A DNA stretch of 64,000 nucleotides from positions 62,001 through 126,000 of the IMG/VR virus record IMGVR_UViG_3300010938_000004, one strand, 5' to 3'. Below are positions 1 to 64,000 of this stretch, piece by piece (the stretch's first letter is position 1; each line of letters starts with the position of its first letter). The notes under the pieces were generated by a model. The model was not told the origin of the DNA. It saw only the letters and a list, made by a program, of their open reading frames with translations, and made no database searches. Position numbers and translations under genes: made by a program. This DNA is from a virus.

Positions 1-462
1 GAACAGAGTTCGGGTGAAATCCATATGGTGATCGATGATACGGACGGCACCCCGACTATCGCAGGAGAGTTCATTTCATCGGCATCGGGTAAGGCCTCTT
101 TGGCTATCCCATTCCCCAGGACAGCGTCAGTAAGCGCAATCGGCTTTATCTCTGGCAGTAACGAAATAGCGATTTCTACTTCTTCCAGACGTTTCAAAGA
201 AGACATCGAAGACTACACGGACATTCGCTCCGAACGGATATACGATCTCCAGCCTGTGAGATTCTGGTATAAAGGCGCCCAGGAAAAAGAGAAGGCTCCC
301 TATCAGCCTAAATGCGTGGGTCTAATCGCAGAAGAAGTTTACAAAGTTCTGCCCGAAATCGTTCACCTGGACGCTGATATGAAGCCCTACACGGTGAAAT
401 ACGATTTGTTGACGCTGTATCTGCTCGAAGAAGTGAAAAAGCTCAGGGAGCTTGTAAAGTAA
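1..462 (+). CDS. Tail fibre C-terminus with S74 intramolecular chaperone domain (5' partial)
   Basis: The reading frame is open from the first base of the window, so this is the 3' end of a longer tail fibre or spike gene. The visible part ends in a peptidase S74 / intramolecular chaperone auto-processing domain: a Ser-Ser-Arg-Arg-Phe-Lys-Glu-Asp-Ile stretch at nt 181-207, then RIYDLQPVRFWYK and GLIAEEVYKVLPEIV, the usual order in this family. In characterised members (endosialidases, L-shaped fibres) the domain trimerises the fibre, then cuts itself off at the conserved serine using a nearby lysine. Both residues are present, so autocleavage just before the SRRFKEDI stretch is expected. The last 20 bases overlap the convergent lipoprotein gene. 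Confidence 0.85.
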   Translation, partial: EQSSGEIHMVIDDTDGTPTIAGEFISSASGKASLAIPFPRTASVSAIGFISGSNEIAISTSSRRFKEDIEDYTDIRSERIYDLQPVRFWYKGAQEKEKAPYQPKCVGLIAEEVYKVLPEIVHLDADMKPYTVKYDLLTLYLLEEVKKLRELVK

Positions 463-1789
463 CCGCGCCCTGCGGACACGCCAGCATGTTGCCGCACAAC
501 GGCCAACAATCAGTGCTGGGCAACTCAATCTCTCGAAAAGAAGAGCGGGACTCGTAAAGTCTGGCTTTCTTCGTACTCGTAGACGCAAAGAATAGTGGGC
601 CAGCGATAGTGTCGATCGAGTGCACAAAATACCAATAGGGAGAGATCCATAGCGAATCCCCGCCTCTGCCCACGAGCTGTTTGTATCCAGGGTAAAACAC
701 CTCCCCTGCTACGCTGACTGGTCGCTGCAGCGTGTAATCATCGTAGTTCTCACCCAGCGCGGGGCTAGAGCCGCAAACCTGGCGAAGCTCTTCCACGGAG
801 CTATTCCTGTAAAGCCCATCGGCATAGCGGACTTTCTTGACTTCAAGATTGGGCCAAGAAAGCTCCATAATCTGCCCGCTGTAGGTGGATGCTACGTACA
901 GTGTGTCGCCCTCGAACAAGAGCCCATAGGGCATATTCCATCTCTCTTTTCCGGGCCCATTTCGTCCCACCACGTATCTAAACGCTAAGTCTGGAACCGT
1001 AAATTCCTGGATCATCCCGTTGTGGGCATCTGAGATCAGGACAGTGTCGTCGCTGGGCCCAGGCACCGTGGCCACCGGCCACAAAAAGGAGCCTGGCTCC
1101 CACCCGCGAGAAACTCGCCGGTTAATCAGCTCTCCAGTGGCGAGCGACCAGACGGATATACTCCTATCGCCGAGGCTCGTTCCCACTACGTAATCTCCCA
1201 CAATCGTGCCGCTGTGCGCATTGGGCGTATCCTGCGACCATAAGAAGGACCCATCAAGCAAATTGAAGACACTGACCGAATGGCTGTCGTAGCTCCCAAT
1301 CACTAAGCGATCGCCTTTTACGAACACGCTCTCAGGCGAGACGAGCGATCGGTGGGTAATTTGTCCTTCCAAAACGAGGGAATCTCCCCGAACCTTGAAC
1401 CACAGTACGTTGTTGTGCGGGTAGCTGGCCACGTATAGCAGCTCAGTCTCGCGATGCCAAAATAGGCCGGTGGGCGCCCATGCTGAAATTCTGCTTCCAT
1501 CCGACAACTCAGGGGTAAGCTTCCTGGTGTTCGGCCCATCTAGGTCCATCACGTCCTGGTAGTTGGCCGCGAGCAACCTGCCCTCCACCTTGGCCAAGGA
1601 AACGAAGTACGGGTGGGCGACTTTGCCCATGGAGACATACTGCGTATGCTCGGTAAAAATGGGTAGGATCTCTTGGAACCCGGCATTGTTATTTCGACCG
1701 CAGCTCAACAGTAAGAGCGCACAGGACAAAAGCAGCGTTATCCCATAACGCATCTGGGTTGCGGGAAGCTTCAGGTCTTTACGGTTCAC
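443..1789 (-). CDS. Predicted lipoprotein, beta-propeller-like
   Basis: 448 aa from a GTG at 1787-1789, chosen because GGAGG lies 5 nt upstream; an ATG four codons earlier lacks such a site. The N-terminus is a lipoprotein signal: charged start, hydrophobic run MRYGITLLLSCALLLL, and an LLSC lipobox with Cys at about residue 30. The mature part has repeated strand-rich segments (RLLAANYQDV, ELLYVASYPHNNVLWF, RLVIGSYDSHSVSVF, TLYVASTYSGQIMELSW), like NHL/WD-type propeller blades. I do not recognise a specific family. It is leftward and convergent with the tail fibre, unlike its structural neighbours, as expected for a moron-type gene acting on the host envelope. The role (receptor masking, superinfection exclusion or other) is inference. 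Confidence 0.7.
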   Translation of the reverse strand: MNRKDLKLPATQMRYGITLLLSCALLLLSCGRNNNAGFQEILPIFTEHTQYVSMGKVAHPYFVSLAKVEGRLLAANYQDVMDLDGPNTRKLTPELSDGSRISAWAPTGLFWHRETELLYVASYPHNNVLWFKVRGDSLVLEGQITHRSLVSPESVFVKGDRLVIGSYDSHSVSVFNLLDGSFLWSQDTPNAHSGTIVGDYVVGTSLGDRSISVWSLATGELINRRVSRGWEPGSFLWPVATVPGPSDDTVLISDAHNGMIQEFTVPDLAFRYVVGRNGPGKERWNMPYGLLFEGDTLYVASTYSGQIMELSWPNLEVKKVRYADGLYRNSSVEELRQVCGSSPALGENYDDYTLQRPVSVAGEVFYPGYKQLVGRGGDSLWISPYWYFVHSIDTIAGPLFFASTSTKKARLYESRSSFREIELPSTDCWPLCGNMLACPQGAVTLQAP

Positions 1790-1885
1790 CCCTGCCTCCA
1801 TCCAAGTCTACGCCAGCATTGCGCAATGGCCGCCCAGGTAGGGCTTTCTTCTCTCCTCGTCTTTGTGCTTGCGCCCTTTGGGCGC

Positions 1886-2155
1886 CTATTCCAATGATTC
1901 CAAAAGCGTAGACAACTTGCTCTTGCGCTTCTCTAGGGACCGGAGCGCTTTTTCAATTTTCTTTTTCCCAGCCTTGACCGCTTCCTCTCTAGAAAAGAAA
2001 CAAGTCCGGCCAATTATCTCCTGACGTCGGTGGCTGTAGCGGCCCTGATGATAGGCATATGACGAATCATCTGTTGTTTCGACATGTAGAGGTTCGATCC
2101 CTTGAGTCTCTACGTACTTAATCGAGTAAACCAGTTGAGTTTTTGTGCTTTTCAT
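1886..2155 (-). CDS. Small hypothetical protein
   Basis: 89 aa, charged, no membrane segment. It ends in a Lys/Glu/Arg-rich helix (KKKIEKALRSLEKRKSKLSTLLESL) after an aromatic central part (YAYHQGRYSHRR). The ATG at 2153-2155 has AAGGG about 8 nt upstream; the frame stays open to an ATG at 2215, which would add 20 residues but has no ribosome site. Small strand-then-coil proteins of this type are common in phages and their function is unknown. It is transcribed leftward, diverging from the gene at 2301. Confidence 0.55.
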   Translation of the reverse strand: MKSTKTQLVYSIKYVETQGIEPLHVETTDDSSYAYHQGRYSHRRQEIIGRTCFFSREEAVKAGKKKIEKALRSLEKRKSKLSTLLESLE

Positions 2156-2300
2156 TTCAATTTCCCTTGCCCTGCCATCGCTCAGCATTACACCATAAAA
2201 GATCCGATAAGTCAAACTTCAAGCATATTAAGCGCATACGCGCCTACTTGTATCAGTCGCGCTTCTGTAAATATCCTATCGTCGTTAATAAGGAGAAAGC

Positions 2301-2753
2301 ATGGCGCAAAGAGAAAAAGAATCGAAAAAGGTCGACAAAAAGGCGCAATCTGCCCAGGGAAAAATTACGATCGGCCAGATTCAGGATCTCTCCTTTCAAA
2401 AGGCCATCATGCGTTTGAGCAATTGCGAGAATCTCAAGATCGCCACGGCCTTTAAGGCCAAGCGGCTCCTCAAAGCCGTGCGAGATGAAGTCGGCGCTTT
2501 CGAAGAAATCCGCGTCAAAACTTTGGAGTCTCTGGCAGAAAAAGACCAAGACGGAAAAGTCCTATTCGAGGACGACAGCAAGTCCCACTACAAACTTAGT
2601 CCAGAAAACAGAGCGATCTTCACTGCCAAGCTAGAGGAAGCCAAGGACGTGGTCGTGGCCCTGCCTCCTCTTCAGTTCACGCTCGAAGAGCTGGAAGGCA
2701 GCAAGCTCTCTGGCTCCGACCTGCTGGCCCTTGAGCCTTTCATCAAAGAATAA
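2301..2753 (+). CDS. Hypothetical protein
   Basis: 150 aa, highly charged, preceded by AAGGAG 7 nt before the ATG. The first 20 residues are a Lys-rich tail (REKESKKVDKKAQ). The rest is helical, with LSNCENLKIATAFKAKRLLKAVRDEVGAFEEIRVKTLES at about residues 39-77 and a C-terminal PLQFTLEELEGSKLSGSDLLALEPFI. The layout loosely recalls DUF1617-type phage proteins, but the similarity is too weak for a family call. It lies between the fibre genes and the holin, so a virion or lysis-associated role is possible but unproven. Confidence 0.6.
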   Translation: MAQREKESKKVDKKAQSAQGKITIGQIQDLSFQKAIMRLSNCENLKIATAFKAKRLLKAVRDEVGAFEEIRVKTLESLAEKDQDGKVLFEDDSKSHYKLSPENRAIFTAKLEEAKDVVVALPPLQFTLEELEGSKLSGSDLLALEPFIKE

Positions 2754-2755
2754 AG

Positions 2756-2904
2756 ATACTTATAACTTGTAAGTATTACTTAACTGTTCGCTCTCGCCCA
2801 CTGTTCATTTTAAGTGAACACTTAGACCCCATCTAACAGTTCGGCCCAACGGCTTCTTGGTCGCTGTGTGCTAACATGTGTATGTGCGTTTCGAGACAAG
2901 AAGC
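2756..2904 (+). promoter_or_regulatory. Intergenic region with three inverted repeats upstream of the holin
   Basis: The 173 bp between 2754 and the holin start hold no gene but three inverted repeats. ATACTTA (2756-2762) pairs with TAAGTAT (2770-2776). TGTTCA (2802-2807) pairs with TGAACA (2815-2820), a compact operator-like dyad. GCTTCTTG (2852-2859) pairs with CAAGAAGC (2897-2904), which would enclose a 37-nt loop and end 22 nt before the holin GTG. These could be an operator and a leader hairpin controlling holin expression. That function is inferred; the repeats are read directly. Confidence 0.4.
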
Positions 2905-2926
2905 ATACTTTGAGGACGTCTAACCC

Positions 2927-3424
2927 GTGAAGCATATCAAGGACTTAGCCATAGACCTCCTGACGCTGGGTAAGGACCAGGCGCTAAGCGCCTTGACACT
3001 GTGCATAGCATTCTTTGCCCCCGTGCATAGGGTGGTGTTCTTCACCGCAGTGCTGGTGATCGTAGACATGATTACCGGTATACGGGCCGCCTGTGCCCGC
3101 GGAGAGCAGATCCGCAGCCACAAGATAGCGCGAAGTATCACGAAGCTTTTCCACTACCTGGTGGTGATATGTGTGGCATTCATCGTCCAAAGAGAATTTT
3201 TGCTAAGCGCGTGGCTGGTTCAAATCGTCTCTGGCGTAGTCGCAGCCGCTGAGCTGAAGAGCGTGCTTGAAAATCTAGAAGAAGCTGATGGTAGCGACGT
3301 GTGGTCCAAGCTATGGAAGAGGCTTGCCCCCCAATGGGAGAAGCGCGAAGAAGAAGTCAGGCGGACCCTTAATGAGCCGCCCCGTCGCAAGAAGGCTAAA
3401 TTCAAAGCCAAAACTAAAAGCTAA
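2927..3424 (+). CDS. Holin, phage_holin_4-like
   Basis: 165 aa from a GTG. Two or three hydrophobic segments are visible: LTLCIAFFAPVHRVVFFTAVLVIVDMITGI (about residues 23-52), LFHYLVVICVAFIVQ, and LLSAWLVQIVSGVVAAAEL. The DMITGIRAACARGEQIRSHKIARSITKL stretch matches the pattern of the TcdE/phi29-type holin 4 family (D-x-x-T-G then a basic S-x-K loop). The C-terminal 50 residues are charged and end KKAKFKAKTKS, as expected for a cytoplasmic holin tail. It would form the inner-membrane lesion at lysis. No endolysin is recognisable next to it, so the rest of the lysis cassette is elsewhere or unrecognised. Confidence 0.65.
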   Translation: MKHIKDLAIDLLTLGKDQALSALTLCIAFFAPVHRVVFFTAVLVIVDMITGIRAACARGEQIRSHKIARSITKLFHYLVVICVAFIVQREFLLSAWLVQIVSGVVAAAELKSVLENLEEADGSDVWSKLWKRLAPQWEKREEEVRRTLNEPPRRKKAKFKAKTKS

Positions 3425-3425
3425 G

Positions 3426-3624
3426 AAGCCGTGAACCTCCTTGTAAGAAATATAGCCTCATGGAGACCTCCCGTCAGGCTTCTGGACGCATCTAGCTCTG
3501 TGCTACCCACTGGTACCAGCGCCACGATCGACGGCGTAGTCGTCGTAAATGGCGACCGAGTACTTTTCACCAACCTTTCCTCGAACAACAACCGAGTGTA
3601 TGTGGTGTCTGGGGTGGGAACCGC
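3426..3624 (+). repeat. Perfect 199-bp direct repeat, copy 1 (fibre gene 5' end)
   Basis: Bases 3426-3624 are identical to 4954-5152. The repeat covers the last bases before the GTG and about the first 64 codons of both fibre genes, then the sequences diverge abruptly (GCTGCTC against ATTAGCC). No mismatch was seen on base-by-base reading. Confidence 0.95.
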
Positions 3625-4951
3625 GCTGCTCTGGACTCTTGAAACCGACGGTAAGAACGGCGATGGCTCCCCGGCCGACGGCGATCTTGTTTATGTGCAG
3701 GAGGGAGCTGCAAGCGGAGATTTGACCTGGGGCTATACCGGCACGTCCTGGATCAAAACGAACCCCATCTCGAATGCTGACGTAATTTCAAAAGTCCTCA
3801 CTGGCTTTTCGGCTTCAGCCGGAACTGTTGCTGCATCAGACACCATTCTTCAGGCTTTCAATAAACTGGTCGGTAACGTCGGGCTGAAGCTGGACATAAG
3901 CGCACTTACGGATGCCGCCGTCACCAGCAAGGTGCTGACTGGATTCTCCGCAGGCGCCGGGACAGTCGCTGCGACCGATACGATCCTTTCTGCGTTCAAT
4001 AAACTCGATGGCAATATCGCTACCAAACAAGCGGCGGGAAACTACATCACTGCGCTTACGGGCGACGTCACCGCGATCGGGCCGGGTTCGGCTGCGGCAT
4101 CTATTGCAAATTCTACCGTGACGGGCAAGACAATCACCGGGTTCTCGTCCACGCGCGGAAGCATTACGGGGTCCGACACAATTCTTTCTGCCATCAATAA
4201 ACTTCACGGCAATTTCGAGTCCGTGAACTCGTTCTACGGATACCGTTACCAGACCAAGCGGTTTTTCGACTTTGACAGCCCGACCCTTCAAGTCGTGACA
4301 AATGCCTCGAATGGATCGGGCGCCAGTAACTCATTCACTACCGTTTTACCTACGGGCGCACGTCCTGGCGTTTACACTCAGATTAGCGGCACAACTAGCA
4401 CGGGCTCAGCGGGGGTTTCTTCGGGCGACAATTTGATCTTGGACCCTGCGGTAGCGGTCACCCACACATTCGTAGTCGGCTTTCGGATCCCTGAACTCTC
4501 TGCTCTGAATCAGGACTTCCACACCGTAATCGGACTTTCCAATACGTCCTTCTCCGGCTCGACTCATGCAACTTCTGGGATCTTCCTAGACTACGATCGG
4601 CTTACTTACGGCGACCACGACGCGCGGTGGGTTGTTCTTCATGGAGGCGTGAGTACCATTCAGGCGGCTGGCATCACGATAGCGGCTGGGACATGGTATC
4701 GAGCAACGATTGTCATTACGACTGGATCGGGTTCGGCGTCGGTATCAATGATGCTCGAAAACATGACCGATATAATTCCTGGGACGGCCTGTAGTGCTAC
4801 TGAGGCCAGCACTGGGTTCCCCCCCAACACGCAGGCCCTTCGCTTTGGCGGCGGCGGGATCAAACGATCAGGCACTGCCTCCAAGCAGATGAGCGCGTTC
4901 GACTACGTTCTTTGGGACACAAATTGGTTAGGGGTCGGGAACATTCGATGA
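3431..4951 (+). CDS. Tail fibre / receptor-binding protein 1
   Basis: 506 aa from a GTG. Residues 1-64 are an attachment module identical to that of the next gene. A middle part has three copies of a motif like SKVLTGFSASAGTVAASD followed by TIL-x-A-x-NKL-x-GN (about residues 120-260), the pattern of trimeric fibre shafts. From about residue 270 a strand-rich C-terminal domain (TKRFFDFDSPTLQVV ... FHTVIGLSNTSFSGS ... TWYRATIVITTGSGSASVSMMLEN) resembles a LamG/concanavalin-like jelly roll and probably binds the host receptor. No S74 chaperone is present, unlike the fibre at the left edge. Fibre identity is firm; the C-terminal fold is inferred from strand pattern only. Confidence 0.75.
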   Translation: MNLLVRNIASWRPPVRLLDASSSVLPTGTSATIDGVVVVNGDRVLFTNLSSNNNRVYVVSGVGTALLWTLETDGKNGDGSPADGDLVYVQEGAASGDLTWGYTGTSWIKTNPISNADVISKVLTGFSASAGTVAASDTILQAFNKLVGNVGLKLDISALTDAAVTSKVLTGFSAGAGTVAATDTILSAFNKLDGNIATKQAAGNYITALTGDVTAIGPGSAAASIANSTVTGKTITGFSSTRGSITGSDTILSAINKLHGNFESVNSFYGYRYQTKRFFDFDSPTLQVVTNASNGSGASNSFTTVLPTGARPGVYTQISGTTSTGSAGVSSGDNLILDPAVAVTHTFVVGFRIPELSALNQDFHTVIGLSNTSFSGSTHATSGIFLDYDRLTYGDHDARWVVLHGGVSTIQAAGITIAAGTWYRATIVITTGSGSASVSMMLENMTDIIPGTACSATEASTGFPPNTQALRFGGGGIKRSGTASKQMSAFDYVLWDTNWLGVGNIR

Positions 4952-4953
4952 TA

Positions 4954-5152
4954 AAGCCGTGAACCTCCTTGTAAGAAATATAGCCTCATGGAGACCTCCC
5001 GTCAGGCTTCTGGACGCATCTAGCTCTGTGCTACCCACTGGTACCAGCGCCACGATCGACGGCGTAGTCGTCGTAAATGGCGACCGAGTACTTTTCACCA
5101 ACCTTTCCTCGAACAACAACCGAGTGTATGTGGTGTCTGGGGTGGGAACCGC
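4954..5152 (+). repeat. Perfect 199-bp direct repeat, copy 2 (fibre gene 5' end)
   Basis: Identical to 3426-3624. It starts 2 nt after the stop codon of the first fibre gene (4949-4951) and supplies the GTG start and the first 64 codons of the second fibre. Copies this long and perfect are direct substrates for homologous recombination. Confidence 0.95.
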
Positions 5153-7133
5153 ATTAGCCTGGCAAGTCCAAGCCGAAGGTCAGGCGGGCAGTGGAGCGCC
5201 CACGGACGGCGATGTCTTAGATGTCCAAGAGGGTGAGACTTATGCGGACCGCATACTGCAGTACACAGGGACCGCGTGGGCAAGCATTACCTCTACTGAT
5301 ATGGTTACCGGCCCTGCCTCGGCCACTGCCAATGCGGTGGCCCGATTCAGCGGGCCTACCGGCAAAATTATCAAAAACAGCGGGGTCCTGATCGATGACG
5401 CTGACAACATGACGGGAGTGGCCAGCCTGAAGATAGGGGCTGGCGCACTAGATTCCTCCGCCATTGCGCAGTTTACTTCTACCACTAAGGGTTTCTTGCC
5501 GCCCTCTATGACCACTACGCAGAGAGATGCTATAGACACTCCCGCTCCTGGTCTGTTTCTGTTCAACAACATCACCGCTGCTTTGAACTATTACAGCGGA
5601 AGCGCATGGACTGCCCTGCAGCGGGACTTGCTATTAACCCTAACTGCGAACGAGGACCTCCTGGTCCGACGTTCTGGTGTCCTGGCTCGTCTCGCCGTTG
5701 GTTCCGATGGACAGGTCTTGACCATAGTCGGAGGTCAGGTCGCGTGGGGTTCTTCGTCGAGTGGTGTCACGACGGTCGGTGCGTTCGGTTCCTCTCCCAA
5801 CTCAGCCGGTGCTTTGGTCAGTGGTTCTACCTTGACCCTACAGCCTGCGGACGCCTCCAACCCCGGAGGGGTTAGTACCGCGGCACAGACCTTCGCGGGC
5901 GCGAAGACTTTCGCCGCGAAGCCGGTTTTCCCGCAAGGACTCCTCCAGGGAGTCCGCGGCTCCGACACGACGAGCTTATCTTGGTCGGGCGCAACCAGCG
6001 CACAGTCCGGGCTGACGTTCTACACGACTGGTGGCGCCGACTTTATGGCGGCCCTCTCGCAAGGGTACCGTGTTTTCGAGACGACCTACCGCGCCGCTAC
6101 GGACAGACAAGAAGTCATCCTCAATAGCAAAACGATGCTTGGATACGACCCGTCGGCTGAGGTCGAGTCTCGCATCCTGGGCGGTCGCTCCTCGCTTTCG
6201 GACAGTACCGGCGGGTTTCTTTCGGCAAACATCGGTCAGCAGGTACCTGGCACCGGCAACGCCGGTATCCACATGATTAACTCGAACGACTGGTCCATCA
6301 CCAATACCAGCAGCTACGGCCTGCGGTTCCTGATGGGGTATGCGTCGAACTACGGGTTGGTGCTCTACGGCTCGAACTTCCAATTCGGTTGGGCGTCAGA
6401 CGGTGGTGGCGGAATCGGTCTTTCGTGTTCATCCCCGAACGCCATATCCGACACGCGCCCGAGCCACGTAGTCGCCAAGTACGCTTTTGCGGCAGGATAC
6501 GCGAACGGCAAGACCGGACTAGGTTCTACGGTCGAAGGGTTCTTCGGACCGGCTGGTACGCTGGCCAACCCCGCGTTCACATCGCACACCGACACGAACA
6601 CCGGCATGTACTTTCCGGCAGCAGATACGGTTGGCGTTTCAGCTGGTGGCATTGGTGTAGTGCAATTTGATGCCGGTGGGCCTGGCAGTAATCGGCGTCT
6701 TACGTCGGTTGCTGCGAGTCAGGATCTTTATATTTCTGCGTCTGCCAACTTATATCTTGGCGTTCAAAACATCCAAGAGATGATGCGCTTCTTGGCCACG
6801 GATTCTGGGCAGGTCATCGTATACCGACCGCTGCGCATGAACATTAACAGTGAGGGTCCTGGGCGTACGTCCTATTCCTTCAACAATCACCCGGACGGTG
6901 GTCTGGGGTATATCTCGTCGACGGTACTTGGCCTGTCTACCGCTGGAGCGTGGCGCATGCAGTGGAAGTCTGGCGTGGCGTTTGTCAACGCCGCAGCTTC
7001 TGCAGAGTCTACTGGCGCTGGAACCCCTTTACTCGGAACTAACTGTCCCGCCAGCACGCTTACAGCTCCGTACACCTGGCTGAAGGTGGAGACGTCGGAC
7101 GGTTCGACCGTCTACATCCCGGCGTGGAAATAA
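4959..7133 (+). CDS. Tail fibre / receptor-binding protein 2
   Basis: 724 aa from a GTG. Residues 1-64 are identical to fibre 1; after that the proteins are unrelated. Visible segments are FLPPSMTTTQRDAIDTPAPG and LFLFNNITAALNYYSGSAW (about residues 178-220), typical of phage fibre linkers, then a long Gly/Ser/Thr-rich beta region, NPAFTSHTDTNTGMYFPAADTVGVSAGG near 540-570, and an SDGSTVYIPAWK end. The NPAF...TGMYFPA motif is common just before C-terminal domains of fibres. No S74 chaperone is present. Shared N-termini imply that both fibres dock on the same baseplate or fibre socket, giving two alternative or co-existing receptor specificities. Confidence 0.78.
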   Translation: MNLLVRNIASWRPPVRLLDASSSVLPTGTSATIDGVVVVNGDRVLFTNLSSNNNRVYVVSGVGTALAWQVQAEGQAGSGAPTDGDVLDVQEGETYADRILQYTGTAWASITSTDMVTGPASATANAVARFSGPTGKIIKNSGVLIDDADNMTGVASLKIGAGALDSSAIAQFTSTTKGFLPPSMTTTQRDAIDTPAPGLFLFNNITAALNYYSGSAWTALQRDLLLTLTANEDLLVRRSGVLARLAVGSDGQVLTIVGGQVAWGSSSSGVTTVGAFGSSPNSAGALVSGSTLTLQPADASNPGGVSTAAQTFAGAKTFAAKPVFPQGLLQGVRGSDTTSLSWSGATSAQSGLTFYTTGGADFMAALSQGYRVFETTYRAATDRQEVILNSKTMLGYDPSAEVESRILGGRSSLSDSTGGFLSANIGQQVPGTGNAGIHMINSNDWSITNTSSYGLRFLMGYASNYGLVLYGSNFQFGWASDGGGGIGLSCSSPNAISDTRPSHVVAKYAFAAGYANGKTGLGSTVEGFFGPAGTLANPAFTSHTDTNTGMYFPAADTVGVSAGGIGVVQFDAGGPGSNRRLTSVAASQDLYISASANLYLGVQNIQEMMRFLATDSGQVIVYRPLRMNINSEGPGRTSYSFNNHPDGGLGYISSTVLGLSTAGAWRMQWKSGVAFVNAAASAESTGAGTPLLGTNCPASTLTAPYTWLKVETSDGSTVYIPAWK

Positions 7134-7143
7134 CGCTTGGTGA

Positions 7144-7701
7144 CTAGTTGAACACGTCAGGCTTATTCGGCCTCACTCGTTCGAAGAGTTCCTTTTCAGA
7201 CATTTTTGCAGACTGAGCCAGTGCTTGTACCAAAAAGCCAAAAAACGACGCTGCCTCTTCCTTAGTGAAGTAGAGGCTATGACGATACTCCGCCTCTATG
7301 TTGTCTCCGATCAGCACCATCATCTTGAGCTTCGCACGGTTAGCCTCATGCCCCAGCTCTTCTACCTTGCGCGCTAACTCTGGGAAAGCGACCAAAATTG
7401 ACTGAGCGCACGGATTGGGGCTAACTTGCTCCATGTACTTCTCCTTCAACGCTTCGAAGAAGCCGATCATGGCCTGAAGAGGCGGGTTATTGGCCTTAAC
7501 TGCCGCGTCGATCATTGTTGCAATTGCAGGTTGCAAGAAATTCAGATCGGCAGTAGATGATACCATGGTTACTTTTTGATCTTCTGGCTTGCCAAATGCC
7601 AATGCCAAGTTAAACCCCATATCTTTGATCTGGCCCATGGTGTATTTAATCAGCTCTAAAAGAGCCCCCTGGCCGGGTGTTTGTTTTTCTTCTTTGCTCA
7701 T
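7144..7701 (-). CDS. Hypothetical protein coupled to the helicase
   Basis: 185 aa from the ATG at 7699-7701, which overlaps the helicase stop (ATGA) and has GGAGAGG just upstream. Mostly helical: LLELIKYTMGQIKDMGFNLALAF, LQPAIATMIDAAVKANNPPLQAMIGFFEALKEKYMEQ, and VEELGHEANRAKLKMMVLIGDNIEAEYRHSLYF. No known motif. It is the last gene of the leftward helicase operon and translationally coupled to it, so a partner role in the same process is a reasonable guess. Its stop lies 10 bp from the convergent fibre stop, with no obvious terminator hairpin between them. Confidence 0.65.
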   Translation of the reverse strand: MSKEEKQTPGQGALLELIKYTMGQIKDMGFNLALAFGKPEDQKVTMVSSTADLNFLQPAIATMIDAAVKANNPPLQAMIGFFEALKEKYMEQVSPNPCAQSILVAFPELARKVEELGHEANRAKLKMMVLIGDNIEAEYRHSLYFTKEEAASFFGFLVQALAQSAKMSEKELFERVRPNKPDVFN

Positions 7702-9209
7702 ACCACCTCTCCCATCTCGGAATAGATCTTGATCCGCTTTTCCAGCTGGTTTATCAGCAGTTGACACCCCAAGAACCTAAAGTCACATATGGTAGTAGTT
7801 GGCTTCCGGGCGACTCCGTTTTCGTCCTCGTCGTTCCTGAGCGCCCGGCCAACCAACTGCTTGACCGCGCCCCTTGCAACTCCGCCCTGCAGGTTAATCA
7901 ACAGATCAACCGGCACCAAGTCTGCTCCCTCGCCCAAAGTAGAGGTGCCGATCAACACTTTCAGCTCGCGACGATTGAATGACTTGCACAGATCCTCCGA
8001 CGTCGAAAGACCTCCGTACACATAGCCAGAGCCAGGGATCTTCTCGTTAAGTCTCTTCCCGTGGTGTAGGTGTTCTACCATTATGAGCACACTCTGACCT
8101 GCCGCTACCGCGTCTTGAGTTAACCCCACTACCATGTCGTCCAGTGCGAAGTTCCCAGACAGCCAATTACAGTGGGCCTCAAGCGAATCCGAGCCGTCGT
8201 ACCTGTTGACCTTGATGGAATGCTCGGTTTCTTGTTTTGTCCGCTTATTGGTCACTATTTTCTTGTATTCACCATACGTCTGGTCTACGTCCATCACCAT
8301 GAAGGTCGGGCGCGCCAGGTAGCCGTCCTCGATAGCCTGTTTCACCGAATACTCATACACCACATCACCAGCAGCTGCGAATACTGCCAACGTAGAGCCA
8401 TCCGCTCGCTCTGGCTCGGCGGTTAGGCCGAACTTGAAGGTGGCATTCTTGAGGCGCTCGTTAAATACCTCTTCAAATGTAGAGGCCGGCGCATGATGAA
8501 CCTCATCTCCAATAACCAAGTCTACCGAGGAAAACTCCTCCGCGCTTGCTGCATAGACACTCTGGTAGGTAGCGATGGTAACATACCCCTTACTCTTCTT
8601 TCCCCCGCCCCATACGCCCACGTTCTTCTTTCCCAAGGCCTGCTCGAACTTCTCGATGGACTGCTTAAGGATGGGCACTGATGGCACCAGGAATAACGCA
8701 CGGAGCCCCATCTTACGGATAAGCTCTATTGCAAGGAGCGTCTTGCCAACTCCAGTTGGGAGGCAAATCGTCCCTCTCCATGGGGCTATCGAAGCGCCCT
8801 TCTCCCACAGCTCGCGGTTGGTCACCATCAAGACATCGAATGCTTCTTGCTGGGGCTTTCGCAGGTACCTGGGCCGCACCCCATCCAAAATCCTGCGCCT
8901 CCCCTCCACCGCCTCATAGGGATGAAAGACCATCTGAACACTCTCAGCTGGCACCTTACTGAGCACGTGGCTCAGTAAGCCCACAGGGAAGGTCACTACT
9001 CCATCTTGCGTGCGGGCCATGTGCACGATCTTCTTGCTCCGTAGTTCCTCGATGCGCTTTTCCTTCCCTGGATAGTCCGGAGCTTTACTGGCGCGCATAA
9101 GCTGGTAACTGATGCTTTTATTGGTGTACGAACAGGCAGAAACTACCAGCGCCTGCTCCAGGGCATTAACGCGTGCCTCACAATACTCCTTGTGCACTAT
9201 GACCTTCAA
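7698..9209 (-). CDS. SF2 DNA helicase, UvsW/XPB-like
   Basis: 503 aa if translation begins at the TTG at 9207-9209, which has AAAGGG 8 nt upstream and gives a natural MKVIVHKEY start; a GTG at 9242 would overlap the preceding gene. Superfamily 2 motifs are clear: Q-like region RKPQQEAFDV, Walker A LPTGVGKT (about 150-157), Ia FLVPSVPILKQ, II GDEVHHAPA (about 235), III GLTAEPERADG, IV LIMVEHLHHGKRL, V GTSTLGEGADL, and VI QLVGRALRNDED. The nearest families are phage T4 UvsW and XPB/RAD25-type helicases, which remodel recombination intermediates, R-loops and stalled forks. It sits with four small genes in a compact leftward operon diverging from the candidate origin. Confidence 0.88.
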   Translation of the reverse strand: MKVIVHKEYCEARVNALEQALVVSACSYTNKSISYQLMRASKAPDYPGKEKRIEELRSKKIVHMARTQDGVVTFPVGLLSHVLSKVPAESVQMVFHPYEAVEGRRRILDGVRPRYLRKPQQEAFDVLMVTNRELWEKGASIAPWRGTICLPTGVGKTLLAIELIRKMGLRALFLVPSVPILKQSIEKFEQALGKKNVGVWGGGKKSKGYVTIATYQSVYAASAEEFSSVDLVIGDEVHHAPASTFEEVFNERLKNATFKFGLTAEPERADGSTLAVFAAAGDVVYEYSVKQAIEDGYLARPTFMVMDVDQTYGEYKKIVTNKRTKQETEHSIKVNRYDGSDSLEAHCNWLSGNFALDDMVVGLTQDAVAAGQSVLIMVEHLHHGKRLNEKIPGSGYVYGGLSTSEDLCKSFNRRELKVLIGTSTLGEGADLVPVDLLINLQGGVARGAVKQLVGRALRNDEDENGVARKPTTTICDFRFLGCQLLINQLEKRIKIYSEMGEVV

Positions 9210-9214
9210 TCTGA

Positions 9215-9529
9215 CTACCCTTTCTTGTAGTGGATGACACACAACATGGAGAGGCCTTTGCCTACTGGCCGCTTACACCCTTCATTAGAACAAGAGGCTC
9301 GACGCTTGGTTACTGTGATTGGTCTGTCAAACGAGGCGCAGTCTGCGCACATTCCGCCTGGTTTGAAAGCTTGCAGCTTCTTACAGCTTTCGCAGACGAC
9401 GTCTGCTGGCTTGAGACATCGCACTCTGACATTTCTTCGCCACGAGCTTGGGGCCCGGGGGCCCGAAAGTTTCTTTTGCTTGGGTGGAGAAAAATATCTC
9501 TCGTATATGCGCCTGATCGTCCTCGACAA
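9215..9529 (-). CDS. Small zinc-finger protein
   Basis: 104 aa from a TTG at 9527-9529, supported by a strong AGGAGG site 7-8 nt upstream. The N-terminal 37 residues are basic (MSRTIRRIYERYFSPP). The rest has two likely zinc sites: C-x-x-C (VVCESCKK) with C-x-x-C (GMCADCAS), then C-S-N-E-G-C with a C-x-x-H (MLCVIHYKKG). Multi-knuckle proteins like this often bind nucleic acid or RNA polymerase in phages; the role here is unknown. It ends 5 nt before the helicase TTG. Confidence 0.6.
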   Translation of the reverse strand: MSRTIRRIYERYFSPPKQKKLSGPRAPSSWRRNVRVRCLKPADVVCESCKKLQAFKPGGMCADCASFDRPITVTKRRASCSNEGCKRPVGKGLSMLCVIHYKKG

Positions 9530-9550
9530 AAGCCCCTCCTGGGGAATGAG

Positions 9551-9751
9551 CTACAGGATCGTCAGAGCAAGCATCGAGAATAAAATCAAGATCTCCATCA
9601 AAGACTCGACAGGTCTTGACAGCTGATCCAGTATCACCGCGGCAATTAAGCACGCGACTCTGCTGACAGCAACGACAGACAGCCTGGTCAGGAATGCTGC
9701 GTCTGCCGCAGCAACGGTGATCATGTCCAGAATCTTTCGTCCATCTTGCAT
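9551..9751 (-). CDS. Possible small membrane protein
   Basis: 66 aa, starting 4 nt after the stop of the coiled-coil gene (TGA-taag-ATG). It has two hydrophobic segments, MITVAAADAAFLTRLSVV with VACLIAAVILDQL, and a C-terminal MEILILFSMLALTIL, and almost no charge after the first helix. It fills an otherwise empty 226-bp space in the leftward operon. The ribosome site is weak (GATAAG), so this is supported mainly by position and hydrophobicity pattern. Confidence 0.4.
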   Translation of the reverse strand: MQDGRKILDMITVAAADAAFLTRLSVVAVSRVACLIAAVILDQLSRPVESLMEILILFSMLALTIL

Positions 9752-9755
9752 CTTA

Positions 9756-10589
9756 TCAATCGTCCACGTCTTCAGCAATAGGGATAATCGGCTCATGGTC
9801 TTCAGTGGGACCTTGCTCCATTTGAGCCATGAGGCTGGACAAAAACTCTTCCTTCGCGACCTCCCTGAGAAAACCGTACGCAATTCGCCGCGAGGTCGGC
9901 ATGTTGTACACGGCATCAGGCAATAGTCTATCCCTAAGAAGAGACTTCTGCTGCTCAGACAGGGACAGCAATTTCTGGATGGGCACTGCTGCTGCAGCGA
10001 TCGGAGACAAACTCAGTATCCACTGTTCCACAGTGCCACCTATAACTTTTTGCACTTCATCTTTGGTAAGGGTAACCCCCACAGGTCGAGAGGGGGGTAC
10101 CATGGTCTCAAGGTGCTTCAACATAGCTTCAAGTTTGTGGAGCTTGGCATCGACATCCATGAGAACCCACTCTTTGGCGGCCTTCACCGCCAAGTCAATA
10201 TCTGAGAAGCGAGATGACAAAGACTCTCGAACGGCATCTGCCGCAGCTAATAGTGACTCGCAACAAGGAGTCCCATACTTGGAGTAGTCATGTGCCGGCA
10301 GAAGGTGTTGCGCGTTCAATGCCTCTTGCTCCAGCGCCAAGAGTTGCTCTTTATCGTCGCCAAGCTCAGACATCTTCGCTCGAAGAGATTGTAAAAGCAG
10401 AGCGTGATCTTGCGCTGCACTACGCAACAGTGCTTCTTTTTTGACGAGAGCGTCGTATTGACCGCGGATCCTGGCCTCAGCTGCTGATAAGCGATCTTCC
10501 ACTGCGCGCTCATCAAGTAGTTGCTCCATAGCGGCTAAGATCTTCTCAGCCCTCTGCTGTTTCCATTTGTCTCCGAACTTCTCTTCCAT
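9756..10589 (-). CDS. Coiled-coil hypothetical protein, first gene of the leftward operon
   Basis: 277 aa, start ATG at 10587-10589. The first 90 residues are strongly helical and heptad-like (KILAAMEQLLDERAVEDRLSAAEARIRGQYDALVKKEALL ... LRAKMSELGDDKEQLLALEQEAL). A second helical part (LAVKAAKEWVLMDVDAKLHKLEAMLKHLETM) is followed by a Pro/Val stretch and a Ser/Leu-rich end. The tail is acidic (EDHEPIIPIAEDVDD). No catalytic motif is visible. As the promoter-proximal gene of the helicase operon, it may be a structural or adaptor partner; that is inference. Confidence 0.65.
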   Translation of the reverse strand: MEEKFGDKWKQQRAEKILAAMEQLLDERAVEDRLSAAEARIRGQYDALVKKEALLRSAAQDHALLLQSLRAKMSELGDDKEQLLALEQEALNAQHLLPAHDYSKYGTPCCESLLAAADAVRESLSSRFSDIDLAVKAAKEWVLMDVDAKLHKLEAMLKHLETMVPPSRPVGVTLTKDEVQKVIGGTVEQWILSLSPIAAAAVPIQKLLSLSEQQKSLLRDRLLPDAVYNMPTSRRIAYGFLREVAKEEFLSSLMAQMEQGPTEDHEPIIPIAEDVDD

Positions 10590-10691
10590 GTGGCGTAAGA
10601 TTACCGCACGCGGCGATAGCTGCGCAACGCAAGTTTAAAACTTGCTCTTGGCCTCTCATGGGCCATAGACTCAACAATGAGAAGGAGTACT
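10590..10691. promoter_or_regulatory. Divergent control region with 17-bp palindrome
   Basis: This 102-bp gap separates the leftward helicase operon from the rightward initiator gene, so it must hold both promoters. A near-perfect 17-bp dyad, GCAAGTTT-A-AAACTTGC, lies at 10629-10645, followed by TGGCC-tctcat-GGGCCA (about 10649-10664). The first looks like a repressor or initiator operator placed to control both directions. AAGGAG 4-5 nt before 10692 is the ribosome site of the rightward gene. No convincing -35/-10 pair could be fixed by eye. Confidence 0.5.
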
Positions 10692-11729
10692 ATGAAGGAC
10701 CTCGCTTTTGAAGAAGCCATTGGCAGCTTGGCCTGCCTCAAGGCGACACGCAAGCTGTCTAACTCCGACACTGACCCGGTGGCCGTATACCTGAGGCGTC
10801 AATACTCGCAGGCCGATAAATTTGGCAAAATCTCTGTGTATGCGGTCAGCGTAGTGAATATGATTTTGACACAACGTAGAGCTGTATTCACCATAGCCCG
10901 GCGCACGCTGGCGAGGAGCATTAAGGCGGATGAGAATCACTCCGCCGGCTTCGATAACAATGAGTACAAAACCCTACTGGCATTCCTCACCTCGGGACTG
11001 GGCCTCATCAAGATCGCCCACGCGGGCAACGGCAGGTCTCCCCACCTTTACGAAGTGGTCGACGAATCTCTCCTGTCCTTGATGCGCCTGTCTAAAGAGC
11101 AGGTAATTGAACAGAAAATATACGCCATGAAGCTCCTCCACCCTAACAGCTTCGATGAGCGTAGCGGTCTGAAAAGCGGTCTGAAAAGCGGTCTGAAAAG
11201 CGGTCTGAAAAGCGGTCTGAAAACTACAGACCGCAAAGCAGACCGCAAAGCAGACCGCAAAGCAGACCAGGAGAAGGAGAAGGAGGTGGAGCAGGAGAGA
11301 TCTATAAGATCTATTAATAGATCTAGTATTAGATCTACTTCTTCATCTGAAGATCATCTTCAACCTGAAGAACCAGATCTCTCTCATAAGAAAATCTTTT
11401 CTTGGGAAGAACTCCCGGAAGTAAAATTTTCAGTCAAGGCGGCAGCGACAAGTGCTCCAGCCAAATACAACCCAAGAGATCTTGGGCTCAGGGTTGGAAA
11501 ACTTTTTGACAAGCATCACGATGCTGTGTGGAAATTCATTAATTTAATTCCTAACTTACTGCCCTCTGGAAAATTCTCTCAACAACAAGCCCAGGCTCAG
11601 ATAGCTGGTCTTGTACATCTTGCCTCTAAGAAAAAGATCATAAAAAAACAAATACTTAAGGCTTCAATTAAAGTCCAAAAAATGACAAAGGTCAATGACC
11701 TAGAAGATGATATTCCTCCATTAATTTAA
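10692..11729 (+). CDS. Probable replication initiator protein (lambda O-like organisation)
   Basis: 345 aa from the ATG at 10692, 4 nt after AGGAG; an ATG 15 nt upstream has no such spacing. Residues 1-145 look like a winged-helix DNA-binding domain (FGKISVYAVSVVNMILTQRRAVFTIARRTLARSIK; NNEYKTLLAFLTSGLGLIKIAH; SPHLYEVV). Residues about 158-195 are encoded by tandem repeats giving five SGLK units then three DRKA units. A low-complexity Ser/Arg linker follows, then a C-terminal helical domain (PRDLGLRVGKLFDKHHDAVWKFINLIPNLLPSG ... IAGLVHLASKKKIIKKQILKA). DNA-binding N-terminus, in-gene iterons next to an A+T-rich stretch, and a separate C-terminal domain match the plan of lambda gene O. The function is inferred from architecture, not homology. 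Confidence 0.6.
   Translation: MKDLAFEEAIGSLACLKATRKLSNSDTDPVAVYLRRQYSQADKFGKISVYAVSVVNMILTQRRAVFTIARRTLARSIKADENHSAGFDNNEYKTLLAFLTSGLGLIKIAHAGNGRSPHLYEVVDESLLSLMRLSKEQVIEQKIYAMKLLHPNSFDERSGLKSGLKSGLKSGLKSGLKTTDRKADRKADRKADQEKEKEVEQERSIRSINRSSIRSTSSSEDHLQPEEPDLSHKKIFSWEELPEVKFSVKAAATSAPAKYNPRDLGLRVGKLFDKHHDAVWKFINLIPNLLPSGKFSQQQAQAQIAGLVHLASKKKIIKKQILKASIKVQKMTKVNDLEDDIPPLI
11164..11380 (+). other. Candidate replication origin: inverted iteron arrays plus GATC-rich flank
   Basis: GCGGTCTG occurs five times with exact 12-bp period (11164, 11176, 11188, 11200, 11212). After a 7-bp gap its reverse complement CAGACCGC occurs three times with the same period (11227, 11239, 11251), plus a partial fourth at 11263 (CAGACC only). 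About 30 bp further on lies an A+T-rich stretch with AGATCT palindromes at 11298, 11307, 11319, 11331 and 11375. An iteron block beside an easily melted region inside the initiator gene is the lambda ori layout. Origin function is inferred; the repeats are exact and directly visible. Confidence 0.6.
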
Positions 11730-11780
11730 CTATATACATAAACAGAACCCTGTCCCTGTGAGAGAGAGTACACTCCCTGC

Positions 11781-12404
11781 GTGAATGCCGAAGCAGCCCG
11801 TGCCATCCTGCAGCAAGACCTAGCTAGAATTTTTTCCGACGTAAAGCAACTTAACTCCGCAAGACAACAGGCAGAAAGAATCGCCGACGCTGTGCATCGC
11901 TACGCAGTTTCCTGCGAGGCTTTTGAGTTGGTAAAGTTTTCTGGCTTTACCGGACCAGGCAACGGGGGCATTGACCAACGCCCTCCGGGCCCCGGGATGA
12001 GCGCAACCGTGTCTTTGCTGGAGTCTGACTTGTGCCAGGTTTTCAACCATGGTGACGCGCTAGGAACCCACGAGGAGTTTGCGCGAAGATTCTCCGTGGC
12101 AGTAAACGCCCACTACCTTCGCGCATGGACGAAGACGATGGCTTCTAAGTCTAGCTCAAGCTACCGCACGACCATCGGCGGTCTGGACAAACGCGGAGGA
12201 GCGATCGGGTTAACCACAGCAAAACCTGCCTTTGTTGCGGCTTTGACCCAGGTATACTCTGGCGTTCAGTCGCTCGTAACCATCAGCGAAGTCGCTAGGC
12301 GTATCGCGGTCGCGATCAGTGAGTTCTTGTGCTCTGGCCGAGTAATTTTCATTGGCTCGGTATCTGGTTCGGTGGGTGTCTCCACCAGGAGTCAGATTTC
12401 GTGA
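11781..12404 (+). CDS. Hypothetical protein with three internal helical repeats
   Basis: 207 aa from a GTG. Three related segments can be aligned by eye: ILQQDLARIFSDVKQLNSARQQAERIADAVHRYAV (about 9-43), LLESDLCQVFNHGDALGTHEEFARRFSVAVNAHYL (about 79-113), and FVAALTQVYSGVQSLVTISEVARRIAVAISEFLCSG (about 150-185). Each has an L-x-x-hydrophobic start, an F/Y at the turn and an A-R-x-hydrophobic-A-x-A-hydrophobic helix. Short Gly/Pro- or Ser-rich linkers separate them. No family recognised. It overlaps the next small gene by GTGA, so it belongs to the block leading to groEL. Confidence 0.65.
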   Translation: MNAEAARAILQQDLARIFSDVKQLNSARQQAERIADAVHRYAVSCEAFELVKFSGFTGPGNGGIDQRPPGPGMSATVSLLESDLCQVFNHGDALGTHEEFARRFSVAVNAHYLRAWTKTMASKSSSSYRTTIGGLDKRGGAIGLTTAKPAFVAALTQVYSGVQSLVTISEVARRIAVAISEFLCSGRVIFIGSVSGSVGVSTRSQIS

Positions 12405-12565
12405 AGTCGCAAATGCAAGTCTCGATCTGGTTCATACATGGCGAAATTTCTGGCGCCAAGGCCCCGCCCTTCGTTTTGGATTTTAAAAACCATCCACGGC
12501 ATGGTTTTGAGCCGTCGTTGATTGGCGACCCATTAGCGCCGATGCCGCAAGGTGCGTCAATATGA
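12401..12565 (+). CDS. Small hypothetical protein
   Basis: 54 aa (MKSQMQVSIWFIHGEISG... ending PMPQGASI). Its GTG overlaps the previous stop (GTGA) and its stop overlaps the next start (ATGA), so both ends show translational coupling. No known motif; a Pro/His-containing middle (PPFVLDFKNHPRHGF) is the only feature. Confidence 0.55.
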   Translation: MKSQMQVSIWFIHGEISGAKAPPFVLDFKNHPRHGFEPSLIGDPLAPMPQGASI

Positions 12566-13173
12566 AGCGAGAACGATCCCACGTGTTGATCGCTCGGTTC
12601 CCATACGGGAAATTAGACGCTTTGCGTCGAGCGATCGAGCTGTATAAATCTTCTACAGAAGACCGAGCGCTGGGCTTTTTTGTGGTGCCCATCATGGTCG
12701 ACGATCCGGGCAGCATGCAGCAAGTGTTCGAGGCTTTCTCTAGTGAGGGATTGCGCATCGCAACCATCGCATGTTGGTATCGAAATCGACACATCGTCAC
12801 CGCCAAAGGCAACAAGCTCACGAACACCTGGGAGCCTGTGTTTGTCGTCTACAAGTCCGATGACTACGTCATGAACAGGGCCTCCGTGATGAAGATCAAA
12901 AAAGATCGCGAGTCGAAGTCAGACATGTTTGACGAGGACGAGTATCTTACGTGCCTAGGGGATCATTGGCCCATTCGCAACGATCCGCGGGACAGGCGTT
13001 TTCTTCCGGCGCAGCTAGTGCTAAACTGCGGGCAGTTGGCCGATTTGAAGCCGGGAGATCGGGTCTTAGATCCGATTGGCATGCCGACGATAAAAGAGAC
13101 GTGCCAGCAGTTGGGGTGGAAGTACGTAATGGACGCGTTGACAGCGACGCGTTTGCCGACGAGGAGAAAGTAA
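12562..13173 (+). CDS. DNA methyltransferase-like protein, probably inactive
   Basis: 203 aa. The C-terminal third reads like the SAM-binding end of a beta-class amino-methyltransferase: a region rich in W/R/D (DHWPIRNDPRDRRFLPAQLVLNC) followed by LKPGDRVLDPIGMPTIKETCQQLGWKYV. In active enzymes this is the DPF-x-G-S-G-T motif; here the glycines are replaced (DPIGMPT). The N-terminal half contains WEPVFVVYKSDDYV, like the motif before the target-recognition region, but no DPPY catalytic motif is present anywhere. I read it as a methyltransferase fold that has lost or changed its chemistry. It sits between two coupled small genes and groEL. Fold call moderate, function unknown. Confidence 0.5.
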   Translation: MKRERSHVLIARFPYGKLDALRRAIELYKSSTEDRALGFFVVPIMVDDPGSMQQVFEAFSSEGLRIATIACWYRNRHIVTAKGNKLTNTWEPVFVVYKSDDYVMNRASVMKIKKDRESKSDMFDEDEYLTCLGDHWPIRNDPRDRRFLPAQLVLNCGQLADLKPGDRVLDPIGMPTIKETCQQLGWKYVMDALTATRLPTRRK

Positions 13174-13174
13174 C

Positions 13175-14917
13175 ATGAGCAAGCACACTGGATACGACAA
13201 GAAAGAGCTGGCACGAGTAACTATGGCCGCACTTCAGGACATGGCGGGCGTCGTAAAGTCCACTCTCGGCCCGGCCGGGCGGACGGTCATTATTGAGTTG
13301 CCCAATGGGCACCCGCTTGTGACGAAAGATGGCGTGACGGTGGCTCGCCACTACGGCTCCGGTACTAGCCATGTGCAGGACGTGATCGCTCGCGTGGTTA
13401 GGGAAGCTTGCGAACGCACCGGCAACGAAGTGGGAGATGGCACTACGACTGCGATCGTTTTGACGGAAGCGATCGTGCGATTGGGTCAGGAATTTTTACA
13501 GGCGAATCCGAGCTACAGTCCCGAGAAGCTCTCGCGAGACCTGACCTCAGCCTACAAGGATTTTTTGCTCGTGATGCAGAACACCAACTTCGCTACGCAG
13601 GTGAAGGACAAGAAGATTGAGGATGCGAACGCCCTAATCAAATTTGTGGCCATGGTCAGCGCCAATCACGATGAGGCGATCGCTGACGCGGTGGTGCAGG
13701 CAGTGGAGCAAGTGGGCCTCGACGGTATGCTGCGCGCCGAGGAAGGAGTCGGTCACTCTACGTCGGTGACGATGGAGAAGGGTTTTCCTGTCCGCACTGG
13801 CTTTAGGGAGATTGGCGGCCCCGCGGAGGTGGCGTTCTTGAACAACCAGTCTCGCGGCGAGTGCATCCTGGAAGAATCCCTGATTGCTCTGTATGACGGA
13901 GACATCACCGATTCGGCTCAACTTATCCCGATCATGACGGCGTTGACGAGTCTGTACCAGGGCACAGGCTCACCCCCTCCTCCGGTGGTGTTCGTGGCGC
14001 ATTCTTTCACCCCGCCTGTGCTTAGGTACATGGCAGAAGCCTTCCGCAAGCACTTCTACGTGGTGCCGTACGTGACGCACATGCACATGCAGCAGCACGG
14101 CAAGCAGCTGTTTCTGCATGACCTGGCGGCGTACGTCGGCGGGAAGATTTTTGAGCCTCACGGCACTCGCTTGGAGCAAGCGAAGCCTGAAGATCTAGGC
14201 GGCGCAGACCGCGTGGTCATCGGCCAGAACAACGCCGCCTTTTTCGTGGAAACTCCCGATCCTGCTCGACTTCAAGCTCGCGTCGACGATTTGAAGGCAC
14301 AGCTTGCGACCGAGAATGAGCACGCGAAGAGCCAGATCCGGTTCCGGATTGGCCAGCTCTCTGGTGGCATTGCCGTCATTCTGGCTGGCGGAGCCACCTC
14401 AGCTGAGGCTAAGGAGCGTCAGGCTCGTCTTGTGGACGCGATCTCCGCGGTGAGGGCGGCCATTGATTCTGGGATTGTTCCAGGCGGAGGGGCCACCTTC
14501 CTGTGGTTGGCACAGCAGATCCGCAACCTGTACGCCCCAGAAGCGCCTATGCTTCCCCATCATCAGATTCTGTTCGAGGCTCTTCGAGTTCCTTTCCGCC
14601 AGGTCCTGCAGAACGCGGGCTTCGATGCGGACAGTATCGAGCAGACGGTGTTGGAAAAGACGGCAAAATCCGGCGTGCAGCACGTCTTTAATGTGCTTAC
14701 CGAGCAAGTGGGCCCGTGGAATGAGGTGGGCATCGCTGATCCCGCGAAGGTGATTACGTCGGCATTGGGTAATGCGCTCTCGGTTGCCAAGACTCTCATC
14801 ACTTTGGGCGGCTTTATTGTGCGACGTAACGCGGAAGAAGAAGAGCGCACCCGTGCTATGAGCGAGGGGCTTATCCGGGCTATCAATTACCAGGAGCAGG
14901 GAGGCGACCTTGCTTAA
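13175..14917 (+). CDS. groEL: GroEL-type chaperonin
   Basis: 580 aa, slightly longer than bacterial GroEL (about 545). Signature segments are in order: ATP-site STLGPAGRTVIIE (about 29-41), TKDGVTVARH (50-59), GNEVGDGTTTAIVL (about 83-96, with the catalytic-loop Asp), and VPGGGATFLWLA near 430. Divergence is concentrated in the apical domain (about 190-370), which binds substrate and co-chaperone. No groES is recognisable nearby. Phage GroELs have been reported to work on phage proteins, in some cases without GroES. The intact ATPase motifs suggest an active chaperonin, perhaps for capsid or polymerase folding (inference). The stop overlaps the next TTG start. Confidence 0.93.
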   Translation: MSKHTGYDKKELARVTMAALQDMAGVVKSTLGPAGRTVIIELPNGHPLVTKDGVTVARHYGSGTSHVQDVIARVVREACERTGNEVGDGTTTAIVLTEAIVRLGQEFLQANPSYSPEKLSRDLTSAYKDFLLVMQNTNFATQVKDKKIEDANALIKFVAMVSANHDEAIADAVVQAVEQVGLDGMLRAEEGVGHSTSVTMEKGFPVRTGFREIGGPAEVAFLNNQSRGECILEESLIALYDGDITDSAQLIPIMTALTSLYQGTGSPPPPVVFVAHSFTPPVLRYMAEAFRKHFYVVPYVTHMHMQQHGKQLFLHDLAAYVGGKIFEPHGTRLEQAKPEDLGGADRVVIGQNNAAFFVETPDPARLQARVDDLKAQLATENEHAKSQIRFRIGQLSGGIAVILAGGATSAEAKERQARLVDAISAVRAAIDSGIVPGGGATFLWLAQQIRNLYAPEAPMLPHHQILFEALRVPFRQVLQNAGFDADSIEQTVLEKTAKSGVQHVFNVLTEQVGPWNEVGIADPAKVITSALGNALSVAKTLITLGGFIVRRNAEEEERTRAMSEGLIRAINYQEQGGDLA

Positions 14918-15203
14918 GGAAGTGTGGAACTCGTTTCCGTGGTACTTGAAGATCTTGCTGGTGGTGGGCGTTCCCGTCATCTTGTTGCTGGCCCTTACGA
15001 GCTTCGGCCGATCGATACTACGAGGTTTCATGGCGGCGAGGATCGAGAAGATTAACGACGGGAAGTTGAACGAGCTGGGTAAGGAGATTGACAGACTGAC
15101 CGGAAAGAGCGATACGATTAAGTCGAACATCGACCAGCTTGAGAAACAACGGGCCGAGATCAAGACGGAAGAGAACACCGTCGACTTCCACAACAAGAGG
15201 TAG
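14910..15203 (+). CDS. Membrane-anchored coiled-coil protein
   Basis: 97 aa from a TTG with GGAGG 5 nt upstream, overlapping the groEL stop by 8 nt. One N-terminal membrane segment (WYLKILLVVGVPVILLLALTSFG, about 11-33) is followed by a basic turn and a long coiled coil (INDGKLNELGKEIDRLTGKSDTIKSNIDQLEKQRAEIK). This layout, short cytoplasmic start, one helix, then coil, is that of inner-membrane spanins (Rz-like). The following gene could be a partner. Without a recognisable endolysin alongside, spanin function is only a suggestion. Confidence 0.6.
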   Translation: MLKEVWNSFPWYLKILLVVGVPVILLLALTSFGRSILRGFMAARIEKINDGKLNELGKEIDRLTGKSDTIKSNIDQLEKQRAEIKTEENTVDFHNKR

Positions 15204-15205
15204 AG

Positions 15206-15592
15206 ATGCGACCCTTCGTGGTGTTCATGATGCTGCCATTGCTTGCCTGGGGAGACTGTCCGAACGCTATCCGGCTCAAGGTGGGCGATCGAGTTTCCGA
15301 TTGCGATCGCATCGGGTACTCAGAGGCCTACGACCAGCGCGTCGTTAAAGAGCTGAAGGACTATAAACTCCTTCAGGAGATCGACCTGCAGAAGGACAGC
15401 CTGATTAAGAACCAGGATCTGCGAATCAAGACCCAGTCGGAGATGATCCAGACGTGGGCTGAGGATTCTCAGTACTTTCGTACAGCGTACAAAGAGGAGC
15501 GGGACGCGGGGAATTTGAAGCTCTACTTGGGGGTTTTCATGGGGGTTCTTTTGTCGGGGTTTGCGGTATGGGGAGCCTCTCAACTCAGGTGA
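15206..15592 (+). CDS. Exported coiled-coil protein with C-terminal membrane anchor
   Basis: 128 aa. A cleavable signal peptide is likely (MRPFVVFMMLPLLAWG, cut before DCPN). Two cysteines (about residues 18 and 33) could form a disulphide in the periplasm. A coiled coil follows (RVVKELKDYKLLQEIDLQKDSLIKNQDLRIKTQSEMIQ), then one C-terminal membrane segment (LYLGVFMGVLLSGFAVWGA). This resembles the topology of single-protein spanins such as T1 gp11, but the lipobox is imperfect (Asp before Cys). Starts 2 nt after the previous stop, so the two are almost certainly co-translated. Confidence 0.6.
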   Translation: MRPFVVFMMLPLLAWGDCPNAIRLKVGDRVSDCDRIGYSEAYDQRVVKELKDYKLLQEIDLQKDSLIKNQDLRIKTQSEMIQTWAEDSQYFRTAYKEERDAGNLKLYLGVFMGVLLSGFAVWGASQLR

Positions 15593-15595
15593 TGC

Positions 15596-15907
15596 GTGCC
15601 TCTTTACTATTTTCAGTGTGATGCGTGCCAGACTGGCTCTTCGTTTCAGCTGGCTTTTGAGCAGCGAAACGAATCCCAGCTCTGTGACTGTGGTGGCTCG
15701 ATGACTCGCCGTTTGTCTCCCCCCATGATGAACGAGATGGAGACCATCGACTACGCTAAGAATCGCTCTCGTGTGGCTAGGACAGAAGAGCTGCTTGATG
15801 ATCGAGATAGGAGAGTTAGTGAAGCCAAGGTGGAGCAGAAGGTGGAGCACATTGGGCAAGCTGCTGCGGTTGAGCAGGGCCTGATTCCCGACAAGAGGGT
15901 GTTGTGA
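15596..15907 (+). CDS. FmdB-like zinc-ribbon protein
   Basis: 103 aa from a GTG. The first 45 residues are the FmdB/CxxC_CXXC zinc-ribbon pattern: PLYYFQCDACQTGSSFQLAFEQRNESQLCDCGGSMTRR, with C-x-x-C and C-x-C. The family usually starts Y-x-Y-x-C-x-x-C and is widespread but functionally vague. The remaining 60 residues are charged and helical (RVARTEELLDDRDRRVSEAKVEQKVEHI). It may bind nucleic acid or a protein partner. Its stop overlaps the next GTG (GTGA). Confidence 0.6.
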   Translation: MPLYYFQCDACQTGSSFQLAFEQRNESQLCDCGGSMTRRLSPPMMNEMETIDYAKNRSRVARTEELLDDRDRRVSEAKVEQKVEHIGQAAAVEQGLIPDKRVL

Positions 15908-16104
15908 ATTTAAATTCTTGGTATCTTGCACTAGACACTATGAATATCGAACAGGCGCGAGTGGTCAAGCTATGGCGAGAGCACTACGCCTGGGGTCTGA
16001 TTTCAAGGAAGTGGTTTGAAAGATACGGGATAGGTCCTGAGTATAGTCGAGTTTTTGGACATGAGTTGTGCGATCTCGCAGCTAAGATCTTGGGTGATGA
16101 TTAA
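15904..16104 (+). CDS. Small hypothetical protein
   Basis: 66 aa from a GTG overlapping the previous stop (GTGA). Trp/Tyr-rich and helical: NIEQARVVKLWREHYAWGLISRKWFERYGIGPEYSRVFGHELCDLAAKIL. No known family, but the composition is coding-like and the coupling is clear. Confidence 0.5.
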   Translation: MNLNSWYLALDTMNIEQARVVKLWREHYAWGLISRKWFERYGIGPEYSRVFGHELCDLAAKILGDD

Positions 16105-16133
16105 CTGAGAGCCCGTGGTACAGTAGTTGACCG

Positions 16134-16192
16134 CCTCTAAGCGTAAACCAGGAATTGGGCATCCAGTCCCGAGACTGCAAGACGCTTAGAGG
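16134..16192 (+). ncRNA. Structured leader candidate closed by an 11-bp stem
   Basis: CCTCTAAGCGT at 16134-16144 is a perfect reverse complement of ACGCTTAGAGG at 16182-16192. The 37-nt interior contains a second hairpin, CAGTC-CCGA-GACTG, at about 16164-16177. The closing stem ends 20 nt before the ATG at 16213, just upstream of AAGGGAGG. It would form a stable two-level hairpin in the 5' leader of the primase block. It may act as a leader regulator, a processing site or a protein-binding site; no known riboswitch class is recognised. Confidence 0.45.
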
Positions 16193-16212
16193 TGATATAA
16201 AGGGAGGAATCT

Positions 16213-16497
16213 ATGGCCAAGAAGTCGAAAGAGAAAGAGCTGCCTTTCGGAGTGACCCAGGAGTTTTTGTCCGAAGTGGCCAGCATGACTGTCGAGCAGA
16301 AGAAGAACGCCATCGTTAAGCTGGAGAATGAAATCGAGAACGCGTCGGAGGAGGTTAAGCTCAATGACGCGATCATCAATGCCAAGAACCAGCTGGATTA
16401 CGTTCAGGGACCGTTCAAGGACTCCATCAAGACCTTTAAGAATCGCAAGAAGATCCTCTTGAAGGAGCTGAAGGACGCCGGAGTGTTTGACGCATGA
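16213..16497 (+). CDS. Small helical hypothetical protein
   Basis: 94 aa after a GGGAGG site. Basic start (AKKSKEKE), then a long helix (TVEQKKNAIVKLENEIENASEEVKLNDAIINAKNQLDYVQGPFKDSIKTFKNRKKILLKELKDAG). No motif recognised. First gene after the structured leader and coupled by ATGA to the next gene, so it heads the small block that ends in the primase. Confidence 0.6.
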   Translation: MAKKSKEKELPFGVTQEFLSEVASMTVEQKKNAIVKLENEIENASEEVKLNDAIINAKNQLDYVQGPFKDSIKTFKNRKKILLKELKDAGVFDA

Positions 16498-16910
16498 GCC
16501 TGGAGATGACTCAGCGCTTTCAGGTGCTGAAGCGCATAGTCTCTAGCGCAGCTCCAGAATTCACTCTGAAAACTGTTTCTGCTGAGTCTTCCTACATGGA
16601 CAGAGAGCGCAAGCTTATTGCTGTTCCAGAGCGGGAAGGTTTTCTTGTGGCAGTTGCCGATGCTATGTTTTGCGTGGGGTTGCTACTTGCTGAGTCTGGC
16701 AAGATTAGGTCTTATGCGGCCCCTTCCTTCTCCAGGGCATTGGTGGCTCACAAGGTAGATCTGGCTGCTGCGAAGTGGGCCAAGACTACCGTCAGGTTGT
16801 TCTTCCACTGGCTGGACCAGACAGAGCTGGAAGGGCGTATAGACGACCTGGTCAGGTCGGCAGAGGAGTGGGCCGATGAGCTTGATGGACGACCTGCTGA
16901 TCCTGTTTGA
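16494..16910 (+). CDS. Hypothetical protein overlapping the primase gene
   Basis: 138 aa from an ATG overlapping the previous stop. It contains a hydrophobic middle (FLVAVADAMFCVGLLLAESG), then a helical Ala/Lys/Trp-rich segment (VDLAAAKWAKTTVRLFFHWLDQ), and ends acidic. The 3' end overlaps the primase start by 35 nt in another frame. Function unknown; position suggests a replication accessory role. Confidence 0.55.
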   Translation: MSLEMTQRFQVLKRIVSSAAPEFTLKTVSAESSYMDRERKLIAVPEREGFLVAVADAMFCVGLLLAESGKIRSYAAPSFSRALVAHKVDLAAAKWAKTTVRLFFHWLDQTELEGRIDDLVRSAEEWADELDGRPADPV

Positions 16911-17796
16911 GAAGGCGGAGATTTCTCCTCGCGAGAATCAGAAGAGCTTCATCCTGGACTGTCCTGAGTGCGGGAAGCGCAATCACTGCTATGTTCGTAA
17001 AGAGTCGGGGTTTGCCAAGTGCTTTAAGTGCCTTGCCTCTTGGAATTTCTACTCTCTCGCAGCAGCCTTGATGGGTGTTCGGGTATCTGACGTCGAGAAG
17101 AGGCTTGGCCAAGCTTCCGCGGAGATGATCCCGGACCCTTGGCCCAAGAAGCGAGAGCGAGAGGATGACCTTCCTTCTCGGCCAATCTTGCTGGGCATGG
17201 ATTTCGTTCCTGCAGAAAACAGTGACGCGGCCCTTTCTTACCTGCTGTCCCGTGGCATGACTCCTGAGAAGATGGTCTACTACGACGTGAGGTATCATGC
17301 AGCCATGCACGCTGTGGTATTCCCGATTGTGAGAGATGGCATCACATATGGATGGCAGGCTAGGCGCATCCCGCCGCTCAAGGACGAGAAGATGCGGTTG
17401 CTCACTATGGCTGGGGTAGATAAGGGAAGGTTTCTACTTAACTGGGACAGAGCCTCAAAGCATGACCGCATTGTCTTAGTGGAGGGCCCCTTTGACTGCG
17501 TAAAGGCCGATCAGCCAGGCTACGGAGCCGTGGCTTCGATGGGCAAGGGCGTGTCGGACGAGCAGGTGAACATGATTTTGTCAGTCGCTAGGCAGGTCTA
17601 CATAGGCGTAGACAAAGACGCTACGGAGCAGGCCGAGGAGCTGTGTAGTAGGTTTTTGCAAGCTGGTGTCGAAGTGTACAGGTTGCTGCCCCCCGATGGG
17701 AGGGGTGACATGGGCGAGTGTACCGATCAGGAGGCTCAGGAAGCCCTGGAGAAGGCGGAGCGGGTGTGGGATAGCACATTCCTCATCGAGGCTTGA
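16876..17796 (+). CDS. DNA primase, zinc-finger plus TOPRIM
   Basis: 306 aa. An N-terminal zinc ribbon has C29-x-x-C32 and C49-x-x-C52 (CPECGKRNHCYVRKESGFAKCFKC), as in DnaG and T7 gp4 primases. The TOPRIM catalytic domain shows LVEGPFDCV (Glu near residue 203) and IGVDKDATE (Asp pair near 246-248), the metal-binding residues. A G-x-x-x-R region (YGWQARRIPPLKDEKMRL) fits the RNA-polymerase domain between them. It lacks a fused helicase; the phage has a separate DnaB-like helicase at 55 kb, which suggests that the two work together at the fork. Confidence 0.85.
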   Translation: MSLMDDLLILFEKAEISPRENQKSFILDCPECGKRNHCYVRKESGFAKCFKCLASWNFYSLAAALMGVRVSDVEKRLGQASAEMIPDPWPKKREREDDLPSRPILLGMDFVPAENSDAALSYLLSRGMTPEKMVYYDVRYHAAMHAVVFPIVRDGITYGWQARRIPPLKDEKMRLLTMAGVDKGRFLLNWDRASKHDRIVLVEGPFDCVKADQPGYGAVASMGKGVSDEQVNMILSVARQVYIGVDKDATEQAEELCSRFLQAGVEVYRLLPPDGRGDMGECTDQEAQEALEKAERVWDSTFLIEA

Positions 17797-17827
17797 CGCA
17801 GTTTGTCACCGCTGGTACTATTCAAGC

Positions 17828-17941
17828 ATGCAGCAGACCATTCTTATTCAGACCAAGGCAGACGGTCGCATCAAGGTCTGCAACAAGCTTTCTAAGATTC
17901 TGGATATCAACGTGACGCAGGCGATGTTCATTGCGCCCTAG
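17828..17941 (+). CDS. Very small ORF, possibly the front half of a frameshifted gene
   Basis: 37 aa (MQQTILIQTKADGRIKVCNK ... NVTQAMFIAP). Good strand/helix alternation, weak ribosome site. Reading on in the next frame from about 17932 without interruption gives ALGKPTVTLDWLKMGKVVALCD, which continues the pattern into the small ORF at 17953. I suspect one gene of about 76 codons split by an indel near 17930-17945, though two separate peptides are possible. Confidence 0.4.
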   Translation: MQQTILIQTKADGRIKVCNKLSKILDINVTQAMFIAP

Positions 17942-17952
17942 GGAAGCCGACA

Positions 17953-18057
17953 GTGACGCTGGATTGGCTCAAGATGGGGAAGGTTGTTGCTTTGTGCGAC
18001 TCGGCCGGCGCCGAGTACGCGATCGATAATGTCGAAACGGAGGAGAGCGAGACATGA
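17953..18057 (+). CDS. Very small ORF, possibly the back half of a frameshifted gene
   Basis: 34 aa from a GTG (MTLDWLKMGKVVALCDSAGA ... ETEESET). Its stop overlaps the next ATG (ATGA), so ribosomes probably do arrive through this frame. No good ribosome site precedes the GTG, which supports its being the C-terminal part of the ORF starting at 17828. Confidence 0.4.
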   Translation: MTLDWLKMGKVVALCDSAGAEYAIDNVETEESET

Positions 18058-18389
18058 AAAAGCAAGCAGATTTTACGTACCGAGGTGAAAAGCGGTGCAA
18101 GTTGACCGGACACACGGTCTACGGCATCGGCCGTGACAAGGAGTCCGCCAAGCAGGATCTGAAGAGCAATTGGAAGAAGCACAAAGACGCCCTGTCGAAG
18201 GGGCTGTTTTTGCAGGAAGTGGGCCGGTGCCACTCCCCGGGCTTTGTGAATCAGGAACACAAGATTTTGGGCTTCATTCGTATTCGCAATACGCAGCGCA
18301 CCGCGCCCATCCTGGCGCGCCCGAGCCTGGCCGAGCTCATCAAGGCCGGCAGGGCGATGCATGGCCCCCTGCCCCAGAGGGTTGGATGA
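18054..18389 (+). CDS. Hypothetical protein
   Basis: 111 aa, basic, start overlapping the previous stop (ATGA) after GGAGAG. The central part (GIGRDKESAKQDLKSNWKKHKDALSKGLFLQEVGRCHSPGFVNQEHKILGFIRIRN) alternates helix and strand; no known motif. It is coupled by ATGA to the glycosylase-like gene. Confidence 0.55.
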   Translation: MKKQADFTYRGEKRCKLTGHTVYGIGRDKESAKQDLKSNWKKHKDALSKGLFLQEVGRCHSPGFVNQEHKILGFIRIRNTQRTAPILARPSLAELIKAGRAMHGPLPQRVG

Positions 18390-18805
18390 GAATTCGGCCC
18401 ACAGAGCGCTACGACATCGTATTCGTGGCTCAGAACCCCAAGGGCTCGCAGAACGCGGGCAGGGCCCTGGTGGGAACTCGCTCGTGGGAAGTGCTCTTGT
18501 CCTGGACAGAAGAGATGGGCCTGTCTGGTCGCCCTTTCTTGGTCACGAACGCGCTGAGAGACTTCGGCCCTCCGCGGGCACTGCGGCGCGAGGAGCGCCT
18601 AAGGCTATATGGAGAGATCCGGCGCTATGGCCCCAAGGTTGTGGTCGCTTTGGGCTCTTTGGTGAGCAGAGACCTGACTAGGGCTGGAGTGCCTCACCTG
18701 AGACTTCCGCACCCTTCCGGCCTGAACCGCCACACGAGCCACAAGCGGGCACTCCGAGAGGTATTGACCCACGTGGGGGAACAAGTAAGGAGCGCGATTG
18801 AATAA
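18386..18805 (+). CDS. Uracil-DNA glycosylase superfamily protein
   Basis: 139 aa from the ATG overlapping the previous stop. It has the two family motifs: an N-terminal AQNPKGSQNAGRAL (equivalent of the GxxPG loop that activates water) at about 15-28, and a C-terminal LPHPSGLNRH at about 107-116 (the HPSxxN base-flipping loop). The core strand KVVVALGSLVSRDL also fits. It is short, like family 4 or phage versions, and has no Fe-S cysteine set. A uracil- or mismatch-excision role alongside the phage dUTPase is plausible. A noncatalytic role in protecting modified DNA cannot be excluded. Confidence 0.68.
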   Translation: MRIRPTERYDIVFVAQNPKGSQNAGRALVGTRSWEVLLSWTEEMGLSGRPFLVTNALRDFGPPRALRREERLRLYGEIRRYGPKVVVALGSLVSRDLTRAGVPHLRLPHPSGLNRHTSHKRALREVLTHVGEQVRSAIE

Positions 18806-19370
18806 GCAGAAATTCATAGTGTCTTTGGATCTAGAGATGAATCAACCCAGTGGGAACATAATTCAGGTGGGCGCGTGTTGGGGAGATCCCCTTGCCGGTG
18901 AGATCCGCGAGATGCGCCGGCACTACGTGCGCCTGCCGCCGGAAGAAACCGTGAGCGCAGAAATCACCAAGTTGACGGGGATCACTCAAGATCAGCTGGA
19001 CAGCGCGGGAATGCCGTTGGCAGTCGCGTACGAGTCTGTCGCAGAGTTGGTCAGGAGAGAGGACACGATCCGCAATCTTTTCACTTGGGGAGGCAATGAC
19101 GCCTCTTTGCTGGTCCGGCAGGCCGGAATAAGGCAACCTGCCTTTGGGCAGACGGTTTTTGACGTCAAGAAGCTCTATCAGGTGTACAGGATGGCCACCG
19201 GCCAGAAGATGCAGTCTGGGCTGGCGAAGTCGATGACTAAGCTTGGCATGGTCTTTGAAGGTCGGAAGCATGACGGCCTCGACGACGCCGTCAACACGTT
19301 CCGCGTGTTTCATCGGCTTCTCATAATGATGAGTCAACTTAAGGTTGACTTGACGCAGCGCGCTCCTTGA
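18798..19370 (+). CDS. DnaQ-like 3'-5' exonuclease
   Basis: 190 aa from a TTG with AAGGAG 7 nt upstream, overlapping the previous gene. DEDD-family motifs: Exo I SLDLEMN (Asp11, Glu13), Exo II FTWGGNDASLL (Asp near 98), Exo III KHDGLDDAVNT (His and Asp near 158-163), i.e. the DEDDh subtype. This is the form used as the epsilon proofreading subunit of Pol III. It lies immediately before the phage Pol III alpha gene, so it is very likely its proofreading partner. Confidence 0.82.
   Translation: MNKQKFIVSLDLEMNQPSGNIIQVGACWGDPLAGEIREMRRHYVRLPPEETVSAEITKLTGITQDQLDSAGMPLAVAYESVAELVRREDTIRNLFTWGGNDASLLVRQAGIRQPAFGQTVFDVKKLYQVYRMATGQKMQSGLAKSMTKLGMVFEGRKHDGLDDAVNTFRVFHRLLIMMSQLKVDLTQRAP
19332..19350 (+). 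promoter_or_regulatory. Inverted repeat before the polymerase gene
   Basis: AGTCAAC-ttaag-GTTGACT is a dyad with 7-bp perfect arms in the 3' end of the exonuclease gene, 34 nt before the polymerase start. Its right arm contains TTGACT, a -35-like hexamer, so it looks like an operator over a promoter for the polymerase gene. No convincing -10 at the right spacing was found. Confidence 0.35.
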
Positions 19371-19383
19371 TACTTTATCTTCA

Positions 19384-22300
19384 ATGAAGTTCCCCACTAG
19401 CCTTCAGTTGTGCCCTCTTCATGCGCACACAGTTTATTCCGTGCTTGATGGCGCCAGCACGATCGACCAGTACCTCACGTGGTGTAAGGACAATGGAGCC
19501 CCAGCACTAGGCATCACGGACCACGGGTGGATGATTGGATTGTTGGAATTGTACAGCAAGTCCAAGGAAGCCGGGGTTGTTCCACTCCCCGGTTGTGAGT
19601 TCTACGTCGTGCCCGATAAGGACCATCCTTTTCAGGCCGATATCTACGACTACTGTCACGTGACTGTCTGGGCTTACAACGAGCAAGGCTACAAGAATCT
19701 CATGAAGCTAGGCTCAATCTCTTGGCAGCAAGATGAGCTATTCGGCATTTCGCGCAAGGATAAGAAGAAGATCTGGACGCCCAAAGACAGGGTGGTATCG
19801 AAATTCGGCGTGGCCAAGCCGCGCATTACCTTTGATGAGTTGGCTCAGTACTCCGCGGGTCTGGTGGGCGCCTCTGGCTGCCTCATCGGGCCGCTAGCTA
19901 AGGCTACTCTCAATCGAGAGCGCGAGGGTTTTGATCTGTATGTGAACAAGCTCAGGGCCATCTTTAAGGATCGCCTGTACCTAGAGATAATGCCCCATTG
20001 CGTGACTCACAATTGGAATAAGAAGACCAACTCGTTCGAAGAGATCGAGTGTACTGACCTGTCACCTGATGGAGATCTTCAGCGTACGGCGAATTTGGCT
20101 GTGTTGGAGGCTGCGAAGCGCGAGAGGCTGCCATTGCTACTCACGGTAGACAGTCATTTCGTGAAGCCCGAACAGAAGGGGCTGCAGGACGCGATTCTGT
20201 CGCAGGGAGAGGAGGGCGGCTTTCGTTTTCACAACTCGTACCACATGGTCACGACTAATGAGGCGTGGCAGTTTTGGCGCGAGCGGTACGGCGAGGACGA
20301 GGACAACCGCAAGATGTTCCAGGAGGCTGTAGAAAATAATCACGCGATCGCCGACCTGGCTAAGGACATCAAGATTCAAACTTCTTACCATCAGGTTCAA
20401 CCGGAGATCCCGCAAGAGATAACTGCGGCTGTGTCTAGCCCCAAGGAGCAGCAGTATACCTTGGTCTACAACCTGATTAACAAGCACGGTCGCATGCCGT
20501 GGGGAAATCAGGTCTATGAACAACGGCTTCAGTCGGAACTTGAGATCATCGTGGAGAATGGGAAGCTAAACTTTTTGCCGTACTTCTTGTTCAAGGAGAA
20601 GTGGGGGTCGTGGGCTAGAGAGATGGGCTTGTTTCATGGCATCGGCCGCGGCTCTGCCGGCGGCAGTCTTCTGTCGTACTTGCTGAAGATCACCCATATC
20701 GATCCGATTAAGTGGCAGTTGCCCTTCGAGCGTTTTTTGTCTCGCGCCCGCATCGAACGCGGTAAGTATCCTGACATCGACTCTGACTGGTCCGATCGCG
20801 ATCTTCTGCTAGAAAAGCTGAAGGAGGAGTACGGAGATAGGTACGCTCAGATTAGCACCCACGGCACCTTGAAGATCAAGATGGCCATTAAGGATGCCCT
20901 TCGTTTCTTCGAGGGCCAAGTTTCTAAGGAAGATGAGAAGTTCATCCACAAGATCCCCAATACGCCCATGGGTGTCATGGATCAAAACTTCCTCCTGGGC
21001 TATGTAGACAAGGACAAGAACGTCCATGAAGGTTTAGTTGACACCATGCCGGAGCTGAAGGCGTGGCTTGAAGCTCGTCCTGCAGTTTTCGACATGATGC
21101 GCCAGCTTTTGGGCATACCACGCAGCGTTGGTCGCCACGCGTCGGGCATTGTCGTGTCGGATGTGCCGGTGAGCGAGGTGGTGCCCACTTGTTACATCAG
21201 CGGCAGTTTGTGCACTCAGTACACCGCGAACGATGTCGAGAAGTCGGGACTCATCAAGTATGACGAGTTGACGGTCACCTTCTATGCCTATGTGGCACGA
21301 TGCATCTGGCTGATTCACAAGGATGCAGGTTGGAAGACCTGGTCAGAGCAGGTCACCGTGAACGGACAGGAATTCACCGTTTTGCGATCTGAGCGCCCCT
21401 TGACCATTTTGCCGATTCGTCAGCCGGACGGCTCTCTGTTGGAACTTGATGTGTACAATCTGCCTGAAGAGAAAGACGTTTTTGACATGATCAGTGCTGG
21501 CGACACTGCTTCGCTTTTCCAGATCAGTAGCAACCTGCTGACGGATTTTTGTAGGCGTACTGCCCCGCGCTCTGTGGCGGACATCAGCGCCTTGGTGGCT
21601 CTTGTTCGACCCGGCCCGCTTGACGCTGAAGTGGAGCCTGGGCTGACCATGGCCGAGGCTTACGTGAAGCGCCGGGCTGGCGAGATCCCGGTCAAGTATC
21701 CCCATCCAGACATGGAGCAGCTCACTAGTGAGACTTATGGAATTATTCTCTATCAGGAGCAGCTGCAAAAAGCCTTCAGTATTTTGGCTGATTATTCTCC
21801 CGAGGATGCTGACTACTTCCGCGAGGTGCTCGCCAAGAAGAAGGCTCAGGAGGTGCAGGGGCACTTCCCCAAGATCCGAGAAAAATTGGCGGCCCGTGGA
21901 TGGAACGATGTACAGGTTCAGACGTTTATCGACGCTTGCACTGCCGCATCGCGTTACTCTTTTAACTGCATAGATGGCGATGAGCTGCTTGTGACAGACG
22001 AGGGTCTGGTGCCCATGCGTACTGTGGCCAGTGCGCCAGAGAAGTTTAGGGTGGCTACCTTAAACGAGTCCCACGCAGTGTCCTATGTGACACCGAGCCA
22101 CGGGGCCTTTATGGGGGAGAAGGAAGTCTTTGAAATTGTTTTAGAAAACGGGAATAAGATTCAGGCCACCGAAGACCATAGATTTTATACTAATCATGGC
22201 TGGAAGACGCTTAAAGAAGTGCTCTCCAATAATTATGAGATATTGATTGTCGATGTCGAAGAAGTAATGGAAGCGCCAGTAGTTGCAAGAGCTGATGGCA

Positions 22301-23460
22301 CATTAGTGAAAGTCACCTCCTTTAAGAGCTTGGGCGTCAAGAGAGTCTACGATCTGGAGATTCCTGGCACTCACAACTTTATCCTGCAGTCAGGCGCTGT
22401 GGCCCATAATTGTGCCCATAGCGCAGCGTACGGCTCTGCTGCCTATATCGGCGCGTACCTGAAGAAGCGCTTTCCGGTTGAGTGGTGGGCTGCGGTTCTT
22501 TCCGCTTCTGACGTGTCTGATATCAAAAAGAAGGGCTACTCTCACGCGGCCAAGGACCACATGCGCCTGCCGCACGTGAATGGACCCATCCACACCTTTG
22601 AGGTAGTGGAACAGGACGGCGTCAAGACCATCGATGCCCCTCTTGCCGCAGTTCTTGGCTTTGGCCAGGCGTCCCGCGCTGACTTGCAAAAGATCCGCGA
22701 GAAGGGTCCTATTTCTTCTATCTTGGATTTTTTCTGCAGGACTAGGGGGACCCGGATCTCTTCTGGAGTGTTCAAGGACTTGGTGCTGTCCGGCTGCTTC
22801 GACCTACTGCATCCTGACATGGAGAAGAAGGACATGCTGGAGTTGTACTTCTGGTTGCAGCGCGTGTCTGGACTTAAGGCGGGCAGAGACAAGATGGGGG
22901 AAGAGCTTTTAGAGGCAGCATTAGCTCGGATGGAGTCCCATCCTGAAGAGATTCAAGATGCTAACTTAGACCCAGGCATCAGCGACCTAGTATGGCTGAA
23001 CACCGAGAAGATTCGCAGATTGTCGCTCTATGACTTTCATCCGCTGGTGGCCCTCAAGGAGGTGCTCAGCACCAAGGGCTTCATTTACACCCACAAGGAT
23101 GTTCGATTCCGGATGCGCCAGGAAGAGATTTTGGTGATGGAGAATTTGTCTGGAGCGGCTGATTACCACTCTGCGGTTGGGTGGGTTGGCATTTTGACCG
23201 AGGTAAAGGGGTGGACTTATCAAAGCAAGAAGAAGGGCACGCAGGAGACTGCGTGTAAGTTGCAGGTGGACTGCGGTGGGGAAGTTCTAGAGTGCGTAAT
23301 GTGGCCTGATACTTATCAGAGATACAAGCCGATGTTGATTAAGATGAGCAAGACTGACATAGTGTTTGTGGTGGGCAGCGTGAAAGCGTCGGCGTTTAGT
23401 CGTTCTGGGTATTCCATGAACGTAGATTTTTTCCGCGGAGTGAGGACCTTGAGCATATGA
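19384..23460 (+). CDS. dnaE: DNA polymerase III alpha subunit with mini-intein
   Basis: 1358 aa precursor; about 1210 aa after splicing, close to bacterial DnaE (about 1160). The PHP domain begins at once (CPLHAHTVYSVLDG, ITDHGWM). The polymerase palm is marked by GRGSAGGSLLSYLLKITHIDP near residue 421 and PDIDSDWSDRD near 463-473 (catalytic Asp pair), then RHASGIVVSD and the finger segment up to YSFN. An intein interrupts residues 862-1009; the exteins rejoin as SFN/CAHSAAYGSAAYIGAYLKKRFPVEWW, the standard DnaE sequence. The C-terminal OB-type region follows (ILTEVKGWTYQSKKKGTQETACKLQV). It is a bacterial-type C-family replicase, unusual in phages, which mostly use A- or B-family enzymes. 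The next gene overlaps by ATGA. Confidence 0.95.
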   Translation: MKFPTSLQLCPLHAHTVYSVLDGASTIDQYLTWCKDNGAPALGITDHGWMIGLLELYSKSKEAGVVPLPGCEFYVVPDKDHPFQADIYDYCHVTVWAYNEQGYKNLMKLGSISWQQDELFGISRKDKKKIWTPKDRVVSKFGVAKPRITFDELAQYSAGLVGASGCLIGPLAKATLNREREGFDLYVNKLRAIFKDRLYLEIMPHCVTHNWNKKTNSFEEIECTDLSPDGDLQRTANLAVLEAAKRERLPLLLTVDSHFVKPEQKGLQDAILSQGEEGGFRFHNSYHMVTTNEAWQFWRERYGEDEDNRKMFQEAVENNHAIADLAKDIKIQTSYHQVQPEIPQEITAAVSSPKEQQYTLVYNLINKHGRMPWGNQVYEQRLQSELEIIVENGKLNFLPYFLFKEKWGSWAREMGLFHGIGRGSAGGSLLSYLLKITHIDPIKWQLPFERFLSRARIERGKYPDIDSDWSDRDLLLEKLKEEYGDRYAQISTHGTLKIKMAIKDALRFFEGQVSKEDEKFIHKIPNTPMGVMDQNFLLGYVDKDKNVHEGLVDTMPELKAWLEARPAVFDMMRQLLGIPRSVGRHASGIVVSDVPVSEVVPTCYISGSLCTQYTANDVEKSGLIKYDELTVTFYAYVARCIWLIHKDAGWKTWSEQVTVNGQEFTVLRSERPLTILPIRQPDGSLLELDVYNLPEEKDVFDMISAGDTASLFQISSNLLTDFCRRTAPRSVADISALVALVRPGPLDAEVEPGLTMAEAYVKRRAGEIPVKYPHPDMEQLTSETYGIILYQEQLQKAFSILADYSPEDADYFREVLAKKKAQEVQGHFPKIREKLAARGWNDVQVQTFIDACTAASRYSFNCIDGDELLVTDEGLVPMRTVASAPEKFRVATLNESHAVSYVTPSHGAFMGEKEVFEIVLENGNKIQATEDHRFYTNHGWKTLKEVLSNNYEILIVDVEEVMEAPVVARADGTLVKVTSFKSLGVKRVYDLEIPGTHNFILQSGAVAHNCAHSAAYGSAAYIGAYLKKRFPVEWWAAVLSASDVSDIKKKGYSHAAKDHMRLPHVNGPIHTFEVVEQDGVKTIDAPLAAVLGFGQASRADLQKIREKGPISSILDFFCRTRGTRISSGVFKDLVLSGCFDLLHPDMEKKDMLELYFWLQRVSGLKAGRDKMGEELLEAALARMESHPEEIQDANLDPGISDLVWLNTEKIRRLSLYDFHPLVALKEVLSTKGFIYTHKDVRFRMRQEEILVMENLSGAADYHSAVGWVGILTEVKGWTYQSKKKGTQETACKLQVDCGGEVLECVMWPDTYQRYKPMLIKMSKTDIVFVVGSVKASAFSRSGYSMNVDFFRGVRTLSI
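21967..22410 (+). other. Mini-intein in DnaE (148 aa)
   Basis: It starts at Cys (TGC 21967-21969) after SFN and ends at His-Asn (22405-22410), followed by Cys of the C-extein. Hint-domain blocks: A (CIDGDELLVTDEGLVPM), B with T-x-x-H (IQATEDHRFY), and F/G (VKRVYDLEIPGTHNFILQSGAVAHN). At 148 aa it lacks a homing endonuclease. The insertion point is three residues downstream of the cyanobacterial split DnaE intein site (Y/CFNKSH). All four splicing residues (Cys1, block B His, penultimate His, last Asn) and the +1 Cys are present, so it should splice. Confidence 0.93.
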
Positions 23461-23885
23461 TCGAACCCAATAAGATAGCATCAAAGCAGTTGGCGCTTCT
23501 TGTTAAAGAAGCGGTCCAGCATCAGTTCAACAAGAACTACGTTCTGTCGTCACTGCTGCTGAGTGTGCCAACCAAGGACTGCCCTGAGGGCCAGGCGATC
23601 CGGTGGTACGTGATTGGTGCGCCAGAGGCATACCCGCTTTTCTCGATCCAGAATGCTGAGGGCATCTTCTGCCGTAAGCTGGAGAACTTAGTTACTTTTG
23701 ACTCTACGGTGAAGGACGAGATTCTGGCTTACGATCTTGAGACGGATTCTGTGCGGATGATCGAAGAAAGGTCTTATGAGTTGGGCAAGCTGAGTGCTCC
23801 GACCGTGGTGCGGGTTCCAGACCCAGCTACTTCTGTGCCGTATGTACTGCCGCACAGGGTGCTTAGTTTCTCAGAGGGGGCATAA
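23457..23885 (+). CDS. Hypothetical protein coupled to DnaE
   Basis: 142 aa, ATG overlapping the dnaE stop (ATGA). Alternating strands and helices: ASKQLALLVKEAVQHQFNKNYVLSSLLLSV, IRWYVIGAPEAYPLFSIQNAEGIFCRKLENLVTF, DEILAYDLETDSVRMIEERSYELG. No recognised family. Coupling to the polymerase suggests an accessory replication role, for example in place of a host clamp-loader contact, but nothing in the sequence proves it. Confidence 0.55.
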   Translation: MIEPNKIASKQLALLVKEAVQHQFNKNYVLSSLLLSVPTKDCPEGQAIRWYVIGAPEAYPLFSIQNAEGIFCRKLENLVTFDSTVKDEILAYDLETDSVRMIEERSYELGKLSAPTVVRVPDPATSVPYVLPHRVLSFSEGA

Positions 23886-24622
23886 TGCTGAGATCAGATA
23901 CACAGGTGATTATACTCCTGGGCAATCGTCAGGCAGTCAGGCGCCTCACAGCAGCCGCTCCTTCGGAGGTGAAGGTAGTAGATGCAGATCAGTGGTTCTT
24001 GTCGGCCGTTAGCAAAGCTACTGGGCTTTCGATGGAAAGCCTGGGGTTGTACTCGGACAAGGATATGCAGGGCGAGATGTCCCTAGACAAAGGTACATTG
24101 GGCGTGTTCGCCGCATACATGAATTTGTCTAGGGTTTCTACGAACAACATCCTCAACAAGACTTCTGTTCAGGACGGGGTTAAGCATTTGCAAAACGTAA
24201 TGAGCAAGTACAGCCCACACAAGGACGGGTGGTTGCTCCAGAATGCCGTAGACATGCTCTACTATTCTCAGCCGGTTAAGCGAGTGCTGGTCTCAATCGA
24301 GGGGCTGGACCTCAAGGAGTTCATGCAGACGCTTGCCCACTACAATTTGGCTTCGCGCGCGCGTTACGTAGTGCTGATTCCGCGCGCTGCGTCAGGAGAG
24401 AAGGTCCTTCAGTATGAAGGAGATCTGCCGCCTTCATATAGCGAGATTGTCATCGAGGAAGGAACGTCATTGACAGACGTGGTGGATGATGTCTTTAATA
24501 GCAAGTCTAAGGCGCACAGCAAGCCAAAGCAGAAGCGGCCGAGTCCTAAGCGAAGACAGGCCAAGAAGCAGGTAGAGCCAGAGACGCCGAAGGAAGAAAT
24601 AAAGGAGAACACAGATGAGTGA
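23885..24622 (+). CDS. Hypothetical protein with basic C-terminal tail
   Basis: 245 aa. Residues 1-190 are mixed alpha/beta (TQVIILLGNRQAVRRLTA, VKRVLVSIEGLDLKEFMQTLAHYNLASRARYVVLIPRA). The IILLGNRQAVRR start resembles a degenerate P-loop but has no GK[ST]. The last 50 residues are Lys/Arg/Pro-rich (KSKAHSKPKQKRPSPKRRQAKKQ) and then acidic, a likely flexible nucleic-acid-binding tail. The layout recalls the delta subunit of a clamp loader, an impression only. The stop overlaps the SSB start. Confidence 0.5.
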   Translation: MLRSDTQVIILLGNRQAVRRLTAAAPSEVKVVDADQWFLSAVSKATGLSMESLGLYSDKDMQGEMSLDKGTLGVFAAYMNLSRVSTNNILNKTSVQDGVKHLQNVMSKYSPHKDGWLLQNAVDMLYYSQPVKRVLVSIEGLDLKEFMQTLAHYNLASRARYVVLIPRAASGEKVLQYEGDLPPSYSEIVIEEGTSLTDVVDDVFNSKSKAHSKPKQKRPSPKRRQAKKQVEPETPKEEIKENTDE

Positions 24623-25712
24623 GATGCTAGAAGGTCTTTCGTTTGATCTCGATTCGTTCAACAGCAAGAGCAAGTACTTCAAGTTCCCGGAGGGGACGAC
24701 TCTGATTCGTTTCCTTCCTCCTTACGGGGACAAGGCGAATCGCCGTCCGTTCAAGCAGTACAAGGTCCACTTCGGCTTTACGGATGAGCGCGGCAAGCAG
24801 CGCCCGGTCTACTGTCCGTCGAATGACGGCTTTGACTGCTCGCTCTGTGAGAAGGTTAAGCAGCATCAGGATACGGCTGCGGCCATGTACAAGACCAAGA
24901 AAGCCAATGGTGGCAACTTGGCTCCGGATGAGCAATGCGCCCTAGACGAGGCCAACAACTTCGTGAAGAAGTACCGCGCGGACAATAAGTTCTACTACAA
25001 TGCGATCCTGGCCAATGGTGATATCGTGGTCGCCCAAGTGCCTTGGGCTGTCCAGGGGGGTTCCCGCCGCAGCGACGACCAGAAAGACGAGGCGCCGCCC
25101 ACCTCCCTTCAGGCCTTGATGCTTCAGGCGTGGAACGACTACAAGATCGACCCGCTCAGCATCACTCGCGGTCTGTGGTTTGTGGTTACCCGGACCGGCA
25201 AGATGTTGGATACCAAGTACTCGGTATCCTTCCAGGAGAGTTCAACCGTGGAGAGTGACGGCACCATCGTGAAGCGCATTAAGTTCACCAACCTGGTGGA
25301 CGAGATGAAGGACAAGAATCCTCAAGGCATCAAGGATGCGATCGCCCAGCTGAAGGGCGAGACCAAGGCGGGCCCGCTGGTGGATGTGCATGATCTATAC
25401 GATCCGCTCACCCCGGCCCAGTTCGAGGCGATCTTGCAGGGGGCGCCGGTTCCTTCTCGTGGGGCGCAGCAAGAGGTTGAAGAGCAGGCTCCTGGGAAGC
25501 CGTCCTTTACTTTGGGAGATGGGCCTGCGCCGACCCCTGCGCCGACCCCTGCGCCGACCCCTGCGCCGACCCCTGCGCCTGCCCCTGCGCCTGCCCCTGC
25601 GCCTGCCCCTGCGCCGACCCCTGTCGCCGCGCCGACTGTCACGGCGAGCGACAAGATCGCTGAGGCTCGGGCCAAGGCCGCGAAGTTTCGAGACTCTCAG
25701 AAGAAGGCTTAA
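24615..25712 (+). CDS. Single-stranded DNA-binding protein, gp32-like
   Basis: 365 aa, ATG 7 nt after AAAGGAG. The core resembles the T4 gp32 OB-fold: FNSKSKYFKFPEGTTLIRFLPPYGDK (about 15-40), then a zinc site H52 ... C67 ... C75-x-x-C78 (FGFTDERGKQRPVYCPSNDGFDCSLCEKV), FVKKYRADNKFYYNAI, and later LWFVVTRTGKMLDTKYSVSF. The C-terminus has a Pro-Ala-Thr repeat linker (about 305-335) built from 12-bp DNA repeats, then a charged helix (KIAEARAKAAKFRDSQKKA). The usual very acidic tip is missing; the tail is basic. It should coat single strands at the phage fork and load RecA. Confidence 0.8.
   Translation: MSEMLEGLSFDLDSFNSKSKYFKFPEGTTLIRFLPPYGDKANRRPFKQYKVHFGFTDERGKQRPVYCPSNDGFDCSLCEKVKQHQDTAAAMYKTKKANGGNLAPDEQCALDEANNFVKKYRADNKFYYNAILANGDIVVAQVPWAVQGGSRRSDDQKDEAPPTSLQALMLQAWNDYKIDPLSITRGLWFVVTRTGKMLDTKYSVSFQESSTVESDGTIVKRIKFTNLVDEMKDKNPQGIKDAIAQLKGETKAGPLVDVHDLYDPLTPAQFEAILQGAPVPSRGAQQEVEEQAPGKPSFTLGDGPAPTPAPTPAPTPAPTPAPAPAPAPAPAPAPTPVAAPTVTASDKIAEARAKAAKFRDSQKKA
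25530..25624 (+). repeat. 12-bp tandem repeats coding a Pro-Ala-Thr linker
   Basis: GCGCCGACCCCT occurs four times, then GCGCCTGCCCCT three times, then the first unit again, within the SSB gene. They encode (APTP) and (APAP) units forming a flexible linker before the C-terminal helix. Such arrays expand and contract by replication slippage, so linker length is likely to vary between relatives. Confidence 0.85.
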
Positions 25713-26287
25713 TGTCAGAAGAGGTAAAAAAGTTTGCTGCAGAGGAAGCAGAGCAAGACGCTGTCGTGACGGTGACGCAGCGATCTCTCGGCGGGGATAA
25801 CGCGTTTATTATCCCTCAGTCCGTTCCCGCACCAGCGTTCCCCGCCGAGGTGCAGCAACTCATGCAGTATAGCTCGTTGATCGAGGAGCTTACTACGATC
25901 AACACGATCTCTGGCCCAATGTACATGTACCTTTTCCTTCAGGCCTGTGAGGAAACTGCAGCAATTCGCGCCGCGGTGGCTATAAAGTATGAGAAATGCC
26001 GTGACCTAGCCAAGAAGGCCCATGCAGCTGCTCAGTTGGACAAGGCCCCCGCGCTGTTGGAGAAGATCGGCCGAAAGGTGTCAGAGGCTGCGTGCGAGAA
26101 GGTGGCGGATTCGGATGCTGATTATCTTCGCGCCCGCGAGGCTGAGAGTTACTATAAGGCCCTGTTGACCTATCTCGACTCCAAGCTTTCTTCGTTCGAG
26201 AAGGCGCACGATGACGCCAAGAAGATTTTCGATAAGGCACCCTCTGGTGCCGGCCAGTCATCTGGCGCGCCTAGCAATGATAAGTGA
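25712..26287 (+). CDS. Hypothetical helical protein between SSB and RecA
   Basis: 191 aa; its ATG overlaps the SSB stop. The N-terminal 50 residues are acidic and Pro-rich (FIIPQSVPAPAFPAEVQQLM). The rest is helical (YSSLIEELTTINTISGPMYMYLFLQACEETAAIRAAVAIKYEKCRDLAKKAHAAAQL ... AREAESYYKALLTYLDSKLSSFEKAHDDAKKIF). No motif. Its position between SSB and RecA suggests a recombination mediator (UvsY-like role), which is inference only. The stop codon lies in the first unit of the tandem array. Confidence 0.55.
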   Translation: MSEEVKKFAAEEAEQDAVVTVTQRSLGGDNAFIIPQSVPAPAFPAEVQQLMQYSSLIEELTTINTISGPMYMYLFLQACEETAAIRAAVAIKYEKCRDLAKKAHAAAQLDKAPALLEKIGRKVSEAACEKVADSDADYLRAREAESYYKALLTYLDSKLSSFEKAHDDAKKIFDKAPSGAGQSSGAPSNDK

Positions 26288-26400
26288 TACATCGCTAAGT
26301 GATACATCGCTAAGTGATACATCGCTAAGTGATACATCGCTAAGTGATACATCGCTAAGTGATACATCGCTAAGTGATACATCGCTAAGTGATACATCGC
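26281..26400 (+). repeat. Eight perfect copies of a 15-bp repeat before recA
   Basis: The unit TAAGTGATACATCGC is repeated eight times without a mismatch from 26281 to 26400, and a degenerate continuation (CAAATCGGCG) leads into the recA ribosome site. The first unit contains the stop of the preceding gene (TGA 26285-26287). Because 15 is divisible by 3, some frames stay open (L-S-D-T-S on the + strand) while others hit TAA or TGA in every unit. Such an array could be a protein-binding array, a second origin, a recombination hot spot, or a translation buffer before recA. Confidence 0.95.
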
Positions 26401-26425
26401 CAAATCGGCGATGGGGAGTAAAGTA

Positions 26426-27529
26426 ATGGCCACTGACTGGATTGCGAAGATGTCTCGCGGCGAGCACAACATCTCGGGGGAGAAGGTGCTGCCGAAGGTT
26501 CGAGTGCCTACCCTTAGCCCTTCCCTTAACTGGGCCCTGGGCGGCGGCCTGTATAAGGGCTACAGTCTGTGCCTGTATGGACCAGAGGGATCTGGCAAAT
26601 CGCTCATCGCATTGATGGGCTGTGGGTCGATCCAGGCCATGGACCCGGAAGCCTTGGTCGCTTATATCACCACCGAGATGCGCCCGGTTACTCCAGAACG
26701 CGCCAGGAATCTGGGGGTAGACCCGGCGCGTACGCTGTTTCGACAGGCCAACACCACTAAGGATGTGTTTGACTGGATCGTCTCCAAGGACGAGAGGTTC
26801 GTGAACAGCGACGGCACCACTGATGGCCCAGGTCTTCAGTTTGCCCTTGCGGAAGGTGCGCCCTACAGAGCTATCGTCATCGACTCTATCAAGGGCATCC
26901 AGGCTCCTAAGGAGCAAGTGAAAGAGACCGTCGAGGCCTACACCATAGGCGACTTGAGTCGCGTGTTGAACCCGGCATTCCGCAGTCTTACGCCCGTGAT
27001 CCGCAAGTATGATCTGATGCACATTGGCGTTCAGCAGGTGAACCAGAACATGGACGCTGACGAGGTGAAGTACCAGAACAAGAAGTATACGGTGCCCAGC
27101 GGGCAGGCGTTGCGTCATTTCTACGAGACTATGGCTCTGGTGGAGCGTGTTACCTCCAAAGATAGCAAGTCATTCGATCCTGAGATGGCGATGATTAACG
27201 ACAAGCAGCTTCAGACCGGACATACGATTCGCGTGCGCGTCGAGAAGGCCAATCTGGACAAGCCATTTCGGGACGCAGAGTTCAAGATCGATTACGACAA
27301 GGGCGTCGTGGATATTGGCATCGAGGTGGCAATGCTGGCTGCGTCCTTGAACGTGCTGAAGCATCCGCTCAATCCCGAGGGCAAGCCGATCATGACCCAG
27401 TGGGTATTTGATCCCGAGGATAAGTCGGTAGCCCCGAAGAAGTGGATCGGGTTCCAGAGGGCCTCGGACGAGATCTCGGAGAACCTTGACTTGCAGATGG
27501 CCCTTTTGAGAGCATGCAATAAGATATGA
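26426..27529 (+). CDS. recA: RecA-type recombinase
   Basis: 367 aa from the ATG at 26426, with GGGGAG 8 nt upstream; an ATG 15 nt earlier lies inside that ribosome site. Walker A is GPEGSGKS (about 52-59). Walker B lies in YRAIVIDSIKG near 150-160, and the L2-side segment MHIGVQQVNQNMDADEVKY is followed by PSGQALRHFYETMALVERV. The order matches RecA/UvsX. It is preceded by the SSB gene and followed by SbcD, so the trio forms a recombination block for recombination-dependent replication and repair. The 15-bp tandem array directly upstream may control it. Confidence 0.88.
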   Translation: MATDWIAKMSRGEHNISGEKVLPKVRVPTLSPSLNWALGGGLYKGYSLCLYGPEGSGKSLIALMGCGSIQAMDPEALVAYITTEMRPVTPERARNLGVDPARTLFRQANTTKDVFDWIVSKDERFVNSDGTTDGPGLQFALAEGAPYRAIVIDSIKGIQAPKEQVKETVEAYTIGDLSRVLNPAFRSLTPVIRKYDLMHIGVQQVNQNMDADEVKYQNKKYTVPSGQALRHFYETMALVERVTSKDSKSFDPEMAMINDKQLQTGHTIRVRVEKANLDKPFRDAEFKIDYDKGVVDIGIEVAMLAASLNVLKHPLNPEGKPIMTQWVFDPEDKSVAPKKWIGFQRASDEISENLDLQMALLRACNKI

Positions 27530-28542
27530 AGTATATCCTCGTAGGAGACTTGCATACCAAGCTTTCAAGGCTGTCCGAGTACGACGCCTTCTGGAACGAG
27601 TTGGAAGAGCTAGTGCGCAATGAGCGCCCCGATTTCGTGGTGTTCATGGGCGACTTGTTCGACACCTTCTCGGTGCTTCGTGTCGAGGTTCTCGACTATC
27701 TGATCGGTAAATTCAACGCGCTTAGGGGGCGGCTGTCGCAGCATCGGGTGGTTGCTCTGGTGGGTAATCACGATATGGCAGGAGCGGACAGCGGGCCCCA
27801 TGCGCTTTGTGCTTTCGCCGATTTGATAACGGTAATAGATGCGCCGAGAGCGATCTCCTATAGCTTCGTAGATAAGAACCAGATACCAGTGTACGGTTTC
27901 CCATTCATGAGAGACGGCCGCAGGTTTGAGGAGGAGGCCAAGAAGCTTCCTCCGGGGGTCATTTTGATGGCCCATCAGTCAGCTGAGGGCGCGGTCTTTC
28001 CATCCGGTGCGGTGGACAAAGAGGCCGTACCTTTGTCGTGCATCGACCACCTCTTTGGAGTATTCAGCGGCCATATCCATGAATCCCAAGCGCTGACGTC
28101 CCCACTAGGCAAGAAGTTCGTCTACGTTGGCACTCCGTACCACAGTTGCTTCGACGACTCTGGCAAGGTCAAGGGTGTATCTATCCTGGACACTACCACC
28201 AAGAGAGTCACCTTCCATGAGATCAAGAGCATGCCGAAGTTCATCGAGGTCTCATTCAGGGAGACTTTTCCCGCGGTCGCCAAAGGGGACCACTGTAAGA
28301 TAGTTGGGCAGGGAACTCCGCAAGAGCTGAGAGACTTCTGGGCCTCGGACTATGTGAAGCATCTTCGGCAGCTTGCGGCTCGGATCGTGGATGCCACTAC
28401 CGTTATTAGGCAGTGTGATGCTACGATTATCTCGAAGACGAACGAGTCACAGGAGAACAAGGTCGATGTTTTTGTCAGCCTCAGGAAGTGGCGCACCCAG
28501 CCTGAACTCGTCGCCAGAGAAGCCCGAAGACTTCTTTCGTAG
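27526..28542 (+). CDS. sbcD: SbcD/Mre11-like nuclease subunit (T4 gp47 type)
   Basis: 338 aa, start overlapping the recA stop (ATGA). Calcineurin-type metallophosphoesterase motifs in order: VGDLHTK (7-10), FMGDLFD (about 42-46), LVGNHD (80-83), LMAHQS, and GVFSGHIHES (about 182-187). After about 230 comes the smaller accessory domain that meets SbcC. With SbcC (58.7-60.8 kb) it should form the Mre11-Rad50-type complex that resects ends and opens hairpins. Separation of the two genes by about 30 kb is unusual; they are usually adjacent. Confidence 0.9.
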   Translation: MKYILVGDLHTKLSRLSEYDAFWNELEELVRNERPDFVVFMGDLFDTFSVLRVEVLDYLIGKFNALRGRLSQHRVVALVGNHDMAGADSGPHALCAFADLITVIDAPRAISYSFVDKNQIPVYGFPFMRDGRRFEEEAKKLPPGVILMAHQSAEGAVFPSGAVDKEAVPLSCIDHLFGVFSGHIHESQALTSPLGKKFVYVGTPYHSCFDDSGKVKGVSILDTTTKRVTFHEIKSMPKFIEVSFRETFPAVAKGDHCKIVGQGTPQELRDFWASDYVKHLRQLAARIVDATTVIRQCDATIISKTNESQENKVDVFVSLRKWRTQPELVAREARRLLS

Positions 28543-29026
28543 GCGTGTTTTTGAGGAGATGTTTCTCCTTGAGATGGGTTTCATGCCTACCGTCACCATG
28601 GACGCGATCTTCGCGTTCATCATTGCTCAGGGTATCCGACCGGAGAAAATCCGAGTGCTGTACGATCCAGACCAGGCGGGGGGCGGAGCCAGGCCGGCCA
28701 TTCATATGGTGTTCTCAACTAGATGGCCCTGGCTGTACAGAATGGGGCTGAAGGGAAGAGACTCATCTTCATTGCTTGGTAAGCTATTGTATATGTTTGC
28801 CTATCTAGTAGGAACTCCATTCCTGGTAGGGCAGCTGGTAGAGTCCTATGCTCGTAGTCTTTTGCCAGGTAGGTACAGTGTCTCAGTCTGGGTCAACGAA
28901 CGCGGTGGAGCAGAGCAGGTACTCGAAAGAATCGCTCCTGAGCCTCGGCCTGTCCGAAAAGGAGGCGAACCTGCTGATGGGGTGGATAGCCAAGGGCAAG
29001 CCGGGAGTGGCCCAGTCCAGGGCTGA
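28466..29026 (+). CDS. Hypothetical protein
   Basis: 186 aa from an ATG inside the end of sbcD, after an AAGG site. The centre is hydrophobic and aromatic (MFLLEMGFMPTVTMDAIFAFIIAQGIRPEKIRVLYDP; LLGKLLYMFAYLVGTPFLVGQLVESYARSLLPG) and may be membrane-associated. The last 50 codons overlap the next gene in another frame and are low in complexity (GEPADGVDSQGQAGSGPVQG), so the true 3' end may be earlier if an indel is present near 28870. Function unknown. Confidence 0.45.
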   Translation: MFLSASGSGAPSLNSSPEKPEDFFRRRVFEEMFLLEMGFMPTVTMDAIFAFIIAQGIRPEKIRVLYDPDQAGGGARPAIHMVFSTRWPWLYRMGLKGRDSSSLLGKLLYMFAYLVGTPFLVGQLVESYARSLLPGRYSVSVWVNERGGAEQVLERIAPEPRPVRKGGEPADGVDSQGQAGSGPVQG

Positions 29027-29573
29027 CGATCTGTTTCACCTCTACCTGTTGGGCTACTCGTGCCAGGACATCCACGATGAGTTTCCTGCGTATGATCTGC
29101 CATTGCTCCTCTACGCGCGGGTCCAACATTCATGGGATGAACGACGCAGAGACTATAAAAAGCGACTGTCGGCCTCAGTTCTAGAAGATGCGTCTGCTAC
29201 AGCATTCTCTACCGTCAAGACGATTATGGAGTTGGTGCACGCGTCTAGTGTGCAGATGCGTCGGGACCTGATGAGGTATTTGGAAAACCCAGAGAAGAAC
29301 AAGCCGCCCGAGTTCTTGCCCAGGTCTCCGCGGGAGCTTGGTAACCTGGTTAGTCTGTTGAAAGAACTGACCGCTGTGCCTCAGCCGGGGCAGGCGTCGG
29401 GGATGTGGTTGAACGTCAATATCAATAATCCTCAAGCGCCCGCACAGACCTCGGCGGCGCCTGGAGTGGCTTCCACCGTTTCTCCGCTTCAGTCAGTGAA
29501 CGCGAGAGATGTAAAGGCTTCCCTTCTGAGAGACGCAGCCACTATTGAGGCCAGCGGTGGAAAAAAGCAATAA
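28878..29573 (+). CDS. Probable small terminase subunit
   Basis: 231 aa from the GTG at 28878 (AGGTAGG upstream); an ATG 30 nt earlier is possible. Residues about 40-90 look like a helix-turn-helix of small terminases: ADDLFHLYLLGYSCQDIHDEFPAYDLPLLLYARVQHSWDERRRDYKKRL, including the usual W-x-x-R-R-x-x-Y-K end. Next comes a helical part (SVLEDASATAFSTVKTIMELVHASSVQMRRDLMRYL). The C-terminus is Pro/Ala-rich. The gene directly precedes the large terminase, overlapping it by 17 nt. Identity rests on position and helix-turn-helix pattern. Confidence 0.55.
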   Translation: MSQSGSTNAVEQSRYSKESLLSLGLSEKEANLLMGWIAKGKPGVAQSRADDLFHLYLLGYSCQDIHDEFPAYDLPLLLYARVQHSWDERRRDYKKRLSASVLEDASATAFSTVKTIMELVHASSVQMRRDLMRYLENPEKNKPPEFLPRSPRELGNLVSLLKELTAVPQPGQASGMWLNVNINNPQAPAQTSAAPGVASTVSPLQSVNARDVKASLLRDAATIEASGGKKQ

Positions 29574-31566
29574 CCAGGGTGAGCTGATCGTAGACGCTGT
29601 GCCTCAGGGGGTGAGCCTGTCCTCATCCCCTCCTCCAGAGTTTGACGATCAGGTAAAGCTCATGACTCCTTGTGTGGACAAGGAACACCTGAGCGCATGG
29701 TTCGTGAAGTTCCTGGGGCTTAGGTTTCCTGATTGCATCGTGTCAGAGCATTCGACCAGCAGTCCCATGGACTTTGCATGGGCTGTGTATGACGCAGCCA
29801 TGTCTGGTCGTGCGATAATCTTGATTGCGGTCGCTGGAAGAGAGTCGTTTAAAACGCTCGTCCTTTCTGCCGTGGAATTGGCGATTATGCTCCACGACAA
29901 GCGCAGCGTGGTCCATATTGGCATGACCGGCAAGCAGGCCTCTCGCGCCAAGGATTATCTGAATAAGGAGGTGAGAAACATTCCCCTTGTGTTGGGTGCC
30001 ATCTCTGCTCAGAACGCCACTGAGACTAAGTTCTTGATTGATTCTTCAGAGATAAGCTTTGAGATCATCTCCTGTACTCCCAAGGCAGTGCAGGGGCCTC
30101 ATGGTAGCTTGGTCAGCTTCGACGAGATAGCTTCTTCGATAGAGCCCCAGAACGTGAAGGCGTACAAGGACACTTCCGGCATCCCAGGCCCATCAAGGGA
30201 CGGAAAGCCCCCGGTGATTGTCAAGATCAGCTCTCGCCAGGCTGGCTTCTCTCTAATGGAGGTGGAGCTTGACGGAGCCAAGACCGATAAGCTCCGAGAG
30301 GTCCATACCTGGACTATCATCGAGGCGATGAAGAGGTGCCCAGACGAGCGTTCTGGCACTACGCCTGTGGATTTGTGGATCAACACTCTGGGAGGGAAGC
30401 ATGCCAGTGTGGATGAGTTTGCGCTCATGCGCCCAGAGGAGAAAGGTGACTACAGCTTCCACCGGGTTTTTGATGGCTGTCTGAAGTGTCCCCTGTTGCA
30501 TGTGTGCAAGGCACAGAGCAAGCGGCAGAAATCGAACAGTAACCTTCTGATGTCGGTTGACACCGTCTTAATTAAAGCCCGTGGTAACGCCGGCATGGGG
30601 TCGACCAACGATCACGATTGGATCATCTCGCAGCTGATGTCTCTCAAGCCGTCGGCGCAAGGACTCGTTCTGCCTCAGTTCAATAGGAAGATCCATGTAG
30701 GCTCTTGGGAGAAGCTAGCCAAAGTACTCACGGGCCAAGAGCACAAGAACCTGGACCGGGTTGGCTTTGTCAGGATGGCCAGAGCTGCAGGGTGTCAGTT
30801 CCTGGCAGGAGTTGACTTTGGGTGGGCCCATCCAACGGCATGCGTGTACGCGTGTGTAGATCGTCGCGGGAATGTGTACGTACTAGACTCGTTCGCCGCT
30901 GTTCAGATGCAGGATCAGGATTTTGGAATCATGTTGATGAATGGTCCGCATCAGCTGTACCAGCCCGAAACTTATGTCTGTGACTGTGAAGACCCGGCCG
31001 GCATAGCAGAACTTGTATCGGCTGGGCTACCGGCCGTGCCGGTCCTTAAGGACAAGGGCTCCGTGTTCAAGGGCATCACCATCATCAGGAGTCTGCTCAA
31101 GGTGCCAGGCACGAACGACATGACCAAGGTCTACTTCCATGAGGGATTGGACAAGCAGGGCATGGGTTTCCCAGACCTCATCTCCGAGATGGAGAAATGG
31201 AGCTTTAAGCTGGATGCGGCGGGAACGATAGTATCAGAAGAGCCGATCGATGTGAATGACGATCACATATCTGCTTTTAGGTACATGCTCTACCACTTGA
31301 TGTCGGGGATGGTCTTCATTTCCGATGGCGCCTCGGGCAATGTGCCTGGGCAGGCACCTCTGCCCGAGCAGCAAGCGGTAAGAAACGAGATGCTGCAGCA
31401 GGCCGCCATGATGTCTGGCGTGCCCGTGGAGGACAACTTGACCGCCGAGCGATACGAGCCTCAGGCGGGCACTTTTCGTAACCCTATGGAGGAGAAGAAG
31501 CCCAAGAAGCCTGGAGGAGATGGAAGTAGTGGTTCTTCTGGCGGTATCAGCTGGGGCTGGACCTGA
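29557..31566 (+). CDS. terL: Large terminase subunit
   Basis: 669 aa from the GTG at 29557 (GAGG 6 nt upstream); a TTG four codons earlier is the alternative. The ATPase part has an atypical Walker A, AVAGRESFKTLVLSAVE (about 91-107), and Walker B HGSLVSFDEIASS near 185-197. The RNase H-fold nuclease part has AGVDFGWAHPTACVYA near 417-432 (first catalytic Asp), TYVCDCEDPAGIAEL, and DVNDDHISAFRYMLYHLM near 565 (last catalytic Asp). Lengths and order fit TerL, which cuts concatemers and drives DNA into the prohead. The C-terminal 50 residues are a Gly/Ser/Lys-rich tail. Confidence 0.85.
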   Translation: MEKSNNQGELIVDAVPQGVSLSSSPPPEFDDQVKLMTPCVDKEHLSAWFVKFLGLRFPDCIVSEHSTSSPMDFAWAVYDAAMSGRAIILIAVAGRESFKTLVLSAVELAIMLHDKRSVVHIGMTGKQASRAKDYLNKEVRNIPLVLGAISAQNATETKFLIDSSEISFEIISCTPKAVQGPHGSLVSFDEIASSIEPQNVKAYKDTSGIPGPSRDGKPPVIVKISSRQAGFSLMEVELDGAKTDKLREVHTWTIIEAMKRCPDERSGTTPVDLWINTLGGKHASVDEFALMRPEEKGDYSFHRVFDGCLKCPLLHVCKAQSKRQKSNSNLLMSVDTVLIKARGNAGMGSTNDHDWIISQLMSLKPSAQGLVLPQFNRKIHVGSWEKLAKVLTGQEHKNLDRVGFVRMARAAGCQFLAGVDFGWAHPTACVYACVDRRGNVYVLDSFAAVQMQDQDFGIMLMNGPHQLYQPETYVCDCEDPAGIAELVSAGLPAVPVLKDKGSVFKGITIIRSLLKVPGTNDMTKVYFHEGLDKQGMGFPDLISEMEKWSFKLDAAGTIVSEEPIDVNDDHISAFRYMLYHLMSGMVFISDGASGNVPGQAPLPEQQAVRNEMLQQAAMMSGVPVEDNLTAERYEPQAGTFRNPMEEKKPKKPGGDGSSGSSGGISWGWT

Positions 31567-31603
31567 GCTGATGGGTGCATGGTAAGATGCCGCTGAGGTT
31601 ATA

Positions 31604-32539
31604 ATGGCGCTTTTGAACGTAAACCTTAATCTTCTTGCATATTTATCCAGCCAACAGAACACCAACCCCTCAAGTCGCCTGTTCGACGTCGTAGTGTCGA
31701 TGAAGGGTTTGGCTACCGACCTTACTAAGACAGAGCCTTTCGCGCTTGCTCCTGGCGAGACCAAGACCGTGATGAGCTTTGCTCGGTCGATCTCCTATAA
31801 CGGGTCCACCTCCTTTTCGATAGCGCCGGTGTCGGGCGGCTCGAAGGTGCGGCTGACCGGCTCTTATGGAGCCCGTACGGCTCGTGCAGACGGCGATGGC
31901 ACTACCCAGTGGGTGGTCTCTCTTTCCGGCACCGTGATGCGCCTCACTTACGGCGGCACCGGCACCTCCCCTACGTTTGGTGGTATGTCAGCTGGTGACG
32001 GGCTTACGATCGAGCAGGATAATACGGCATTCAACTCCGCGAATCGTGGAGACTGGACGATCTCCAAGGTTGGAGCGAACTACGTAGAGGTCCAGAATCC
32101 GCTGGCCGTGGGCGAGACTGTGGTCGGTCAGGTTCAGATCTATTCCAGCGGTCCGGTGCAGGTGGGGGACATACTAGATGTGTCGTCAACGGCGTTCTCC
32201 AAAGTTAACCGCGGCCAGTTCACAATAGAAAGAGTTACGGACTCGTACGTAGAGTTCACTAACGCCCTGGCAGTGAGCGAATCCAGCCTTACTGGGGTCG
32301 CAGCCTCAGGAGTTGCGATCTACTCCGACTTGTTCAAATGGTGCTTTGTCCAGGCGGCGCAGCGAGTGGTGGTTAGGCTCAACGGAGCCTCCGATGATTC
32401 CTGTGAGGTGGAGCCAGTGGCGAATGGTGACATAGAGAATAGTCCCGGTGTGTTCTTGAAGCGTGGCAAGGTGCACACTTTAGTGGTTTACAACCCCACA
32501 GACTCTGAAGTGGAAGGGTTCTGTTTCTTCGCAGAGTAA
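31604..32539 (+). CDS. Probable structural protein with duplicated beta domain
   Basis: 311 aa, beta-rich, no charged helices. Two tandem domains align by eye: AGDGLTIEQDNTAFNSANRGDWTISKVGANYVEVQNPLAVGETVVG (about 126-171) and VGDILDVSSTAFSKVNRGQFTIERVTDSYVEFTNALAVSESSLTG (about 186-230), sharing AF-x-x-x-NRG-[DQ]-[WF]-TI and YVE[VF]-x-N-x-LAV. The C-terminal part is another strand-rich unit. It lies between terminase and a RuvC-like gene in the head module and resembles capsid-decoration or neck proteins. No specific family is recognised. Confidence 0.6.
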   Translation: MALLNVNLNLLAYLSSQQNTNPSSRLFDVVVSMKGLATDLTKTEPFALAPGETKTVMSFARSISYNGSTSFSIAPVSGGSKVRLTGSYGARTARADGDGTTQWVVSLSGTVMRLTYGGTGTSPTFGGMSAGDGLTIEQDNTAFNSANRGDWTISKVGANYVEVQNPLAVGETVVGQVQIYSSGPVQVGDILDVSSTAFSKVNRGQFTIERVTDSYVEFTNALAVSESSLTGVAASGVAIYSDLFKWCFVQAAQRVVVRLNGASDDSCEVEPVANGDIENSPGVFLKRGKVHTLVVYNPTDSEVEGFCFFAE

Positions 32540-32542
32540 CAC

Positions 32543-33148
32543 ATGATGTTTCATATCCTCGCCTTGGACCTGTCTACCCACATTGGATGGGCCTACATAG
32601 CGCAGGGAAGGCTTGTGTCGAGTGGGGAATTACACGTTCCCAGCCCCAAGACCGACAAGAAGAATCCGCAGAATGATCCTGGATACCCGGAGACCTTCAA
32701 CGCGTGCGCCCTTCATGCCGCTAGCCTGATCGAGGGCTTGTTAGAGAAACTACCGCCTCTGACGAATGTTGTGATCGAGAACACCGTTTCGGGGAGTAAA
32801 AGTCGGCACGACCAGCGCATCCTTGAGTGGATACACTTGAGAGTCTTTGAGGTGGTCAAGCAGAAAGTGGGCTTGGACAGGGTCAAGTATATGGACCCAT
32901 CCGAGTGGCGGTCTGCCATCGCTATGCGTATGACTAAGGAAGATAAGAAGAAGAATCAAGACGTAAAGGCCGGCAAGGCTAAGGGTAAGATTACCAGCAA
33001 GCATCTGTCGGTGCGCTACGCGAACGAGAATTTTGGCCTGAAGTTGCTTCAGAAGGAGAATAACCAGGCAGATGCTATTTGTCTCGGGATGGGTTTTTGG
33101 GAGAAGAATCGGCACATACACCATATCCTTCGTGAGGTGTCGTCGTGA
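32543..33148 (+). CDS. RuvC-like Holliday junction resolvase
   Basis: 201 aa. RNase H-fold with ILALDLSTHIGWAYI (first catalytic Asp, residue 9), VVIENTVSGSKSRH (Glu near 79), and a C-terminal KENNQADAICLGMGFW with Asp (near 176), the pattern of phage and poxvirus RuvC-type nucleases. It would debranch recombination intermediates so that concatemers can be packaged, which fits its position between terminase and portal. The stop overlaps the portal GTG (GTGA). Confidence 0.72.
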   Translation: MMFHILALDLSTHIGWAYIAQGRLVSSGELHVPSPKTDKKNPQNDPGYPETFNACALHAASLIEGLLEKLPPLTNVVIENTVSGSKSRHDQRILEWIHLRVFEVVKQKVGLDRVKYMDPSEWRSAIAMRMTKEDKKKNQDVKAGKAKGKITSKHLSVRYANENFGLKLLQKENNQADAICLGMGFWEKNRHIHHILREVSS

Positions 33149-35076
33149 GCTTCTTGGATAGCATCAAGGATTGGGTGCAGTCCACCGTCGACCGACGGAT
33201 TGCTGAAAATAACCAGGCGGTGTTGGATCTAAACAAGAAGGCCGCTGGCGGATCTGCAGACAATCAGCCTCAGAAGGGGTTTATCTACGATCCGTTCATG
33301 AACAACGAGATGGTAACGGGGCCGGTTAGGCTGAAGCCTACGTACCTGTCCACCAACCTTTTGAAGATCGCATCTCGACGAGATGCGATTGTGGGCAGCA
33401 TTATCCATACTAGGGCGTCCGAGGCTGCTGCAGAAGCCAAGCGTCAGCAGAACAAGTATGACAACGGGTGGAACATTGTTCCGCGGTCTGACAATATCCA
33501 GGCAAAGCCAGAAGAGATCGCTTTGATTGCGGAGTTCATTCAGAACTGCGGAGAGACCAAGTCCCTTGTCAAGCAGGCGGGTGAACAAAAACTGACATTT
33601 GACCAGTTTGTGTACATGTCGGCCGTTGACATGCAGCGATATGGCCACATGGCTGTCGAGCGACTCTACAAGATGAACAAGCGCCTCCGTGCGTTTAGGC
33701 CGCTTGCTGGAGAGTCTATCTACCACGCGAAACCTGACTCTGAGTACTCTAGTACTCAGCTTGAGAACGACGTGTCGCAAAATGCGGCCGTGTATGGTCA
33801 CCTTGGCTGGAGCTTTAAGGACCCGGCGAAGTCTATCTTCAAGGGGCCGGTTAAGTATGTGCAGCAGATCCAGAACAAGACAACGGCTGTCTTTCGCGAG
33901 GAAGAGTGCTTGTTCTGGCGTCTCACTGTTGAGACAGATCTAGACCTTCAGGGGTACGCGATAGGGCCGCTAGAGAGAGCCATTGAGGCCGTATCGAACC
34001 ACCTCAAGGTTGAGAATCACCAGGCTATGTTTTTCACCCATGGTCAGGCATCCCGCGGTGTCTTCGTGCTGAATGGTGCGGGCGTCAACAAGCAGGCGGT
34101 TGACCGGGTGCAGGCGCAATGGACCCAGACCACCACTGGCCCTGCGAACGCATGGAGAACGTTGGTCCTTGGGGGCTCCGACATCAAGGCAGATTGGATA
34201 CCGATCACGATTAACAACCGCGACATGGAGTTTACGTTCTACACGGAGCACCTCCTTCGTGTGCTGCATTCGTGTTTCATGATTGACCCCGAGCAGACTG
34301 GCTTCGGGTACCTGAGCAAGGGCACCCAGTCTCGGACGTTGGGTGAAAGTCAGAATGAGTGGAAGATCACGGCCTCCAAGGAGCGCGGGCTGATGCCCAT
34401 CCTGGGTCGTATCGAGTCGCTTATAAACGAGGAGATCCTTCCCTTGTGGAGTCCGGATCTCGCCAGCAAGTATAAGTTTCAGTTCGCTGGCGTGGACGCG
34501 GAGACCAGGCTGGAAGAGATGCAGCGTTTGACTGCTGAAGTGTCGCTGCACAAGACGATCGGCGAGGCGCGAAAAGAAGCCGGCCTGCCGCCGCTGCCTT
34601 TTGGCAATGGTCTCGTGCTGAATGGTCCACTGCTGACCTACTTAGAGAAGAACCTCCCGAAGGGCGTCTTCATGGAGACATTTGTGGGGGTACAGGGAGC
34701 TTCTCAGCGTCCCGATCTGCAATACATTCCTGATGCGATGTGGTTTAACTACCAGCAGATGATGATGGCATTGGCAGGTGTCAACCAGGGTGGCGGAGAA
34801 GAGGGCGACGACGGAGAAGAAGAGAAAGAGACCAAGAAGAGCCAGGCGTCCAGCGAGGACATGGTCGCCGCGGCACAACGCTACATTGAATCGAATCCTG
34901 AGCTATTCAAGGCCTACAAGGATAACCTGGTCTCCGCTAAGCGCCATACGTCATCTATCGACAGCGCCGTCAACGACATGATGAAGGAGCTGGACGAGGC
35001 TGCGAATAGGTTGGTAGATGAGGCCATCAAGGCCATCGCCGAGGACAAGGGCGATTCCGACGGTCATGACCACTGA
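33145..35076 (+). CDS. Portal protein
   Basis: 643 aa from a GTG. Assigned from position after terminase and from portal-like segments: YLSTNLLKIASRRDAIVGSIIHTRASEAA near 63-92, FVYMSAVDMQRYGHMAVERLYKMNKRLRAFRPL, VSNHLKVENHQAMFFTHGQASRGVFVLNG near 288-316 with WTQTTTGPANAWRTLVLGG (the typical region before the long helix), and ETRLEEMQRLTAEVSLHKTIGEARKEAGLPPLPFGN, a common C-terminal portal motif. The C-terminal tail is acidic and His-ended. It forms the dodecameric DNA entry vertex. Confidence 0.85.
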   Translation: MSFLDSIKDWVQSTVDRRIAENNQAVLDLNKKAAGGSADNQPQKGFIYDPFMNNEMVTGPVRLKPTYLSTNLLKIASRRDAIVGSIIHTRASEAAAEAKRQQNKYDNGWNIVPRSDNIQAKPEEIALIAEFIQNCGETKSLVKQAGEQKLTFDQFVYMSAVDMQRYGHMAVERLYKMNKRLRAFRPLAGESIYHAKPDSEYSSTQLENDVSQNAAVYGHLGWSFKDPAKSIFKGPVKYVQQIQNKTTAVFREEECLFWRLTVETDLDLQGYAIGPLERAIEAVSNHLKVENHQAMFFTHGQASRGVFVLNGAGVNKQAVDRVQAQWTQTTTGPANAWRTLVLGGSDIKADWIPITINNRDMEFTFYTEHLLRVLHSCFMIDPEQTGFGYLSKGTQSRTLGESQNEWKITASKERGLMPILGRIESLINEEILPLWSPDLASKYKFQFAGVDAETRLEEMQRLTAEVSLHKTIGEARKEAGLPPLPFGNGLVLNGPLLTYLEKNLPKGVFMETFVGVQGASQRPDLQYIPDAMWFNYQQMMMALAGVNQGGGEEGDDGEEEKETKKSQASSEDMVAAAQRYIESNPELFKAYKDNLVSAKRHTSSIDSAVNDMMKELDEAANRLVDEAIKAIAEDKGDSDGHDH

Positions 35077-35084
35077 GGTTCCCA

Positions 35085-35930
35085 GTGAGCCTTAAAGATT
35101 CCACAATATTGAAAATTCAGGCCGCTAAGCGGCGGTTCGTGTCGTACATGAGGTACGTTTTTGTGGGGCCTCATGTTTTGTCCAAAAAGGAATTGAAGGA
35201 TCTGGTCAGGTTTGGCTACATAGGTGCCACCTCTTCTTCGCGCATGGCTCCCGTCGAGTTTTACGTTCGCGCAAAGAAAGACCTGAGTGATGGTGTGGTG
35301 GGCAGGGTTTCTGGCCAGGAGGCGATGCTGGGCTTCATAGAGCGCATGGCAGATCTCTACACCAGGAAGGCCATGGAACACGTGGCGGACGAGATTCAAG
35401 CTCGCATTGAGCACGCCCACCTGCCTCTGATACCGGCTGAGGGTGCGGCAGTGATGAATATGCTCAAAGACCCCAAGAAGCATCACAAATATCTAAGGAA
35501 CGAGCTTGAGGGCGTGGTGGATAATTGGAAGCATCGGTGGAAGACCATTGTTAAGACCGAGTTGAATCGCGCTGCGAACTATGGCGCGGCTGAGGCTATC
35601 GTAGGTAACAATCCAGGCAAGAAGCCAGAGGACATCCTTGTCTACAAGATGGGGTCACACAACTACTCCGAGTCCTGTGATGAATGTAAGAAGTTCTGGT
35701 TTCTGCCGGATGGTCGGCCTAGGGTGTACAAGCTGTCAGAGTTGGTGGCGGGTGGTTCAAACGTAGGCAAGAAGAAGCATGAGTGGCGGCCTGGACTAGA
35801 TTCTACACACCCAAATTGTGTCCATAGACTGCACGAATTGCGCACTGGGTATGGGTTTGACGCGAGCGGTCGAATCACGTACGTAGGGAAAGATCACGAC
35901 GAGAAGAAGGCGCAGGCCTTGATCTCTTGA
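35085..35930 (+). CDS. Minor head protein, Mu F / SPP1 gp7-like
   Basis: 281 aa from a GTG, 8 nt after the portal stop. The C-terminal half matches the phage head morphogenesis domain: WKTIVKTELNRAANYGAAEAI near 147-167, HNYSESCDECKKFWFLPDGRPRVYKLSEL with a C-x-x-C, then DSTHPNCVHRLHELRTGYGF. The HPNC-x-[HR] motif is characteristic. The N-terminal half is helical and basic. Such proteins enter the prohead with the portal and may be ejected with DNA. Confidence 0.78.
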   Translation: MSLKDSTILKIQAAKRRFVSYMRYVFVGPHVLSKKELKDLVRFGYIGATSSSRMAPVEFYVRAKKDLSDGVVGRVSGQEAMLGFIERMADLYTRKAMEHVADEIQARIEHAHLPLIPAEGAAVMNMLKDPKKHHKYLRNELEGVVDNWKHRWKTIVKTELNRAANYGAAEAIVGNNPGKKPEDILVYKMGSHNYSESCDECKKFWFLPDGRPRVYKLSELVAGGSNVGKKKHEWRPGLDSTHPNCVHRLHELRTGYGFDASGRITYVGKDHDEKKAQALIS

Positions 35931-35955
35931 AGTGAGGGATGTACTCTCATTCATC

Positions 35956-36447
35956 ATGAGCGAAAAGAAGAAGTTTGACCCGCCGACTCCTGACGCCAAG
36001 GCCATCAAGCCGGTTCTGATCCAAGAACCCAAGACCAAGTATGTTTCTTTATTTGAGGCCATTCGCGGCGACTTAGACCTCAAAATCGAGGCCATCAACC
36101 AGCTGAAGAAGCTGCGCACTCACAAGTTGCCGCTAAAGACTGACGCCAGCAGCGCCAGTGCGATTATCCAGGAGAAGTTCGTTGAGTGGGTGGAAAGCAA
36201 TCTCAAGGTGCTGTTAGGCGACGCCCCATCGGACCCGAGCGTTAAGGCGCCAGTGGTGCTGGACAACGATGTTGCCCGCTCTCTCGTCGCGGAGATCAAG
36301 AAGATCACCGATGTCCTGTCTGGCTCTGGTAGAGTGATTCCTTTACAACCTGGGCCGATACAGCGCGTACCTCTTCGAGAAGAAGATCCCGGAGACACTC
36401 CGGGTTTGACCTATGCTGACCTCATGAAGGGAGCCGTCGATGAATAA
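35956..36447 (+). CDS. Hypothetical protein of the head module
   Basis: 163 aa from the ATG at 35956 (MSEKKKFDPPTPD); a GTG at 35932 would add eight residues, and neither has a strong ribosome site. Contains a helical middle (FEAIRGDLDLKIEAINQLKKLRTHK; IIQEKFVEWVESNLKVLLGD) and a Pro-rich C-terminus (IPLQPGPIQRVPLREEDPGDTPGLTYADLM). Unrecognised. It overlaps the next gene by 8 nt, so it is part of the head operon. Confidence 0.55.
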   Translation: MSEKKKFDPPTPDAKAIKPVLIQEPKTKYVSLFEAIRGDLDLKIEAINQLKKLRTHKLPLKTDASSASAIIQEKFVEWVESNLKVLLGDAPSDPSVKAPVVLDNDVARSLVAEIKKITDVLSGSGRVIPLQPGPIQRVPLREEDPGDTPGLTYADLMKGAVDE

Positions 36448-37069
36448 GACTAAGCAGATTCTGGATAGGGCGAGTTCAACCGGAGGCAAGCAAGGCCAGA
36501 AGGCGGCACTGAAGCAGGCCAATGCCAGCTTGTTGGGCATGGGCCTTAAGATCCAGGCTCTGGCTCAGATCATTGACGACGTTGTAGAGAAGCACGACAA
36601 TTCTCAGGTCGTGCTGAATGCGGTGGACGACAAATCCGTTGCACTGGTCAAGCTCCTAGTGAAGAAGGGGCTGATCACGACAGAAGAGCTTCAAGCTCAG
36701 TTGGACCAAGATCAGTCAGAGACTTTCGCCAGGTACAGCCAGGCCGAAGATGAGAAGCTGGGCTTGTTGGTATATGAGGGTCCAGTCGAGGCCGGTCACT
36801 TTGTGGATGTGGAGCTGTCGACCGAGAGCGACGCGCGTTTGCCTCGATTCATCCGGTTCTGCCATGGTGCTCAGAACGTGGACCCCAAGCTCCAGCAATC
36901 AGTGCTTGGCCTCAAGGTTGGGGATGTCGGCAAGTTCGAGGTAGCCGAACACAAAGTGAGCGCGAAGATCTTGTCTGTACGCGTTCTTCCGAAATCAGAC
37001 GACACGGCAGAGTCGTCTAAGCAGGAGGATGCGCCGCAGGCCATCGAGACCCCTACTCCGCAGGAGTAA
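36440..37069 (+). CDS. Hypothetical protein with possible FKBP/SlyD-like C-terminal part
   Basis: 209 aa. Residues 1-100 are helical (GLKIQALAQIIDDVVEKHD; ALVKLLVKKGLITTEELQAQLDQDQ). Residues about 108-185 are strand-rich (LGLLVYEGPVEAGHFVDVELSTESDARLPRF ... QQSVLGLKVGDVGKFEVAEHKVSAKILSVRVLP). The GLKVGD-x-x-KFEV pattern recalls FKBP or GreA C-terminal domains. The C-terminus is acidic and Gln/Pro-rich. It might be a virion assembly factor; the fold resemblance is weak. Confidence 0.5.
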   Translation: MNKTKQILDRASSTGGKQGQKAALKQANASLLGMGLKIQALAQIIDDVVEKHDNSQVVLNAVDDKSVALVKLLVKKGLITTEELQAQLDQDQSETFARYSQAEDEKLGLLVYEGPVEAGHFVDVELSTESDARLPRFIRFCHGAQNVDPKLQQSVLGLKVGDVGKFEVAEHKVSAKILSVRVLPKSDDTAESSKQEDAPQAIETPTPQE

Positions 37070-37075
37070 GTCATA

Positions 37076-38926
37076 ATGCTGCGTAAGTTTGAGACTCTGA
37101 AGCAGTTCGTGCAGCTGCGCGAGAAGCTTGGCCGTGTCCCCTCTGAGAAAGAGGTTTCGCGGCGCTTTTCTTTGAAGCGCAATCACATTCCTTATAAATG
37201 GTTGGTGCAGCTCTCTAAGACCATTGCCTCTCCTTCAGAAATAGTCGAAACCGATCCGCGGTTCATGTCTAGTAGACAGCGGTCTCAACTATCAGATGGT
37301 CGAGCGATTGCAGACTTAGTAATCAAGTTGGGGCGCGTGCCATCTAGAGAGGAAATGCTACGAGCCGGAGTAAAGTACACCAGGGACGGCATTGGTCCTG
37401 CCATCTATAACGCCCGTAAGCTGTTTCCGGAGGCATTTTCCGGCATCGTAGATCAGTTCTCCTACGATTCAGAGGCTCTTGCAAAGGATATATCCAGATT
37501 CAGTCGTTTTGTGGTGACCACTGCCGTAACTGGCTGCCAAGTAGATGAGAAATTTTTAATGTCGCTGGAGAATTACTGCAAGAAGGAGAATGCCCTCCTT
37601 GTCATTTTGCCGTGCACAGACCCCGCCGCCTCTGTGCCATATATGACTGTGGATTCTAAGCTTGCGGGTAAGCATGTGGCATTCAGCGACGTTTTTTTGA
37701 ACAGAAACCTGTTTCTGTGCAGCATCAAGCTCTCAGCTAAGCAGATTGACCCCATCACAGGTCTTACAAACATTTCTCGCAAGAAGGGCAGTTTCATCTT
37801 TGCGTCACCTAAGATGCGACTGAAGGTGAGCGCTGCGGGCAACGCTAAGCATCCTCATATCGCCATGTCCACTGGCGCCATTACAAAGCCGAACTACAAG
37901 ACTGATGTGTACATGTCGGAGCGTACGGCATATATCGCCACCAGCGATCACACCCTTGGGGCTGTGGTTGTAGAGATAGAAGACGATGCGCGCTTTCACT
38001 TTCGGCAACTATTGGCGGATAAGAAAGATCGCTCGGTGGTGGACCTTGGCGTGCGATATTTCTCGGATGGAAAAGTTCAAGTTGAGCGTCCAGAGGCATT
38101 TATCCTGGGAGATTGGCATAGCGGGAAGACAGATCCGAATGCGCGCCGCGTGTGGAGAGACATCTGCCTCTTGCTCAGGCCAAAGCGCTTGGGCTTGCAC
38201 GATCTCTTAAACGGCACTAGCATTTCTCCGCATGAGAGAGATATGAAGCTGACTCGCGCCAAGCTGGCCGACCAGGGCCAGCTGACCCTCTCCCTGGAGA
38301 CCAAGGGAGTGGCCGCGGACCTCCTTGAGATGATTGACTGGAAGGTCGAAGAGATTTTCGTGGTGCGCTCTAACCACGACTACTGGCTGGATCGGTACTT
38401 GGAGGGTGCATATTACGTCAATGAGCCTCAGAACCATCGGTTTTCGCTGCAACTGGCCTCAGCGCTTTTGGACGGGGTAAATCCTCTGAAGGCTGCGTGT
38501 GAGCATTGGGATACGACTGGAAAGCTCAAGAAGATGGTGCGGTGGCTGGAGTTTGATGAGGACTATTCATGCGGTGGCGTTTATTTGGGTGCGCACGGCC
38601 ACTTGGGCTCCAATGGGCGCAAGGGTAGCATCAAAGACTTTTCCAATAGTTACGATGAATCCATCACCGCCCATGAGCACACGCCTGAGATTTACCGCGG
38701 CAATTGGCGCGTGGGCACCAGCTCTTTGTTTGACTTGGGCTACAACAGGGGGCCTTCTAGCTGGATGCATACTTCTTGTCTTTTGTACGCCAATGGCGCA
38801 CGTCAGTTGGTTTCTTCCATTTTTGGGAAGTGGCGCAGCGGCAAGCATACTATAGACACGATCGGGGGGATCGATGCTCAAAAGAGTAAAAATCGGCGAC
38901 GCCGATATCGGACAAAGTCTGCTTAA
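37076..38926 (+). CDS. Metallophosphoesterase, T5 A1-like
   Basis: 616 aa. Two N-terminal repeats, KLGRVPSEKEVSRRFSLKRN and KLGRVPSREEMLRAGVKYTR, are helix-turn-helix-like units often attached to nucleases. The C-terminal half is a calcineurin-type metallophosphoesterase: AFILGDWHSGKTDP (about 343-356), VVRSNHDYWLDRYLEG (near 430), YLGAHGHLGSNGRKGS (near 503), and SITAHEHTPEIYRG (near 530). The combination and length resemble the T5 A1 protein, needed for second-step DNA transfer and host DNA breakdown. In T5 that gene is pre-early; here it sits inside the head operon. A DNase role is likely but the exact role is inferred. Confidence 0.62.
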   Translation: MLRKFETLKQFVQLREKLGRVPSEKEVSRRFSLKRNHIPYKWLVQLSKTIASPSEIVETDPRFMSSRQRSQLSDGRAIADLVIKLGRVPSREEMLRAGVKYTRDGIGPAIYNARKLFPEAFSGIVDQFSYDSEALAKDISRFSRFVVTTAVTGCQVDEKFLMSLENYCKKENALLVILPCTDPAASVPYMTVDSKLAGKHVAFSDVFLNRNLFLCSIKLSAKQIDPITGLTNISRKKGSFIFASPKMRLKVSAAGNAKHPHIAMSTGAITKPNYKTDVYMSERTAYIATSDHTLGAVVVEIEDDARFHFRQLLADKKDRSVVDLGVRYFSDGKVQVERPEAFILGDWHSGKTDPNARRVWRDICLLLRPKRLGLHDLLNGTSISPHERDMKLTRAKLADQGQLTLSLETKGVAADLLEMIDWKVEEIFVVRSNHDYWLDRYLEGAYYVNEPQNHRFSLQLASALLDGVNPLKAACEHWDTTGKLKKMVRWLEFDEDYSCGGVYLGAHGHLGSNGRKGSIKDFSNSYDESITAHEHTPEIYRGNWRVGTSSLFDLGYNRGPSSWMHTSCLLYANGARQLVSSIFGKWRSGKHTIDTIGGIDAQKSKNRRRRYRTKSA

Positions 38927-39773
38927 TGCCCTGGCTGCCGATGGCTTTGTGGTCCTGGGCGACGTGGATAAGTTTCTTCCAGAGTTGATATCTCAGGTCG
39001 AGCTTCTTCAGAAGCTAGCCGCGGAGAACTTGTTCAAGTCGGAAGAAAAGGGCCTGTTGGCCTTTCTTGCGCCGGGCAGCTTCCAGAACCCACAAGAAGG
39101 ATTGTTCCAGGTCGGGGCAGAGAATGCCAAGGATAGCGCCCTGAAGGACGAGAAGGGCTTTTACCACTACTATGGGAGCCAGGCCCACACACCAGCTCAG
39201 CTCCTCATGGGATTTAACTACAAGCAGATGTTCTCGACGATGGCAAGCGTGCGTTCTGGTCTGTCTGATCTGGCGTTGCTGATTGCGGTCGAGTTGGATG
39301 GGGCGCTATCCGAGTATATGGCCATAGATCTCGCATCCCCTCTGGTCGGCAGTCAGCAGTCGCTGCTGCGTACGCTCTACTATCCGAAGACTGAGCTTGG
39401 CAAGGTAACCGCGGCGGCTCACGAGGATATCAACTGGTTGACCCTGCTGCCATGTGCTGGTGTGACATCTGGACTTGAGATCAATGTCGATAGTATCGGC
39501 AGCAGATGGGTCGATGTGTCTGGCAAGAAGGGTGACGTCGTCATCAACGTCGGAGACATGCTGCAGGAGTACACGCAAGGCACCCTTAAGTCCACGACGC
39601 ACAGAGTGGTCAGTCGAGGCGAGGAGCGGACCTCGGTCGCTTTGTTTTCCCACCCTCGCCCTGAGGTGGTCTTGAGTGAGAGGTACACTGCAGGCTCCTA
39701 CTTGAAGGAGCGCCTGGAACAGATCGGCATTTACAGCAATAAGCAGGAGGAGAAGTATGAAAATCAAGGCTAG
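38874..39773 (+). CDS. 2-oxoglutarate/Fe(II) oxygenase, isopenicillin-N-synthase-like
   Basis: 299 aa, overlapping the previous gene by 53 nt. The N-terminal part (DADIGQSLLNALAADGFVVLGDV) matches the DIOX_N pattern of the IPNS family. The iron facial triad is visible: AAAHEDINWLTLLPCAG (His-x-Asp near 182-184) and KSTTHRVVSRGEERTSVALFSHPRPEVVL (His near 242, with Arg-x-Ser near 252 for the 2-oxoglutarate carboxylate). HPRPEVVL is typical of this family's C-terminus. The substrate is unknown: DNA base, tRNA or a small molecule. Location in the head operon makes a late role possible. Confidence 0.78.
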   Translation: MLKRVKIGDADIGQSLLNALAADGFVVLGDVDKFLPELISQVELLQKLAAENLFKSEEKGLLAFLAPGSFQNPQEGLFQVGAENAKDSALKDEKGFYHYYGSQAHTPAQLLMGFNYKQMFSTMASVRSGLSDLALLIAVELDGALSEYMAIDLASPLVGSQQSLLRTLYYPKTELGKVTAAAHEDINWLTLLPCAGVTSGLEINVDSIGSRWVDVSGKKGDVVINVGDMLQEYTQGTLKSTTHRVVSRGEERTSVALFSHPRPEVVLSERYTAGSYLKERLEQIGIYSNKQEEKYENQG

Positions 39774-39840
39774 CGACCTAAATGGAAAGAGCGCAAGCCT
39801 ATTGCCACGGCGTCGATTCACCTACCTGGCTCTTGTCTGA
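39757..39840 (+). CDS. Possible 27-aa peptide
   Basis: MKIKASDLNGKSASLLPRRR followed by FTYLALV, with a strong AGGAGG-agaagt-ATG ribosome site inside the end of the oxygenase gene. The peptide is basic with a short hydrophobic tail. The ribosome site is better than that of most neighbours, but so short an ORF could be chance. Confidence 0.35.
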   Translation: MKIKASDLNGKSASLLPRRRFTYLALV

Positions 39841-39929
39841 TCCTAAACGGCGTCGAGTATTAACTTATCTTTTCCAATTATTTAGGCCACTGATCGCGTA
39901 GCCATCATCTGCCGTGTCAGAATACGCGC

Positions 39930-40130
39930 GTGAAGGTTTCACGCACAATGTTGAACCAGGCTGAGCGTGACTTTAAGGACCGCACCAACGCTTGGCTGGA
40001 GCTTCAAGCCAAGGTCCTGGCAGCCAACCGTCGCATGGTCGGCCGTGTCCGGGTAGTGTCCCTGGATGAATATCGCAAGACCCGCCTAGCTGAGCAGCTA
40101 GTCTCTCTGGTCCTCAGGAAGAGGGGCTGA
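39930..40130 (+). CDS. Small helical hypothetical protein
   Basis: 66 aa from a GTG (MKVSRTMLNQAERDFKDRTN ...), very basic, helical, no known motif. Its stop TGA overlaps the next ATG, which supports translation. The ribosome site is poor. The 89 bp before it hold no gene and only a weak CCTAAA/TTTAGG inverted repeat. Confidence 0.45.
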   Translation: MKVSRTMLNQAERDFKDRTNAWLELQAKVLAANRRMVGRVRVVSLDEYRKTRLAEQLVSLVLRKRG

Positions 40131-40420
40131 TGGACTCGCGATGCCCACTTAAGCTAAAGCACTTTCCTGCCGGCCCATGCTCTGAGGGCCACAGAGCCGT
40201 AGTGGCGGCACGTGCTAGGAAGCCGCATGTTGGGTGTCCATATTTTGTGAATGACGCAGGGTCTAATTACTGCGCCTTCAAGTACATGGCCAAGAATGAA
40301 GGCAGAGAGGCCCCTGTCTCAGAGATAGCTGTACTTCTCCTGTGCACTGAGGAGGAGGTCAAGGCAGCCTTGGCTTCTGCATTAGCTAAGATGTGCGAAG
40401 GTATGAAGAATTCGTACTAG
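40130..40420 (+). CDS. Cys-rich putative regulator with sigma-4-like HTH
   Basis: 96 aa. The N-terminal half has cysteines at CPLK, GPCSEG, GCPYF and NYCAFKY, a possible zinc or iron-sulphur site. The C-terminal half (EAPVSEIAVLLLCTEEEVKAALASALAKM) reads like the region 4 helix-turn-helix of small sigma factors (S-x-x-E-I-A-x-x-L-x-x-x-E-x-x-V). Placed just before the protease-scaffold-capsid genes, it may regulate late transcription. The motif reading is moderate. Confidence 0.5.
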   Translation: MDSRCPLKLKHFPAGPCSEGHRAVVAARARKPHVGCPYFVNDAGSNYCAFKYMAKNEGREAPVSEIAVLLLCTEEEVKAALASALAKMCEGMKNSY

Positions 40421-40443
40421 CCTCCTCGTGGTAGATTCCCTCC

Positions 40444-41073
40444 ATGAGCTTGAAGAAGTCCCTGGTGATGGAGACCATCATGGCTACAGAGGCTGTAGAT
40501 ACGGATGGCGAGCGTCTATCGATCGCCGGTGCTGATATCACGCCCCTGGTTAAGGACAAAAGCGGGTATGTGAACTCGGATCACCTCAAGGGATTCTCGA
40601 ACCTCGTCGGGCGCATTATTAGCGCCAACAAGGTCATGAAGGCAGAGGATGCACAGACGGACTACCAGCGCCGTCAGTGGAACAAGCTCCAGCGCCCTTT
40701 TCTCGCTGGTTCTATCGAACTCTACGACGGATGCGGCCATAAAGAAGCCGACGCTATCGCCTCCATTGCGCGTTTCTATATCGAGAAGGGTGAGGACCCG
40801 CCGATCAAGACCTCTGTCGAGGGTAAGAAGATCGAGACGGGCAGCGACGGGCACTTGAAGAAGACCTTGATCCGCGGACTGGCGCTTACGATTACTCCGG
40901 CGAACAAGGAGACTCACTCACAAGTGGTGGGGATTTTGAAGTCGGAAGGAGTCGAACTTCCTGGCTCGGCTCTCTCGAAGACTGAGGCACCGGCGTTCAT
41001 TGAGGTAGATGTAGTGGACCAAGTTACTGCGGTGTTGGATAGCGTAGTGAGGGTGCTTAAGCGTAAAAGCTGA
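40444..41073 (+). CDS. Prohead protease (probable)
   Basis: 209 aa. The pattern matches HK97/T4-type prohead proteases: an N-terminal strand region (METIMATEAVDTDGERLSIAGADITPL), a conserved His in LYDGCGHKEADAIAS (near 98), the serine in IKTSVEGKKI (near 126), and the usual LIRGLALTITPANKETHS at about 144-161. It lies immediately before the scaffold and capsid genes, the standard position. It would cleave scaffold and capsid precursor during maturation. Confidence 0.65.
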   Translation: MSLKKSLVMETIMATEAVDTDGERLSIAGADITPLVKDKSGYVNSDHLKGFSNLVGRIISANKVMKAEDAQTDYQRRQWNKLQRPFLAGSIELYDGCGHKEADAIASIARFYIEKGEDPPIKTSVEGKKIETGSDGHLKKTLIRGLALTITPANKETHSQVVGILKSEGVELPGSALSKTEAPAFIEVDVVDQVTAVLDSVVRVLKRKS

Positions 41074-41214
41074 GCATCGTTGGTTAATCGCACATCGCGA
41101 TATGCGATGAGGAGTGAGGCAGTTTTCTTACAGGCCCTCTAACTATGGCGTGTTAGAAGGTCTATGAATCAAGTTTTTGATGACCCTAAGGGGTCTCGAT
41201 GAAGGAGAAACACG
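41074..41214 (+). promoter_or_regulatory. Intergenic region with 20-bp palindrome and leader hairpins
   Basis: No gene is visible here. A near-perfect 20-bp palindrome centred on ATCGCGAT lies at 41088-41107 (outer arms TCGCA/TGCGA). Further on, CTAAC-tatggc-GTGTTAG and GACCC-taa-GGGGTC form small hairpins ahead of the AAGGAG of the next gene. This is a likely late promoter and leader for the strongly expressed capsid genes; promoter hexamers could not be fixed by eye. Confidence 0.4.
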
Positions 41215-41667
41215 ATGGCTCGTCAGAGTAACCAGAAGGACCAGTTGACCCGGCGCCTGAAGCAGATGTGCAAGCGCTTTCTTTCCGACTATACGGTCGG
41301 TGACCTCGCGCTGACCGGCGCCGGTTTTGCGCAGCAGGGTGTTACGGTGACGTCTTCGGGCGGAGTGCTTTTGGCGCTTTTGGCCGTTAAGCAGCGAAGT
41401 TTTTCGGGATTCAATGTCGTCGCTGAGCTTAGCTCTAGCGCTGGCGAAGGATTGCCGGAGCATGAGCTGTGGGTTTGCGAAGACTCGGACGCGTCTGGCA
41501 TGACGAACATTTTCTTGGCGCGCCTGATGGCAGTCGCTTCGAAGCTGGGATGCAGCTCGATCAAGTTCATTGATTCCACGTCTACTCCCGCGGAATCGGT
41601 TTTGACGGAAGCGAACGTCGACGTCGAGATTCCGAATAGCGATCAGCTGGGTGCTGTCGGCGCGTAA
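41215..41667 (+). CDS. Probable structural protein upstream of scaffold
   Basis: 150 aa, ATG 8 nt after AAGGAG. Basic N-terminus (ARQSNQKDQLTRRLKQMCKRF), then an alpha/beta domain (GGVLLALLAVKQRSFSGFNVVAELSSSAGEGLPEHELWVCEDSDASGMTNIFLARLMAVASKLGCSSIKFIDST). It uses GCG, TCG and CGC codons heavily, as do the capsid and scaffold genes, a sign of high expression. Likely a head component; no specific family is recognised. Confidence 0.55.
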   Translation: MARQSNQKDQLTRRLKQMCKRFLSDYTVGDLALTGAGFAQQGVTVTSSGGVLLALLAVKQRSFSGFNVVAELSSSAGEGLPEHELWVCEDSDASGMTNIFLARLMAVASKLGCSSIKFIDSTSTPAESVLTEANVDVEIPNSDQLGAVGA

Positions 41668-41702
41668 GCGCCGCTTGGCCTTAACTAGTTTTTGAGGTAG
41701 CC

Positions 41703-42488
41703 ATGTCTGGCAACGACAAAATCTTCGCGGCTCTTGAGAAGTGCGATGAGGCCTTGGCGCTCATCAATCAAGAGATCGCACTGAGTAAGTCCGAGGAAGC
41801 TCTTGTCGATGATGAGAGCGACGACGAGGCCAACGGCGGTAGGCCTGAAGAAGTTCAGGACCCGACTCGCCAGGTGGTCAAGGCGGCTGAAGAGCCTTCG
41901 AAAGAGGAGCCCCCGTCTGATGAGAAAAAGGATGAGGAAGACAAGGACAAGCAGGATGACGATCAGCCGGAAGAGTCGGACGACGATCTGAGGCGCAGCT
42001 ACGACGCCATCTGTAAGAAGATGGCCGCGCGCGGCCTGAAGAAGTCAGAGACCAAGGAAACCCCGGCTGTCGAGAAGAAGTCCTCGGCGTCCGAGGAAGA
42101 GTTTAGGAAGGCGCAGAGCGACGTCAACGATCTGAAGAAGGCGCTGGCGAGCCGTGATGCTCAGATCGACGAGCTTAGCAAGTCGATCAAAGCGATCGGC
42201 GATCTTCAGAAGAGCTTCGACCAGCTGAAGGCTGAAGTCGAGCGTATCGGCGAGACCCCGGTCCCCCGTCAGGGAGTCCAGGGTACGGAGCCCCTCATCA
42301 AGGGTCAAGAGCGCAAGTCCGAAGAGAAACTGCAACTCTCTAAGAGTCAGGTTCTTGATCGGCTGCTCAAGATCCAGCTGAAGGATCCCCAGGCCGTTAC
42401 CCCCGCCTTCGTTTCGAAGGTCGAGTCGGGCCGCATGTCGCAGGCCGACCAGGTTCGCCTGGGCAAGTTGATGGCGGCTTTTAACTAA
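41703..42488 (+). CDS. Scaffolding-like protein
   Basis: 261 aa. Residues about 25-95 are extremely acidic (SEEALVDDESDDEANGG; EKKDEEDKDKQDDDQPEESDDD). A coiled coil follows (SEEEFRKAQSDVNDLKKALASRDAQIDELSKSIKAIGDLQKSFDQLKAEVERIG), and the C-terminus is a basic helical segment (QVLDRLLKIQL; MSQADQVRLGKLMAAF), a typical capsid-binding end. The layout and position between protease and capsid fit a scaffold or core protein that the prohead protease later degrades. Confidence 0.68.
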   Translation: MSGNDKIFAALEKCDEALALINQEIALSKSEEALVDDESDDEANGGRPEEVQDPTRQVVKAAEEPSKEEPPSDEKKDEEDKDKQDDDQPEESDDDLRRSYDAICKKMAARGLKKSETKETPAVEKKSSASEEEFRKAQSDVNDLKKALASRDAQIDELSKSIKAIGDLQKSFDQLKAEVERIGETPVPRQGVQGTEPLIKGQERKSEEKLQLSKSQVLDRLLKIQLKDPQAVTPAFVSKVESGRMSQADQVRLGKLMAAFN

Positions 42489-42510
42489 AGTTTCAGAAGG
42501 AGAAGTATCC

Positions 42511-43983
42511 ATGTTCGAAGACATTTATAGCATGTTGAACGGTGGCCAGCCGGAAAACGACGTGGCCACGGACCTCGCGAAGACGATGCAGTTCGGTCAC
42601 GCGAATGGCACGGTTGCTCCTGCGTCCTACCAGGGCGGAGCGGTTTTCCAGATGGAGTCGGTTGACGCGACGCTGAAGAGCGTCACGTACGATCAATCGC
42701 ACTTCGTCCTGTGGCCGACGATCGCGCAAGCGCGAGCGTTCAGCCTGGTCGAGCAGTACAACCGCGTTACGGGCTACGGCGACAACGGTTCGGCGTACAT
42801 CCCGGAGAGCGGTTCTCCTCGCATGAATGATTCCGAGTACAACCGTCAGGGAGCCAAGGTCGTATTTCTCGCGACGCGCCGCGGCGTTCCGATGGTCAGC
42901 CAGTTCCTCCGCATGCATGCGCCGACGGACATCGAAGGTGCGGAAACGCAGAGCGGCACGCTTTGGCTGCTTGAGAAGCTCGAACGCGAGCTGTATTTCG
43001 GCTCGGGTCAGTTCTCGAACGCGGGCGCCTTCGATGGCAGCATCGCGGCTATCCCTGTCAAGATCCAGAACCTGAACCTGTCGGGCCTCGACGCCGAAAT
43101 CCGGCGCGGTGACACGGACGAGATGGCGCTTGCGCGATCGTTCGAAGGTTACAGCGCGGACCAGTCGGTCATCCAGGACTTGGCTGGCGAGATTCTCGAC
43201 GAAGACGCGCTCGAAGCGCTCGCCCAGAAGATCATGCAGAACTTGGGTCGTCCGAAGACCCTCGACTGCGATACCAAGACGATGTCTGACTTCATTCGCA
43301 CGTTCCTCCCAAAGGAGCGTGTGAATCCGATGGGCATCCTCGATGGTCGCGCGGGCTACGTGGTTCGCACCTACGCCTCGTTGGCGGGCGATATCGCGCT
43401 CCGCCCGAATGTCTTCCTCTTCCCCAAGAAGAAGAAGTTCGCGCGTGCGGCGCCGGGTACACTCGGCGCTCCGGCGTCGGCGTCGGCTTCGCAGGCTGCA
43501 GGCAGCTCGGACCTGAAGAATGGCGACATCCTCGTGTACGAAGTTGCCTCGTGCAACGAGCAGGGTGAAGGCTCTGCCACGGTGGTCGCGTCGTCTCTCA
43601 CGGTTTCCGCGGATGGCAATCGTGTTACGCTCACGATCGGTGACCCGTCTTCGGGCACGCCGACGCATTACGCGGTCTATCGCACGGATAAAACCGGCGC
43701 GGCGGCCACGCGTGAGTTCATCGGTTACGTCCGACGTTCGGGCACTTCGACGAGCTTCATCGACGACGGCAAGAAGCTCCCCGGCGGAGCCCAGGCGTTC
43801 ATGCTCGACATGCGCCCGGATATCCTCCAGGTTCGTCAGCTGGCGCCGCTTCTCAAGTTGCCACAGGGCCAAATTGGCACGGCACGCGAGTACATCTTGT
43901 GGTTGGCTGTCACGCTCATCGTAGCGCATCCGCGCGCGCAGGGCGTCTGTGACCGCATCGGCCGCGCGGTGACCCCGGCGTAA
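42511..43983 (+). CDS. Major capsid protein with inserted Ig/FN3-like domain
   Basis: 490 aa after AGAAGGAGAAG. The N-terminal region (ATDLAKTMQFGHANG ... LKSVTYDQSHFVLWPTI) and the segments AKVVFLATRRGVPMVSQFLRM, TLWLLEKLERELYFGSGQF and FIRTFLPKERVNPMGILDG fit the HK97-fold P and A domains of T4/jumbo-type capsids. Residues about 320-430 form a separable strand domain like fibronectin III: LKNGDILVYEVASCNEQGEGSATVVASSLTV, VTLTIGDPSSGTPTHYAVYRT, and FIGYVRRSGTSTSFIDDGK. Strong GCG/TCG/CGC codon use suggests high expression. A strong terminator follows. Confidence 0.85.
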   Translation: MFEDIYSMLNGGQPENDVATDLAKTMQFGHANGTVAPASYQGGAVFQMESVDATLKSVTYDQSHFVLWPTIAQARAFSLVEQYNRVTGYGDNGSAYIPESGSPRMNDSEYNRQGAKVVFLATRRGVPMVSQFLRMHAPTDIEGAETQSGTLWLLEKLERELYFGSGQFSNAGAFDGSIAAIPVKIQNLNLSGLDAEIRRGDTDEMALARSFEGYSADQSVIQDLAGEILDEDALEALAQKIMQNLGRPKTLDCDTKTMSDFIRTFLPKERVNPMGILDGRAGYVVRTYASLAGDIALRPNVFLFPKKKKFARAAPGTLGAPASASASQAAGSSDLKNGDILVYEVASCNEQGEGSATVVASSLTVSADGNRVTLTIGDPSSGTPTHYAVYRTDKTGAAATREFIGYVRRSGTSTSFIDDGKKLPGGAQAFMLDMRPDILQVRQLAPLLKLPQGQIGTAREYILWLAVTLIVAHPRAQGVCDRIGRAVTPA

Positions 43984-44015
43984 GTCAGTACAAAATCAAT
44001 TTCCCTCCCCGTCTC

Positions 44016-44057
44016 AACCCCTAGGTAGCAGTAGCTATCTGGGGGTTGTTATTTTTG
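44016..44057 (+). terminator. Rho-independent terminator after the capsid gene
   Basis: AACCCCTAGGTAGC (44016-44029) pairs over its full 14 bases with GCTATCTGGGGGTT (44033-44046, the complement allowing two G-U pairs), with loop AGTA. It is followed by GTTATTTTTG. The stem is long and the U-tract good. It closes the head operon. Confidence 0.88.
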
Positions 44058-44217
44058 TCATTAAAATCAGCACTTAGTACGATTTCATTTGCGGCGTCAT
44101 TCTGTCTCTGTGGAAATTCCTTAAATAATATTAATTACTTGCTTTAGATTTTGGGATATGGCAAGATGGACTGAAGCGTGTCTGGGATGTCGGCAAGAAG
44201 AGATGGCGCGTCACGCG

Positions 44218-44246
44218 TTGACTTTGCGCAATGCGTCGAGTAGCAT
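44218..44246 (+). promoter_or_regulatory. Sigma70-like promoter
   Basis: TTGACT at 44218-44223 and TAGCAT at 44241-44246 are separated by exactly 17 bp. The expected start (about 44253) lies 27 nt before the ATG at 44280, leaving room for its GAGG ribosome site. It lies in a 296-bp non-coding gap after the capsid terminator and would restart transcription for the accessory block. The rest of the gap is A+T-rich, with no gene that I can support. Confidence 0.5.
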
Positions 44247-44279
44247 GGAAAAGACCGGAGGCCTCAAAGAGGTTGAGCT

Positions 44280-44756
44280 ATGTACTTCATTAAATTCGAC
44301 AAGGAAACTCTGGCTGAAGCTATCGAATCGCACTTCAACCGGCGCGGTTTCGATTCTTTGGATGATGCATGTGTAGACGCGGTAGTCGCATCAGATGGTC
44401 CGGGCAGCTTCTTCGACATCATTCTGAAGGACAGCGCGACAGTGGACCGGTATGAGCTGGTGGACCGGTACGAAGTGTACGAGGAGCGCTCTGATTATTG
44501 GAACTACAGAGCGGTAATCCAATCTTATTCAAGGGAAGAGCTGGATGCCGCGATCGGTAAGATCATTAGTGCTGAGCATTTGAAAGCCGCCGGAAGGCCA
44601 AGTGCCGTTGCGGACTGCGCCAAGCAGCTTTTTATGAAGCGCGATCTGTCTTCTCCTGAAAGCCGAATCATTCGCCTGGCTCTTGAAGATCTCCAGAAGG
44701 GCGCCTTCAATTTCAGAGAAGAAAAGGAGTGGCCAAGAGACAACTCCGCGAGCTAA
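44280..44756 (+). CDS. Hypothetical protein
   Basis: 158 aa, ATG after GAGG. Mixed alpha/beta, acidic: YFIKFDKETLAEAIESHFNRRGFDSLDDACVDAVVASDGPGSFFDIILK, an unusual VDRYELVDRYEVYEERSDYWNYRAVIQSY tandem VDRYE, then helices (AAIGKIISAEHLKAAGRPSAVADCAKQLFMKRDLSSPESRIIRLALEDLQKG). No family. First gene behind the promoter at 44218. Confidence 0.6.
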   Translation: MYFIKFDKETLAEAIESHFNRRGFDSLDDACVDAVVASDGPGSFFDIILKDSATVDRYELVDRYEVYEERSDYWNYRAVIQSYSREELDAAIGKIISAEHLKAAGRPSAVADCAKQLFMKRDLSSPESRIIRLALEDLQKGAFNFREEKEWPRDNSAS

Positions 44757-45021
44757 ACGATGCTGATGATAATCCCTTCATGGAGTATGTCAGGGCCATG
44801 CCGAAGGAGCCGGGCGGTACTGGGAGACGCCGCCGGTAACCAAGCTGGTCTTTAGGTTTCAAAAAGAGTTAGAGCATCTAGGCCGCTTGTTTCAGGTGTC
44901 GCAGGTTTCGACATGGCGACGGAATTTCTGGCGCGCTCCAATTGACGGTGAATGGTCTCAGCAAACTGATCAATTGATATTTGACCCGGCCACGATGGGC
45001 CCCAAGCACGGAGGGAAATAA
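44729..45021 (+). pseudogene. Small gene split by an apparent frameshift
   Basis: A GTG at 44729 starts MAKRQLRELNDADDNPFMEY then VRAMPKEPGG and stops at 44839 after an unconvincing TGRRRR tail. One frame back, from about 44812, an open frame reads GRYWETPPVTKLVFRFQKEL then EHLGRLFQVSQVSTWRRNFW and ends GPKHGGK at 45021. Joined at the Pro-Gly-Gly the two make one natural protein of about 97 aa, and the second part has no start codon of its own near its beginning. Either a single-base indel (real or assembly) or a programmed frameshift separates them. Confidence 0.5.
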
Positions 45022-45133
45022 TGATCCTAGCTTTTTCTTTGGTTCATCAGTATCAGATTGTCCTAAATGTGGGGGCCGGCTTCTGCCGCAGGGCCGTCGC
45101 CCTTTCCGCTGCGCCTTTTGTCACGGCTCGTGA
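44981..45133 (+). CDS. Possible small zinc-ribbon protein
   Basis: 50 aa from a TTG, ending SDCPKCGGRLLPQGRRPFRC then AFCHGS. C-x-x-C ... C-x-x-C spaced by 14 residues with basic residues between is a textbook zinc ribbon. There is no ribosome site, and the start overlaps the end of the previous frame, so the true start is uncertain. Confidence 0.4.
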   Translation: MTRPRWAPSTEGNNDPSFFFGSSVSDCPKCGGRLLPQGRRPFRCAFCHGS

Positions 45134-45184
45134 CATCGTCTATGAGTAGAGTATGAGCGCCATAAGAACGAGCCTCATTACCCG

Positions 45185-45358
45185 ATGGAGACCGTATGCG
45201 CCACCATCCCAGAGACCGGAGAGCCTGTGCGTCTTGCGATCGCTGGGTTTAGGGCTTCGCTTCCCGGCCGGAAACTTACTCCGCTGCAGCTTGCTGAGGA
45301 ACTGGTGCGCCATCGTGACAAAGAAAATCCCTTGCTATCTTTCCGTAGAACCCGATAA
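45185..45358 (+). CDS. Small hypothetical protein
   Basis: 57 aa (METVCATIPETGEPVRLAIA ... NPLLSFRRTR). The composition is natural and the frame is open for another 12 codons upstream (EYERHKNEPHYP), without a standard start. It contains GFRASLPGRKLTPLQLAEELVRHRD, a helical segment. It fills the space before the membrane protein gene. The start is uncertain and may be affected by an indel. Confidence 0.4.
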   Translation: METVCATIPETGEPVRLAIAGFRASLPGRKLTPLQLAEELVRHRDKENPLLSFRRTR

Positions 45359-45367
45359 AATGCTTCT

Positions 45368-45811
45368 ATGGTTAAGATCTTGGGCTTACTGGGCGGTTTC
45401 TGTTTCGCTTTCTGCGGCGTTCCACCCGCATTGAATGCCATCAAGATGGGCAGCACATCGGTGCCGAGGTCTACCGCGTGGCTAGTGTTCATGGGTGGCG
45501 TGTTCATGTACGCCTATCTGCTTTTCACCTACGGCTTCGATCTGGTCTTATTTGTCAACTACGCGATCGAGATCGCGAGCTGGGGCATCATTGTGCGTTA
45601 TCAGCTGTTCCCGCGCGTGAGGCCTCGCCGCTCCAGCAAGGGTAAGACCTACAATACCCCACACGGCAAGGCCCAGGTTCTTGAACAAGATGAGCGTGAC
45701 AACGTATTACTGAGCTTTGAGCGTTCGGTGGCCTTGAACGGAGGGCTCAGCTCTACTACTTGGTGGGTCAGCCCAGAGAGGCTTGAGCGACTGCGCAAGG
45801 GGGAAAGATGA
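45368..45811 (+). CDS. Membrane protein, PQ-loop/SemiSWEET-like
   Basis: 147 aa. Three hydrophobic segments lie in the first 80 residues: ILGLLGGFCFAFCGVPPALNAIKMG, STAWLVFMGGVFMYAYLLFTYG, and LVLFVNYAIEIASWGIIVRYQLFP. The CGVPPALNAIKMGSTSVPRS stretch matches the PQ-loop turn (P-Q/P at a helix break) of three-helix SemiSWEET and related proteins. The C-terminal 65 residues are soluble and charged. A transporter role in infected cells would be unusual for a phage; the family call rests on pattern only. Confidence 0.5.
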   Translation: MVKILGLLGGFCFAFCGVPPALNAIKMGSTSVPRSTAWLVFMGGVFMYAYLLFTYGFDLVLFVNYAIEIASWGIIVRYQLFPRVRPRRSSKGKTYNTPHGKAQVLEQDERDNVLLSFERSVALNGGLSSTTWWVSPERLERLRKGER

Positions 45812-46098
45812 GCAAGTATGAGGGAAATCACGGCCGGTACGACGCAAAGGGCGTGCCGATTGTCGTTGCTCGTGACGTATTGATGGGGAAGCAGTGCTCT
45901 CAGTGCTCGGGGTCAAAAAGGACGACCGAGATAGTGTGCTGTAGGAAGTATAGTTACGACGGCTGCTGCTGTGGCGAGGCGGTGGAGGAAGAAGTCAATT
46001 GTGGCTGCGGCCTAGCCCTCGAACAGGTTTGCCAGAGCCTGTGTGACGCCGCTCGCAAATTCGTGGCGACAATCCAGCAGAAGGATGATGGGGGATGA
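45808..46098 (+). CDS. Cysteine-rich small protein
   Basis: 96 aa, ATG overlapping the previous stop (ATGA) after AAGGGGG. It has about a dozen cysteines: KQCSQCSGSKRTTEIVCCRKYSYDGCCCGEAVEEEVNCGCGLALEQVCQSLC. The C-x-x-C, C-C and C-x-C spacing suggests a metal-binding knob resembling the DnaJ zinc-finger style but not matching it. Function unknown. Confidence 0.55.
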   Translation: MSKYEGNHGRYDAKGVPIVVARDVLMGKQCSQCSGSKRTTEIVCCRKYSYDGCCCGEAVEEEVNCGCGLALEQVCQSLCDAARKFVATIQQKDDGG

Positions 46099-46397
46099 TC
46101 CTTTCTAGCGGTGTGCGCCAGTTGCTTGATGAGCTGGGCGACGGGCCTGAGAAGTTCGTGGAGCAGCTTAAACCCAAGATCGGAGGTGCACTGCTGCGCC
46201 CCATTCCGATTGAGTTGCAGGAGAAGAAAATCGCATTTACGTCTTCTGAGCTTCATTATCAGTTTTCAGTTCCAGCCAAGGATGCCCCATTGACTGAGGC
46301 GCCTGAGGATTTGGGACTGGACCCCGAGGAGATTCTGTACTGGCGTGAAGAATGGGCGCACGGGGCCACTTTCTTTACTTATCAAGGATACGAATAG
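46095..46397 (+). CDS. Hypothetical protein
   Basis: 100 aa, ATG overlapping the previous stop (ATGA). MILSSGVRQLLDELGDGPEK is followed by strands (ALLRPIPIELQEKKIAFTSSELHYQFSV) and an acidic end with YWREEWAHGATFFTYQGYE. It ends in TAG; the same frame continues open for another 50 codons to 46550. Confidence 0.55.
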   Translation: MILSSGVRQLLDELGDGPEKFVEQLKPKIGGALLRPIPIELQEKKIAFTSSELHYQFSVPAKDAPLTEAPEDLGLDPEEILYWREEWAHGATFFTYQGYE

Positions 46398-46406
46398 CAT
46401 CTTCAG

Positions 46407-46550
46407 TTGAACCACCACAACTATGGCGAGGTGCGCAACTTTGTGGCACATGCATTTCGTAACCCTGAGACCTCACGTGTCTTAAAGTGGGTCGAAAAGC
46501 CAACACAACTGAGTAGTACTCTTTTGGCCGATACAAAGGAGCAAGGGTGA
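46407..46550 (+). CDS. Possible small protein in frame with the preceding gene
   Basis: 47 aa from a TTG (LNHHNYGEVRNFVAHAFRNP ... LLADTKEQG). It lies in the same frame as the preceding gene, directly after its TAG, and its own stop overlaps the next GTG (GTGA), which suggests real translation. It has no ribosome site of its own. It could be a separate coupled gene, a readthrough extension, or the 3' part of a gene broken by a nonsense change. Confidence 0.35.
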   Translation: MNHHNYGEVRNFVAHAFRNPETSRVLKWVEKPTQLSSTLLADTKEQG

Positions 46551-46978
46551 GGAAGCTCAATATTACCGTCTACATGAAGGATAGCCCGCATCCATGGACT
46601 TACGACGAGGTTACCAATCTCTGCACCGAGGGTGGCCTCTTGCGTATCGTACATCACGATAAGAACGAGTGGCTTCCGATGTGTAATGTCTTCCGCATCG
46701 TGGAGAACGCGCGCTGCGATGTCGGCGGTCGCTTGTTTGATCCAACTGGCGGCTATTTGGTGGAACAAAAAACAGCAGGCGGGGCGGCGGTGTGGTACAC
46801 CTATAACTCCTTCCCCAGGTACCTGACCTTTGATACGACCGAAGAGGCTATCAAATGGCAGGAGCGCTTTCTGAAGACTCACGCCAAGAGGGATGGTTGG
46901 TGGATTGATGCGATTACTGGTCCGATTTATTTCATTTCTCAGGACCACCTCCTTGGAAGCCTCTCGGACGCCGACTGA
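46547..46978 (+). CDS. Hypothetical protein
   Basis: 143 aa from a GTG with AAAGGAG 5 nt upstream. Mixed strands with many aromatics: LNITVYMKDSPHPWTYDEVTNLCTEGGLLRIVHHDKNEWLPMCNVFRIVEN, VWYTYNSFPRYLTFDTTEEAIKWQERFLKTHAKRDGWWIDAITGPIYFI. No family recognised. Confidence 0.6.
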   Translation: MRKLNITVYMKDSPHPWTYDEVTNLCTEGGLLRIVHHDKNEWLPMCNVFRIVENARCDVGGRLFDPTGGYLVEQKTAGGAAVWYTYNSFPRYLTFDTTEEAIKWQERFLKTHAKRDGWWIDAITGPIYFISQDHLLGSLSDAD

Positions 46979-47001
46979 CGGTTCGAGGGTAAGATCGGAG
47001 T

Positions 47002-47541
47002 GTGGTAACCGCGTCCTTGATTATCGTGTTCCTGGTCGTTCATCTGCTGGGCTATGTGGTCCCATATGATTGGTTCTTGTTTTACCCAGAACCGCGGGTT
47101 GATTCAGCCAAGTGGTGGGTATCGTTGATTTCTCATCAGTTCGCTCATATCAACTTGGATCATATGGCCGGCAATGTGGTCTCGATGTTTGCCTTCAGCC
47201 TCTACCTTGAGTGCGCCGTCGGCAAGATGAAGACCTTGGCGATCTATCTAGTCAGCGGCTTAGTGGCCGCTCTCACTTTCGCTATTAATGACCCAGGCCT
47301 CTCCCTAATCGGCGCGTCTGGCGCCATCTCTGGGGTTCAAGTGGCTGCCCTGATGTGCCTAAGGGCCCACAGGCCGTTCCTCGCGTCCTTCATGGTTTGC
47401 ATGCTTATCTACATGGAAGTAACAACCCTGGCATCGTCCATACTCAGCTTTCGCCCCACCAACATAGCCTATTGGGCACATTTCGGCGGATACCTCTCTG
47501 GGCTATTCCTGTCGGCGTGGACCACAGAAGATAAGCTCTGA
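47002..47541 (+). CDS. Rhomboid-family intramembrane serine protease
   Basis: 179 aa from a GTG after GGAGT. About six hydrophobic segments. The family motifs are all present: SLISHQFAHINLDHMAGNVVSMFAF (HxxxNxxH-type segment, His45, His49, Asn51, His54, Asn58), LIGASGAISG with the catalytic Ser106 in GxSG, and AYWAHFGGYLSGLFLS with His160. This is a minimal rhomboid core of the GlpG type, with all residues required for activity. Rhomboids cut transmembrane helices of other proteins. Phage-encoded rhomboids are rarely noted; target and role are unknown. Confidence 0.88.
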   Translation: MVTASLIIVFLVVHLLGYVVPYDWFLFYPEPRVDSAKWWVSLISHQFAHINLDHMAGNVVSMFAFSLYLECAVGKMKTLAIYLVSGLVAALTFAINDPGLSLIGASGAISGVQVAALMCLRAHRPFLASFMVCMLIYMEVTTLASSILSFRPTNIAYWAHFGGYLSGLFLSAWTTEDKL

Positions 47542-47579
47542 CCAGACAGTGATAGCATCTTCTCCTGTTGCAAGTGGCC

Positions 47580-47592
47580 TTTGCGCCGCAAA
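47580..47592 (+). promoter_or_regulatory. 13-bp palindrome upstream of the next gene
   Basis: TTTGCG-c-CGCAAA, 18 nt before the ATG at 47610 and just upstream of TTAAGGAG. A possible operator in the 68-bp gap after the rhomboid gene. Confidence 0.3.
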
Positions 47593-47609
47593 CTTAAGGA
47601 GTTGAATGT

Positions 47610-48098
47610 ATGGCCCTCTCTAGTCGTTTCAAGACGAATCTCGGTTTCGCACTTATGGGTAAGCGCTACATGCAGGAGCTGCTCGATTACCTCGACAGCA
47701 TTCTGAAGCCCAGCACCACAATCACGGTTACCGCCGCGGAGATGGACACGCTTAACGCGACGCCCAAGGTCATTTTGGCCGCTCCGGGAGCCGGCAAGGC
47801 GATCCTGGTCGAGTCGGTTGAAGTTCAGGTGGTGGTGGGTGTCACGCCGTTCGAGCTTGGCTCGGGCGTGCTTGAAGTTCGCTACACGGACGGTTCGGGC
47901 GCTAAGGCGTCTGCGGATATCCCGAATGCGACGGTCGAGTCAGCCACGAATGCTTCGTATCGCGCAGTTGCGGCTTCTTGCGCGCCGGTTGCGAATGCGG
48001 CTATCGTTCTGTGCGCGTCGTCTGACGTTACGGCTGGTGATGGTTCGGTGAAAATCCGGTTGAAGTACCGGGTCATCAAGACCGACCTGAGCGACTGA
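47610..48098 (+). CDS. Probable virion surface / head decoration protein
   Basis: 162 aa after TTAAGGAG. A helical start (SRFKTNLGFALMGKRYMQELLDYLDSILK) is followed by a small beta domain (TITVTAAEMDTLNATPKVILAAPGAGKAILVESVEVQVVVGVTPFELGSGVLEVRYTDGSGAKASADIPNATVES ... VKIRLKYRVIKTD). The strand domain resembles phage decoration proteins. Its own strong terminator and the same GCG/TCG-rich codon use as the capsid gene point to heavy late expression, although it lies outside the head operon. Confidence 0.6.
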   Translation: MALSSRFKTNLGFALMGKRYMQELLDYLDSILKPSTTITVTAAEMDTLNATPKVILAAPGAGKAILVESVEVQVVVGVTPFELGSGVLEVRYTDGSGAKASADIPNATVESATNASYRAVAASCAPVANAAIVLCASSDVTAGDGSVKIRLKYRVIKTDLSD

Positions 48099-48115
48099 GC
48101 TTAGTTGCTCTTCTT

Positions 48116-48311
48116 TTTTACAGGACCCCGCCCGGTTAGCGCCGGTGCGGGGTTTTGTTTTTCACACGACCGAAACAGATGGTATTGGTAGTACATAAAG
48201 GCCAAGCCCGCGACTAGGTGTACTCCCCACCATCCCGGCCTGGACAAGATCGACGCACCACGATGAGACCCCACGCGATGGTCATGGCATTAAGTATGCA
48301 ATTAGATTCAT
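48116..48311 (-). pseudogene. Possible broken small membrane gene
   Basis: An ATG at 48309-48311 overlaps the stop of the leftward lipoprotein gene (ATGA) but stops after MNLIAYLMP. In other frames the same strand encodes MTIAWGLIVVRR and then WWGVHLVAGLAFMYYQYHLF. Spliced together these would make a two-helix membrane protein. Two indels would be needed, so this is either decay or sequence error. It overlaps the terminator on the other strand. Confidence 0.25.
48125..48162 (+). terminator. Rho-independent terminator
   Basis: ACCCCGC-CCGG (48125-48135) pairs with CCGG-t-GCGGGGT (48142-48153) around a TTAGCG loop, followed by TTTGTTTTTC. A strong stem and U-tract directly downstream of the gene ending at 48098. 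Confidence 0.9.
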
Positions 48312-48814
48312 GGAATTTCCCTTAGGCTTGGGTCAGGGTTGAACAACTCTTTCACCAACCGCGGCCACTCGTCCTCGTTGTATTCGTCGGCTGTGTGCAT
48401 TATAGGCTCCATCAGCGAGCTGAGCCGCTCCTTTTGTTCGACGTGGCCACGGTTCAGCATGCAATGCCCAGCTTCGTGGTAGAACAGCGCCAGGCGCATT
48501 ACATCTGCGTCTTGTCCTTCACCCAGGCCCTCCCAGTAAGACCTCTTGATGTATACGACACGAGAGCGTCCAGATTGTACACAGAGTCCCACTGCTCTTT
48601 CTTTGAATGCGGAGTCTGCGGCCATGTGAAAACTCGTGGGGCTAAGCATGGCCTCCACCAGCCCATTCTCGTATGCGTCCTCTCTGAAGGCCCTCAGGGC
48701 CTCCTGCAGAGGCGCTTCAGCCCATGTGCGCCCGGTATGAGTGACTTGACAGGCCCCCAGGAAGGCCGCGATGGACCACACTGCGGTGGCATATAGGATG
48801 GCACTCGTTCTCAT
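48308..48814 (-). CDS. Lipoprotein metallopeptidase (HExxH)
   Basis: 168 aa from the ATG at 48812-48814 (AGAGGA 8-9 nt upstream); the frame extends 12 codons further without support. The signal peptide MRTSAILYATAVWSIAAFLGAC ends in a lipobox (LGAC, Cys22). The zinc motif is ALFYHEAGHCMLNRGH: His113, Glu114, His117 and a third His at 124, the HExxHx6H spacing of a putative zincin. The protein should be lipid-anchored and face the periplasm or cell surface. A possible role is cutting envelope or peptidoglycan-linked proteins or altering the infected surface. It is leftward among rightward genes, like the other lipoprotein gene. Confidence 0.7.
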   Translation of the reverse strand: MRTSAILYATAVWSIAAFLGACQVTHTGRTWAEAPLQEALRAFREDAYENGLVEAMLSPTSFHMAADSAFKERAVGLCVQSGRSRVVYIKRSYWEGLGEGQDADVMRLALFYHEAGHCMLNRGHVEQKERLSSLMEPIMHTADEYNEDEWPRLVKELFNPDPSLREIP

Positions 48815-48833
48815 GGGTAAAATCCTCTCATTT

Positions 48834-48850
48834 TTGACACAATATGTCAA
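48834..48850. promoter_or_regulatory. Inverted repeat TTGACA/TGTCAA, operator-like
   Basis: TTGACA-caata-TGTCAA, perfect 6-bp arms, in the divergent gap between the lipoprotein gene and the structured RNA region. The left arm is also a consensus -35 on the + strand; TATTAT follows at 48862-48867, but 22 bp away, longer than optimal. Confidence 0.4.
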
Positions 48851-48873
48851 TGCCGCTTGTGTATTATGACGCG

Positions 48874-49011
48874 TGGTAGCCTACGGATGACGGTAGGGCC
48901 TCCAGAGCTAGAGAGAACCAATGCGGCTGGTTCACGAGTTTAGCTCCTCGTGGGCGCATGACGTGAATGCACCTGATGTCAGGTAGCCGCCACTGCTTCT
49001 GTAGGCTACCA
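48874..49011 (+). ncRNA. Candidate structured RNA of 138 nt closed by an 11-bp stem
   Basis: TGGTAGCCTAC (48874-48884) is the exact reverse complement of GTAGGCTACCA (49001-49011). Inside lie successive hairpins: GAACCA/TGGTTC (48915-48933), CACGAG/CTCGTG (48933-48952), GCAT/ATGC (about 48956-48970), and ACCTG/CAGGT with loop ATGT (48971-48984). No reading frame spans it. The closing stem ends 13 nt before the ATG at 49025, with GGAG between. It fits a leader regulator or an independent small RNA; no known RNA class is recognised. Confidence 0.5.
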
Positions 49012-49024
49012 TTTTGGAGATTGC

Positions 49025-49306
49025 ATGCCCAAGAAGCCTAAGAAAAAACGACACGCGCAGTTCGTGGTGATCTCTGCGAATAGACTTCGAGCCTTGAAGC
49101 TGGGCCTCAAGCAAATTAACCAAGACAACACATTCCTCAGGAATCAGAAAGACCAGCTGCTGGAAGATCGGCGCAAGTATCGCGCATTTGTGACGCGCGA
49201 GCTTGTTCTTCAGAATAACTGCAAAGACAACGAATACTACACACCCAAGGCTGTGTGCGAGCGCCTGGCTGGGCTACTGGCTTCTGTCGAAGGGTTCGAC
49301 TGGTGA
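49025..49306 (+). CDS. Small basic coiled-coil protein
   Basis: 93 aa after GGAG. MPKKPKKKRHAQFVVISANR is very basic; a helical middle follows (LRALKLGLKQINQDNTFLRNQKDQLLEDRRKYRAFVTRELVLQNN), ending CERLAGLLASVEGFDW. It lies directly behind the structured RNA. No family. The stop overlaps the next GTG (GTGA). Confidence 0.55.
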   Translation: MPKKPKKKRHAQFVVISANRLRALKLGLKQINQDNTFLRNQKDQLLEDRRKYRAFVTRELVLQNNCKDNEYYTPKAVCERLAGLLASVEGFDW

Positions 49307-49488
49307 AGTTCAAAGTCACAGACTGGCATTTTGGTATGTTAATTTTGCTTGGGACCATCCTAGGCCTGACTGCCTTTGCGTGGACGCCTCGGATGGACCG
49401 CGTGTTCGTAGGTTCCGTGTCTTTCGTGCTGGTTGGCCTGGTGGCCGCCGCAGTATTGTTTACCGCCGCTAGCTGCACCCGTAGATGA
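49303..49488 (+). CDS. Small two-helix membrane protein
   Basis: 61 aa from a GTG overlapping the previous stop. Two membrane segments, FGMLILLGTILGLTAFAW and VFVGSVSFVLVGLVAAAVLFTAA, with a basic loop between. The ends are short (MKFKVTDWH; SCTRR). It could be a class II holin or an envelope modulator; nothing distinguishes these. The stop overlaps the next start (ATGA). Confidence 0.55.
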   Translation: MKFKVTDWHFGMLILLGTILGLTAFAWTPRMDRVFVGSVSFVLVGLVAAAVLFTAASCTRR

Positions 49489-49661
49489 AGTCAAAGAGAG
49501 AAAATAATCCTCAGGCTCACAAGAAGATCTATTGGCAAGAAGTGGCCAAGGAGACCGGTCGGTGCAGTACCTGCCCGCCTCACGGCGGCGAGAACGCTCG
49601 GATTTCTCGCAAGGGGAAGTACGGCAAGACCAAGCCGAAGTACAAGAACAGGCGAGCCTAA
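49485..49661 (+). CDS. Small basic protein with Cys pair
   Basis: 58 aa (MKSKRENNPQAHKKIYWQEV ... KYKNRRA), coupled by ATGA. Contains TGRCSTCPPHGGENARISRKGKYGKTKPKYK, one C-x-x-C with a nearby His, and many Lys/Arg, so probably nucleic-acid-binding. It is the last rightward gene before the leftward accessory block; only 18 bp separate the converging stops. Confidence 0.5.
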   Translation: MKSKRENNPQAHKKIYWQEVAKETGRCSTCPPHGGENARISRKGKYGKTKPKYKNRRA

Positions 49662-49679
49662 CCCAGGGAGTCGTTGGGG

Positions 49680-49907
49680 TCATGCCGCCCCTGCTCGCTC
49701 ATTGGCTTGGGCCAAGGCTTCTTTCATGTCGCGCACAAACCAGACGTCGTATCGATCGTGCTGTTTGTCGGTCCAGTAGGACACAAGCTTTGCCAATCGA
49801 ACTTCGGCGGCATCCTGGCTCTCTCGCGACGGCAGAAACCCCTGCTCGGAGATGAATTTCAGGGCCGCCATCTTATCCTTGATCTTTTTGAGGCTGCGAA
49901 ACTTCAT
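49680..49907 (-). CDS. Small hypothetical protein
   Basis: 75 aa, ATG overlapping the stop of the upstream gene (ATGA). MKFRSLKKIKDKMAALKFIS is a basic helix, followed by EQGFLPSRESQDAAEVRLAKLVSYWTDKQHDRYDVWFVRDMKEALAQANE. The W-x-D-x-x-x-D-x-Y pattern may be a small fold; no family is recognised. Last gene of the leftward block. Confidence 0.55.
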   Translation of the reverse strand: MKFRSLKKIKDKMAALKFISEQGFLPSRESQDAAEVRLAKLVSYWTDKQHDRYDVWFVRDMKEALAQANERAGAA

Positions 49908-50731
49908 GGTTGCTTTCTTTCTTCTTTCGGTAGTGCTTTGCGTGCTTCATCCGCGAATTCTTTGTAGGCCTTGATGAAGAAGGCGGCGTCGATGTTCTTC
50001 CCATGCTGCTGGACCGCCAGTGACACACCCTCCAGCTGGTTTGCCGCCGCCCGCACTGCCTCTTGCAGTTCTTGAACCTTGTGCACTAGGGCCAAGACCA
50101 GGTTGTCGCCGGCCAGATTGCGCCATTCGTTGCCGTAGCGCAGCGCCTCGAATCGAAAGTCTTCCTTGCCGCTTGCCAGCACGATGGTGTATTTGCCGTC
50201 CGCCAGCTCAAGCTCGTAGCGCTCCGCCTGGCCCTTGCCCCGGGGGGCAGACTCATCCTTCTCCTGCTGTAAGTCGAGCAGGCTCTTGGCTTGCGCCAGA
50301 AGATCTGGTGGAATCTTGCCGCTCATCATGGCCTGGACTGCAATCTGTCGCAGGAGGTCTTTGGTCGCTGATTCGTACGAGCCTTGGGTGGCCTGCTGAA
50401 ATCGCACCAGCCCTTCAAGCCCGTGGTGAACTTCGCCATCATCTGTCGAGTAGTAGGAGGCATGAACCGAGAACTCCTCCTTGACCTCGGAGATTAGCTC
50501 TCCGAAGTAGATGACTGATTCTGGCGTGCAGAAGTACGCGAAGGACACGTTGAGGTCGTCCTGGTCTACCCAGATGAGCGCCGTGGAGCTTTCCGCCTCG
50601 GTCTCGGGGTTCGTTACGATGAGTTCCGCATGTTCCGAGTCGCGCACCAAGAGCCTCATTTTCAGGTTTTCGTCCGAGTTCTTTGAGAATGTCTCTTGGA
50701 GACGCAGCAATAAAATATTGGGCTGAGTCAT
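49904..50731 (-). CDS. Hypothetical protein
   Basis: 275 aa. The N-terminal half is strand-rich (LKMRLLVRDSEHAELIVTNPETEAESSTALIWVDQDDLNVSFAYFCTPESVIYFGELISE). The middle is helical and charged. The C-terminal half contains ERYELELADGKYTIVLASGKEDFRFEALRYGNEWRNLAGDNLVLALVHKVQELQEAV, resembling two related beta units, and ends basic. No motif. Coupled by ATGA on both sides, so it works or at least is expressed with the repeat protein before it. Confidence 0.55.
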   Translation of the reverse strand: MTQPNILLLRLQETFSKNSDENLKMRLLVRDSEHAELIVTNPETEAESSTALIWVDQDDLNVSFAYFCTPESVIYFGELISEVKEEFSVHASYYSTDDGEVHHGLEGLVRFQQATQGSYESATKDLLRQIAVQAMMSGKIPPDLLAQAKSLLDLQQEKDESAPRGKGQAERYELELADGKYTIVLASGKEDFRFEALRYGNEWRNLAGDNLVLALVHKVQELQEAVRAAANQLEGVSLAVQQHGKNIDAAFFIKAYKEFADEARKALPKEERKQP

Positions 50732-51765
50732 GATTTTGAATTTCCGTATTTCTTCTTCACATCAATGCCCGTGATCTCGAAAAAGATCTTGGCATCGAAG
50801 TGCGGAAGGTCGGTGAATGCCTTTCGAGCCGTGTCGCTCGCATTGACCCAAAAATTTAGCCACGCTTCCTTGTAAGGAAGCGACTTGAGGTAGCCGCCCG
50901 TCACTTCGTGTTTCGGATTCGCTGCCTTCTCGGCGTCACTCATGTCGCAGGAAGCAACCCACTCCGTGAGGACGATATGATGCGCCAGCGCAGCTTGAAT
51001 CCGAGGATCTTCCCACCGCAGCTTGGTCTCTTTGTTGAATAGTCTGACGGAAGGCTTATCGGTGTTAAAGATGCCGCTGTTTCGGTCGCCGCTGTTCCAG
51101 TAGCCGCTGTTCCGGTCGCCGCTGTTCCCGTGGCCGCTGTTCCCGTGGCCGCTGTTCCCGTGGCCGCTGTTCCCGTCGCCGCTGTTCCAGTGGCCGCTGT
51201 TCCGGTCGCCGCTGTTCCGGTCGCCGCCGTTCCAGCGGCCGCTGTTCCCGTGGCCGCTGTTCCAGTGGCCGCTGTTCCGGTAGCCGCTGTTCCAGTGGCC
51301 GCTGTTCCGGTCGCCGCTGTTCCAGCGGCCGCTGTTCCCGTCGCCGCTGTTCCGGTCGCCGCTGTTCCCGTGGCCGCTGTTCCAGTGGCCGCTGTTCCGG
51401 TCGCCGCTGTTCCCGTCGCCGCCGTTCTTCAGCCCCGCATTGGCGGTTCCTTGATTGACCAATCTGAGTAACTCGTCGCGACTGATTTCTCGAAGGATTT
51501 TGATCTTAGACGTGACGCTTTTGTCGTCGGTGGATTGGACTTCCCCCAAAGCCTCGATCTCGCAAACCCGAGTCTCCGGCGCAAACTGATAGTAGTTAAA
51601 GACGTCGGCGGCGCTGAGGCAGAAATGAAATCCGTTTTTGCACAGCTCCAGTGCGCCTTTGACGGCATACGTTTTTCCAACTTTGAATTGGAAATCTCGA
51701 CACTTCAATTCCTTAGTAAAGGCTTTGAAGCCCGTGATGCACTTTGATTTTTTTGCGACCCTCAT
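50728..51765 (-). CDS. Pentapeptide-repeat protein with DUF7666-like N-terminus
   Basis: 345 aa. Residues 1-110 (SKCITGFKAFTKELKCRDFQFKVGKTYAVKGALELCKNGFHFCLSAADVFNYY ... RVCEIEALGEV) match the DUF7666-like domain seen in phage and bacterial proteins. Residues about 114-232 are 24 units of N-S-G-x-x (x = DR, HW, HG, DG, RW), a pentapeptide repeat of the NxGxx kind that could form a stiff beta-helix. The last 110 residues are soluble and end in FFEITGIDVKKKYGNSKS. Beta-helical repeat proteins can mimic DNA or serve as adhesive or binding surfaces. Function not known. Confidence 0.7.
   Translation of the reverse strand: MRVAKKSKCITGFKAFTKELKCRDFQFKVGKTYAVKGALELCKNGFHFCLSAADVFNYYQFAPETRVCEIEALGEVQSTDDKSVTSKIKILREISRDELLRLVNQGTANAGLKNGGDGNSGDRNSGHWNSGHGNSGDRNSGDGNSGRWNSGDRNSGHWNSGYRNSGHWNSGHGNSGRWNGGDRNSGDRNSGHWNSGDGNSGHGNSGHGNSGHGNSGDRNSGYWNSGDRNSGIFNTDKPSVRLFNKETKLRWEDPRIQAALAHHIVLTEWVASCDMSDAEKAANPKHEVTGGYLKSLPYKEAWLNFWVNASDTARKAFTDLPHFDAKIFFEITGIDVKKKYGNSKS
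51070..51429 (-). repeat. 15-bp minisatellite coding the pentapeptide array
   Basis: About 24 units of the type CCGCTGTTCC followed by GGTCG, GGTAG, AGTGG, CGTGG or CGTCG run head to tail (+ strand view). Variation is limited almost wholly to the last five bases, so the N-S-G core is constant. The near-identity of many units suggests recent expansion or ongoing slippage. Confidence 0.9.
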
Positions 51766-52037
51766 TCTTCACTCCGATTTAGTTCGCGCTGTTCCCGCCG
51801 AGCGACGGCTGCGTCGTCCAAGAGCCGAGCTTCTTGGCCAAGTTTTTTGCGAACGAAGCCCACCACGGACGACCAGAAGCCGATGTCCTGAGAGGTTCGG
51901 GCGTTTTTCAAGCTATTCTGGGCGACGCGGTACTGTTCGTTGAGACCCATCTTGGCCGAACCTTCCACCCATTGGAGCGGGTTAACGCGGAGCATATGGC
52001 GAAGTCGCTGAGTATTGCACTTGGCGTGGTTGATCAT
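51762..52037 (-). CDS. Small hypothetical protein
   Basis: 91 aa from the ATG at 52035-52037 (AAGGA 6 nt upstream); the frame is open further to 52106 without support. Helical and basic: MINHAKCNTQRLRHMLRVNP, then NEQYRVAQNSLKNARTSQDIGFWSSVVGFVRKKLGQEARLLDDAAVARREQREL. Its stop overlaps the repeat-protein start (ATGA). Unrecognised. Confidence 0.5.
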   Translation of the reverse strand: MINHAKCNTQRLRHMLRVNPLQWVEGSAKMGLNEQYRVAQNSLKNARTSQDIGFWSSVVGFVRKKLGQEARLLDDAAVARREQRELNRSEE

Positions 52038-52099
52038 GAGTTTCCTTCCTATGTGCAGTTTGACCAGTTTGTCGGCTTGCGTCAAGGAATTTTGATGGG

Positions 52100-52699
52100 T
52101 CACCAACCGGAGTAGTCAGATTTTCCTTTGAGCTTCTCTGCTGCTCGCGAGATTCTGGCGGCGATGCGGGAAATCGTACGTTGGTGCTTCCAGTATTCTA
52201 TGACTTTGACGAGTTTGGCCTTCTCCTGGTTGTAGAACTCAGGTGGGCAGAAGCACACGAGTACGTTGGCGAAGCGCCCCGCGCCTGCGGATGGTTTACC
52301 ATTGAGCCAGAAGCTAAGTCGACCCTCGATGAAGACGTATGGATACTTCTCTACGTACTGGTGCCAGACTTTGGTGTCGGTCTTGACCGGGAGTAGTGCG
52401 ATGGTCCAGACGTTTCGCTCGGCCTCTTGGGCCATCTTCTTGATGAAGTCGTCCTTCTTCCCCTCTTTGCTGTACGGCGGGTTACACCATGCGTAGCCAG
52501 GCTTGCCGGCCGCGAGATACCAGTCCGTCTTGAGCGCATCTTGCTCCTGCGTGATGAACCTGGGGCATTTGGCCGTAGAGGCCTCGGCACAGGTGTCCAG
52601 GAGGATCTCACCAAACGCGTCTTTGACGCACCGGAAGAACTCTGGGGGAGTCTCGTAGAAATCACTGTCTTTGAGGGGCTTCTTGGGCGTTTCTGACAC
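52100..52699 (-). CDS. dam: Phage N6-adenine methyltransferase (Dam family)
   Basis: 199 aa, ATG 9 nt after AAAGGAG. It matches the phage DNA N-6-adenine-methyltransferase family (PF05869): FYETPPEFFRCVKDAFGEILLDTCAEASTAKCPRFIT, then the catalytic CNPPYS at about 72-77, FIKKMAQEAER, TIALLPVKTDTKVWHQYV, and GRLSFWLNGKPSAGAGRFANVLVCF. The full active-site set is present. Family members methylate adenine, often in GATC, protecting phage DNA or marking origins. A GATC cluster beside the candidate origin is a possible functional target. Confidence 0.88.
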   Translation of the reverse strand: MSETPKKPLKDSDFYETPPEFFRCVKDAFGEILLDTCAEASTAKCPRFITQEQDALKTDWYLAAGKPGYAWCNPPYSKEGKKDDFIKKMAQEAERNVWTIALLPVKTDTKVWHQYVEKYPYVFIEGRLSFWLNGKPSAGAGRFANVLVCFCPPEFYNQEKAKLVKVIEYWKHQRTISRIAARISRAAEKLKGKSDYSGW

Positions 52700-52714
52700 T
52701 GGTTCTCCTTTGAG

Positions 52715-53185
52715 CTAGCGAGCCTCGTGGCTCTTCCACTGGCTCTCTTGGTCCCCCAGCCTGTGGCGCATGCTCTTCTCAGTTTCCGGCTGAAGGTGCA
52801 ATGCCTTTGCTGCCCTTTTGTAGAAGCTCAACCAATACTCCCGTACGTAGATGTTTGGGTGTGAATAGCCAATGACCTGGGCCGCATGCATCATGTGAGT
52901 AAAGAAGTGCAGAGGCAGCTCATCCATGGAGCGCAATAGCTCGCCCACCTGCTCCGGCGTTAAAGGGCTGGTAAATTGCCCGCCGCCTAGGGTGAATGGG
53001 TCATTGTAAACTTTGCCGTCCATGGCTGATACTAGGAAGGAGCGACGCAGCCACCGCAGAATGAGCCTGGGCGGATGGTCCTTTCTGACTCCGTCTGCGC
53101 CGCGCACCGCAGATATCAAGACAGACTGTTGCACGATAGGCAGCTTGGTTGCCCATTCTTGTAGTGTTCTCATCTTTGAATCCAT
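52715..53185 (-). CDS. Hypothetical protein
   Basis: 156 aa (start at 53185, or a Met four codons later). Helical: TLQEWATKLPIVQQSVLISAVRGADGVRKDHPPRLILRWLRRSFLVSA, then TPEQVGELLRSMDELPLHFFTHMMHAAQVIGYSHP and REYWLSFYKRAAKALHLQPETEKSMRHRLGDQESQW. The last segment recurs in phage proteins of unknown role. Confidence 0.6.
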   Translation of the reverse strand: MDSKMRTLQEWATKLPIVQQSVLISAVRGADGVRKDHPPRLILRWLRRSFLVSAMDGKVYNDPFTLGGGQFTSPLTPEQVGELLRSMDELPLHFFTHMMHAAQVIGYSHPNIYVREYWLSFYKRAAKALHLQPETEKSMRHRLGDQESQWKSHEAR

Positions 53186-53385
53186 GCTTTGAAGAGTTTA
53201 AGGATCTCTTTGTCCGGGATCAACCAACGCGCATACAGGGAGTTAGAGAATGCCCTCCAGATCGCCTCTACCTGACGAAGGCCGAAGCTCATGTCAGGGA
53301 TTTCTTTTAAGAGAAGTTTGCGGATTTTCTTGATATCTTTTATGTTCTCCAGCTCAAGGGCCCTGGATATGTTGTGTCTCATCAT
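53170..53385 (-). CDS. Small helical hypothetical protein
   Basis: 71 aa from the ATG at 53383-53385, 8 nt after AAGGAG. Basic helices: MMRHNISRALELENIKDIKK, then IRKLLLKEIPDMSFGLRQVEAIWRAFSNSLYARWLIPDKEILKLFKAW. The helix-turn-helix-like central part could bind DNA. Overlaps both neighbours (31 nt with the cupin-like gene upstream). Confidence 0.5.
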   Translation of the reverse strand: MMRHNISRALELENIKDIKKIRKLLLKEIPDMSFGLRQVEAIWRAFSNSLYARWLIPDKEILKLFKAWIQR

Positions 53386-53833
53386 TTTTCGACTCCTTGG
53401 ATTCCTTACTTTGCAGGCGCTGCGCATGATGATACGCCTTCCAGTGGACCCAACCATCGGGCGTGTGGTATCCCCACTCTCGCGTTTTGGGACCCATGAA
53501 GGCCAAGGTGACGGTCCCGGGCTTCATCCTCACGATACTGTGTCGGTCCTTGTCTGATGCGCGGACATAGTTGAAGATGCCGCGGTAGCCAGAGCGATTT
53601 TCGTCGCCGACGAAGCGCTTTTCCCAGTATCCGCCGAACAGAATGATGGACAGGAAACTGACTGGGTGATCGTGCAGGTACGGCTCTGGGTCCGGCTTGT
53701 TGAGCCAGTGCACACAGAGCGCGCACCAGGGGGTTTTGAATAGGTGCAGGCGGGTGATGTACTCGGAGTCAACGAAGGTCCACCGCCAGAAACACCAGCC
53801 GGTGCCGGATTTGTATAGCCTGTTCTTGAACAT
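53354..53833 (-). CDS. Cupin-like protein
   Basis: 159 aa. Aromatic-rich beta protein with PEPYLHDHPVSFLSIILFGGYWEKRF near 50-75 and KPGTVTLAFMGPKTREWGYHTPDGWVHWKAY near 103-133. The H-x-H with a later H and the GGY-x-E turn fit a small cupin barrel. Phage proteins with YLHDHP-x-x-F-x-S are widespread and unassigned. Metal-binding residues are present; the substrate is unknown. Confidence 0.6.
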   Translation of the reverse strand: MFKNRLYKSGTGWCFWRWTFVDSEYITRLHLFKTPWCALCVHWLNKPDPEPYLHDHPVSFLSIILFGGYWEKRFVGDENRSGYRGIFNYVRASDKDRHSIVRMKPGTVTLAFMGPKTREWGYHTPDGWVHWKAYHHAQRLQSKESKESKNDETQHIQGP

Positions 53834-53834
53834 C

Positions 53835-54329
53835 TTAGCTCTCCTGCTCGTGTTCTGTGCGGCTTACCGCGGGCTTTTGTTTCTCGTTGAGAACGCGCTT
53901 GACTAGCTCCACACCCTCTTCGATTGTCGATACTACGAAGGTGGCCATTTCGCGCACAAAGGAGTGGTCGTGGATGTTCTTGTCTTCCATGATGAGACCC
54001 ACGATCTTTTGGGCTTGGTATGCCCAAGCAAGTTCCGCCACTGAGCCTATCGACACGCGCTCTGTGCCCAGCAAGTTCGAGAATACGATGTCCGAACGGA
54101 GGGTATCGTACATGTCGCGGCGTGTAATGCCTTTTGCTGTGGAAAGCGGGTTCGGGTATTCGCCCGAGTGGATTGCCCCTACGCCCAGCAGGTAGTCCTT
54201 GCCGCGCAAGGGGTCCAAGGTTTCCACCTTGTCTGAGTCCAGGGCTGCTTTCACTTTTTCTCGCCATGAGCTGGCGCCCTGCAACGTCAAGCCAGTGATG
54301 GGTCCACACAGGTATACGTAGCGTTTCAT
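53835..54329 (-). CDS. Nucleoside 2-deoxyribosyltransferase-like protein
   Basis: 164 aa. Family features: YVYLCGPITGLTLQGASSWREKV at the start (substrate loop), VETLDPLRGKDYLLG, ITRRDMYDTLRSDIVFSNLLG (Asp-rich strand), SIGSVAELAWAYQAQKIVGLIME with the catalytic-type Glu near 100, and HDHSFVREMATFVVSTIEEGVEL. It could move deoxyribose between bases or hydrolyse nucleotides for salvage. Some relatives act in NAD or nucleotide-signal degradation, so a counter-defence role is also conceivable. Coupled to the zincin gene by ATGA. Confidence 0.75.
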   Translation of the reverse strand: MKRYVYLCGPITGLTLQGASSWREKVKAALDSDKVETLDPLRGKDYLLGVGAIHSGEYPNPLSTAKGITRRDMYDTLRSDIVFSNLLGTERVSIGSVAELAWAYQAQKIVGLIMEDKNIHDHSFVREMATFVVSTIEEGVELVKRVLNEKQKPAVSRTEHEQES

Positions 54330-54796
54330 CGGTACTCCTCCAGTATGGTCAGATTTAGCATCGCAAGTGCCTTACCCGCGTCTTTCACGATGTTTGGCAC
54401 TTCTTGATCCAAGGAAACGTGCTTGGGCAGATTCAAAGAGACCTGCTCTATGGTGAGGTGCAGCAGCTGGGAAAGCTCTTTTTCGTGGCCTTGGCCCCAG
54501 TGGGTATTTATGATTGCATGGTCGGCTGCGAAGATGGCCACGCATTCTTCTCGTAGATTCAGATAAGTGGCTAGCGCTCTAGACGTCCAAGGCCTTGCGA
54601 GTCGGCGAGGACTGCCGGTGGCATGCGCCACTTCGTGTATGGCTACGAATAATAGGGCCGATTCTGAGGTGTAGCTGTTGCTGTCGCCTAAGAAGATGCT
54701 ATTGCGGATGTCGTCGTAGTAGGGGATTCTAGCTATAGGATTGCTCTCTATAAGAGCAAGAGGCTGCGACCAGTGAGGCGTCAATGCATGGACCAT
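54326..54796 (-). CDS. Zincin-like metallopeptidase, MPTase-PolyVal type
   Basis: 156 aa from the ATG at 54794-54796 (TGATG overlap with the small gene before); a GTG three bases upstream is equally possible. The motif is FVAIHEVAHATGSPRRLARPW, i.e. HExxH followed by T-G and R-R/L-R, with the preceding ARIPYYDDIRNSIFLGD strand, exactly the pattern of the metallopeptidase domain of phage and plasmid polyvalent proteins (PF18818). The C-terminal helices contain EECVAIFAADHAIIN, supplying the third metal ligand. Such proteins are thought to remove host proteins early after entry. Confidence 0.68.
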   Translation of the reverse strand: MVHALTPHWSQPLALIESNPIARIPYYDDIRNSIFLGDSNSYTSESALLFVAIHEVAHATGSPRRLARPWTSRALATYLNLREECVAIFAADHAIINTHWGQGHEKELSQLLHLTIEQVSLNLPKHVSLDQEVPNIVKDAGKALAMLNLTILEEYR

Positions 54797-54954
54797 CACT
54801 TGGCCCAGCGGGTTGGGTCCAATGGCGACGTGTCGTTTTGCACTAGAACCTTCTCGCAGATCGAGGTTCGGTCTTCCTCGAAGAATCCGCGGCCCATCAC
54901 GCCAGTGAGGCGCGTTGAGAACCAGTACCTGAACTCATTCATGTCTATGAGCAT
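54796..54954 (-). CDS. Small conserved-looking protein
   Basis: 52 aa, not obvious because it is short (MLIDMNEFRYWFSTRLTGVM then GRGFFEEDRTSICEKVLVQN ending PLDPTRWAK). The pattern F-x-x-W-F-x-x-R-x-T-G ... EDRT-x-x-C ... PLDPxRW is compact and natural, with a TGATG junction to the next gene. First gene of the leftward accessory operon. The ribosome site is weak. Confidence 0.5.
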   Translation of the reverse strand: MLIDMNEFRYWFSTRLTGVMGRGFFEEDRTSICEKVLVQNDTSPLDPTRWAK

Positions 54955-54992
54955 GCTCAGGCATCATACCAATTCGCGAACCTACGATCCAC

Positions 54993-55022
54993 TTGATAAT
55001 GGACGGGCTGCTCATGTACGAT
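54993..55022 (+). promoter_or_regulatory. Promoter candidate for the helicase gene, leaderless
   Basis: TTGATA (54993-54998) and TACGAT (55017-55022) with an 18-bp spacer. The predicted start falls at about 55029-55030, exactly at the GTG of the DnaB gene. There is no ribosome site before that GTG, so a leaderless transcript is a consistent reading. Confidence 0.4.
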
Positions 55023-55029
55023 CTTGCCC

Positions 55030-57615
55030 GTGCCAGAAAATGTCTACCTTTTCGGACAGGAGTTCCAGCGCGGAGTCCTGTCTCTGATGCTGCGAGATGA
55101 AGCCTTCTTCTCTAAGTGTGTAACCTACCTTAGGCCTCAGTGCTTTTCGGCTCCTCGCGATTGGTTTTTCTCGCAGATGCAAGACTTGTACGTGTCGTAC
55201 GGCCGCCGGCTGACCGCAAGTAGTATGCAGGTGGTCCTGGGGACGGTCCAGGGTAAAGAGCTGCCGGCCTACACGGCTGAGCTTGAGTCCATCCTCAAGG
55301 CCGATCCGGTGAAGGAGATGATCGTAGATAAGGTGTCTTCCTTTGTGAAGGCGTCTTACCTGCGAGAGGTGGCCCTGGACATCCGGGCGCACCACAACAA
55401 CAACCGCATTGACGAGGGCGTCAGGGCAGCACTAGAAGCTCTGAAGCGGGCCAATGAGGTCGTTTTCGGAGACAGCGGGACCACTAAGTTCGGCGACGCC
55501 GAGGCGTTTGCCGACCGTATGGCGGCCCAGGCGGCTCAGGCCGTCCCGACAGGGATTTGGCCTATAGATGTGGCACTCGGCGGAGGTATGAAACCCCAGA
55601 CCTGGACGACTTTCATTGGGGCATCTAACGCCGGAAAATGTCTATCGGCTGACACTTTAATTCATACAGAGTTGGGACTGATTCCGATTTCAGATGTTCG
55701 TTCGCTTAAACCCAGCAGGGTCGTTGGTATTGACGGCAAAAAGCAGATCCTGGCCTTTTATGAAAATGGTACTAAGCCGCTATATCGAATTACTTTTGAA
55801 TGCGGATTATCGATCGATTCCAGCTTGGATCATATTCATGGCATCGCCACATCTAAAGGCCTTGAAGAGATCAAAACTGCGGATCTGAAGCCTGGCATGT
55901 TTGGAGTTTTACCTGCCGGTACGTGGTTGGGCGATAAGCCAGTGCCTGAAAACATTGCTTGGTTGCTGGGCTTTACGCTGGGCGACGGGTCTTATTCCAG
56001 GTGCCCCCGAGGACTTCGTAATTTAAACTGGACGGCAGAGATTGGCAGTCCAGTTTACGATAAATTGCGGACTACACTGAGCGCGCTCGGGCTGGCTAAG
56101 CCGCGAGAGCATACCCGCGGCCGGACCAAGGCGGTATGGGGAACCTCTGCCATAGCCGATCAGTTGGAAGCTTATGGTTTGAGGGCGGGCACCAAGCAAG
56201 ACAAGTTTATTTTGAACATCATGAGTTGGGATCGCTCAGCGGCCAAGGCATACATTGCTGGCCTCTTAGATGCTGATGGCACCGTTAGTAAGCGCGGGCA
56301 GATCGTCCTAACTCTTAATAATTATCAAGTGCTCAAGCAGCTTCAGCAGGTATTTTTCCGTATGGGTTATTTTTCCAATCTTCGCGCCTACAAGAAGAAG
56401 GTCGCCTTAAAGAACAAGACCATCAATAACTATCAAGTGTGGAGCTTATTTTTTTCTGCGGCATCCAGCTTGAAAGCCCGACAAGAGTTGGGCCTTCAGG
56501 ATAAGTGGAAAGATGGACGGCTATACGCTTCCGCCCCCAGGGGAGGGCGTCAAGTGGTGGTGACTGAGGAGATCCGCAGGGCCCTATTGTCTCATGGGAT
56601 TGGATATTTTAGTGGATCAAAGGCGCAGACCGTGCTGTCTTCCACCCTAGACCGCCTGCGTATCCCCTACGACGATCGATATTGGCCAGTAAAGATCGTC
56701 TCGATAGAGCCATCTGGAGAGGGCCCGACCTATGATCTTTCGGTCGATGGAGATCATTTGTTTGTGGCCAATGGGCTACTAACCCATAACAGTATGCTGT
56801 CCAGCAACTTTGCCTACTTTGCGGCCATGGCCGGCAAGAAGACCTTGGTAACTATCCACGAAGATGAAGAGGAAACCAAAGCCAGGTTTATCTCTCGCTT
56901 TAGCGGTGTCCCAACCCGGAAGTATCTGATGGGCGCTCAGTTTTGGACCAAGCAGGAGCGCGATGCCATCATGCATGCTGACCAGGTGTTGTCCAAGCAT
57001 GTGGAGTTGCGCTTCATGTCGGGCGAGGAGAACACGATTGAAAATGTGAAGGAGTTCGTTCGTCGCCATCATGCGGCACGCGGTATCGATCTTTACGTGT
57101 GCGACTATGGTCAGTGTTTGTATTCTAACCGAGTGAAGAGCATTGAGAATTCCTATAAAATCCAAGAGATCGTCTACTGGGAGCTGAAGCAGCTTTGCAA
57201 TGAGCTAAACATCGCAGGCGTGGGTGGAGCACAATCGAATCGTGAGGCAGCAAAGAAGAACCGCGCTGGCGGCGTGTGGTTAAAGCCAGAGGACGTGTCT
57301 GACTCTTACTCTGTGGTTAGAAAGAGCAGCAACATCATCACTCTGAACCGTTCTGAACAGGCAGAGCAGCGCGATGAGGTCTACTTCCATCTGTGTAAGG
57401 CCCGCGGTGGGGTCAAGGGTATCACCGTGTGCTGTGAGAGCGACTACTCTCGCGCCATCACCCATATGGCTGACGAGGTGGACGAACACGGAGCATTGTT
57501 GGTCCAGCGCCAAAGGATAGTTGACCGCGGCGGCCTAAAGAAGGAAGATTTGCCAGTTCAGATCGGAGTGGGGAAAAGCGAAAGCGAAGGAGATGAGGGT
57601 GGGACTCAGGAATAG
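55030..57615 (+). CDS. dnaB: Replicative DNA helicase, DnaB-like, with intein
   Basis: 861 aa precursor (477 aa spliced, the usual DnaB length) from a GTG; a TTG two codons earlier is the alternative. The N-terminal collar (QEFQRGVLSLMLRDEAFFSKCVTYLRPQCFSAPRDWFFSQMQDLY) matches DnaB. The RecA-like domain starts TGIWPIDVALGGGMKPQTWTTFIGASNAGK; Walker A is completed after the intein by Ser. Downstream are LVTIHEDEEETKARFISRF, Walker B-type IDLYVCDYGQCL, GVGGAQSNREAAKKNRAGGVWLKPEDVSDSYSVVRKSSNIITLNR and the arginine-finger region. It unwinds the fork ahead of the phage Pol III. Confidence 0.9.
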   Translation: MPENVYLFGQEFQRGVLSLMLRDEAFFSKCVTYLRPQCFSAPRDWFFSQMQDLYVSYGRRLTASSMQVVLGTVQGKELPAYTAELESILKADPVKEMIVDKVSSFVKASYLREVALDIRAHHNNNRIDEGVRAALEALKRANEVVFGDSGTTKFGDAEAFADRMAAQAAQAVPTGIWPIDVALGGGMKPQTWTTFIGASNAGKCLSADTLIHTELGLIPISDVRSLKPSRVVGIDGKKQILAFYENGTKPLYRITFECGLSIDSSLDHIHGIATSKGLEEIKTADLKPGMFGVLPAGTWLGDKPVPENIAWLLGFTLGDGSYSRCPRGLRNLNWTAEIGSPVYDKLRTTLSALGLAKPREHTRGRTKAVWGTSAIADQLEAYGLRAGTKQDKFILNIMSWDRSAAKAYIAGLLDADGTVSKRGQIVLTLNNYQVLKQLQQVFFRMGYFSNLRAYKKKVALKNKTINNYQVWSLFFSAASSLKARQELGLQDKWKDGRLYASAPRGGRQVVVTEEIRRALLSHGIGYFSGSKAQTVLSSTLDRLRIPYDDRYWPVKIVSIEPSGEGPTYDLSVDGDHLFVANGLLTHNSMLSSNFAYFAAMAGKKTLVTIHEDEEETKARFISRFSGVPTRKYLMGAQFWTKQERDAIMHADQVLSKHVELRFMSGEENTIENVKEFVRRHHAARGIDLYVCDYGQCLYSNRVKSIENSYKIQEIVYWELKQLCNELNIAGVGGAQSNREAAKKNRAGGVWLKPEDVSDSYSVVRKSSNIITLNRSEQAEQRDEVYFHLCKARGGVKGITVCCESDYSRAITHMADEVDEHGALLVQRQRIVDRGGLKKEDLPVQIGVGKSESEGDEGGTQE
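55639..56790 (+). other. Full intein with LAGLIDADG endonuclease in DnaB Walker A (384 aa)
   Basis: Cys (TGT 55639-55641) follows GASNAGK, and the intein ends in His-Asn (56785-56790) before Ser-Met-Leu. It therefore splits the Walker A motif between Lys and Ser, so the helicase is inactive until splicing. Blocks: A (CLSADTLIHTELGLIPISDV), B (SIDSSLDHIHGIATS), two LAGLIDADG-type motifs (WLLGFTLGDGS and YIAGLLDADGT), and F/G (GPTYDLSVDGDHLFVANGLLTHN). Both acidic residues of the endonuclease motifs are present, so homing activity is possible. Confidence 0.95.
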
Positions 57616-58198
57616 AGAGATCGAGATCAAGATGGTTGTGACCTCTGCGGATGGCTCCTATGCGAAGCTGACTCGGCGTGAGCGCATTAAGATGTTCGAG
57701 AGCATGAAGAAGCTCCTTCCCTGCAGCTTCGGCCGAACTGTGGGCTTTGCATGTGATAATTACTTTCACCCCCCGAAAGGCGCTAGGGCTGATTTTTGTC
57801 GCATCAGACAGATGGGCAGAGGTCGCGCTCAGTTCACCATCAAGTACAAGGATCGTGGGTCGAACTTCAATCGCGTAGAGAAGGACCTGGAGCTATCTAG
57901 CTCTCAGGTGGGGCAGATGGCGTCCATGCTGTCGGATCTGTGCGGCTCTTCTGCCAAGGTGCTCTGGAAGCAGTATTACGTTGCGTACTATTCGGGCAGC
58001 AAGCACAACACGCTGAGCCTTTATTGGCTGCCGGACGATAAGGAGGATCGCACCTTCATAGAGATCGAGGGCCTCACGGCTAAGGCTGTGAGCAAGGTCA
58101 AGACTATCTTGGCTCAATTTCTCAAGAAACAGGGCCTCAGATGGATCAGAGAGCGCCGATCTCTGTTTGAGATCTTCGTTAGGGATGGGGGCAAATGA
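57599..58198 (+). CDS. CYTH-domain protein
   Basis: 199 aa from the GTG at 57599 (AAGGAG 6 nt upstream); an ATG two codons earlier is too close to that site. The CYTH signature ExExK is at the N-terminus (NREIEIKMVV). Further family strands are VGFACDNYFHPPKGARADFCRIRQ, RAQFTIKYKDRG, FNRVEKDLEL, and late WLPDDKEDRTFIEIEG. CYTH enzymes form a tunnel that binds triphosphates (adenylate cyclase CyaB, thiamine triphosphatase, tripolyphosphatase). Between helicase and dUTPase, a nucleoside-triphosphate hydrolysis role or cleavage of a signal nucleotide is plausible. Confidence 0.72.
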   Translation: MGLRNREIEIKMVVTSADGSYAKLTRRERIKMFESMKKLLPCSFGRTVGFACDNYFHPPKGARADFCRIRQMGRGRAQFTIKYKDRGSNFNRVEKDLELSSSQVGQMASMLSDLCGSSAKVLWKQYYVAYYSGSKHNTLSLYWLPDDKEDRTFIEIEGLTAKAVSKVKTILAQFLKKQGLRWIRERRSLFEIFVRDGGK

Positions 58199-58698
58199 TG
58201 GAGGTGTTGCTTTTTCTTTTGACACTGCTCTTTTTCAACGTCTTGGTGCTTCATTTCCGCGAACCCTCTGCCGGCCCCACGGAGATTAAGTTCAAAAAGA
58301 TGGACCCAGTGGCGGTGCTTCCTTCTCGTGCGTACCCGGGCGATGCGGGCCTCGATCTGACTGCGGTGTCGGTCAGCATAGATGAGGATAAAGTCACGTA
58401 TGACTTCGGCTTGGCGGTTGAGATCCCCGCCGGCTATGTGGGTTTAATCTTCCCGAGAAGCTCCATCAAGTATATGGACTTGGCCATGACTAATTGTGTC
58501 GGAGTGATAGACTCTGGCTGCCGCGAGCCCCTCAGTGCCACCTTCCGCATTCTTAAAGATTTTCCCCAGATTTACTCAGCTGGCGCCAGAATCGCGCAGC
58601 TGGTCGTAATGCCAGTGTCCTTGCTCAAGCCTCAGTGGGCTGATACGCTGTCTGACACAGCCAGAGCCGGCGGCGGTTTCGGGTCTAGCGGCAGATGA
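58195..58698 (+). CDS. dut: dUTPase with N-terminal membrane segment
   Basis: 167 aa, ATG overlapping the previous stop (ATGA). All five trimeric dUTPase motifs are seen: GDAGLDLTA (1), PRSSIKYMDLAMTN (2), GVIDSGCREPLSATFRI (3), GARIAQLVVMP (4) and ARAGGGFGSSGR (5). The first 25 residues (MMEVLLFLLTLLFFNVLVLHFRE) form one hydrophobic helix absent from ordinary dUTPases, so the enzyme may be tethered to the membrane. It keeps dUTP low and feeds dUMP to dTMP synthesis. An internal ATG at about residue 36 would yield a soluble form, but its ribosome site is poor. Confidence 0.9.
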   Translation: MMEVLLFLLTLLFFNVLVLHFREPSAGPTEIKFKKMDPVAVLPSRAYPGDAGLDLTAVSVSIDEDKVTYDFGLAVEIPAGYVGLIFPRSSIKYMDLAMTNCVGVIDSGCREPLSATFRILKDFPQIYSAGARIAQLVVMPVSLLKPQWADTLSDTARAGGGFGSSGR

Positions 58699-60827
58699 GG
58701 ACTATCAGCGTAAAAGCAGAGAACTTTCGTTCTTACGAGAGTCTGGAGCGAAAGTTTCCCAATCGAGGCCTCATCCTGGTCGAAGGAATAAATCTGGACT
58801 CAGGGGGTGGCAGTAACGGGAGCGGGAAGACTGCATTCCTGGATGCCGAGTTCTGGGCCATCTATGGGTATCTTCCAGCTTGGGGCAGTCTGCGCGGCGG
58901 TTCAGTAGATAGCGTGGTGCGGATCGGGCAGTCTTCTTGTCAGGTGGTTGTGGAGCGGGAGTGGGCCGGCAAGCATGTCAAGATTTCTCGCAGTAGACCC
59001 AGCAAGCTTGCAGTGTGGGTAGACGGCAAGCCTCTGCATGGCAAGTCGGATGATTTACAGAAGCAGATAGAGCAGATGTTTGGCCCAGCAGAGCGAGCGC
59101 TGCTCTCTTCTTATGTGGCTCAAGATCGAGGTCGCTCTTTCCTGTCTATCTCTGATGCTGAGCGTACTCAAGTGTTGTCGTCCTTTGCTGGAGTTGAGGC
59201 CATGGATGCTGCTCTGGAGAAGGCCAAGCAGGAGCGTCTGGAAGTCAAGAGAGCCATAGACGAGGCGAATAGCAGAGTGTCGGCCCAGGAGCAGTTAGCC
59301 GCATCTTTAGCCTCTTACCTCACTAAGGCCGAGGCCGCTTTAGCTGATAAGACCAAGGCATTCGAGCAGGCAGAGCGTTACCTGGAAGATGCGCGCGCGG
59401 GCGCCGCCGAAGCGACCCGGACCTTAGAAGTGGAAGAGAAGGCCGCTCTGGATGCGGCATTAGAGAGCCTGCACCAGCGGTATGGCGCATTGCAGCAGAA
59501 GTCTGAGTCGGAACTGGCTGCGGCGGAGGCCAAGTTAGGGGTTTCCAGCAAGAGGTTGCACGAGGCCAAGGCCGCCCTGTCCCTTGCGCGCGCCACTGGC
59601 CAGCAGAAGGCACCTGAGGAGTGGTCCGGTAGGTTGACCGCTCTCAGGGCGCGCAAAGACAAGGGGCTTAAGGCCATAGAGGCTGCCAGGGCGCTGCGCA
59701 ACAGCGTCGCGATCGACCGCGCTGCCATCGAAGCGATGTCTCGTGAAATGGACGCCATCGCTTCCGGCCGGTGTCCTAAGTGCCAGTATGTCAACGACCA
59801 ACTGGAGGCCCGCCAGGCATCCTTAGCAGAGCGAATCGAAGAGAGGGCCTCCAAGCTTGAGGCGTCAGAGCAGCAATTGAAGGGCCTTCCTTCTGAGTCA
59901 GAGGTAGCCGCGGACCTCGCTAAGGTTGAGGCTGATATCGCGAGTCTTAGCCGGGAGATCCTTGAGTGCGAGGTCAAGGCCAGCAGCGCCCTGCGATTGG
60001 CAGAAAGCGAAGCATTGAGCGCTGAGTCAGATGCTGGATCATGCGTGCGTCAGCTTGAAGCTGCGCGCCAGTCTTTGGAGTCTGTAGACCGCAACCGGCG
60101 CTCTGAGAGTGCGACTAAGGTATCCGAAATCAAGGCTCAGTTTCATCGCCGGAGAGAGCTGGCCAAGGACCTTTTGCGCAAGGCTGAGCGTGATGCTGAG
60201 GCGTCCGCTCTTGCGCTTTCCGCAGCGGCAGATGAGGTCGAAGTCAGACGCAAGGAGCTTGAAGTCGTGGAGTTGAGCCTAGTCGCCCTGAGGGATACGG
60301 TATCTGGCGAGCTGGCGCATAAGTTGGATCTGGCGGAGGACATGGTGGAGTTCTTTGGTCCTGCTGGCTATCGCTCTGTTATATACGACGGATTGGTCGC
60401 GCGGCTGTCAGAGCTTGCGGACTCCTTCATGAAGGAATTCACAGAGGGCGCTTATGGCACTTACCTAGAGCAGGTGGGTCAGACCGCCGCCGGGGCCACA
60501 AAACTTGTGCTGCGTCCGGTTGTGACGCGCTCTGGAGAGAAGATAGATCCAGACCTTCTGTCCGGCGGGTTTCGTCGCCGGCTTACTCTGAGTTATGACC
60601 TCGCTGTGTGCTCGGTGAGCGAGCAGGGGGCGCCCATGATCTTAGACGAGGGCCTGGATGGGGTCGATGCGCAGGGCAAGCTTAGCATCTTGCCGGTTTT
60701 GGAGAAGATCGCCGCGGATCGCTTGGTCTTACTGGTAGACCATACCTCTGAGCTGAAGTCTGCGATTCCTACTCGCTGGGTGGCGACAATGAAGAGTGGA
60801 ATCTCTACCCTGTCGGAGGAGTCATGA
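58695..60827 (+). CDS. sbcC: SbcC/Rad50-like ATPase subunit (T4 gp46 type)
   Basis: 710 aa, start overlapping the dut stop (ATGA). Walker A is GGGSNGSGKTAFLDAEFWAIYG (about 38-59), followed by the Q-loop-like SSYVAQDRGRSFLSISDAERTQVLSSFAG. Long coiled coils flank a zinc hook with Cys-Pro-Lys-Cys at 359-362. The ABC signature is LLSGGFRRRLTLSYDLAV near 620, then Walker B with D-loop PMILDEGLDGVDAQGK. This is the ATPase partner of SbcD at 27.5 kb; together they process ends and hairpins in recombination-dependent replication. Confidence 0.92.
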   Translation: MRTISVKAENFRSYESLERKFPNRGLILVEGINLDSGGGSNGSGKTAFLDAEFWAIYGYLPAWGSLRGGSVDSVVRIGQSSCQVVVEREWAGKHVKISRSRPSKLAVWVDGKPLHGKSDDLQKQIEQMFGPAERALLSSYVAQDRGRSFLSISDAERTQVLSSFAGVEAMDAALEKAKQERLEVKRAIDEANSRVSAQEQLAASLASYLTKAEAALADKTKAFEQAERYLEDARAGAAEATRTLEVEEKAALDAALESLHQRYGALQQKSESELAAAEAKLGVSSKRLHEAKAALSLARATGQQKAPEEWSGRLTALRARKDKGLKAIEAARALRNSVAIDRAAIEAMSREMDAIASGRCPKCQYVNDQLEARQASLAERIEERASKLEASEQQLKGLPSESEVAADLAKVEADIASLSREILECEVKASSALRLAESEALSAESDAGSCVRQLEAARQSLESVDRNRRSESATKVSEIKAQFHRRRELAKDLLRKAERDAEASALALSAAADEVEVRRKELEVVELSLVALRDTVSGELAHKLDLAEDMVEFFGPAGYRSVIYDGLVARLSELADSFMKEFTEGAYGTYLEQVGQTAAGATKLVLRPVVTRSGEKIDPDLLSGGFRRRLTLSYDLAVCSVSEQGAPMILDEGLDGVDAQGKLSILPVLEKIAADRLVLLVDHTSELKSAIPTRWVATMKSGISTLSEES

Positions 60828-61071
60828 ACAAGCACTTAGTGAGGGTGTATCAAGAGATCCGAAGGCTGGACCACAACATCAAGAACAGCTCTTCGGCCTA
60901 TAGAGCAGCCGTAGTGATGCTGTCTATGGCTGGGGGAAAGTTCCGCACTTACCGCGGGGCCGCTCGATACACAGGCTATACTCGCGGCGAGTGTCGGAGG
61001 CTTTGTCCAGCTTGAAGAAAGGCGGGGTCATCACCAGGGATAATCAGCTTCTGGTGCGAGGATTGGTTTAG
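60824..61071 (+). pseudogene. Small wHTH-like regulator split by an apparent frameshift
   Basis: An ATG overlapping the SbcC stop starts MNKHLVRVYQEIRRLDHNIK and the frame runs to RGAARYTGYTRGECRRLCPA, ending at 61015. From about 60994 in another frame the sequence continues SEALSSLKKGGVITRDNQLL then VRGLV, ending at 61071. Joined after RGE, this is a natural winged-helix pattern (YTGYTRGE-x-SEALSSLKKGGVI). A single indel near 60990 explains the break; decay and assembly error are both possible. Confidence 0.5.
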
Positions 61072-61135
61072 CGGCGAGGCCGGTGTGGTTGCCTTCTGGT
61101 TGGATGTGTGTAGCAGAGGGGCTAATGGTGCGTTC

Positions 61136-61306
61136 ATGAAGAAGCTCCACCATTGGAGTTGGCGATCCGGTCATTATTTGCTGACGTGTGGCAGGCGTGA
61201 CGGGCTAATTGACCGACGGGTTCGGACGGTCAATTGTAAGGACTGCTTGAAAGTTACCAACCTTAGAGGCTGGAAGATTGTACAAGGAGAGAAAATTGTT
61301 CATTGA
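61136..61306 (+). CDS. Small zinc-binding protein
   Basis: 56 aa from the ATG at 61136 (MKKLHHWSWRSGHYLLTCGR then RDGLIDRRVRTVNCKDCLKV); a GTG at 61085 would extend it by 17 unconvincing residues. H-x-x-x-x-C ... C-x-x-C and the phrase VNCKDC match a small phage family in which His/Cys bind one zinc. Function unknown; often adjacent to nucleotide or replication genes. Confidence 0.55.
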   Translation: MKKLHHWSWRSGHYLLTCGRRDGLIDRRVRTVNCKDCLKVTNLRGWKIVQGEKIVH

Positions 61307-61523
61307 TGAATCAACAAGTGCGACGCAGTCGCCGAGGAATATGTTGCTGGCCAAGTTACTGGAGTACCAAGACGTGGCCGGTGAAGACCCTGAGACAAAT
61401 AAGAAGCTGCTCGCATTGGCCCTCGCGTTCTCGGCTTTTATCCCCAAGATGGAGGATGCTATTGTGGGTAAGGCTTCCGCGCAGGACGCGTACCGCGCCG
61501 CCGTGGCGCTTCTGGAGGGTTGA
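61296..61523 (+). CDS. Small hypothetical protein
   Basis: 75 aa from a TTG at 61296 with AAGGAG 6-7 nt upstream; an upstream TTG at 61278 lies before that site and is less likely. Acidic and helical: FIDESTSATQSPRNMLLAKLLEYQDVAGEDPETNKKLLALALAFSAFIPKMEDAIVGKASAQDAYRAAVALLEG. Overlaps the previous gene by 11 nt. Confidence 0.5.
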   Translation: MFIDESTSATQSPRNMLLAKLLEYQDVAGEDPETNKKLLALALAFSAFIPKMEDAIVGKASAQDAYRAAVALLEG

Positions 61524-61759
61524 TGGCATCCTTTCTTGTCTACGTGCCGTTCTTGGATCGAACATTCCAGAGGGTGGCGGACGATCATCAAGCGGCGGCC
61601 CAATCGGTAGCATACGAGATCAAAGACGATAGCGAGTACACACTTACCACCTACACGGACGACCGGAGGATTTATCCAAACAAGGCTGCCTTTGTCGCCC
61701 GCAAGAAAGGCGAGGAGTACAAGGTGGAGCCTATTGCATCTGCCAAGACTACTAAGTAG
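61523..61759 (+). CDS. Small hypothetical protein
   Basis: 78 aa from the ATG at 61523, 5 nt after GGAGG; a TTG immediately before is possible. MASFLVYVPFLDRTFQRVAD is followed by a strand-rich part (SEYTLTTYTDDRRIYPNKAAFVARKKGEEYKVEPI). Unrecognised. Confidence 0.5.
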   Translation: MASFLVYVPFLDRTFQRVADDHQAAAQSVAYEIKDDSEYTLTTYTDDRRIYPNKAAFVARKKGEEYKVEPIASAKTTK

Positions 61760-61795
61760 TCTGTATTTTCCGTTTAGAGTATTTTCCGTTTAGAG
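61746..61795 (+). promoter_or_regulatory. Palindrome plus 16-bp direct repeat before the kinase gene
   Basis: AGACTACT-a-AGTAGTCT (61746-61762) spans the stop of the preceding gene. It is followed at once by two perfect copies of TATTTTCCGTTTAGAG (61764-61779 and 61780-61795). Then come AAAGGAG and the ATG at 61816. The palindrome with the following T-run could be a weak terminator; the direct repeats look like a regulator-binding pair for the kinase gene. Confidence 0.4.
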
Positions 61796-61815
61796 TAGAA
61801 ACCAAAGGAGATGAC

Positions 61816-62574
61816 ATGATCGTTAAAAAAGGCGTGGGCAAGGACCCTCGCACCGAGAATCTACCCTTAGTGATCGAAGTGGAGGGCGTCGACGGAGTCG
61901 GCAAAACCACGGCATTCAAATACATCAAGGAGAAGTTGGCGGAGAAGTTTCTCTTGACCACTTTTCGCGAGAACGGCAATGAGCTGGTACCAGAGTGCCT
62001 GAAGCTCCGTCAGATAGTTCTCGACCCCGAGTCGAACTTGTCCAACACGGCGATGGAGATGCTTTTCTCGGCCATGCGGGTCGAGAACAAGGCCTACCTG
62101 AAAGGCTACGCCGAGCGTTGTGAACAACTGCGCAGCGATAAGCAAGCCTCGGCCTTGGTGGATCGGGGCTGGTTGTCGCATTTGGCGTACACGGATCATA
62201 ACGTGTCGAAGGAGTTCTCGGAGCAGTTTTATGGGTTTTACATCAAGAGCCTCACCTACGTCCCGAACTACGTTATCTACTTGGAGGCGCCTCGCGAGGT
62301 GACCCTGGCGCGCCGTGCGGATCGCGGCCTGCCGGCGGACAAGATCGAGGCCAAGGGCGATGAGTTTCAGGGACGAGTGAAGTCGTCCTTCGAGCAGTAC
62401 ATCGAGGACCCCACCAACTATGCGAACCTACTGTTCCGAGTGGACGCTTCTGGCACGAAAGAGTCGGTGGCGCATCAGTTGGACCAGGCGGTGGACGCCA
62501 TTCTGGCCGACCTCGGCCTATTGCAGGGACGCACCGAGGATACGGTCGAGATCTTATCTGGCACTAAAGAGTAG
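61816..62574 (+). CDS. tmk: Thymidylate kinase
   Basis: 252 aa, ATG 7 nt after AAAGGAG. P-loop EVEGVDGVGKTTAFKYI (motif at 24-31). The DRGWLSHLAYTDHNVS segment (near 117-132) replaces the usual DRY-x-x-S-x-x-A-Y-Q loop, YVIYLEAPREVTLARRADRG gives the LID-type Arg pair, and DKIEAKGDEFQGRVKSSFEQYI completes the fold. It phosphorylates dTMP to dTDP and would use the dUTPase/TMP branch. It is slightly longer than bacterial enzymes (about 210) through both termini. Confidence 0.82.
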   Translation: MIVKKGVGKDPRTENLPLVIEVEGVDGVGKTTAFKYIKEKLAEKFLLTTFRENGNELVPECLKLRQIVLDPESNLSNTAMEMLFSAMRVENKAYLKGYAERCEQLRSDKQASALVDRGWLSHLAYTDHNVSKEFSEQFYGFYIKSLTYVPNYVIYLEAPREVTLARRADRGLPADKIEAKGDEFQGRVKSSFEQYIEDPTNYANLLFRVDASGTKESVAHQLDQAVDAILADLGLLQGRTEDTVEILSGTKE

Positions 62575-62587
62575 TGTATTCAGAATG

Positions 62588-62620
62588 TTACGACCCAAGA
62601 CCAAACGTCTTGGGTCGTAA
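62588..62620 (+). other. Perfect 14-bp stem hairpin
   Basis: TTACGACCCAAGAC - CAAAC - GTCTTGGGTCGTAA, 14 perfect pairs and a 5-nt loop, 14 nt after the kinase stop and 42 nt before the next ATG. No T-run follows (TGTCGTGG), so it is not a classical terminator. It may be an RNA processing/stability hairpin or a protein-binding palindrome. Confidence 0.8.
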
Positions 62621-62662
62621 TGTCGTGGCGGCTAGCGTCGTCTCCATGGTAAGATCTGGGCC

Positions 62663-63418
62663 ATGGACCCGCAGGTGCAAGAGGGGCTGATACGGCTTCT
62701 CTCCCTTCTGGGAGAAGACGAGCTTGAGTTCGTAGCCGAGGTAGACCCCACTCTCTACATGGAGATCGTGGAGGTCAGTCAGATCCTCACCTCTGCACAG
62801 CAGCCAATCCCGGACAAGATGGCAGAAGACCTCATGCAGATCGAGGATAAGAAACAGCGCTTCTTGGCCGCGGTTGAGGCTTTTAAGGTTAGAGACTCCG
62901 GGCAGTTGCCGGTTTTGGCCGAAGCCATGCGAGCGCAGGGTCTGCTCAAGACAGCCAAAGACTACCTTCAGCGCGCAGTAGAAGGAGTAGCACTCATCGC
63001 GCCAGTGACAGTTAATGGCAAAACGCTGCGCTTCTGTGGAATCGACAGCCACGTGACGCTTAGGGTGTTCCAGGACATGACGCCAGAAGCGGTGGTAGAG
63101 CTGGTTGGTAAGTTCGATTTGCCCTCACATGCTCAGCACGACTGGAATGCGCGACCATCGTCACTGGTGTCTAAGCTCGGTAACTTCTATCACATCCTCA
63201 GTCTCACTGCGCCAGAGCCATGGCGCGCGCTAGTGGAAGACCCAGAGATCCAGAAGCTGCCCGGCGGCTACCCCGCTTTTAAGCCTCACGTCACCATTAC
63301 TTATGAGGACCTGGCCGCGGCCGGCGATCGTCCGCTGGTGCAGGTCGGCGCCTTGGAGATACGCAAGGGCCTGGACCCAATCTACCGACTCGGGCCCGCT
63401 GGCTGGGTGAAGCTGTGA
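62663..63418 (+). CDS. 2H phosphoesterase (2'-5' RNA ligase / Acb1-like superfamily)
   Basis: 251 aa. Residues 1-110 are helical and charged, of unknown type. Residues 111-251 contain the two HxT motifs of the 2H superfamily: SHVTLRVF (His130, Thr132) and KPHVTITYED (His209, Thr211), 79 residues apart, with strands FYHILSLTAPEPW and LVQVGALEIRKGLDPIYRLGPAGWVKL around them. Known 2H enzymes open 2',3'-cyclic phosphates, ligate RNA, or, as phage Acb1, destroy CBASS cyclic nucleotide signals. Which applies here cannot be told from sequence. Confidence 0.65.
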   Translation: MDPQVQEGLIRLLSLLGEDELEFVAEVDPTLYMEIVEVSQILTSAQQPIPDKMAEDLMQIEDKKQRFLAAVEAFKVRDSGQLPVLAEAMRAQGLLKTAKDYLQRAVEGVALIAPVTVNGKTLRFCGIDSHVTLRVFQDMTPEAVVELVGKFDLPSHAQHDWNARPSSLVSKLGNFYHILSLTAPEPWRALVEDPEIQKLPGGYPAFKPHVTITYEDLAAAGDRPLVQVGALEIRKGLDPIYRLGPAGWVKL

Positions 63419-63702
63419 GGTTCACAACTCAGGATTTCAAGGATTGGTCGATAATGGTGGAGGGGGGCGCATCACGCGTTGATGCAAGTGTCCGTATTTT
63501 AAAGATCAAAGAGCCAGAGTTGCAGCCTCGGCTGGCGGGCGCCTACGATCGGGCTATGCAGTTCTACAGAACCTCTTCCGGCTCCTTCTACGATAACAGC
63601 CTCGCCATGCGATGCTGGGTCAGGGCGTTAGCGCCAGACCGAGAGGTTACATTTGAGTCTGAGGATGCGACGCGGTTCTATGTGTGGGAGGGGCAAGAAT
63701 GA
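63415..63702 (+). CDS. Small hypothetical protein
   Basis: 95 aa from a GTG overlapping the previous stop (GTGA). MRFTTQDFKDWSIMVEGGAS, then VRILKIKEPELQPRLAGAYDRAMQFYRTSSGSFYDNSLAMRCWVRALAPDREVTFESEDATRFYVWEGQE. Mixed helix/strand, no family. It is coupled by ATGA to the next gene. Confidence 0.5.
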   Translation: MRFTTQDFKDWSIMVEGGASRVDASVRILKIKEPELQPRLAGAYDRAMQFYRTSSGSFYDNSLAMRCWVRALAPDREVTFESEDATRFYVWEGQE

Positions 63703-64000
63703 AGCTTTGGACCGTTTTGGCCTCCGCCCCGAGCGCGCTCTCCCATCCTTCGGTGCGTCGCTTTTTGAGAGCCTCTCGGGTGGTGGTCGCCTACACCTCA
63801 TGGGGCTTTGGGTTCTTGGCATTCGGGCTGTCTCTTCACTTGTGGTACACAAACGAGGGACTGCGAGAACAGAACCAAGAGCTGAAGCTGGAGCTTCAGA
63901 ATGCGACAATTCTTTATCGCATCGACCGGGCCAACCTAGACAAGGTGATTCAAGATAACAATGTAATTTTACAGAAGTTTCAGTCTGATTCTTTGGAGCG
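63699..64000 (+). CDS. Membrane-anchored coiled-coil protein (3' partial)
   Basis: At least 100 codons, running off the right edge. Basic start (MKLWTVLASAPSALSHPSVR then RFLRASR), one membrane segment (VVVAYTSWGFGFLAFGLSLHLW), then a coiled coil (NEGLREQNQELKLELQNATILYRIDRANLDKVIQDNNVILQKFQ). The topology resembles an inner-membrane spanin or an anchoring protein; the C-terminus is not visible. Confidence 0.55.
   Translation, partial: MKLWTVLASAPSALSHPSVRRFLRASRVVVAYTSWGFGFLAFGLSLHLWYTNEGLREQNQELKLELQNATILYRIDRANLDKVIQDNNVILQKFQSDSLE

Follow-up and report, generated by a model that had tools for sequence, protein, structure and literature searches.

In lambda and the Stx phages (O/ori), the central part of the initiator gene carries iterons and then an A+T-rich tract (PMC7466680); each lambda iteron is an inverted repeat to which a dimer of O binds (PMC5043065). 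The gp38/oriL region of SPP1 holds direct repeats within the initiator gene together with an A+T-rich unwinding element, and is used for theta replication with a DnaB-type helicase (PMC6316719). In iteron plasmids of the RK2 type and at E. coli oriC, initiator sites stand beside melting A+T-rich repeats of about 13 bp (PMC5043065). Here we describe a phage locus whose layout, by analogy, would work like lambda ori and SPP1 oriL, and whose protein falls in neither family by the tests run. As in lambda, iterons and then an A+T-rich tract lie in the middle of a candidate initiator gene, and as at oriL, repeats within such a gene are accompanied by an A+T-rich element. Lambda has four iterons and the Stx phages six, whereas the eight short words of this locus recur at a 12-bp step, form two opposed blocks and, unlike lambda’s inverted-repeat iterons, are not palindromic. 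SPP1 is a 44-kb siphovirus with a host replicase and a second origin, oriR, whereas ours is a large myophage that encodes a DnaE-like polymerase of its own and has a two-orientation array and a protein unrelated to gp38. Plasmid iterons are as a rule direct repeats in helical phase, in contrast to the opposed blocks seen here and their 12-bp step, which is out of phase with the DNA helix.

The stretch of DNA analyzed, hereafter the window, comprises 64,000 nucleotides (bases 62001-126000) of a 132,520-bp IMG/VR virus record; coordinates are those of the window unless the whole contig is named. Profile searches point to a large contractile-tailed phage with a tail sheath, DnaE-like polymerase, DnaB-like helicase, SPO1/Mx1-type capsid and GroEL. 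Of the named phages it was compared with, Myxococcus phage Mx1 comes closest in gene order, and the helicase, GroEL and polymerase of the two are 29-35% identical. One repeat unit, CACCAAGGCACTTTAGCGAAAGACACAGACCCT..., is found at both contig ends (L002 1-200 and the end of L008). The assembly is therefore probably circular, with its ends joined in a repetitive gene, and the copy number is uncertain. The DnaE-like polymerase (ORF 19384-23460) carries a mini-intein of about 148 aa at 21967-22410 (Pfam Intein_splicing, E 3e-12), which the Mx1 polymerase lacks.

The features of the locus are collected in Table 1. All eight full iterons, spanning 11164-11258 inside ORF 10692-11729, sit where the initial annotation had described five direct and three inverted copies at exact 12-bp steps, and a ninth, partial copy (CAGACC only) starts at 11263. 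A search of the window for GCGGTCTGNNNNGCGGTCTG with at most three mismatches gave nine matches, seven of them in the array, against an expected 1.1 and a largest count of 4 in shuffled sequence. Elsewhere in the 132.5-kb contig the 8-mer occurs in single copies only. Exact GGTCTGAAAAGCGGTCTG was sought elsewhere and gave no match. GCGGTCTGNNNNGCGGTCTG matches at least 119 IMG/VR stretches; the 80 of these loci that were read are isolated pairs or coding repeats, essentially in one orientation, and none resembles the array.

Table 1. Features of the candidate origin and its surroundings, in window coordinates.
Feature	Position	Strand	Details
Direct iteron block, 5 x GCGGTCTG, 12-bp steps	11164..11219	+	starts 11164, 11176, 11188, 11200, 11212
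Inverted iteron block, 3 x exact reverse complement of GCGGTCTG, 12-bp steps	11227..11268 including partial copy	-	starts 11227, 11239, 11251
Purine-rich tract	11259..11300	+	between iterons and A+T stretch
Putative DNA unwinding element	11298..11345	.	AGATCT at 11298, 11307, 11319, 11331
Second A+T-rich stretch	11620..11740	.	3' end of candidate initiator gene; holds the contig’s least stable 100-bp window (11640)
Candidate initiator gene, 345 aa, ORFan	10692..11729	+	ORF + Shine-Dalgarno; central linker encoded by iterons and A+T stretch
SF2 helicase	7698..9242	-	left neighbor of origin, conserved in relatives
GroEL	13175..14917	+	right neighbor of origin, conserved in relatives
DnaB-like helicase with primase-like similarity	55024..57615	+	likely helicase to be loaded

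Tandem arrays are in themselves nothing unusual in the contig (25524-25629, 26281-26400 and 51073-51427), but each of these keeps to one orientation, and the array at 11164 is the contig’s only two-orientation cluster with more than four copies. At 25524-25629, a 12-bp coding tandem repeat encodes a Pro/Ala-rich linker near the end of an SSB-like ORF (24615-25712). Eight exact copies of the 15-bp TAAGTGATACATCGC at 26281-26400 are mostly intergenic, between ORF 25712-26287 and a UvsX-like ORF (26411-27529), and show no skew turn. The array at 51073-51427 is a 15-bp coding repeat of 24 copies (Pfam Pentapeptide_2) in ORF 50728-51765 on the minus strand, which also carries a DUF7666 domain. The 16-bp GTATTTTCCGTTTAGA occurs in 2.2 exact tandem copies at 61763-61797, ahead of ORF 61816-62574.

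The iterons lie in one reading frame, in which the direct block is translated as SGLK and the inverted block as DRKA. Such an array could be a coding minisatellite, a disordered protein linker expanded by slippage with no role at the DNA level, and both the low complexity of the encoded linker and the 12-15-bp coding arrays in linkers elsewhere in the contig (25524-25629 and 51073-51427) fit this account. Slippage, however, does not make inverted copies and cannot turn an SGLK block into a DRKA block, so the unit the two blocks share is the DNA duplex. Moreover, arrays at the same address in relatives also lie outside coding sequence, and the skew and stability minima described below coincide with this one. 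We find the minisatellite account hardly credible.

The A+T-rich stretch reported beside the iterons is real. In a nearest-neighbor stability scan of the whole contig, duplex stability over 40 and over 60 bp is lowest in the windows that start at 11300, some 30-40 bp beyond the final iteron. The last three of the four AGATCT units there are themselves spaced at 12-bp steps, to be set against the ~13-bp A+T-rich repeats of RK2-type plasmids and oriC. As a lead only, these units may resemble the oriC 13-mers. The purine-rich tract was given little weight because similar tracts are found elsewhere in the window.

GC skew, which serves as a proxy for the start of replication, also turns at this locus, as the initial annotation had predicted for the vicinity of 11.2 kb. 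Over the whole contig, the raw cumulative curve bottoms out at 73.5 kb (window 11.5 kb) and the detrended curve at 74.0 kb, with the array at 73.2 kb. Because the locus is also a point of transcription divergence, third codon positions were examined separately for the genes of each strand. To the left of the array top-strand GC3 skew is negative and to the right positive, for plus- and minus-strand genes alike; the cumulative GC3 curve turns between gene centers at 74.1 and 74.9 kb of the contig, within about 1.5 kb of the array, returns nearly to zero over the contig, and reaches its maximum close to contig position 11.9 kb, on almost the opposite side. This pattern is the one left by a bidirectional origin, not by transcription.

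These results bear on whether the array instead serves another DNA transaction at a divergent transcription switch, as an autoregulatory operator, a packaging start or a partition site, with the skew arising from transcription. The locus does lie between divergent genes, and the weak fold matches of the encoded protein (below) are to PadR/MarR-type regulators. Yet GC3 skew turns for genes of both strands and so does not follow transcription, the array lies 470 bp within the gene, away from the promoter, and the adjoining duplex is the least stable of the contig. This reading is very improbable.

ORF 10692-11729 has a strong Shine-Dalgarno sequence, agaaggagtactATG (the longest ORF runs from 10677), and diverges, as described initially, from a leftward helicase operon represented by ORF 9756-10589(-) and the SF2 helicase. 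The likeness to lambda O/ori drawn at the outset stands for the order of iterons and A+T tract inside a gene, but not for what follows that gene: neither a helicase loader (P) nor a DnaB match was found in the next genes (11781-12404 and 12562-13173), and the phage’s DnaB-like gene lies 43 kb from the array. The protein was described as not recognizably O, and this is borne out; unlike lambda O, it matches no O family. Searches against Pfam, PHROGs and NCBIfam returned no family and no O or replication-protein profile. Nor were homologues found by tblastn against phages and plasmids, in IMG/VR scans, GTDB genomes or the records of relatives, by phmmer on the ORFs of relatives’ loci, or in PDB sequences. 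A profile of the relatives’ HTH-like proteins scores the protein no better than about 6.5% of shuffles, and hhalign against those proteins gave nothing.

Single-sequence AF2 gave no reliable model of the whole protein (pLDDT 44). With an alignment of relatives, residues 1-157 were modeled as helix-helix-helix-strand-strand, with pLDDT of 76-79 over the last helix and the strands and 57 overall, and in Foldseek the nearest solved structures to this N-terminal model were winged-helix regulators of the PadR/MarR type (best E 0.47, PadR). The model weakly suggests an N-terminal winged-helix DNA-binding fold, and weakly because the alignment itself held HTH-like proteins.

An origin at this site could still use iterons bound by another protein, of the phage or the host, with the ORF merely carrying the array in its linker. 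The protein’s want of a family or a confident DNA-binding domain suits such an arrangement, as does the position of the array outside the small HTH-like gene in some relatives. Against it, the array is inside the gene at the conserved address in this phage, G003 and G004, and adjoins such an HTH-like gene in the other array-bearing relatives, and the lambda and SPP1 arrays are bound by the products of the very genes in which they lie (PMC7466680, PMC6316719). We regard a separate binder as unlikely and the gene’s own product as the probable initiator.

As the protein has no detectable homologue, the locus was traced through its neighboring genes. Polymerase alignment yielded ten IMG/VR contigs and GroEL alignment 80 loci; the proteins that this phage shares with Mx1 and the uncultured relatives are about 25-38% identical. 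A helicase of this type sits upstream of GroEL, directed away from it, in G002, G003, G004, G005, G007, Mx1, L107, L109/L110, L112, L113, L114, L116, L118, L119, L120, L126 and L134. The closest polymerase relative, G001, has no GroEL match and no comparable locus.

In most relatives the gap between helicase and GroEL contains a small HTH-like gene (so called by eye, with weak Pfam support that is best for Mx1), an unstable A+T-rich segment, and an array of iterons, unrelated in sequence, that may lie within the small gene or beyond it. In G002, four GACTGACGAAATCGTACATC-type repeats follow the HTH-like gene and precede a DnaB-like gene. G003 has TGATCAAAACAATCATG-type repeats and G004 GGTGCAT/GCACC dyads within the HTH-like gene, each adjoining DnaB; the G002 DnaB is confirmed by Pfam, and those of G003 and G004 were judged by resemblance to it. 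Ahead of the HTH-like gene lie GAACGGCACTTAGCAG-type repeats in G005 and AAAGTGAA/TTCACTTT dyads in G007. Mx1 (OR576727.2) shares the gene neighborhood and small HTH-like gene and carries ATTAACGTCCCAT in direct and inverted copies beside its genome’s least stable 40- and 60-bp duplex, with a strand-corrected skew turn nearby; it differs in its repeat word, in having only 3-4 copies and in the position of the array upstream of the HTH gene. The Mx1 record has no origin annotation in the helicase/GroEL region, and the literature searched contained no paper on the Mx1 genome or on phage GroEL beside an origin.

Four further unrelated arrays occupy the gap in L116, L118, L126 and L134. The first is a 57-bp tandem unit with paired AAGTAAACAT words in at least three copies (L116 5479-5690), ahead of a small HTH-like gene and GroEL; at L118 5336-5510, about six GGACA..TGTCC dyads recur at roughly 21-bp steps; both are further candidate origins. 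The array in L113 is weak, the gap in L109/L110 is too short to judge, and no clear array was seen in the gaps of L107, L112, L114, L119 and L120. The comparison with homologues proposed initially thus succeeds at the level of the locus: relatives carry a different array in the same gap, inside or outside a small gene, and what is kept is therefore a DNA array. Opposed blocks had also been singled out as a distinctive variant. Mixed orientation is not unique, as G004, G005, G007, Mx1 and L126 mix orientations or use dyads, but no other locus examined separates so cleanly into two opposed blocks with a 12-bp step.

Seven genomes (this phage, G002, G003, G004, G005, G007 and Mx1) were each tested against their own background in intervals of equal length. 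The array score of the gap was equalled or beaten by 2.5-12.6% of intervals per genome, and its 40-bp duplex minimum by 0.1-5% of intervals in six of the seven, the exception being G007; in G003 the duplex minimum and the array are 1.4 kb apart. For this phage, G002, G007 and Mx1, the turn in strand-corrected GC3 skew falls no more than about 4 kb from the array; in G003, G004 and G005 the two do not coincide. Raw GC skew in the relatives is uninformative except in G007. Combined P values, all somewhat optimistic because the strand-corrected skew followed sight of the raw curve, the arrays had initially been spotted by eye and the genomes share ancestry, were 3e-4 for the array score (Fisher; 5e-4 without this phage), 1.5e-6 for 40-bp instability (Fisher; 5e-6 without this phage) and ~2e-4 for the skew turn in four of seven.

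The array, the extreme duplex instability beside it, the strand-independent skew turn with its near-opposite maximum and the equivalent locus in distant relatives were all computed from sequence. Since anatomy, duplex stability, skew and comparative position agree, the array and A+T stretch are very probably a phage replication origin, in line with the original proposal of an origin within an initiator gene. More specifically, we propose, with a probability of roughly 0.8, that 11164-11345 is a bidirectional (theta) origin in its own initiator gene, whose product binds it, melts it and helps to load the helicase. The product of 10692-11729 would assemble in an ordered complex on the GCGGTCTG sites, spaced at 12 bp; the neighboring AGATCT stretch, rich in A+T, would be melted; the phage DnaB-like helicase would be loaded there with the protein’s help; and two forks would depart in opposite directions. 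Weighing against this proposal are the protein, which has no recognizable family and a weakly supported DNA-binding fold, the skew that falls off the array in G003-G005, the five L loci without a clear array, the lack of a loader or DnaB gene beside the array, and a 12-bp step off helical phase.

This locus stands apart in several ways: the iterons step by 12 bp; their non-palindromic words form two opposed blocks; the region presumed to melt carries AGATCT, repeated every 12 bp; and the genomic address is fixed while the iteron word turns over completely between relatives. We tentatively suggest that in the GroEL-carrying, Mx1-like large phages the origin keeps to a fixed gene neighborhood while initiator and iteron word are replaced wholesale, the array moving in and out of the initiator gene, as a form of cassette turnover. 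To our knowledge, replication origins have not been established for most large lytic phages that encode their own polymerase, and this locus provides a precise, testable one in such a phage. It also supplies a search rule, namely the least stable duplex beside short repeats between an SF2 helicase and a divergent GroEL, which yields candidates in relatives without detectable similarity in initiator or iteron, and with them a natural series for how initiator and sites change together.
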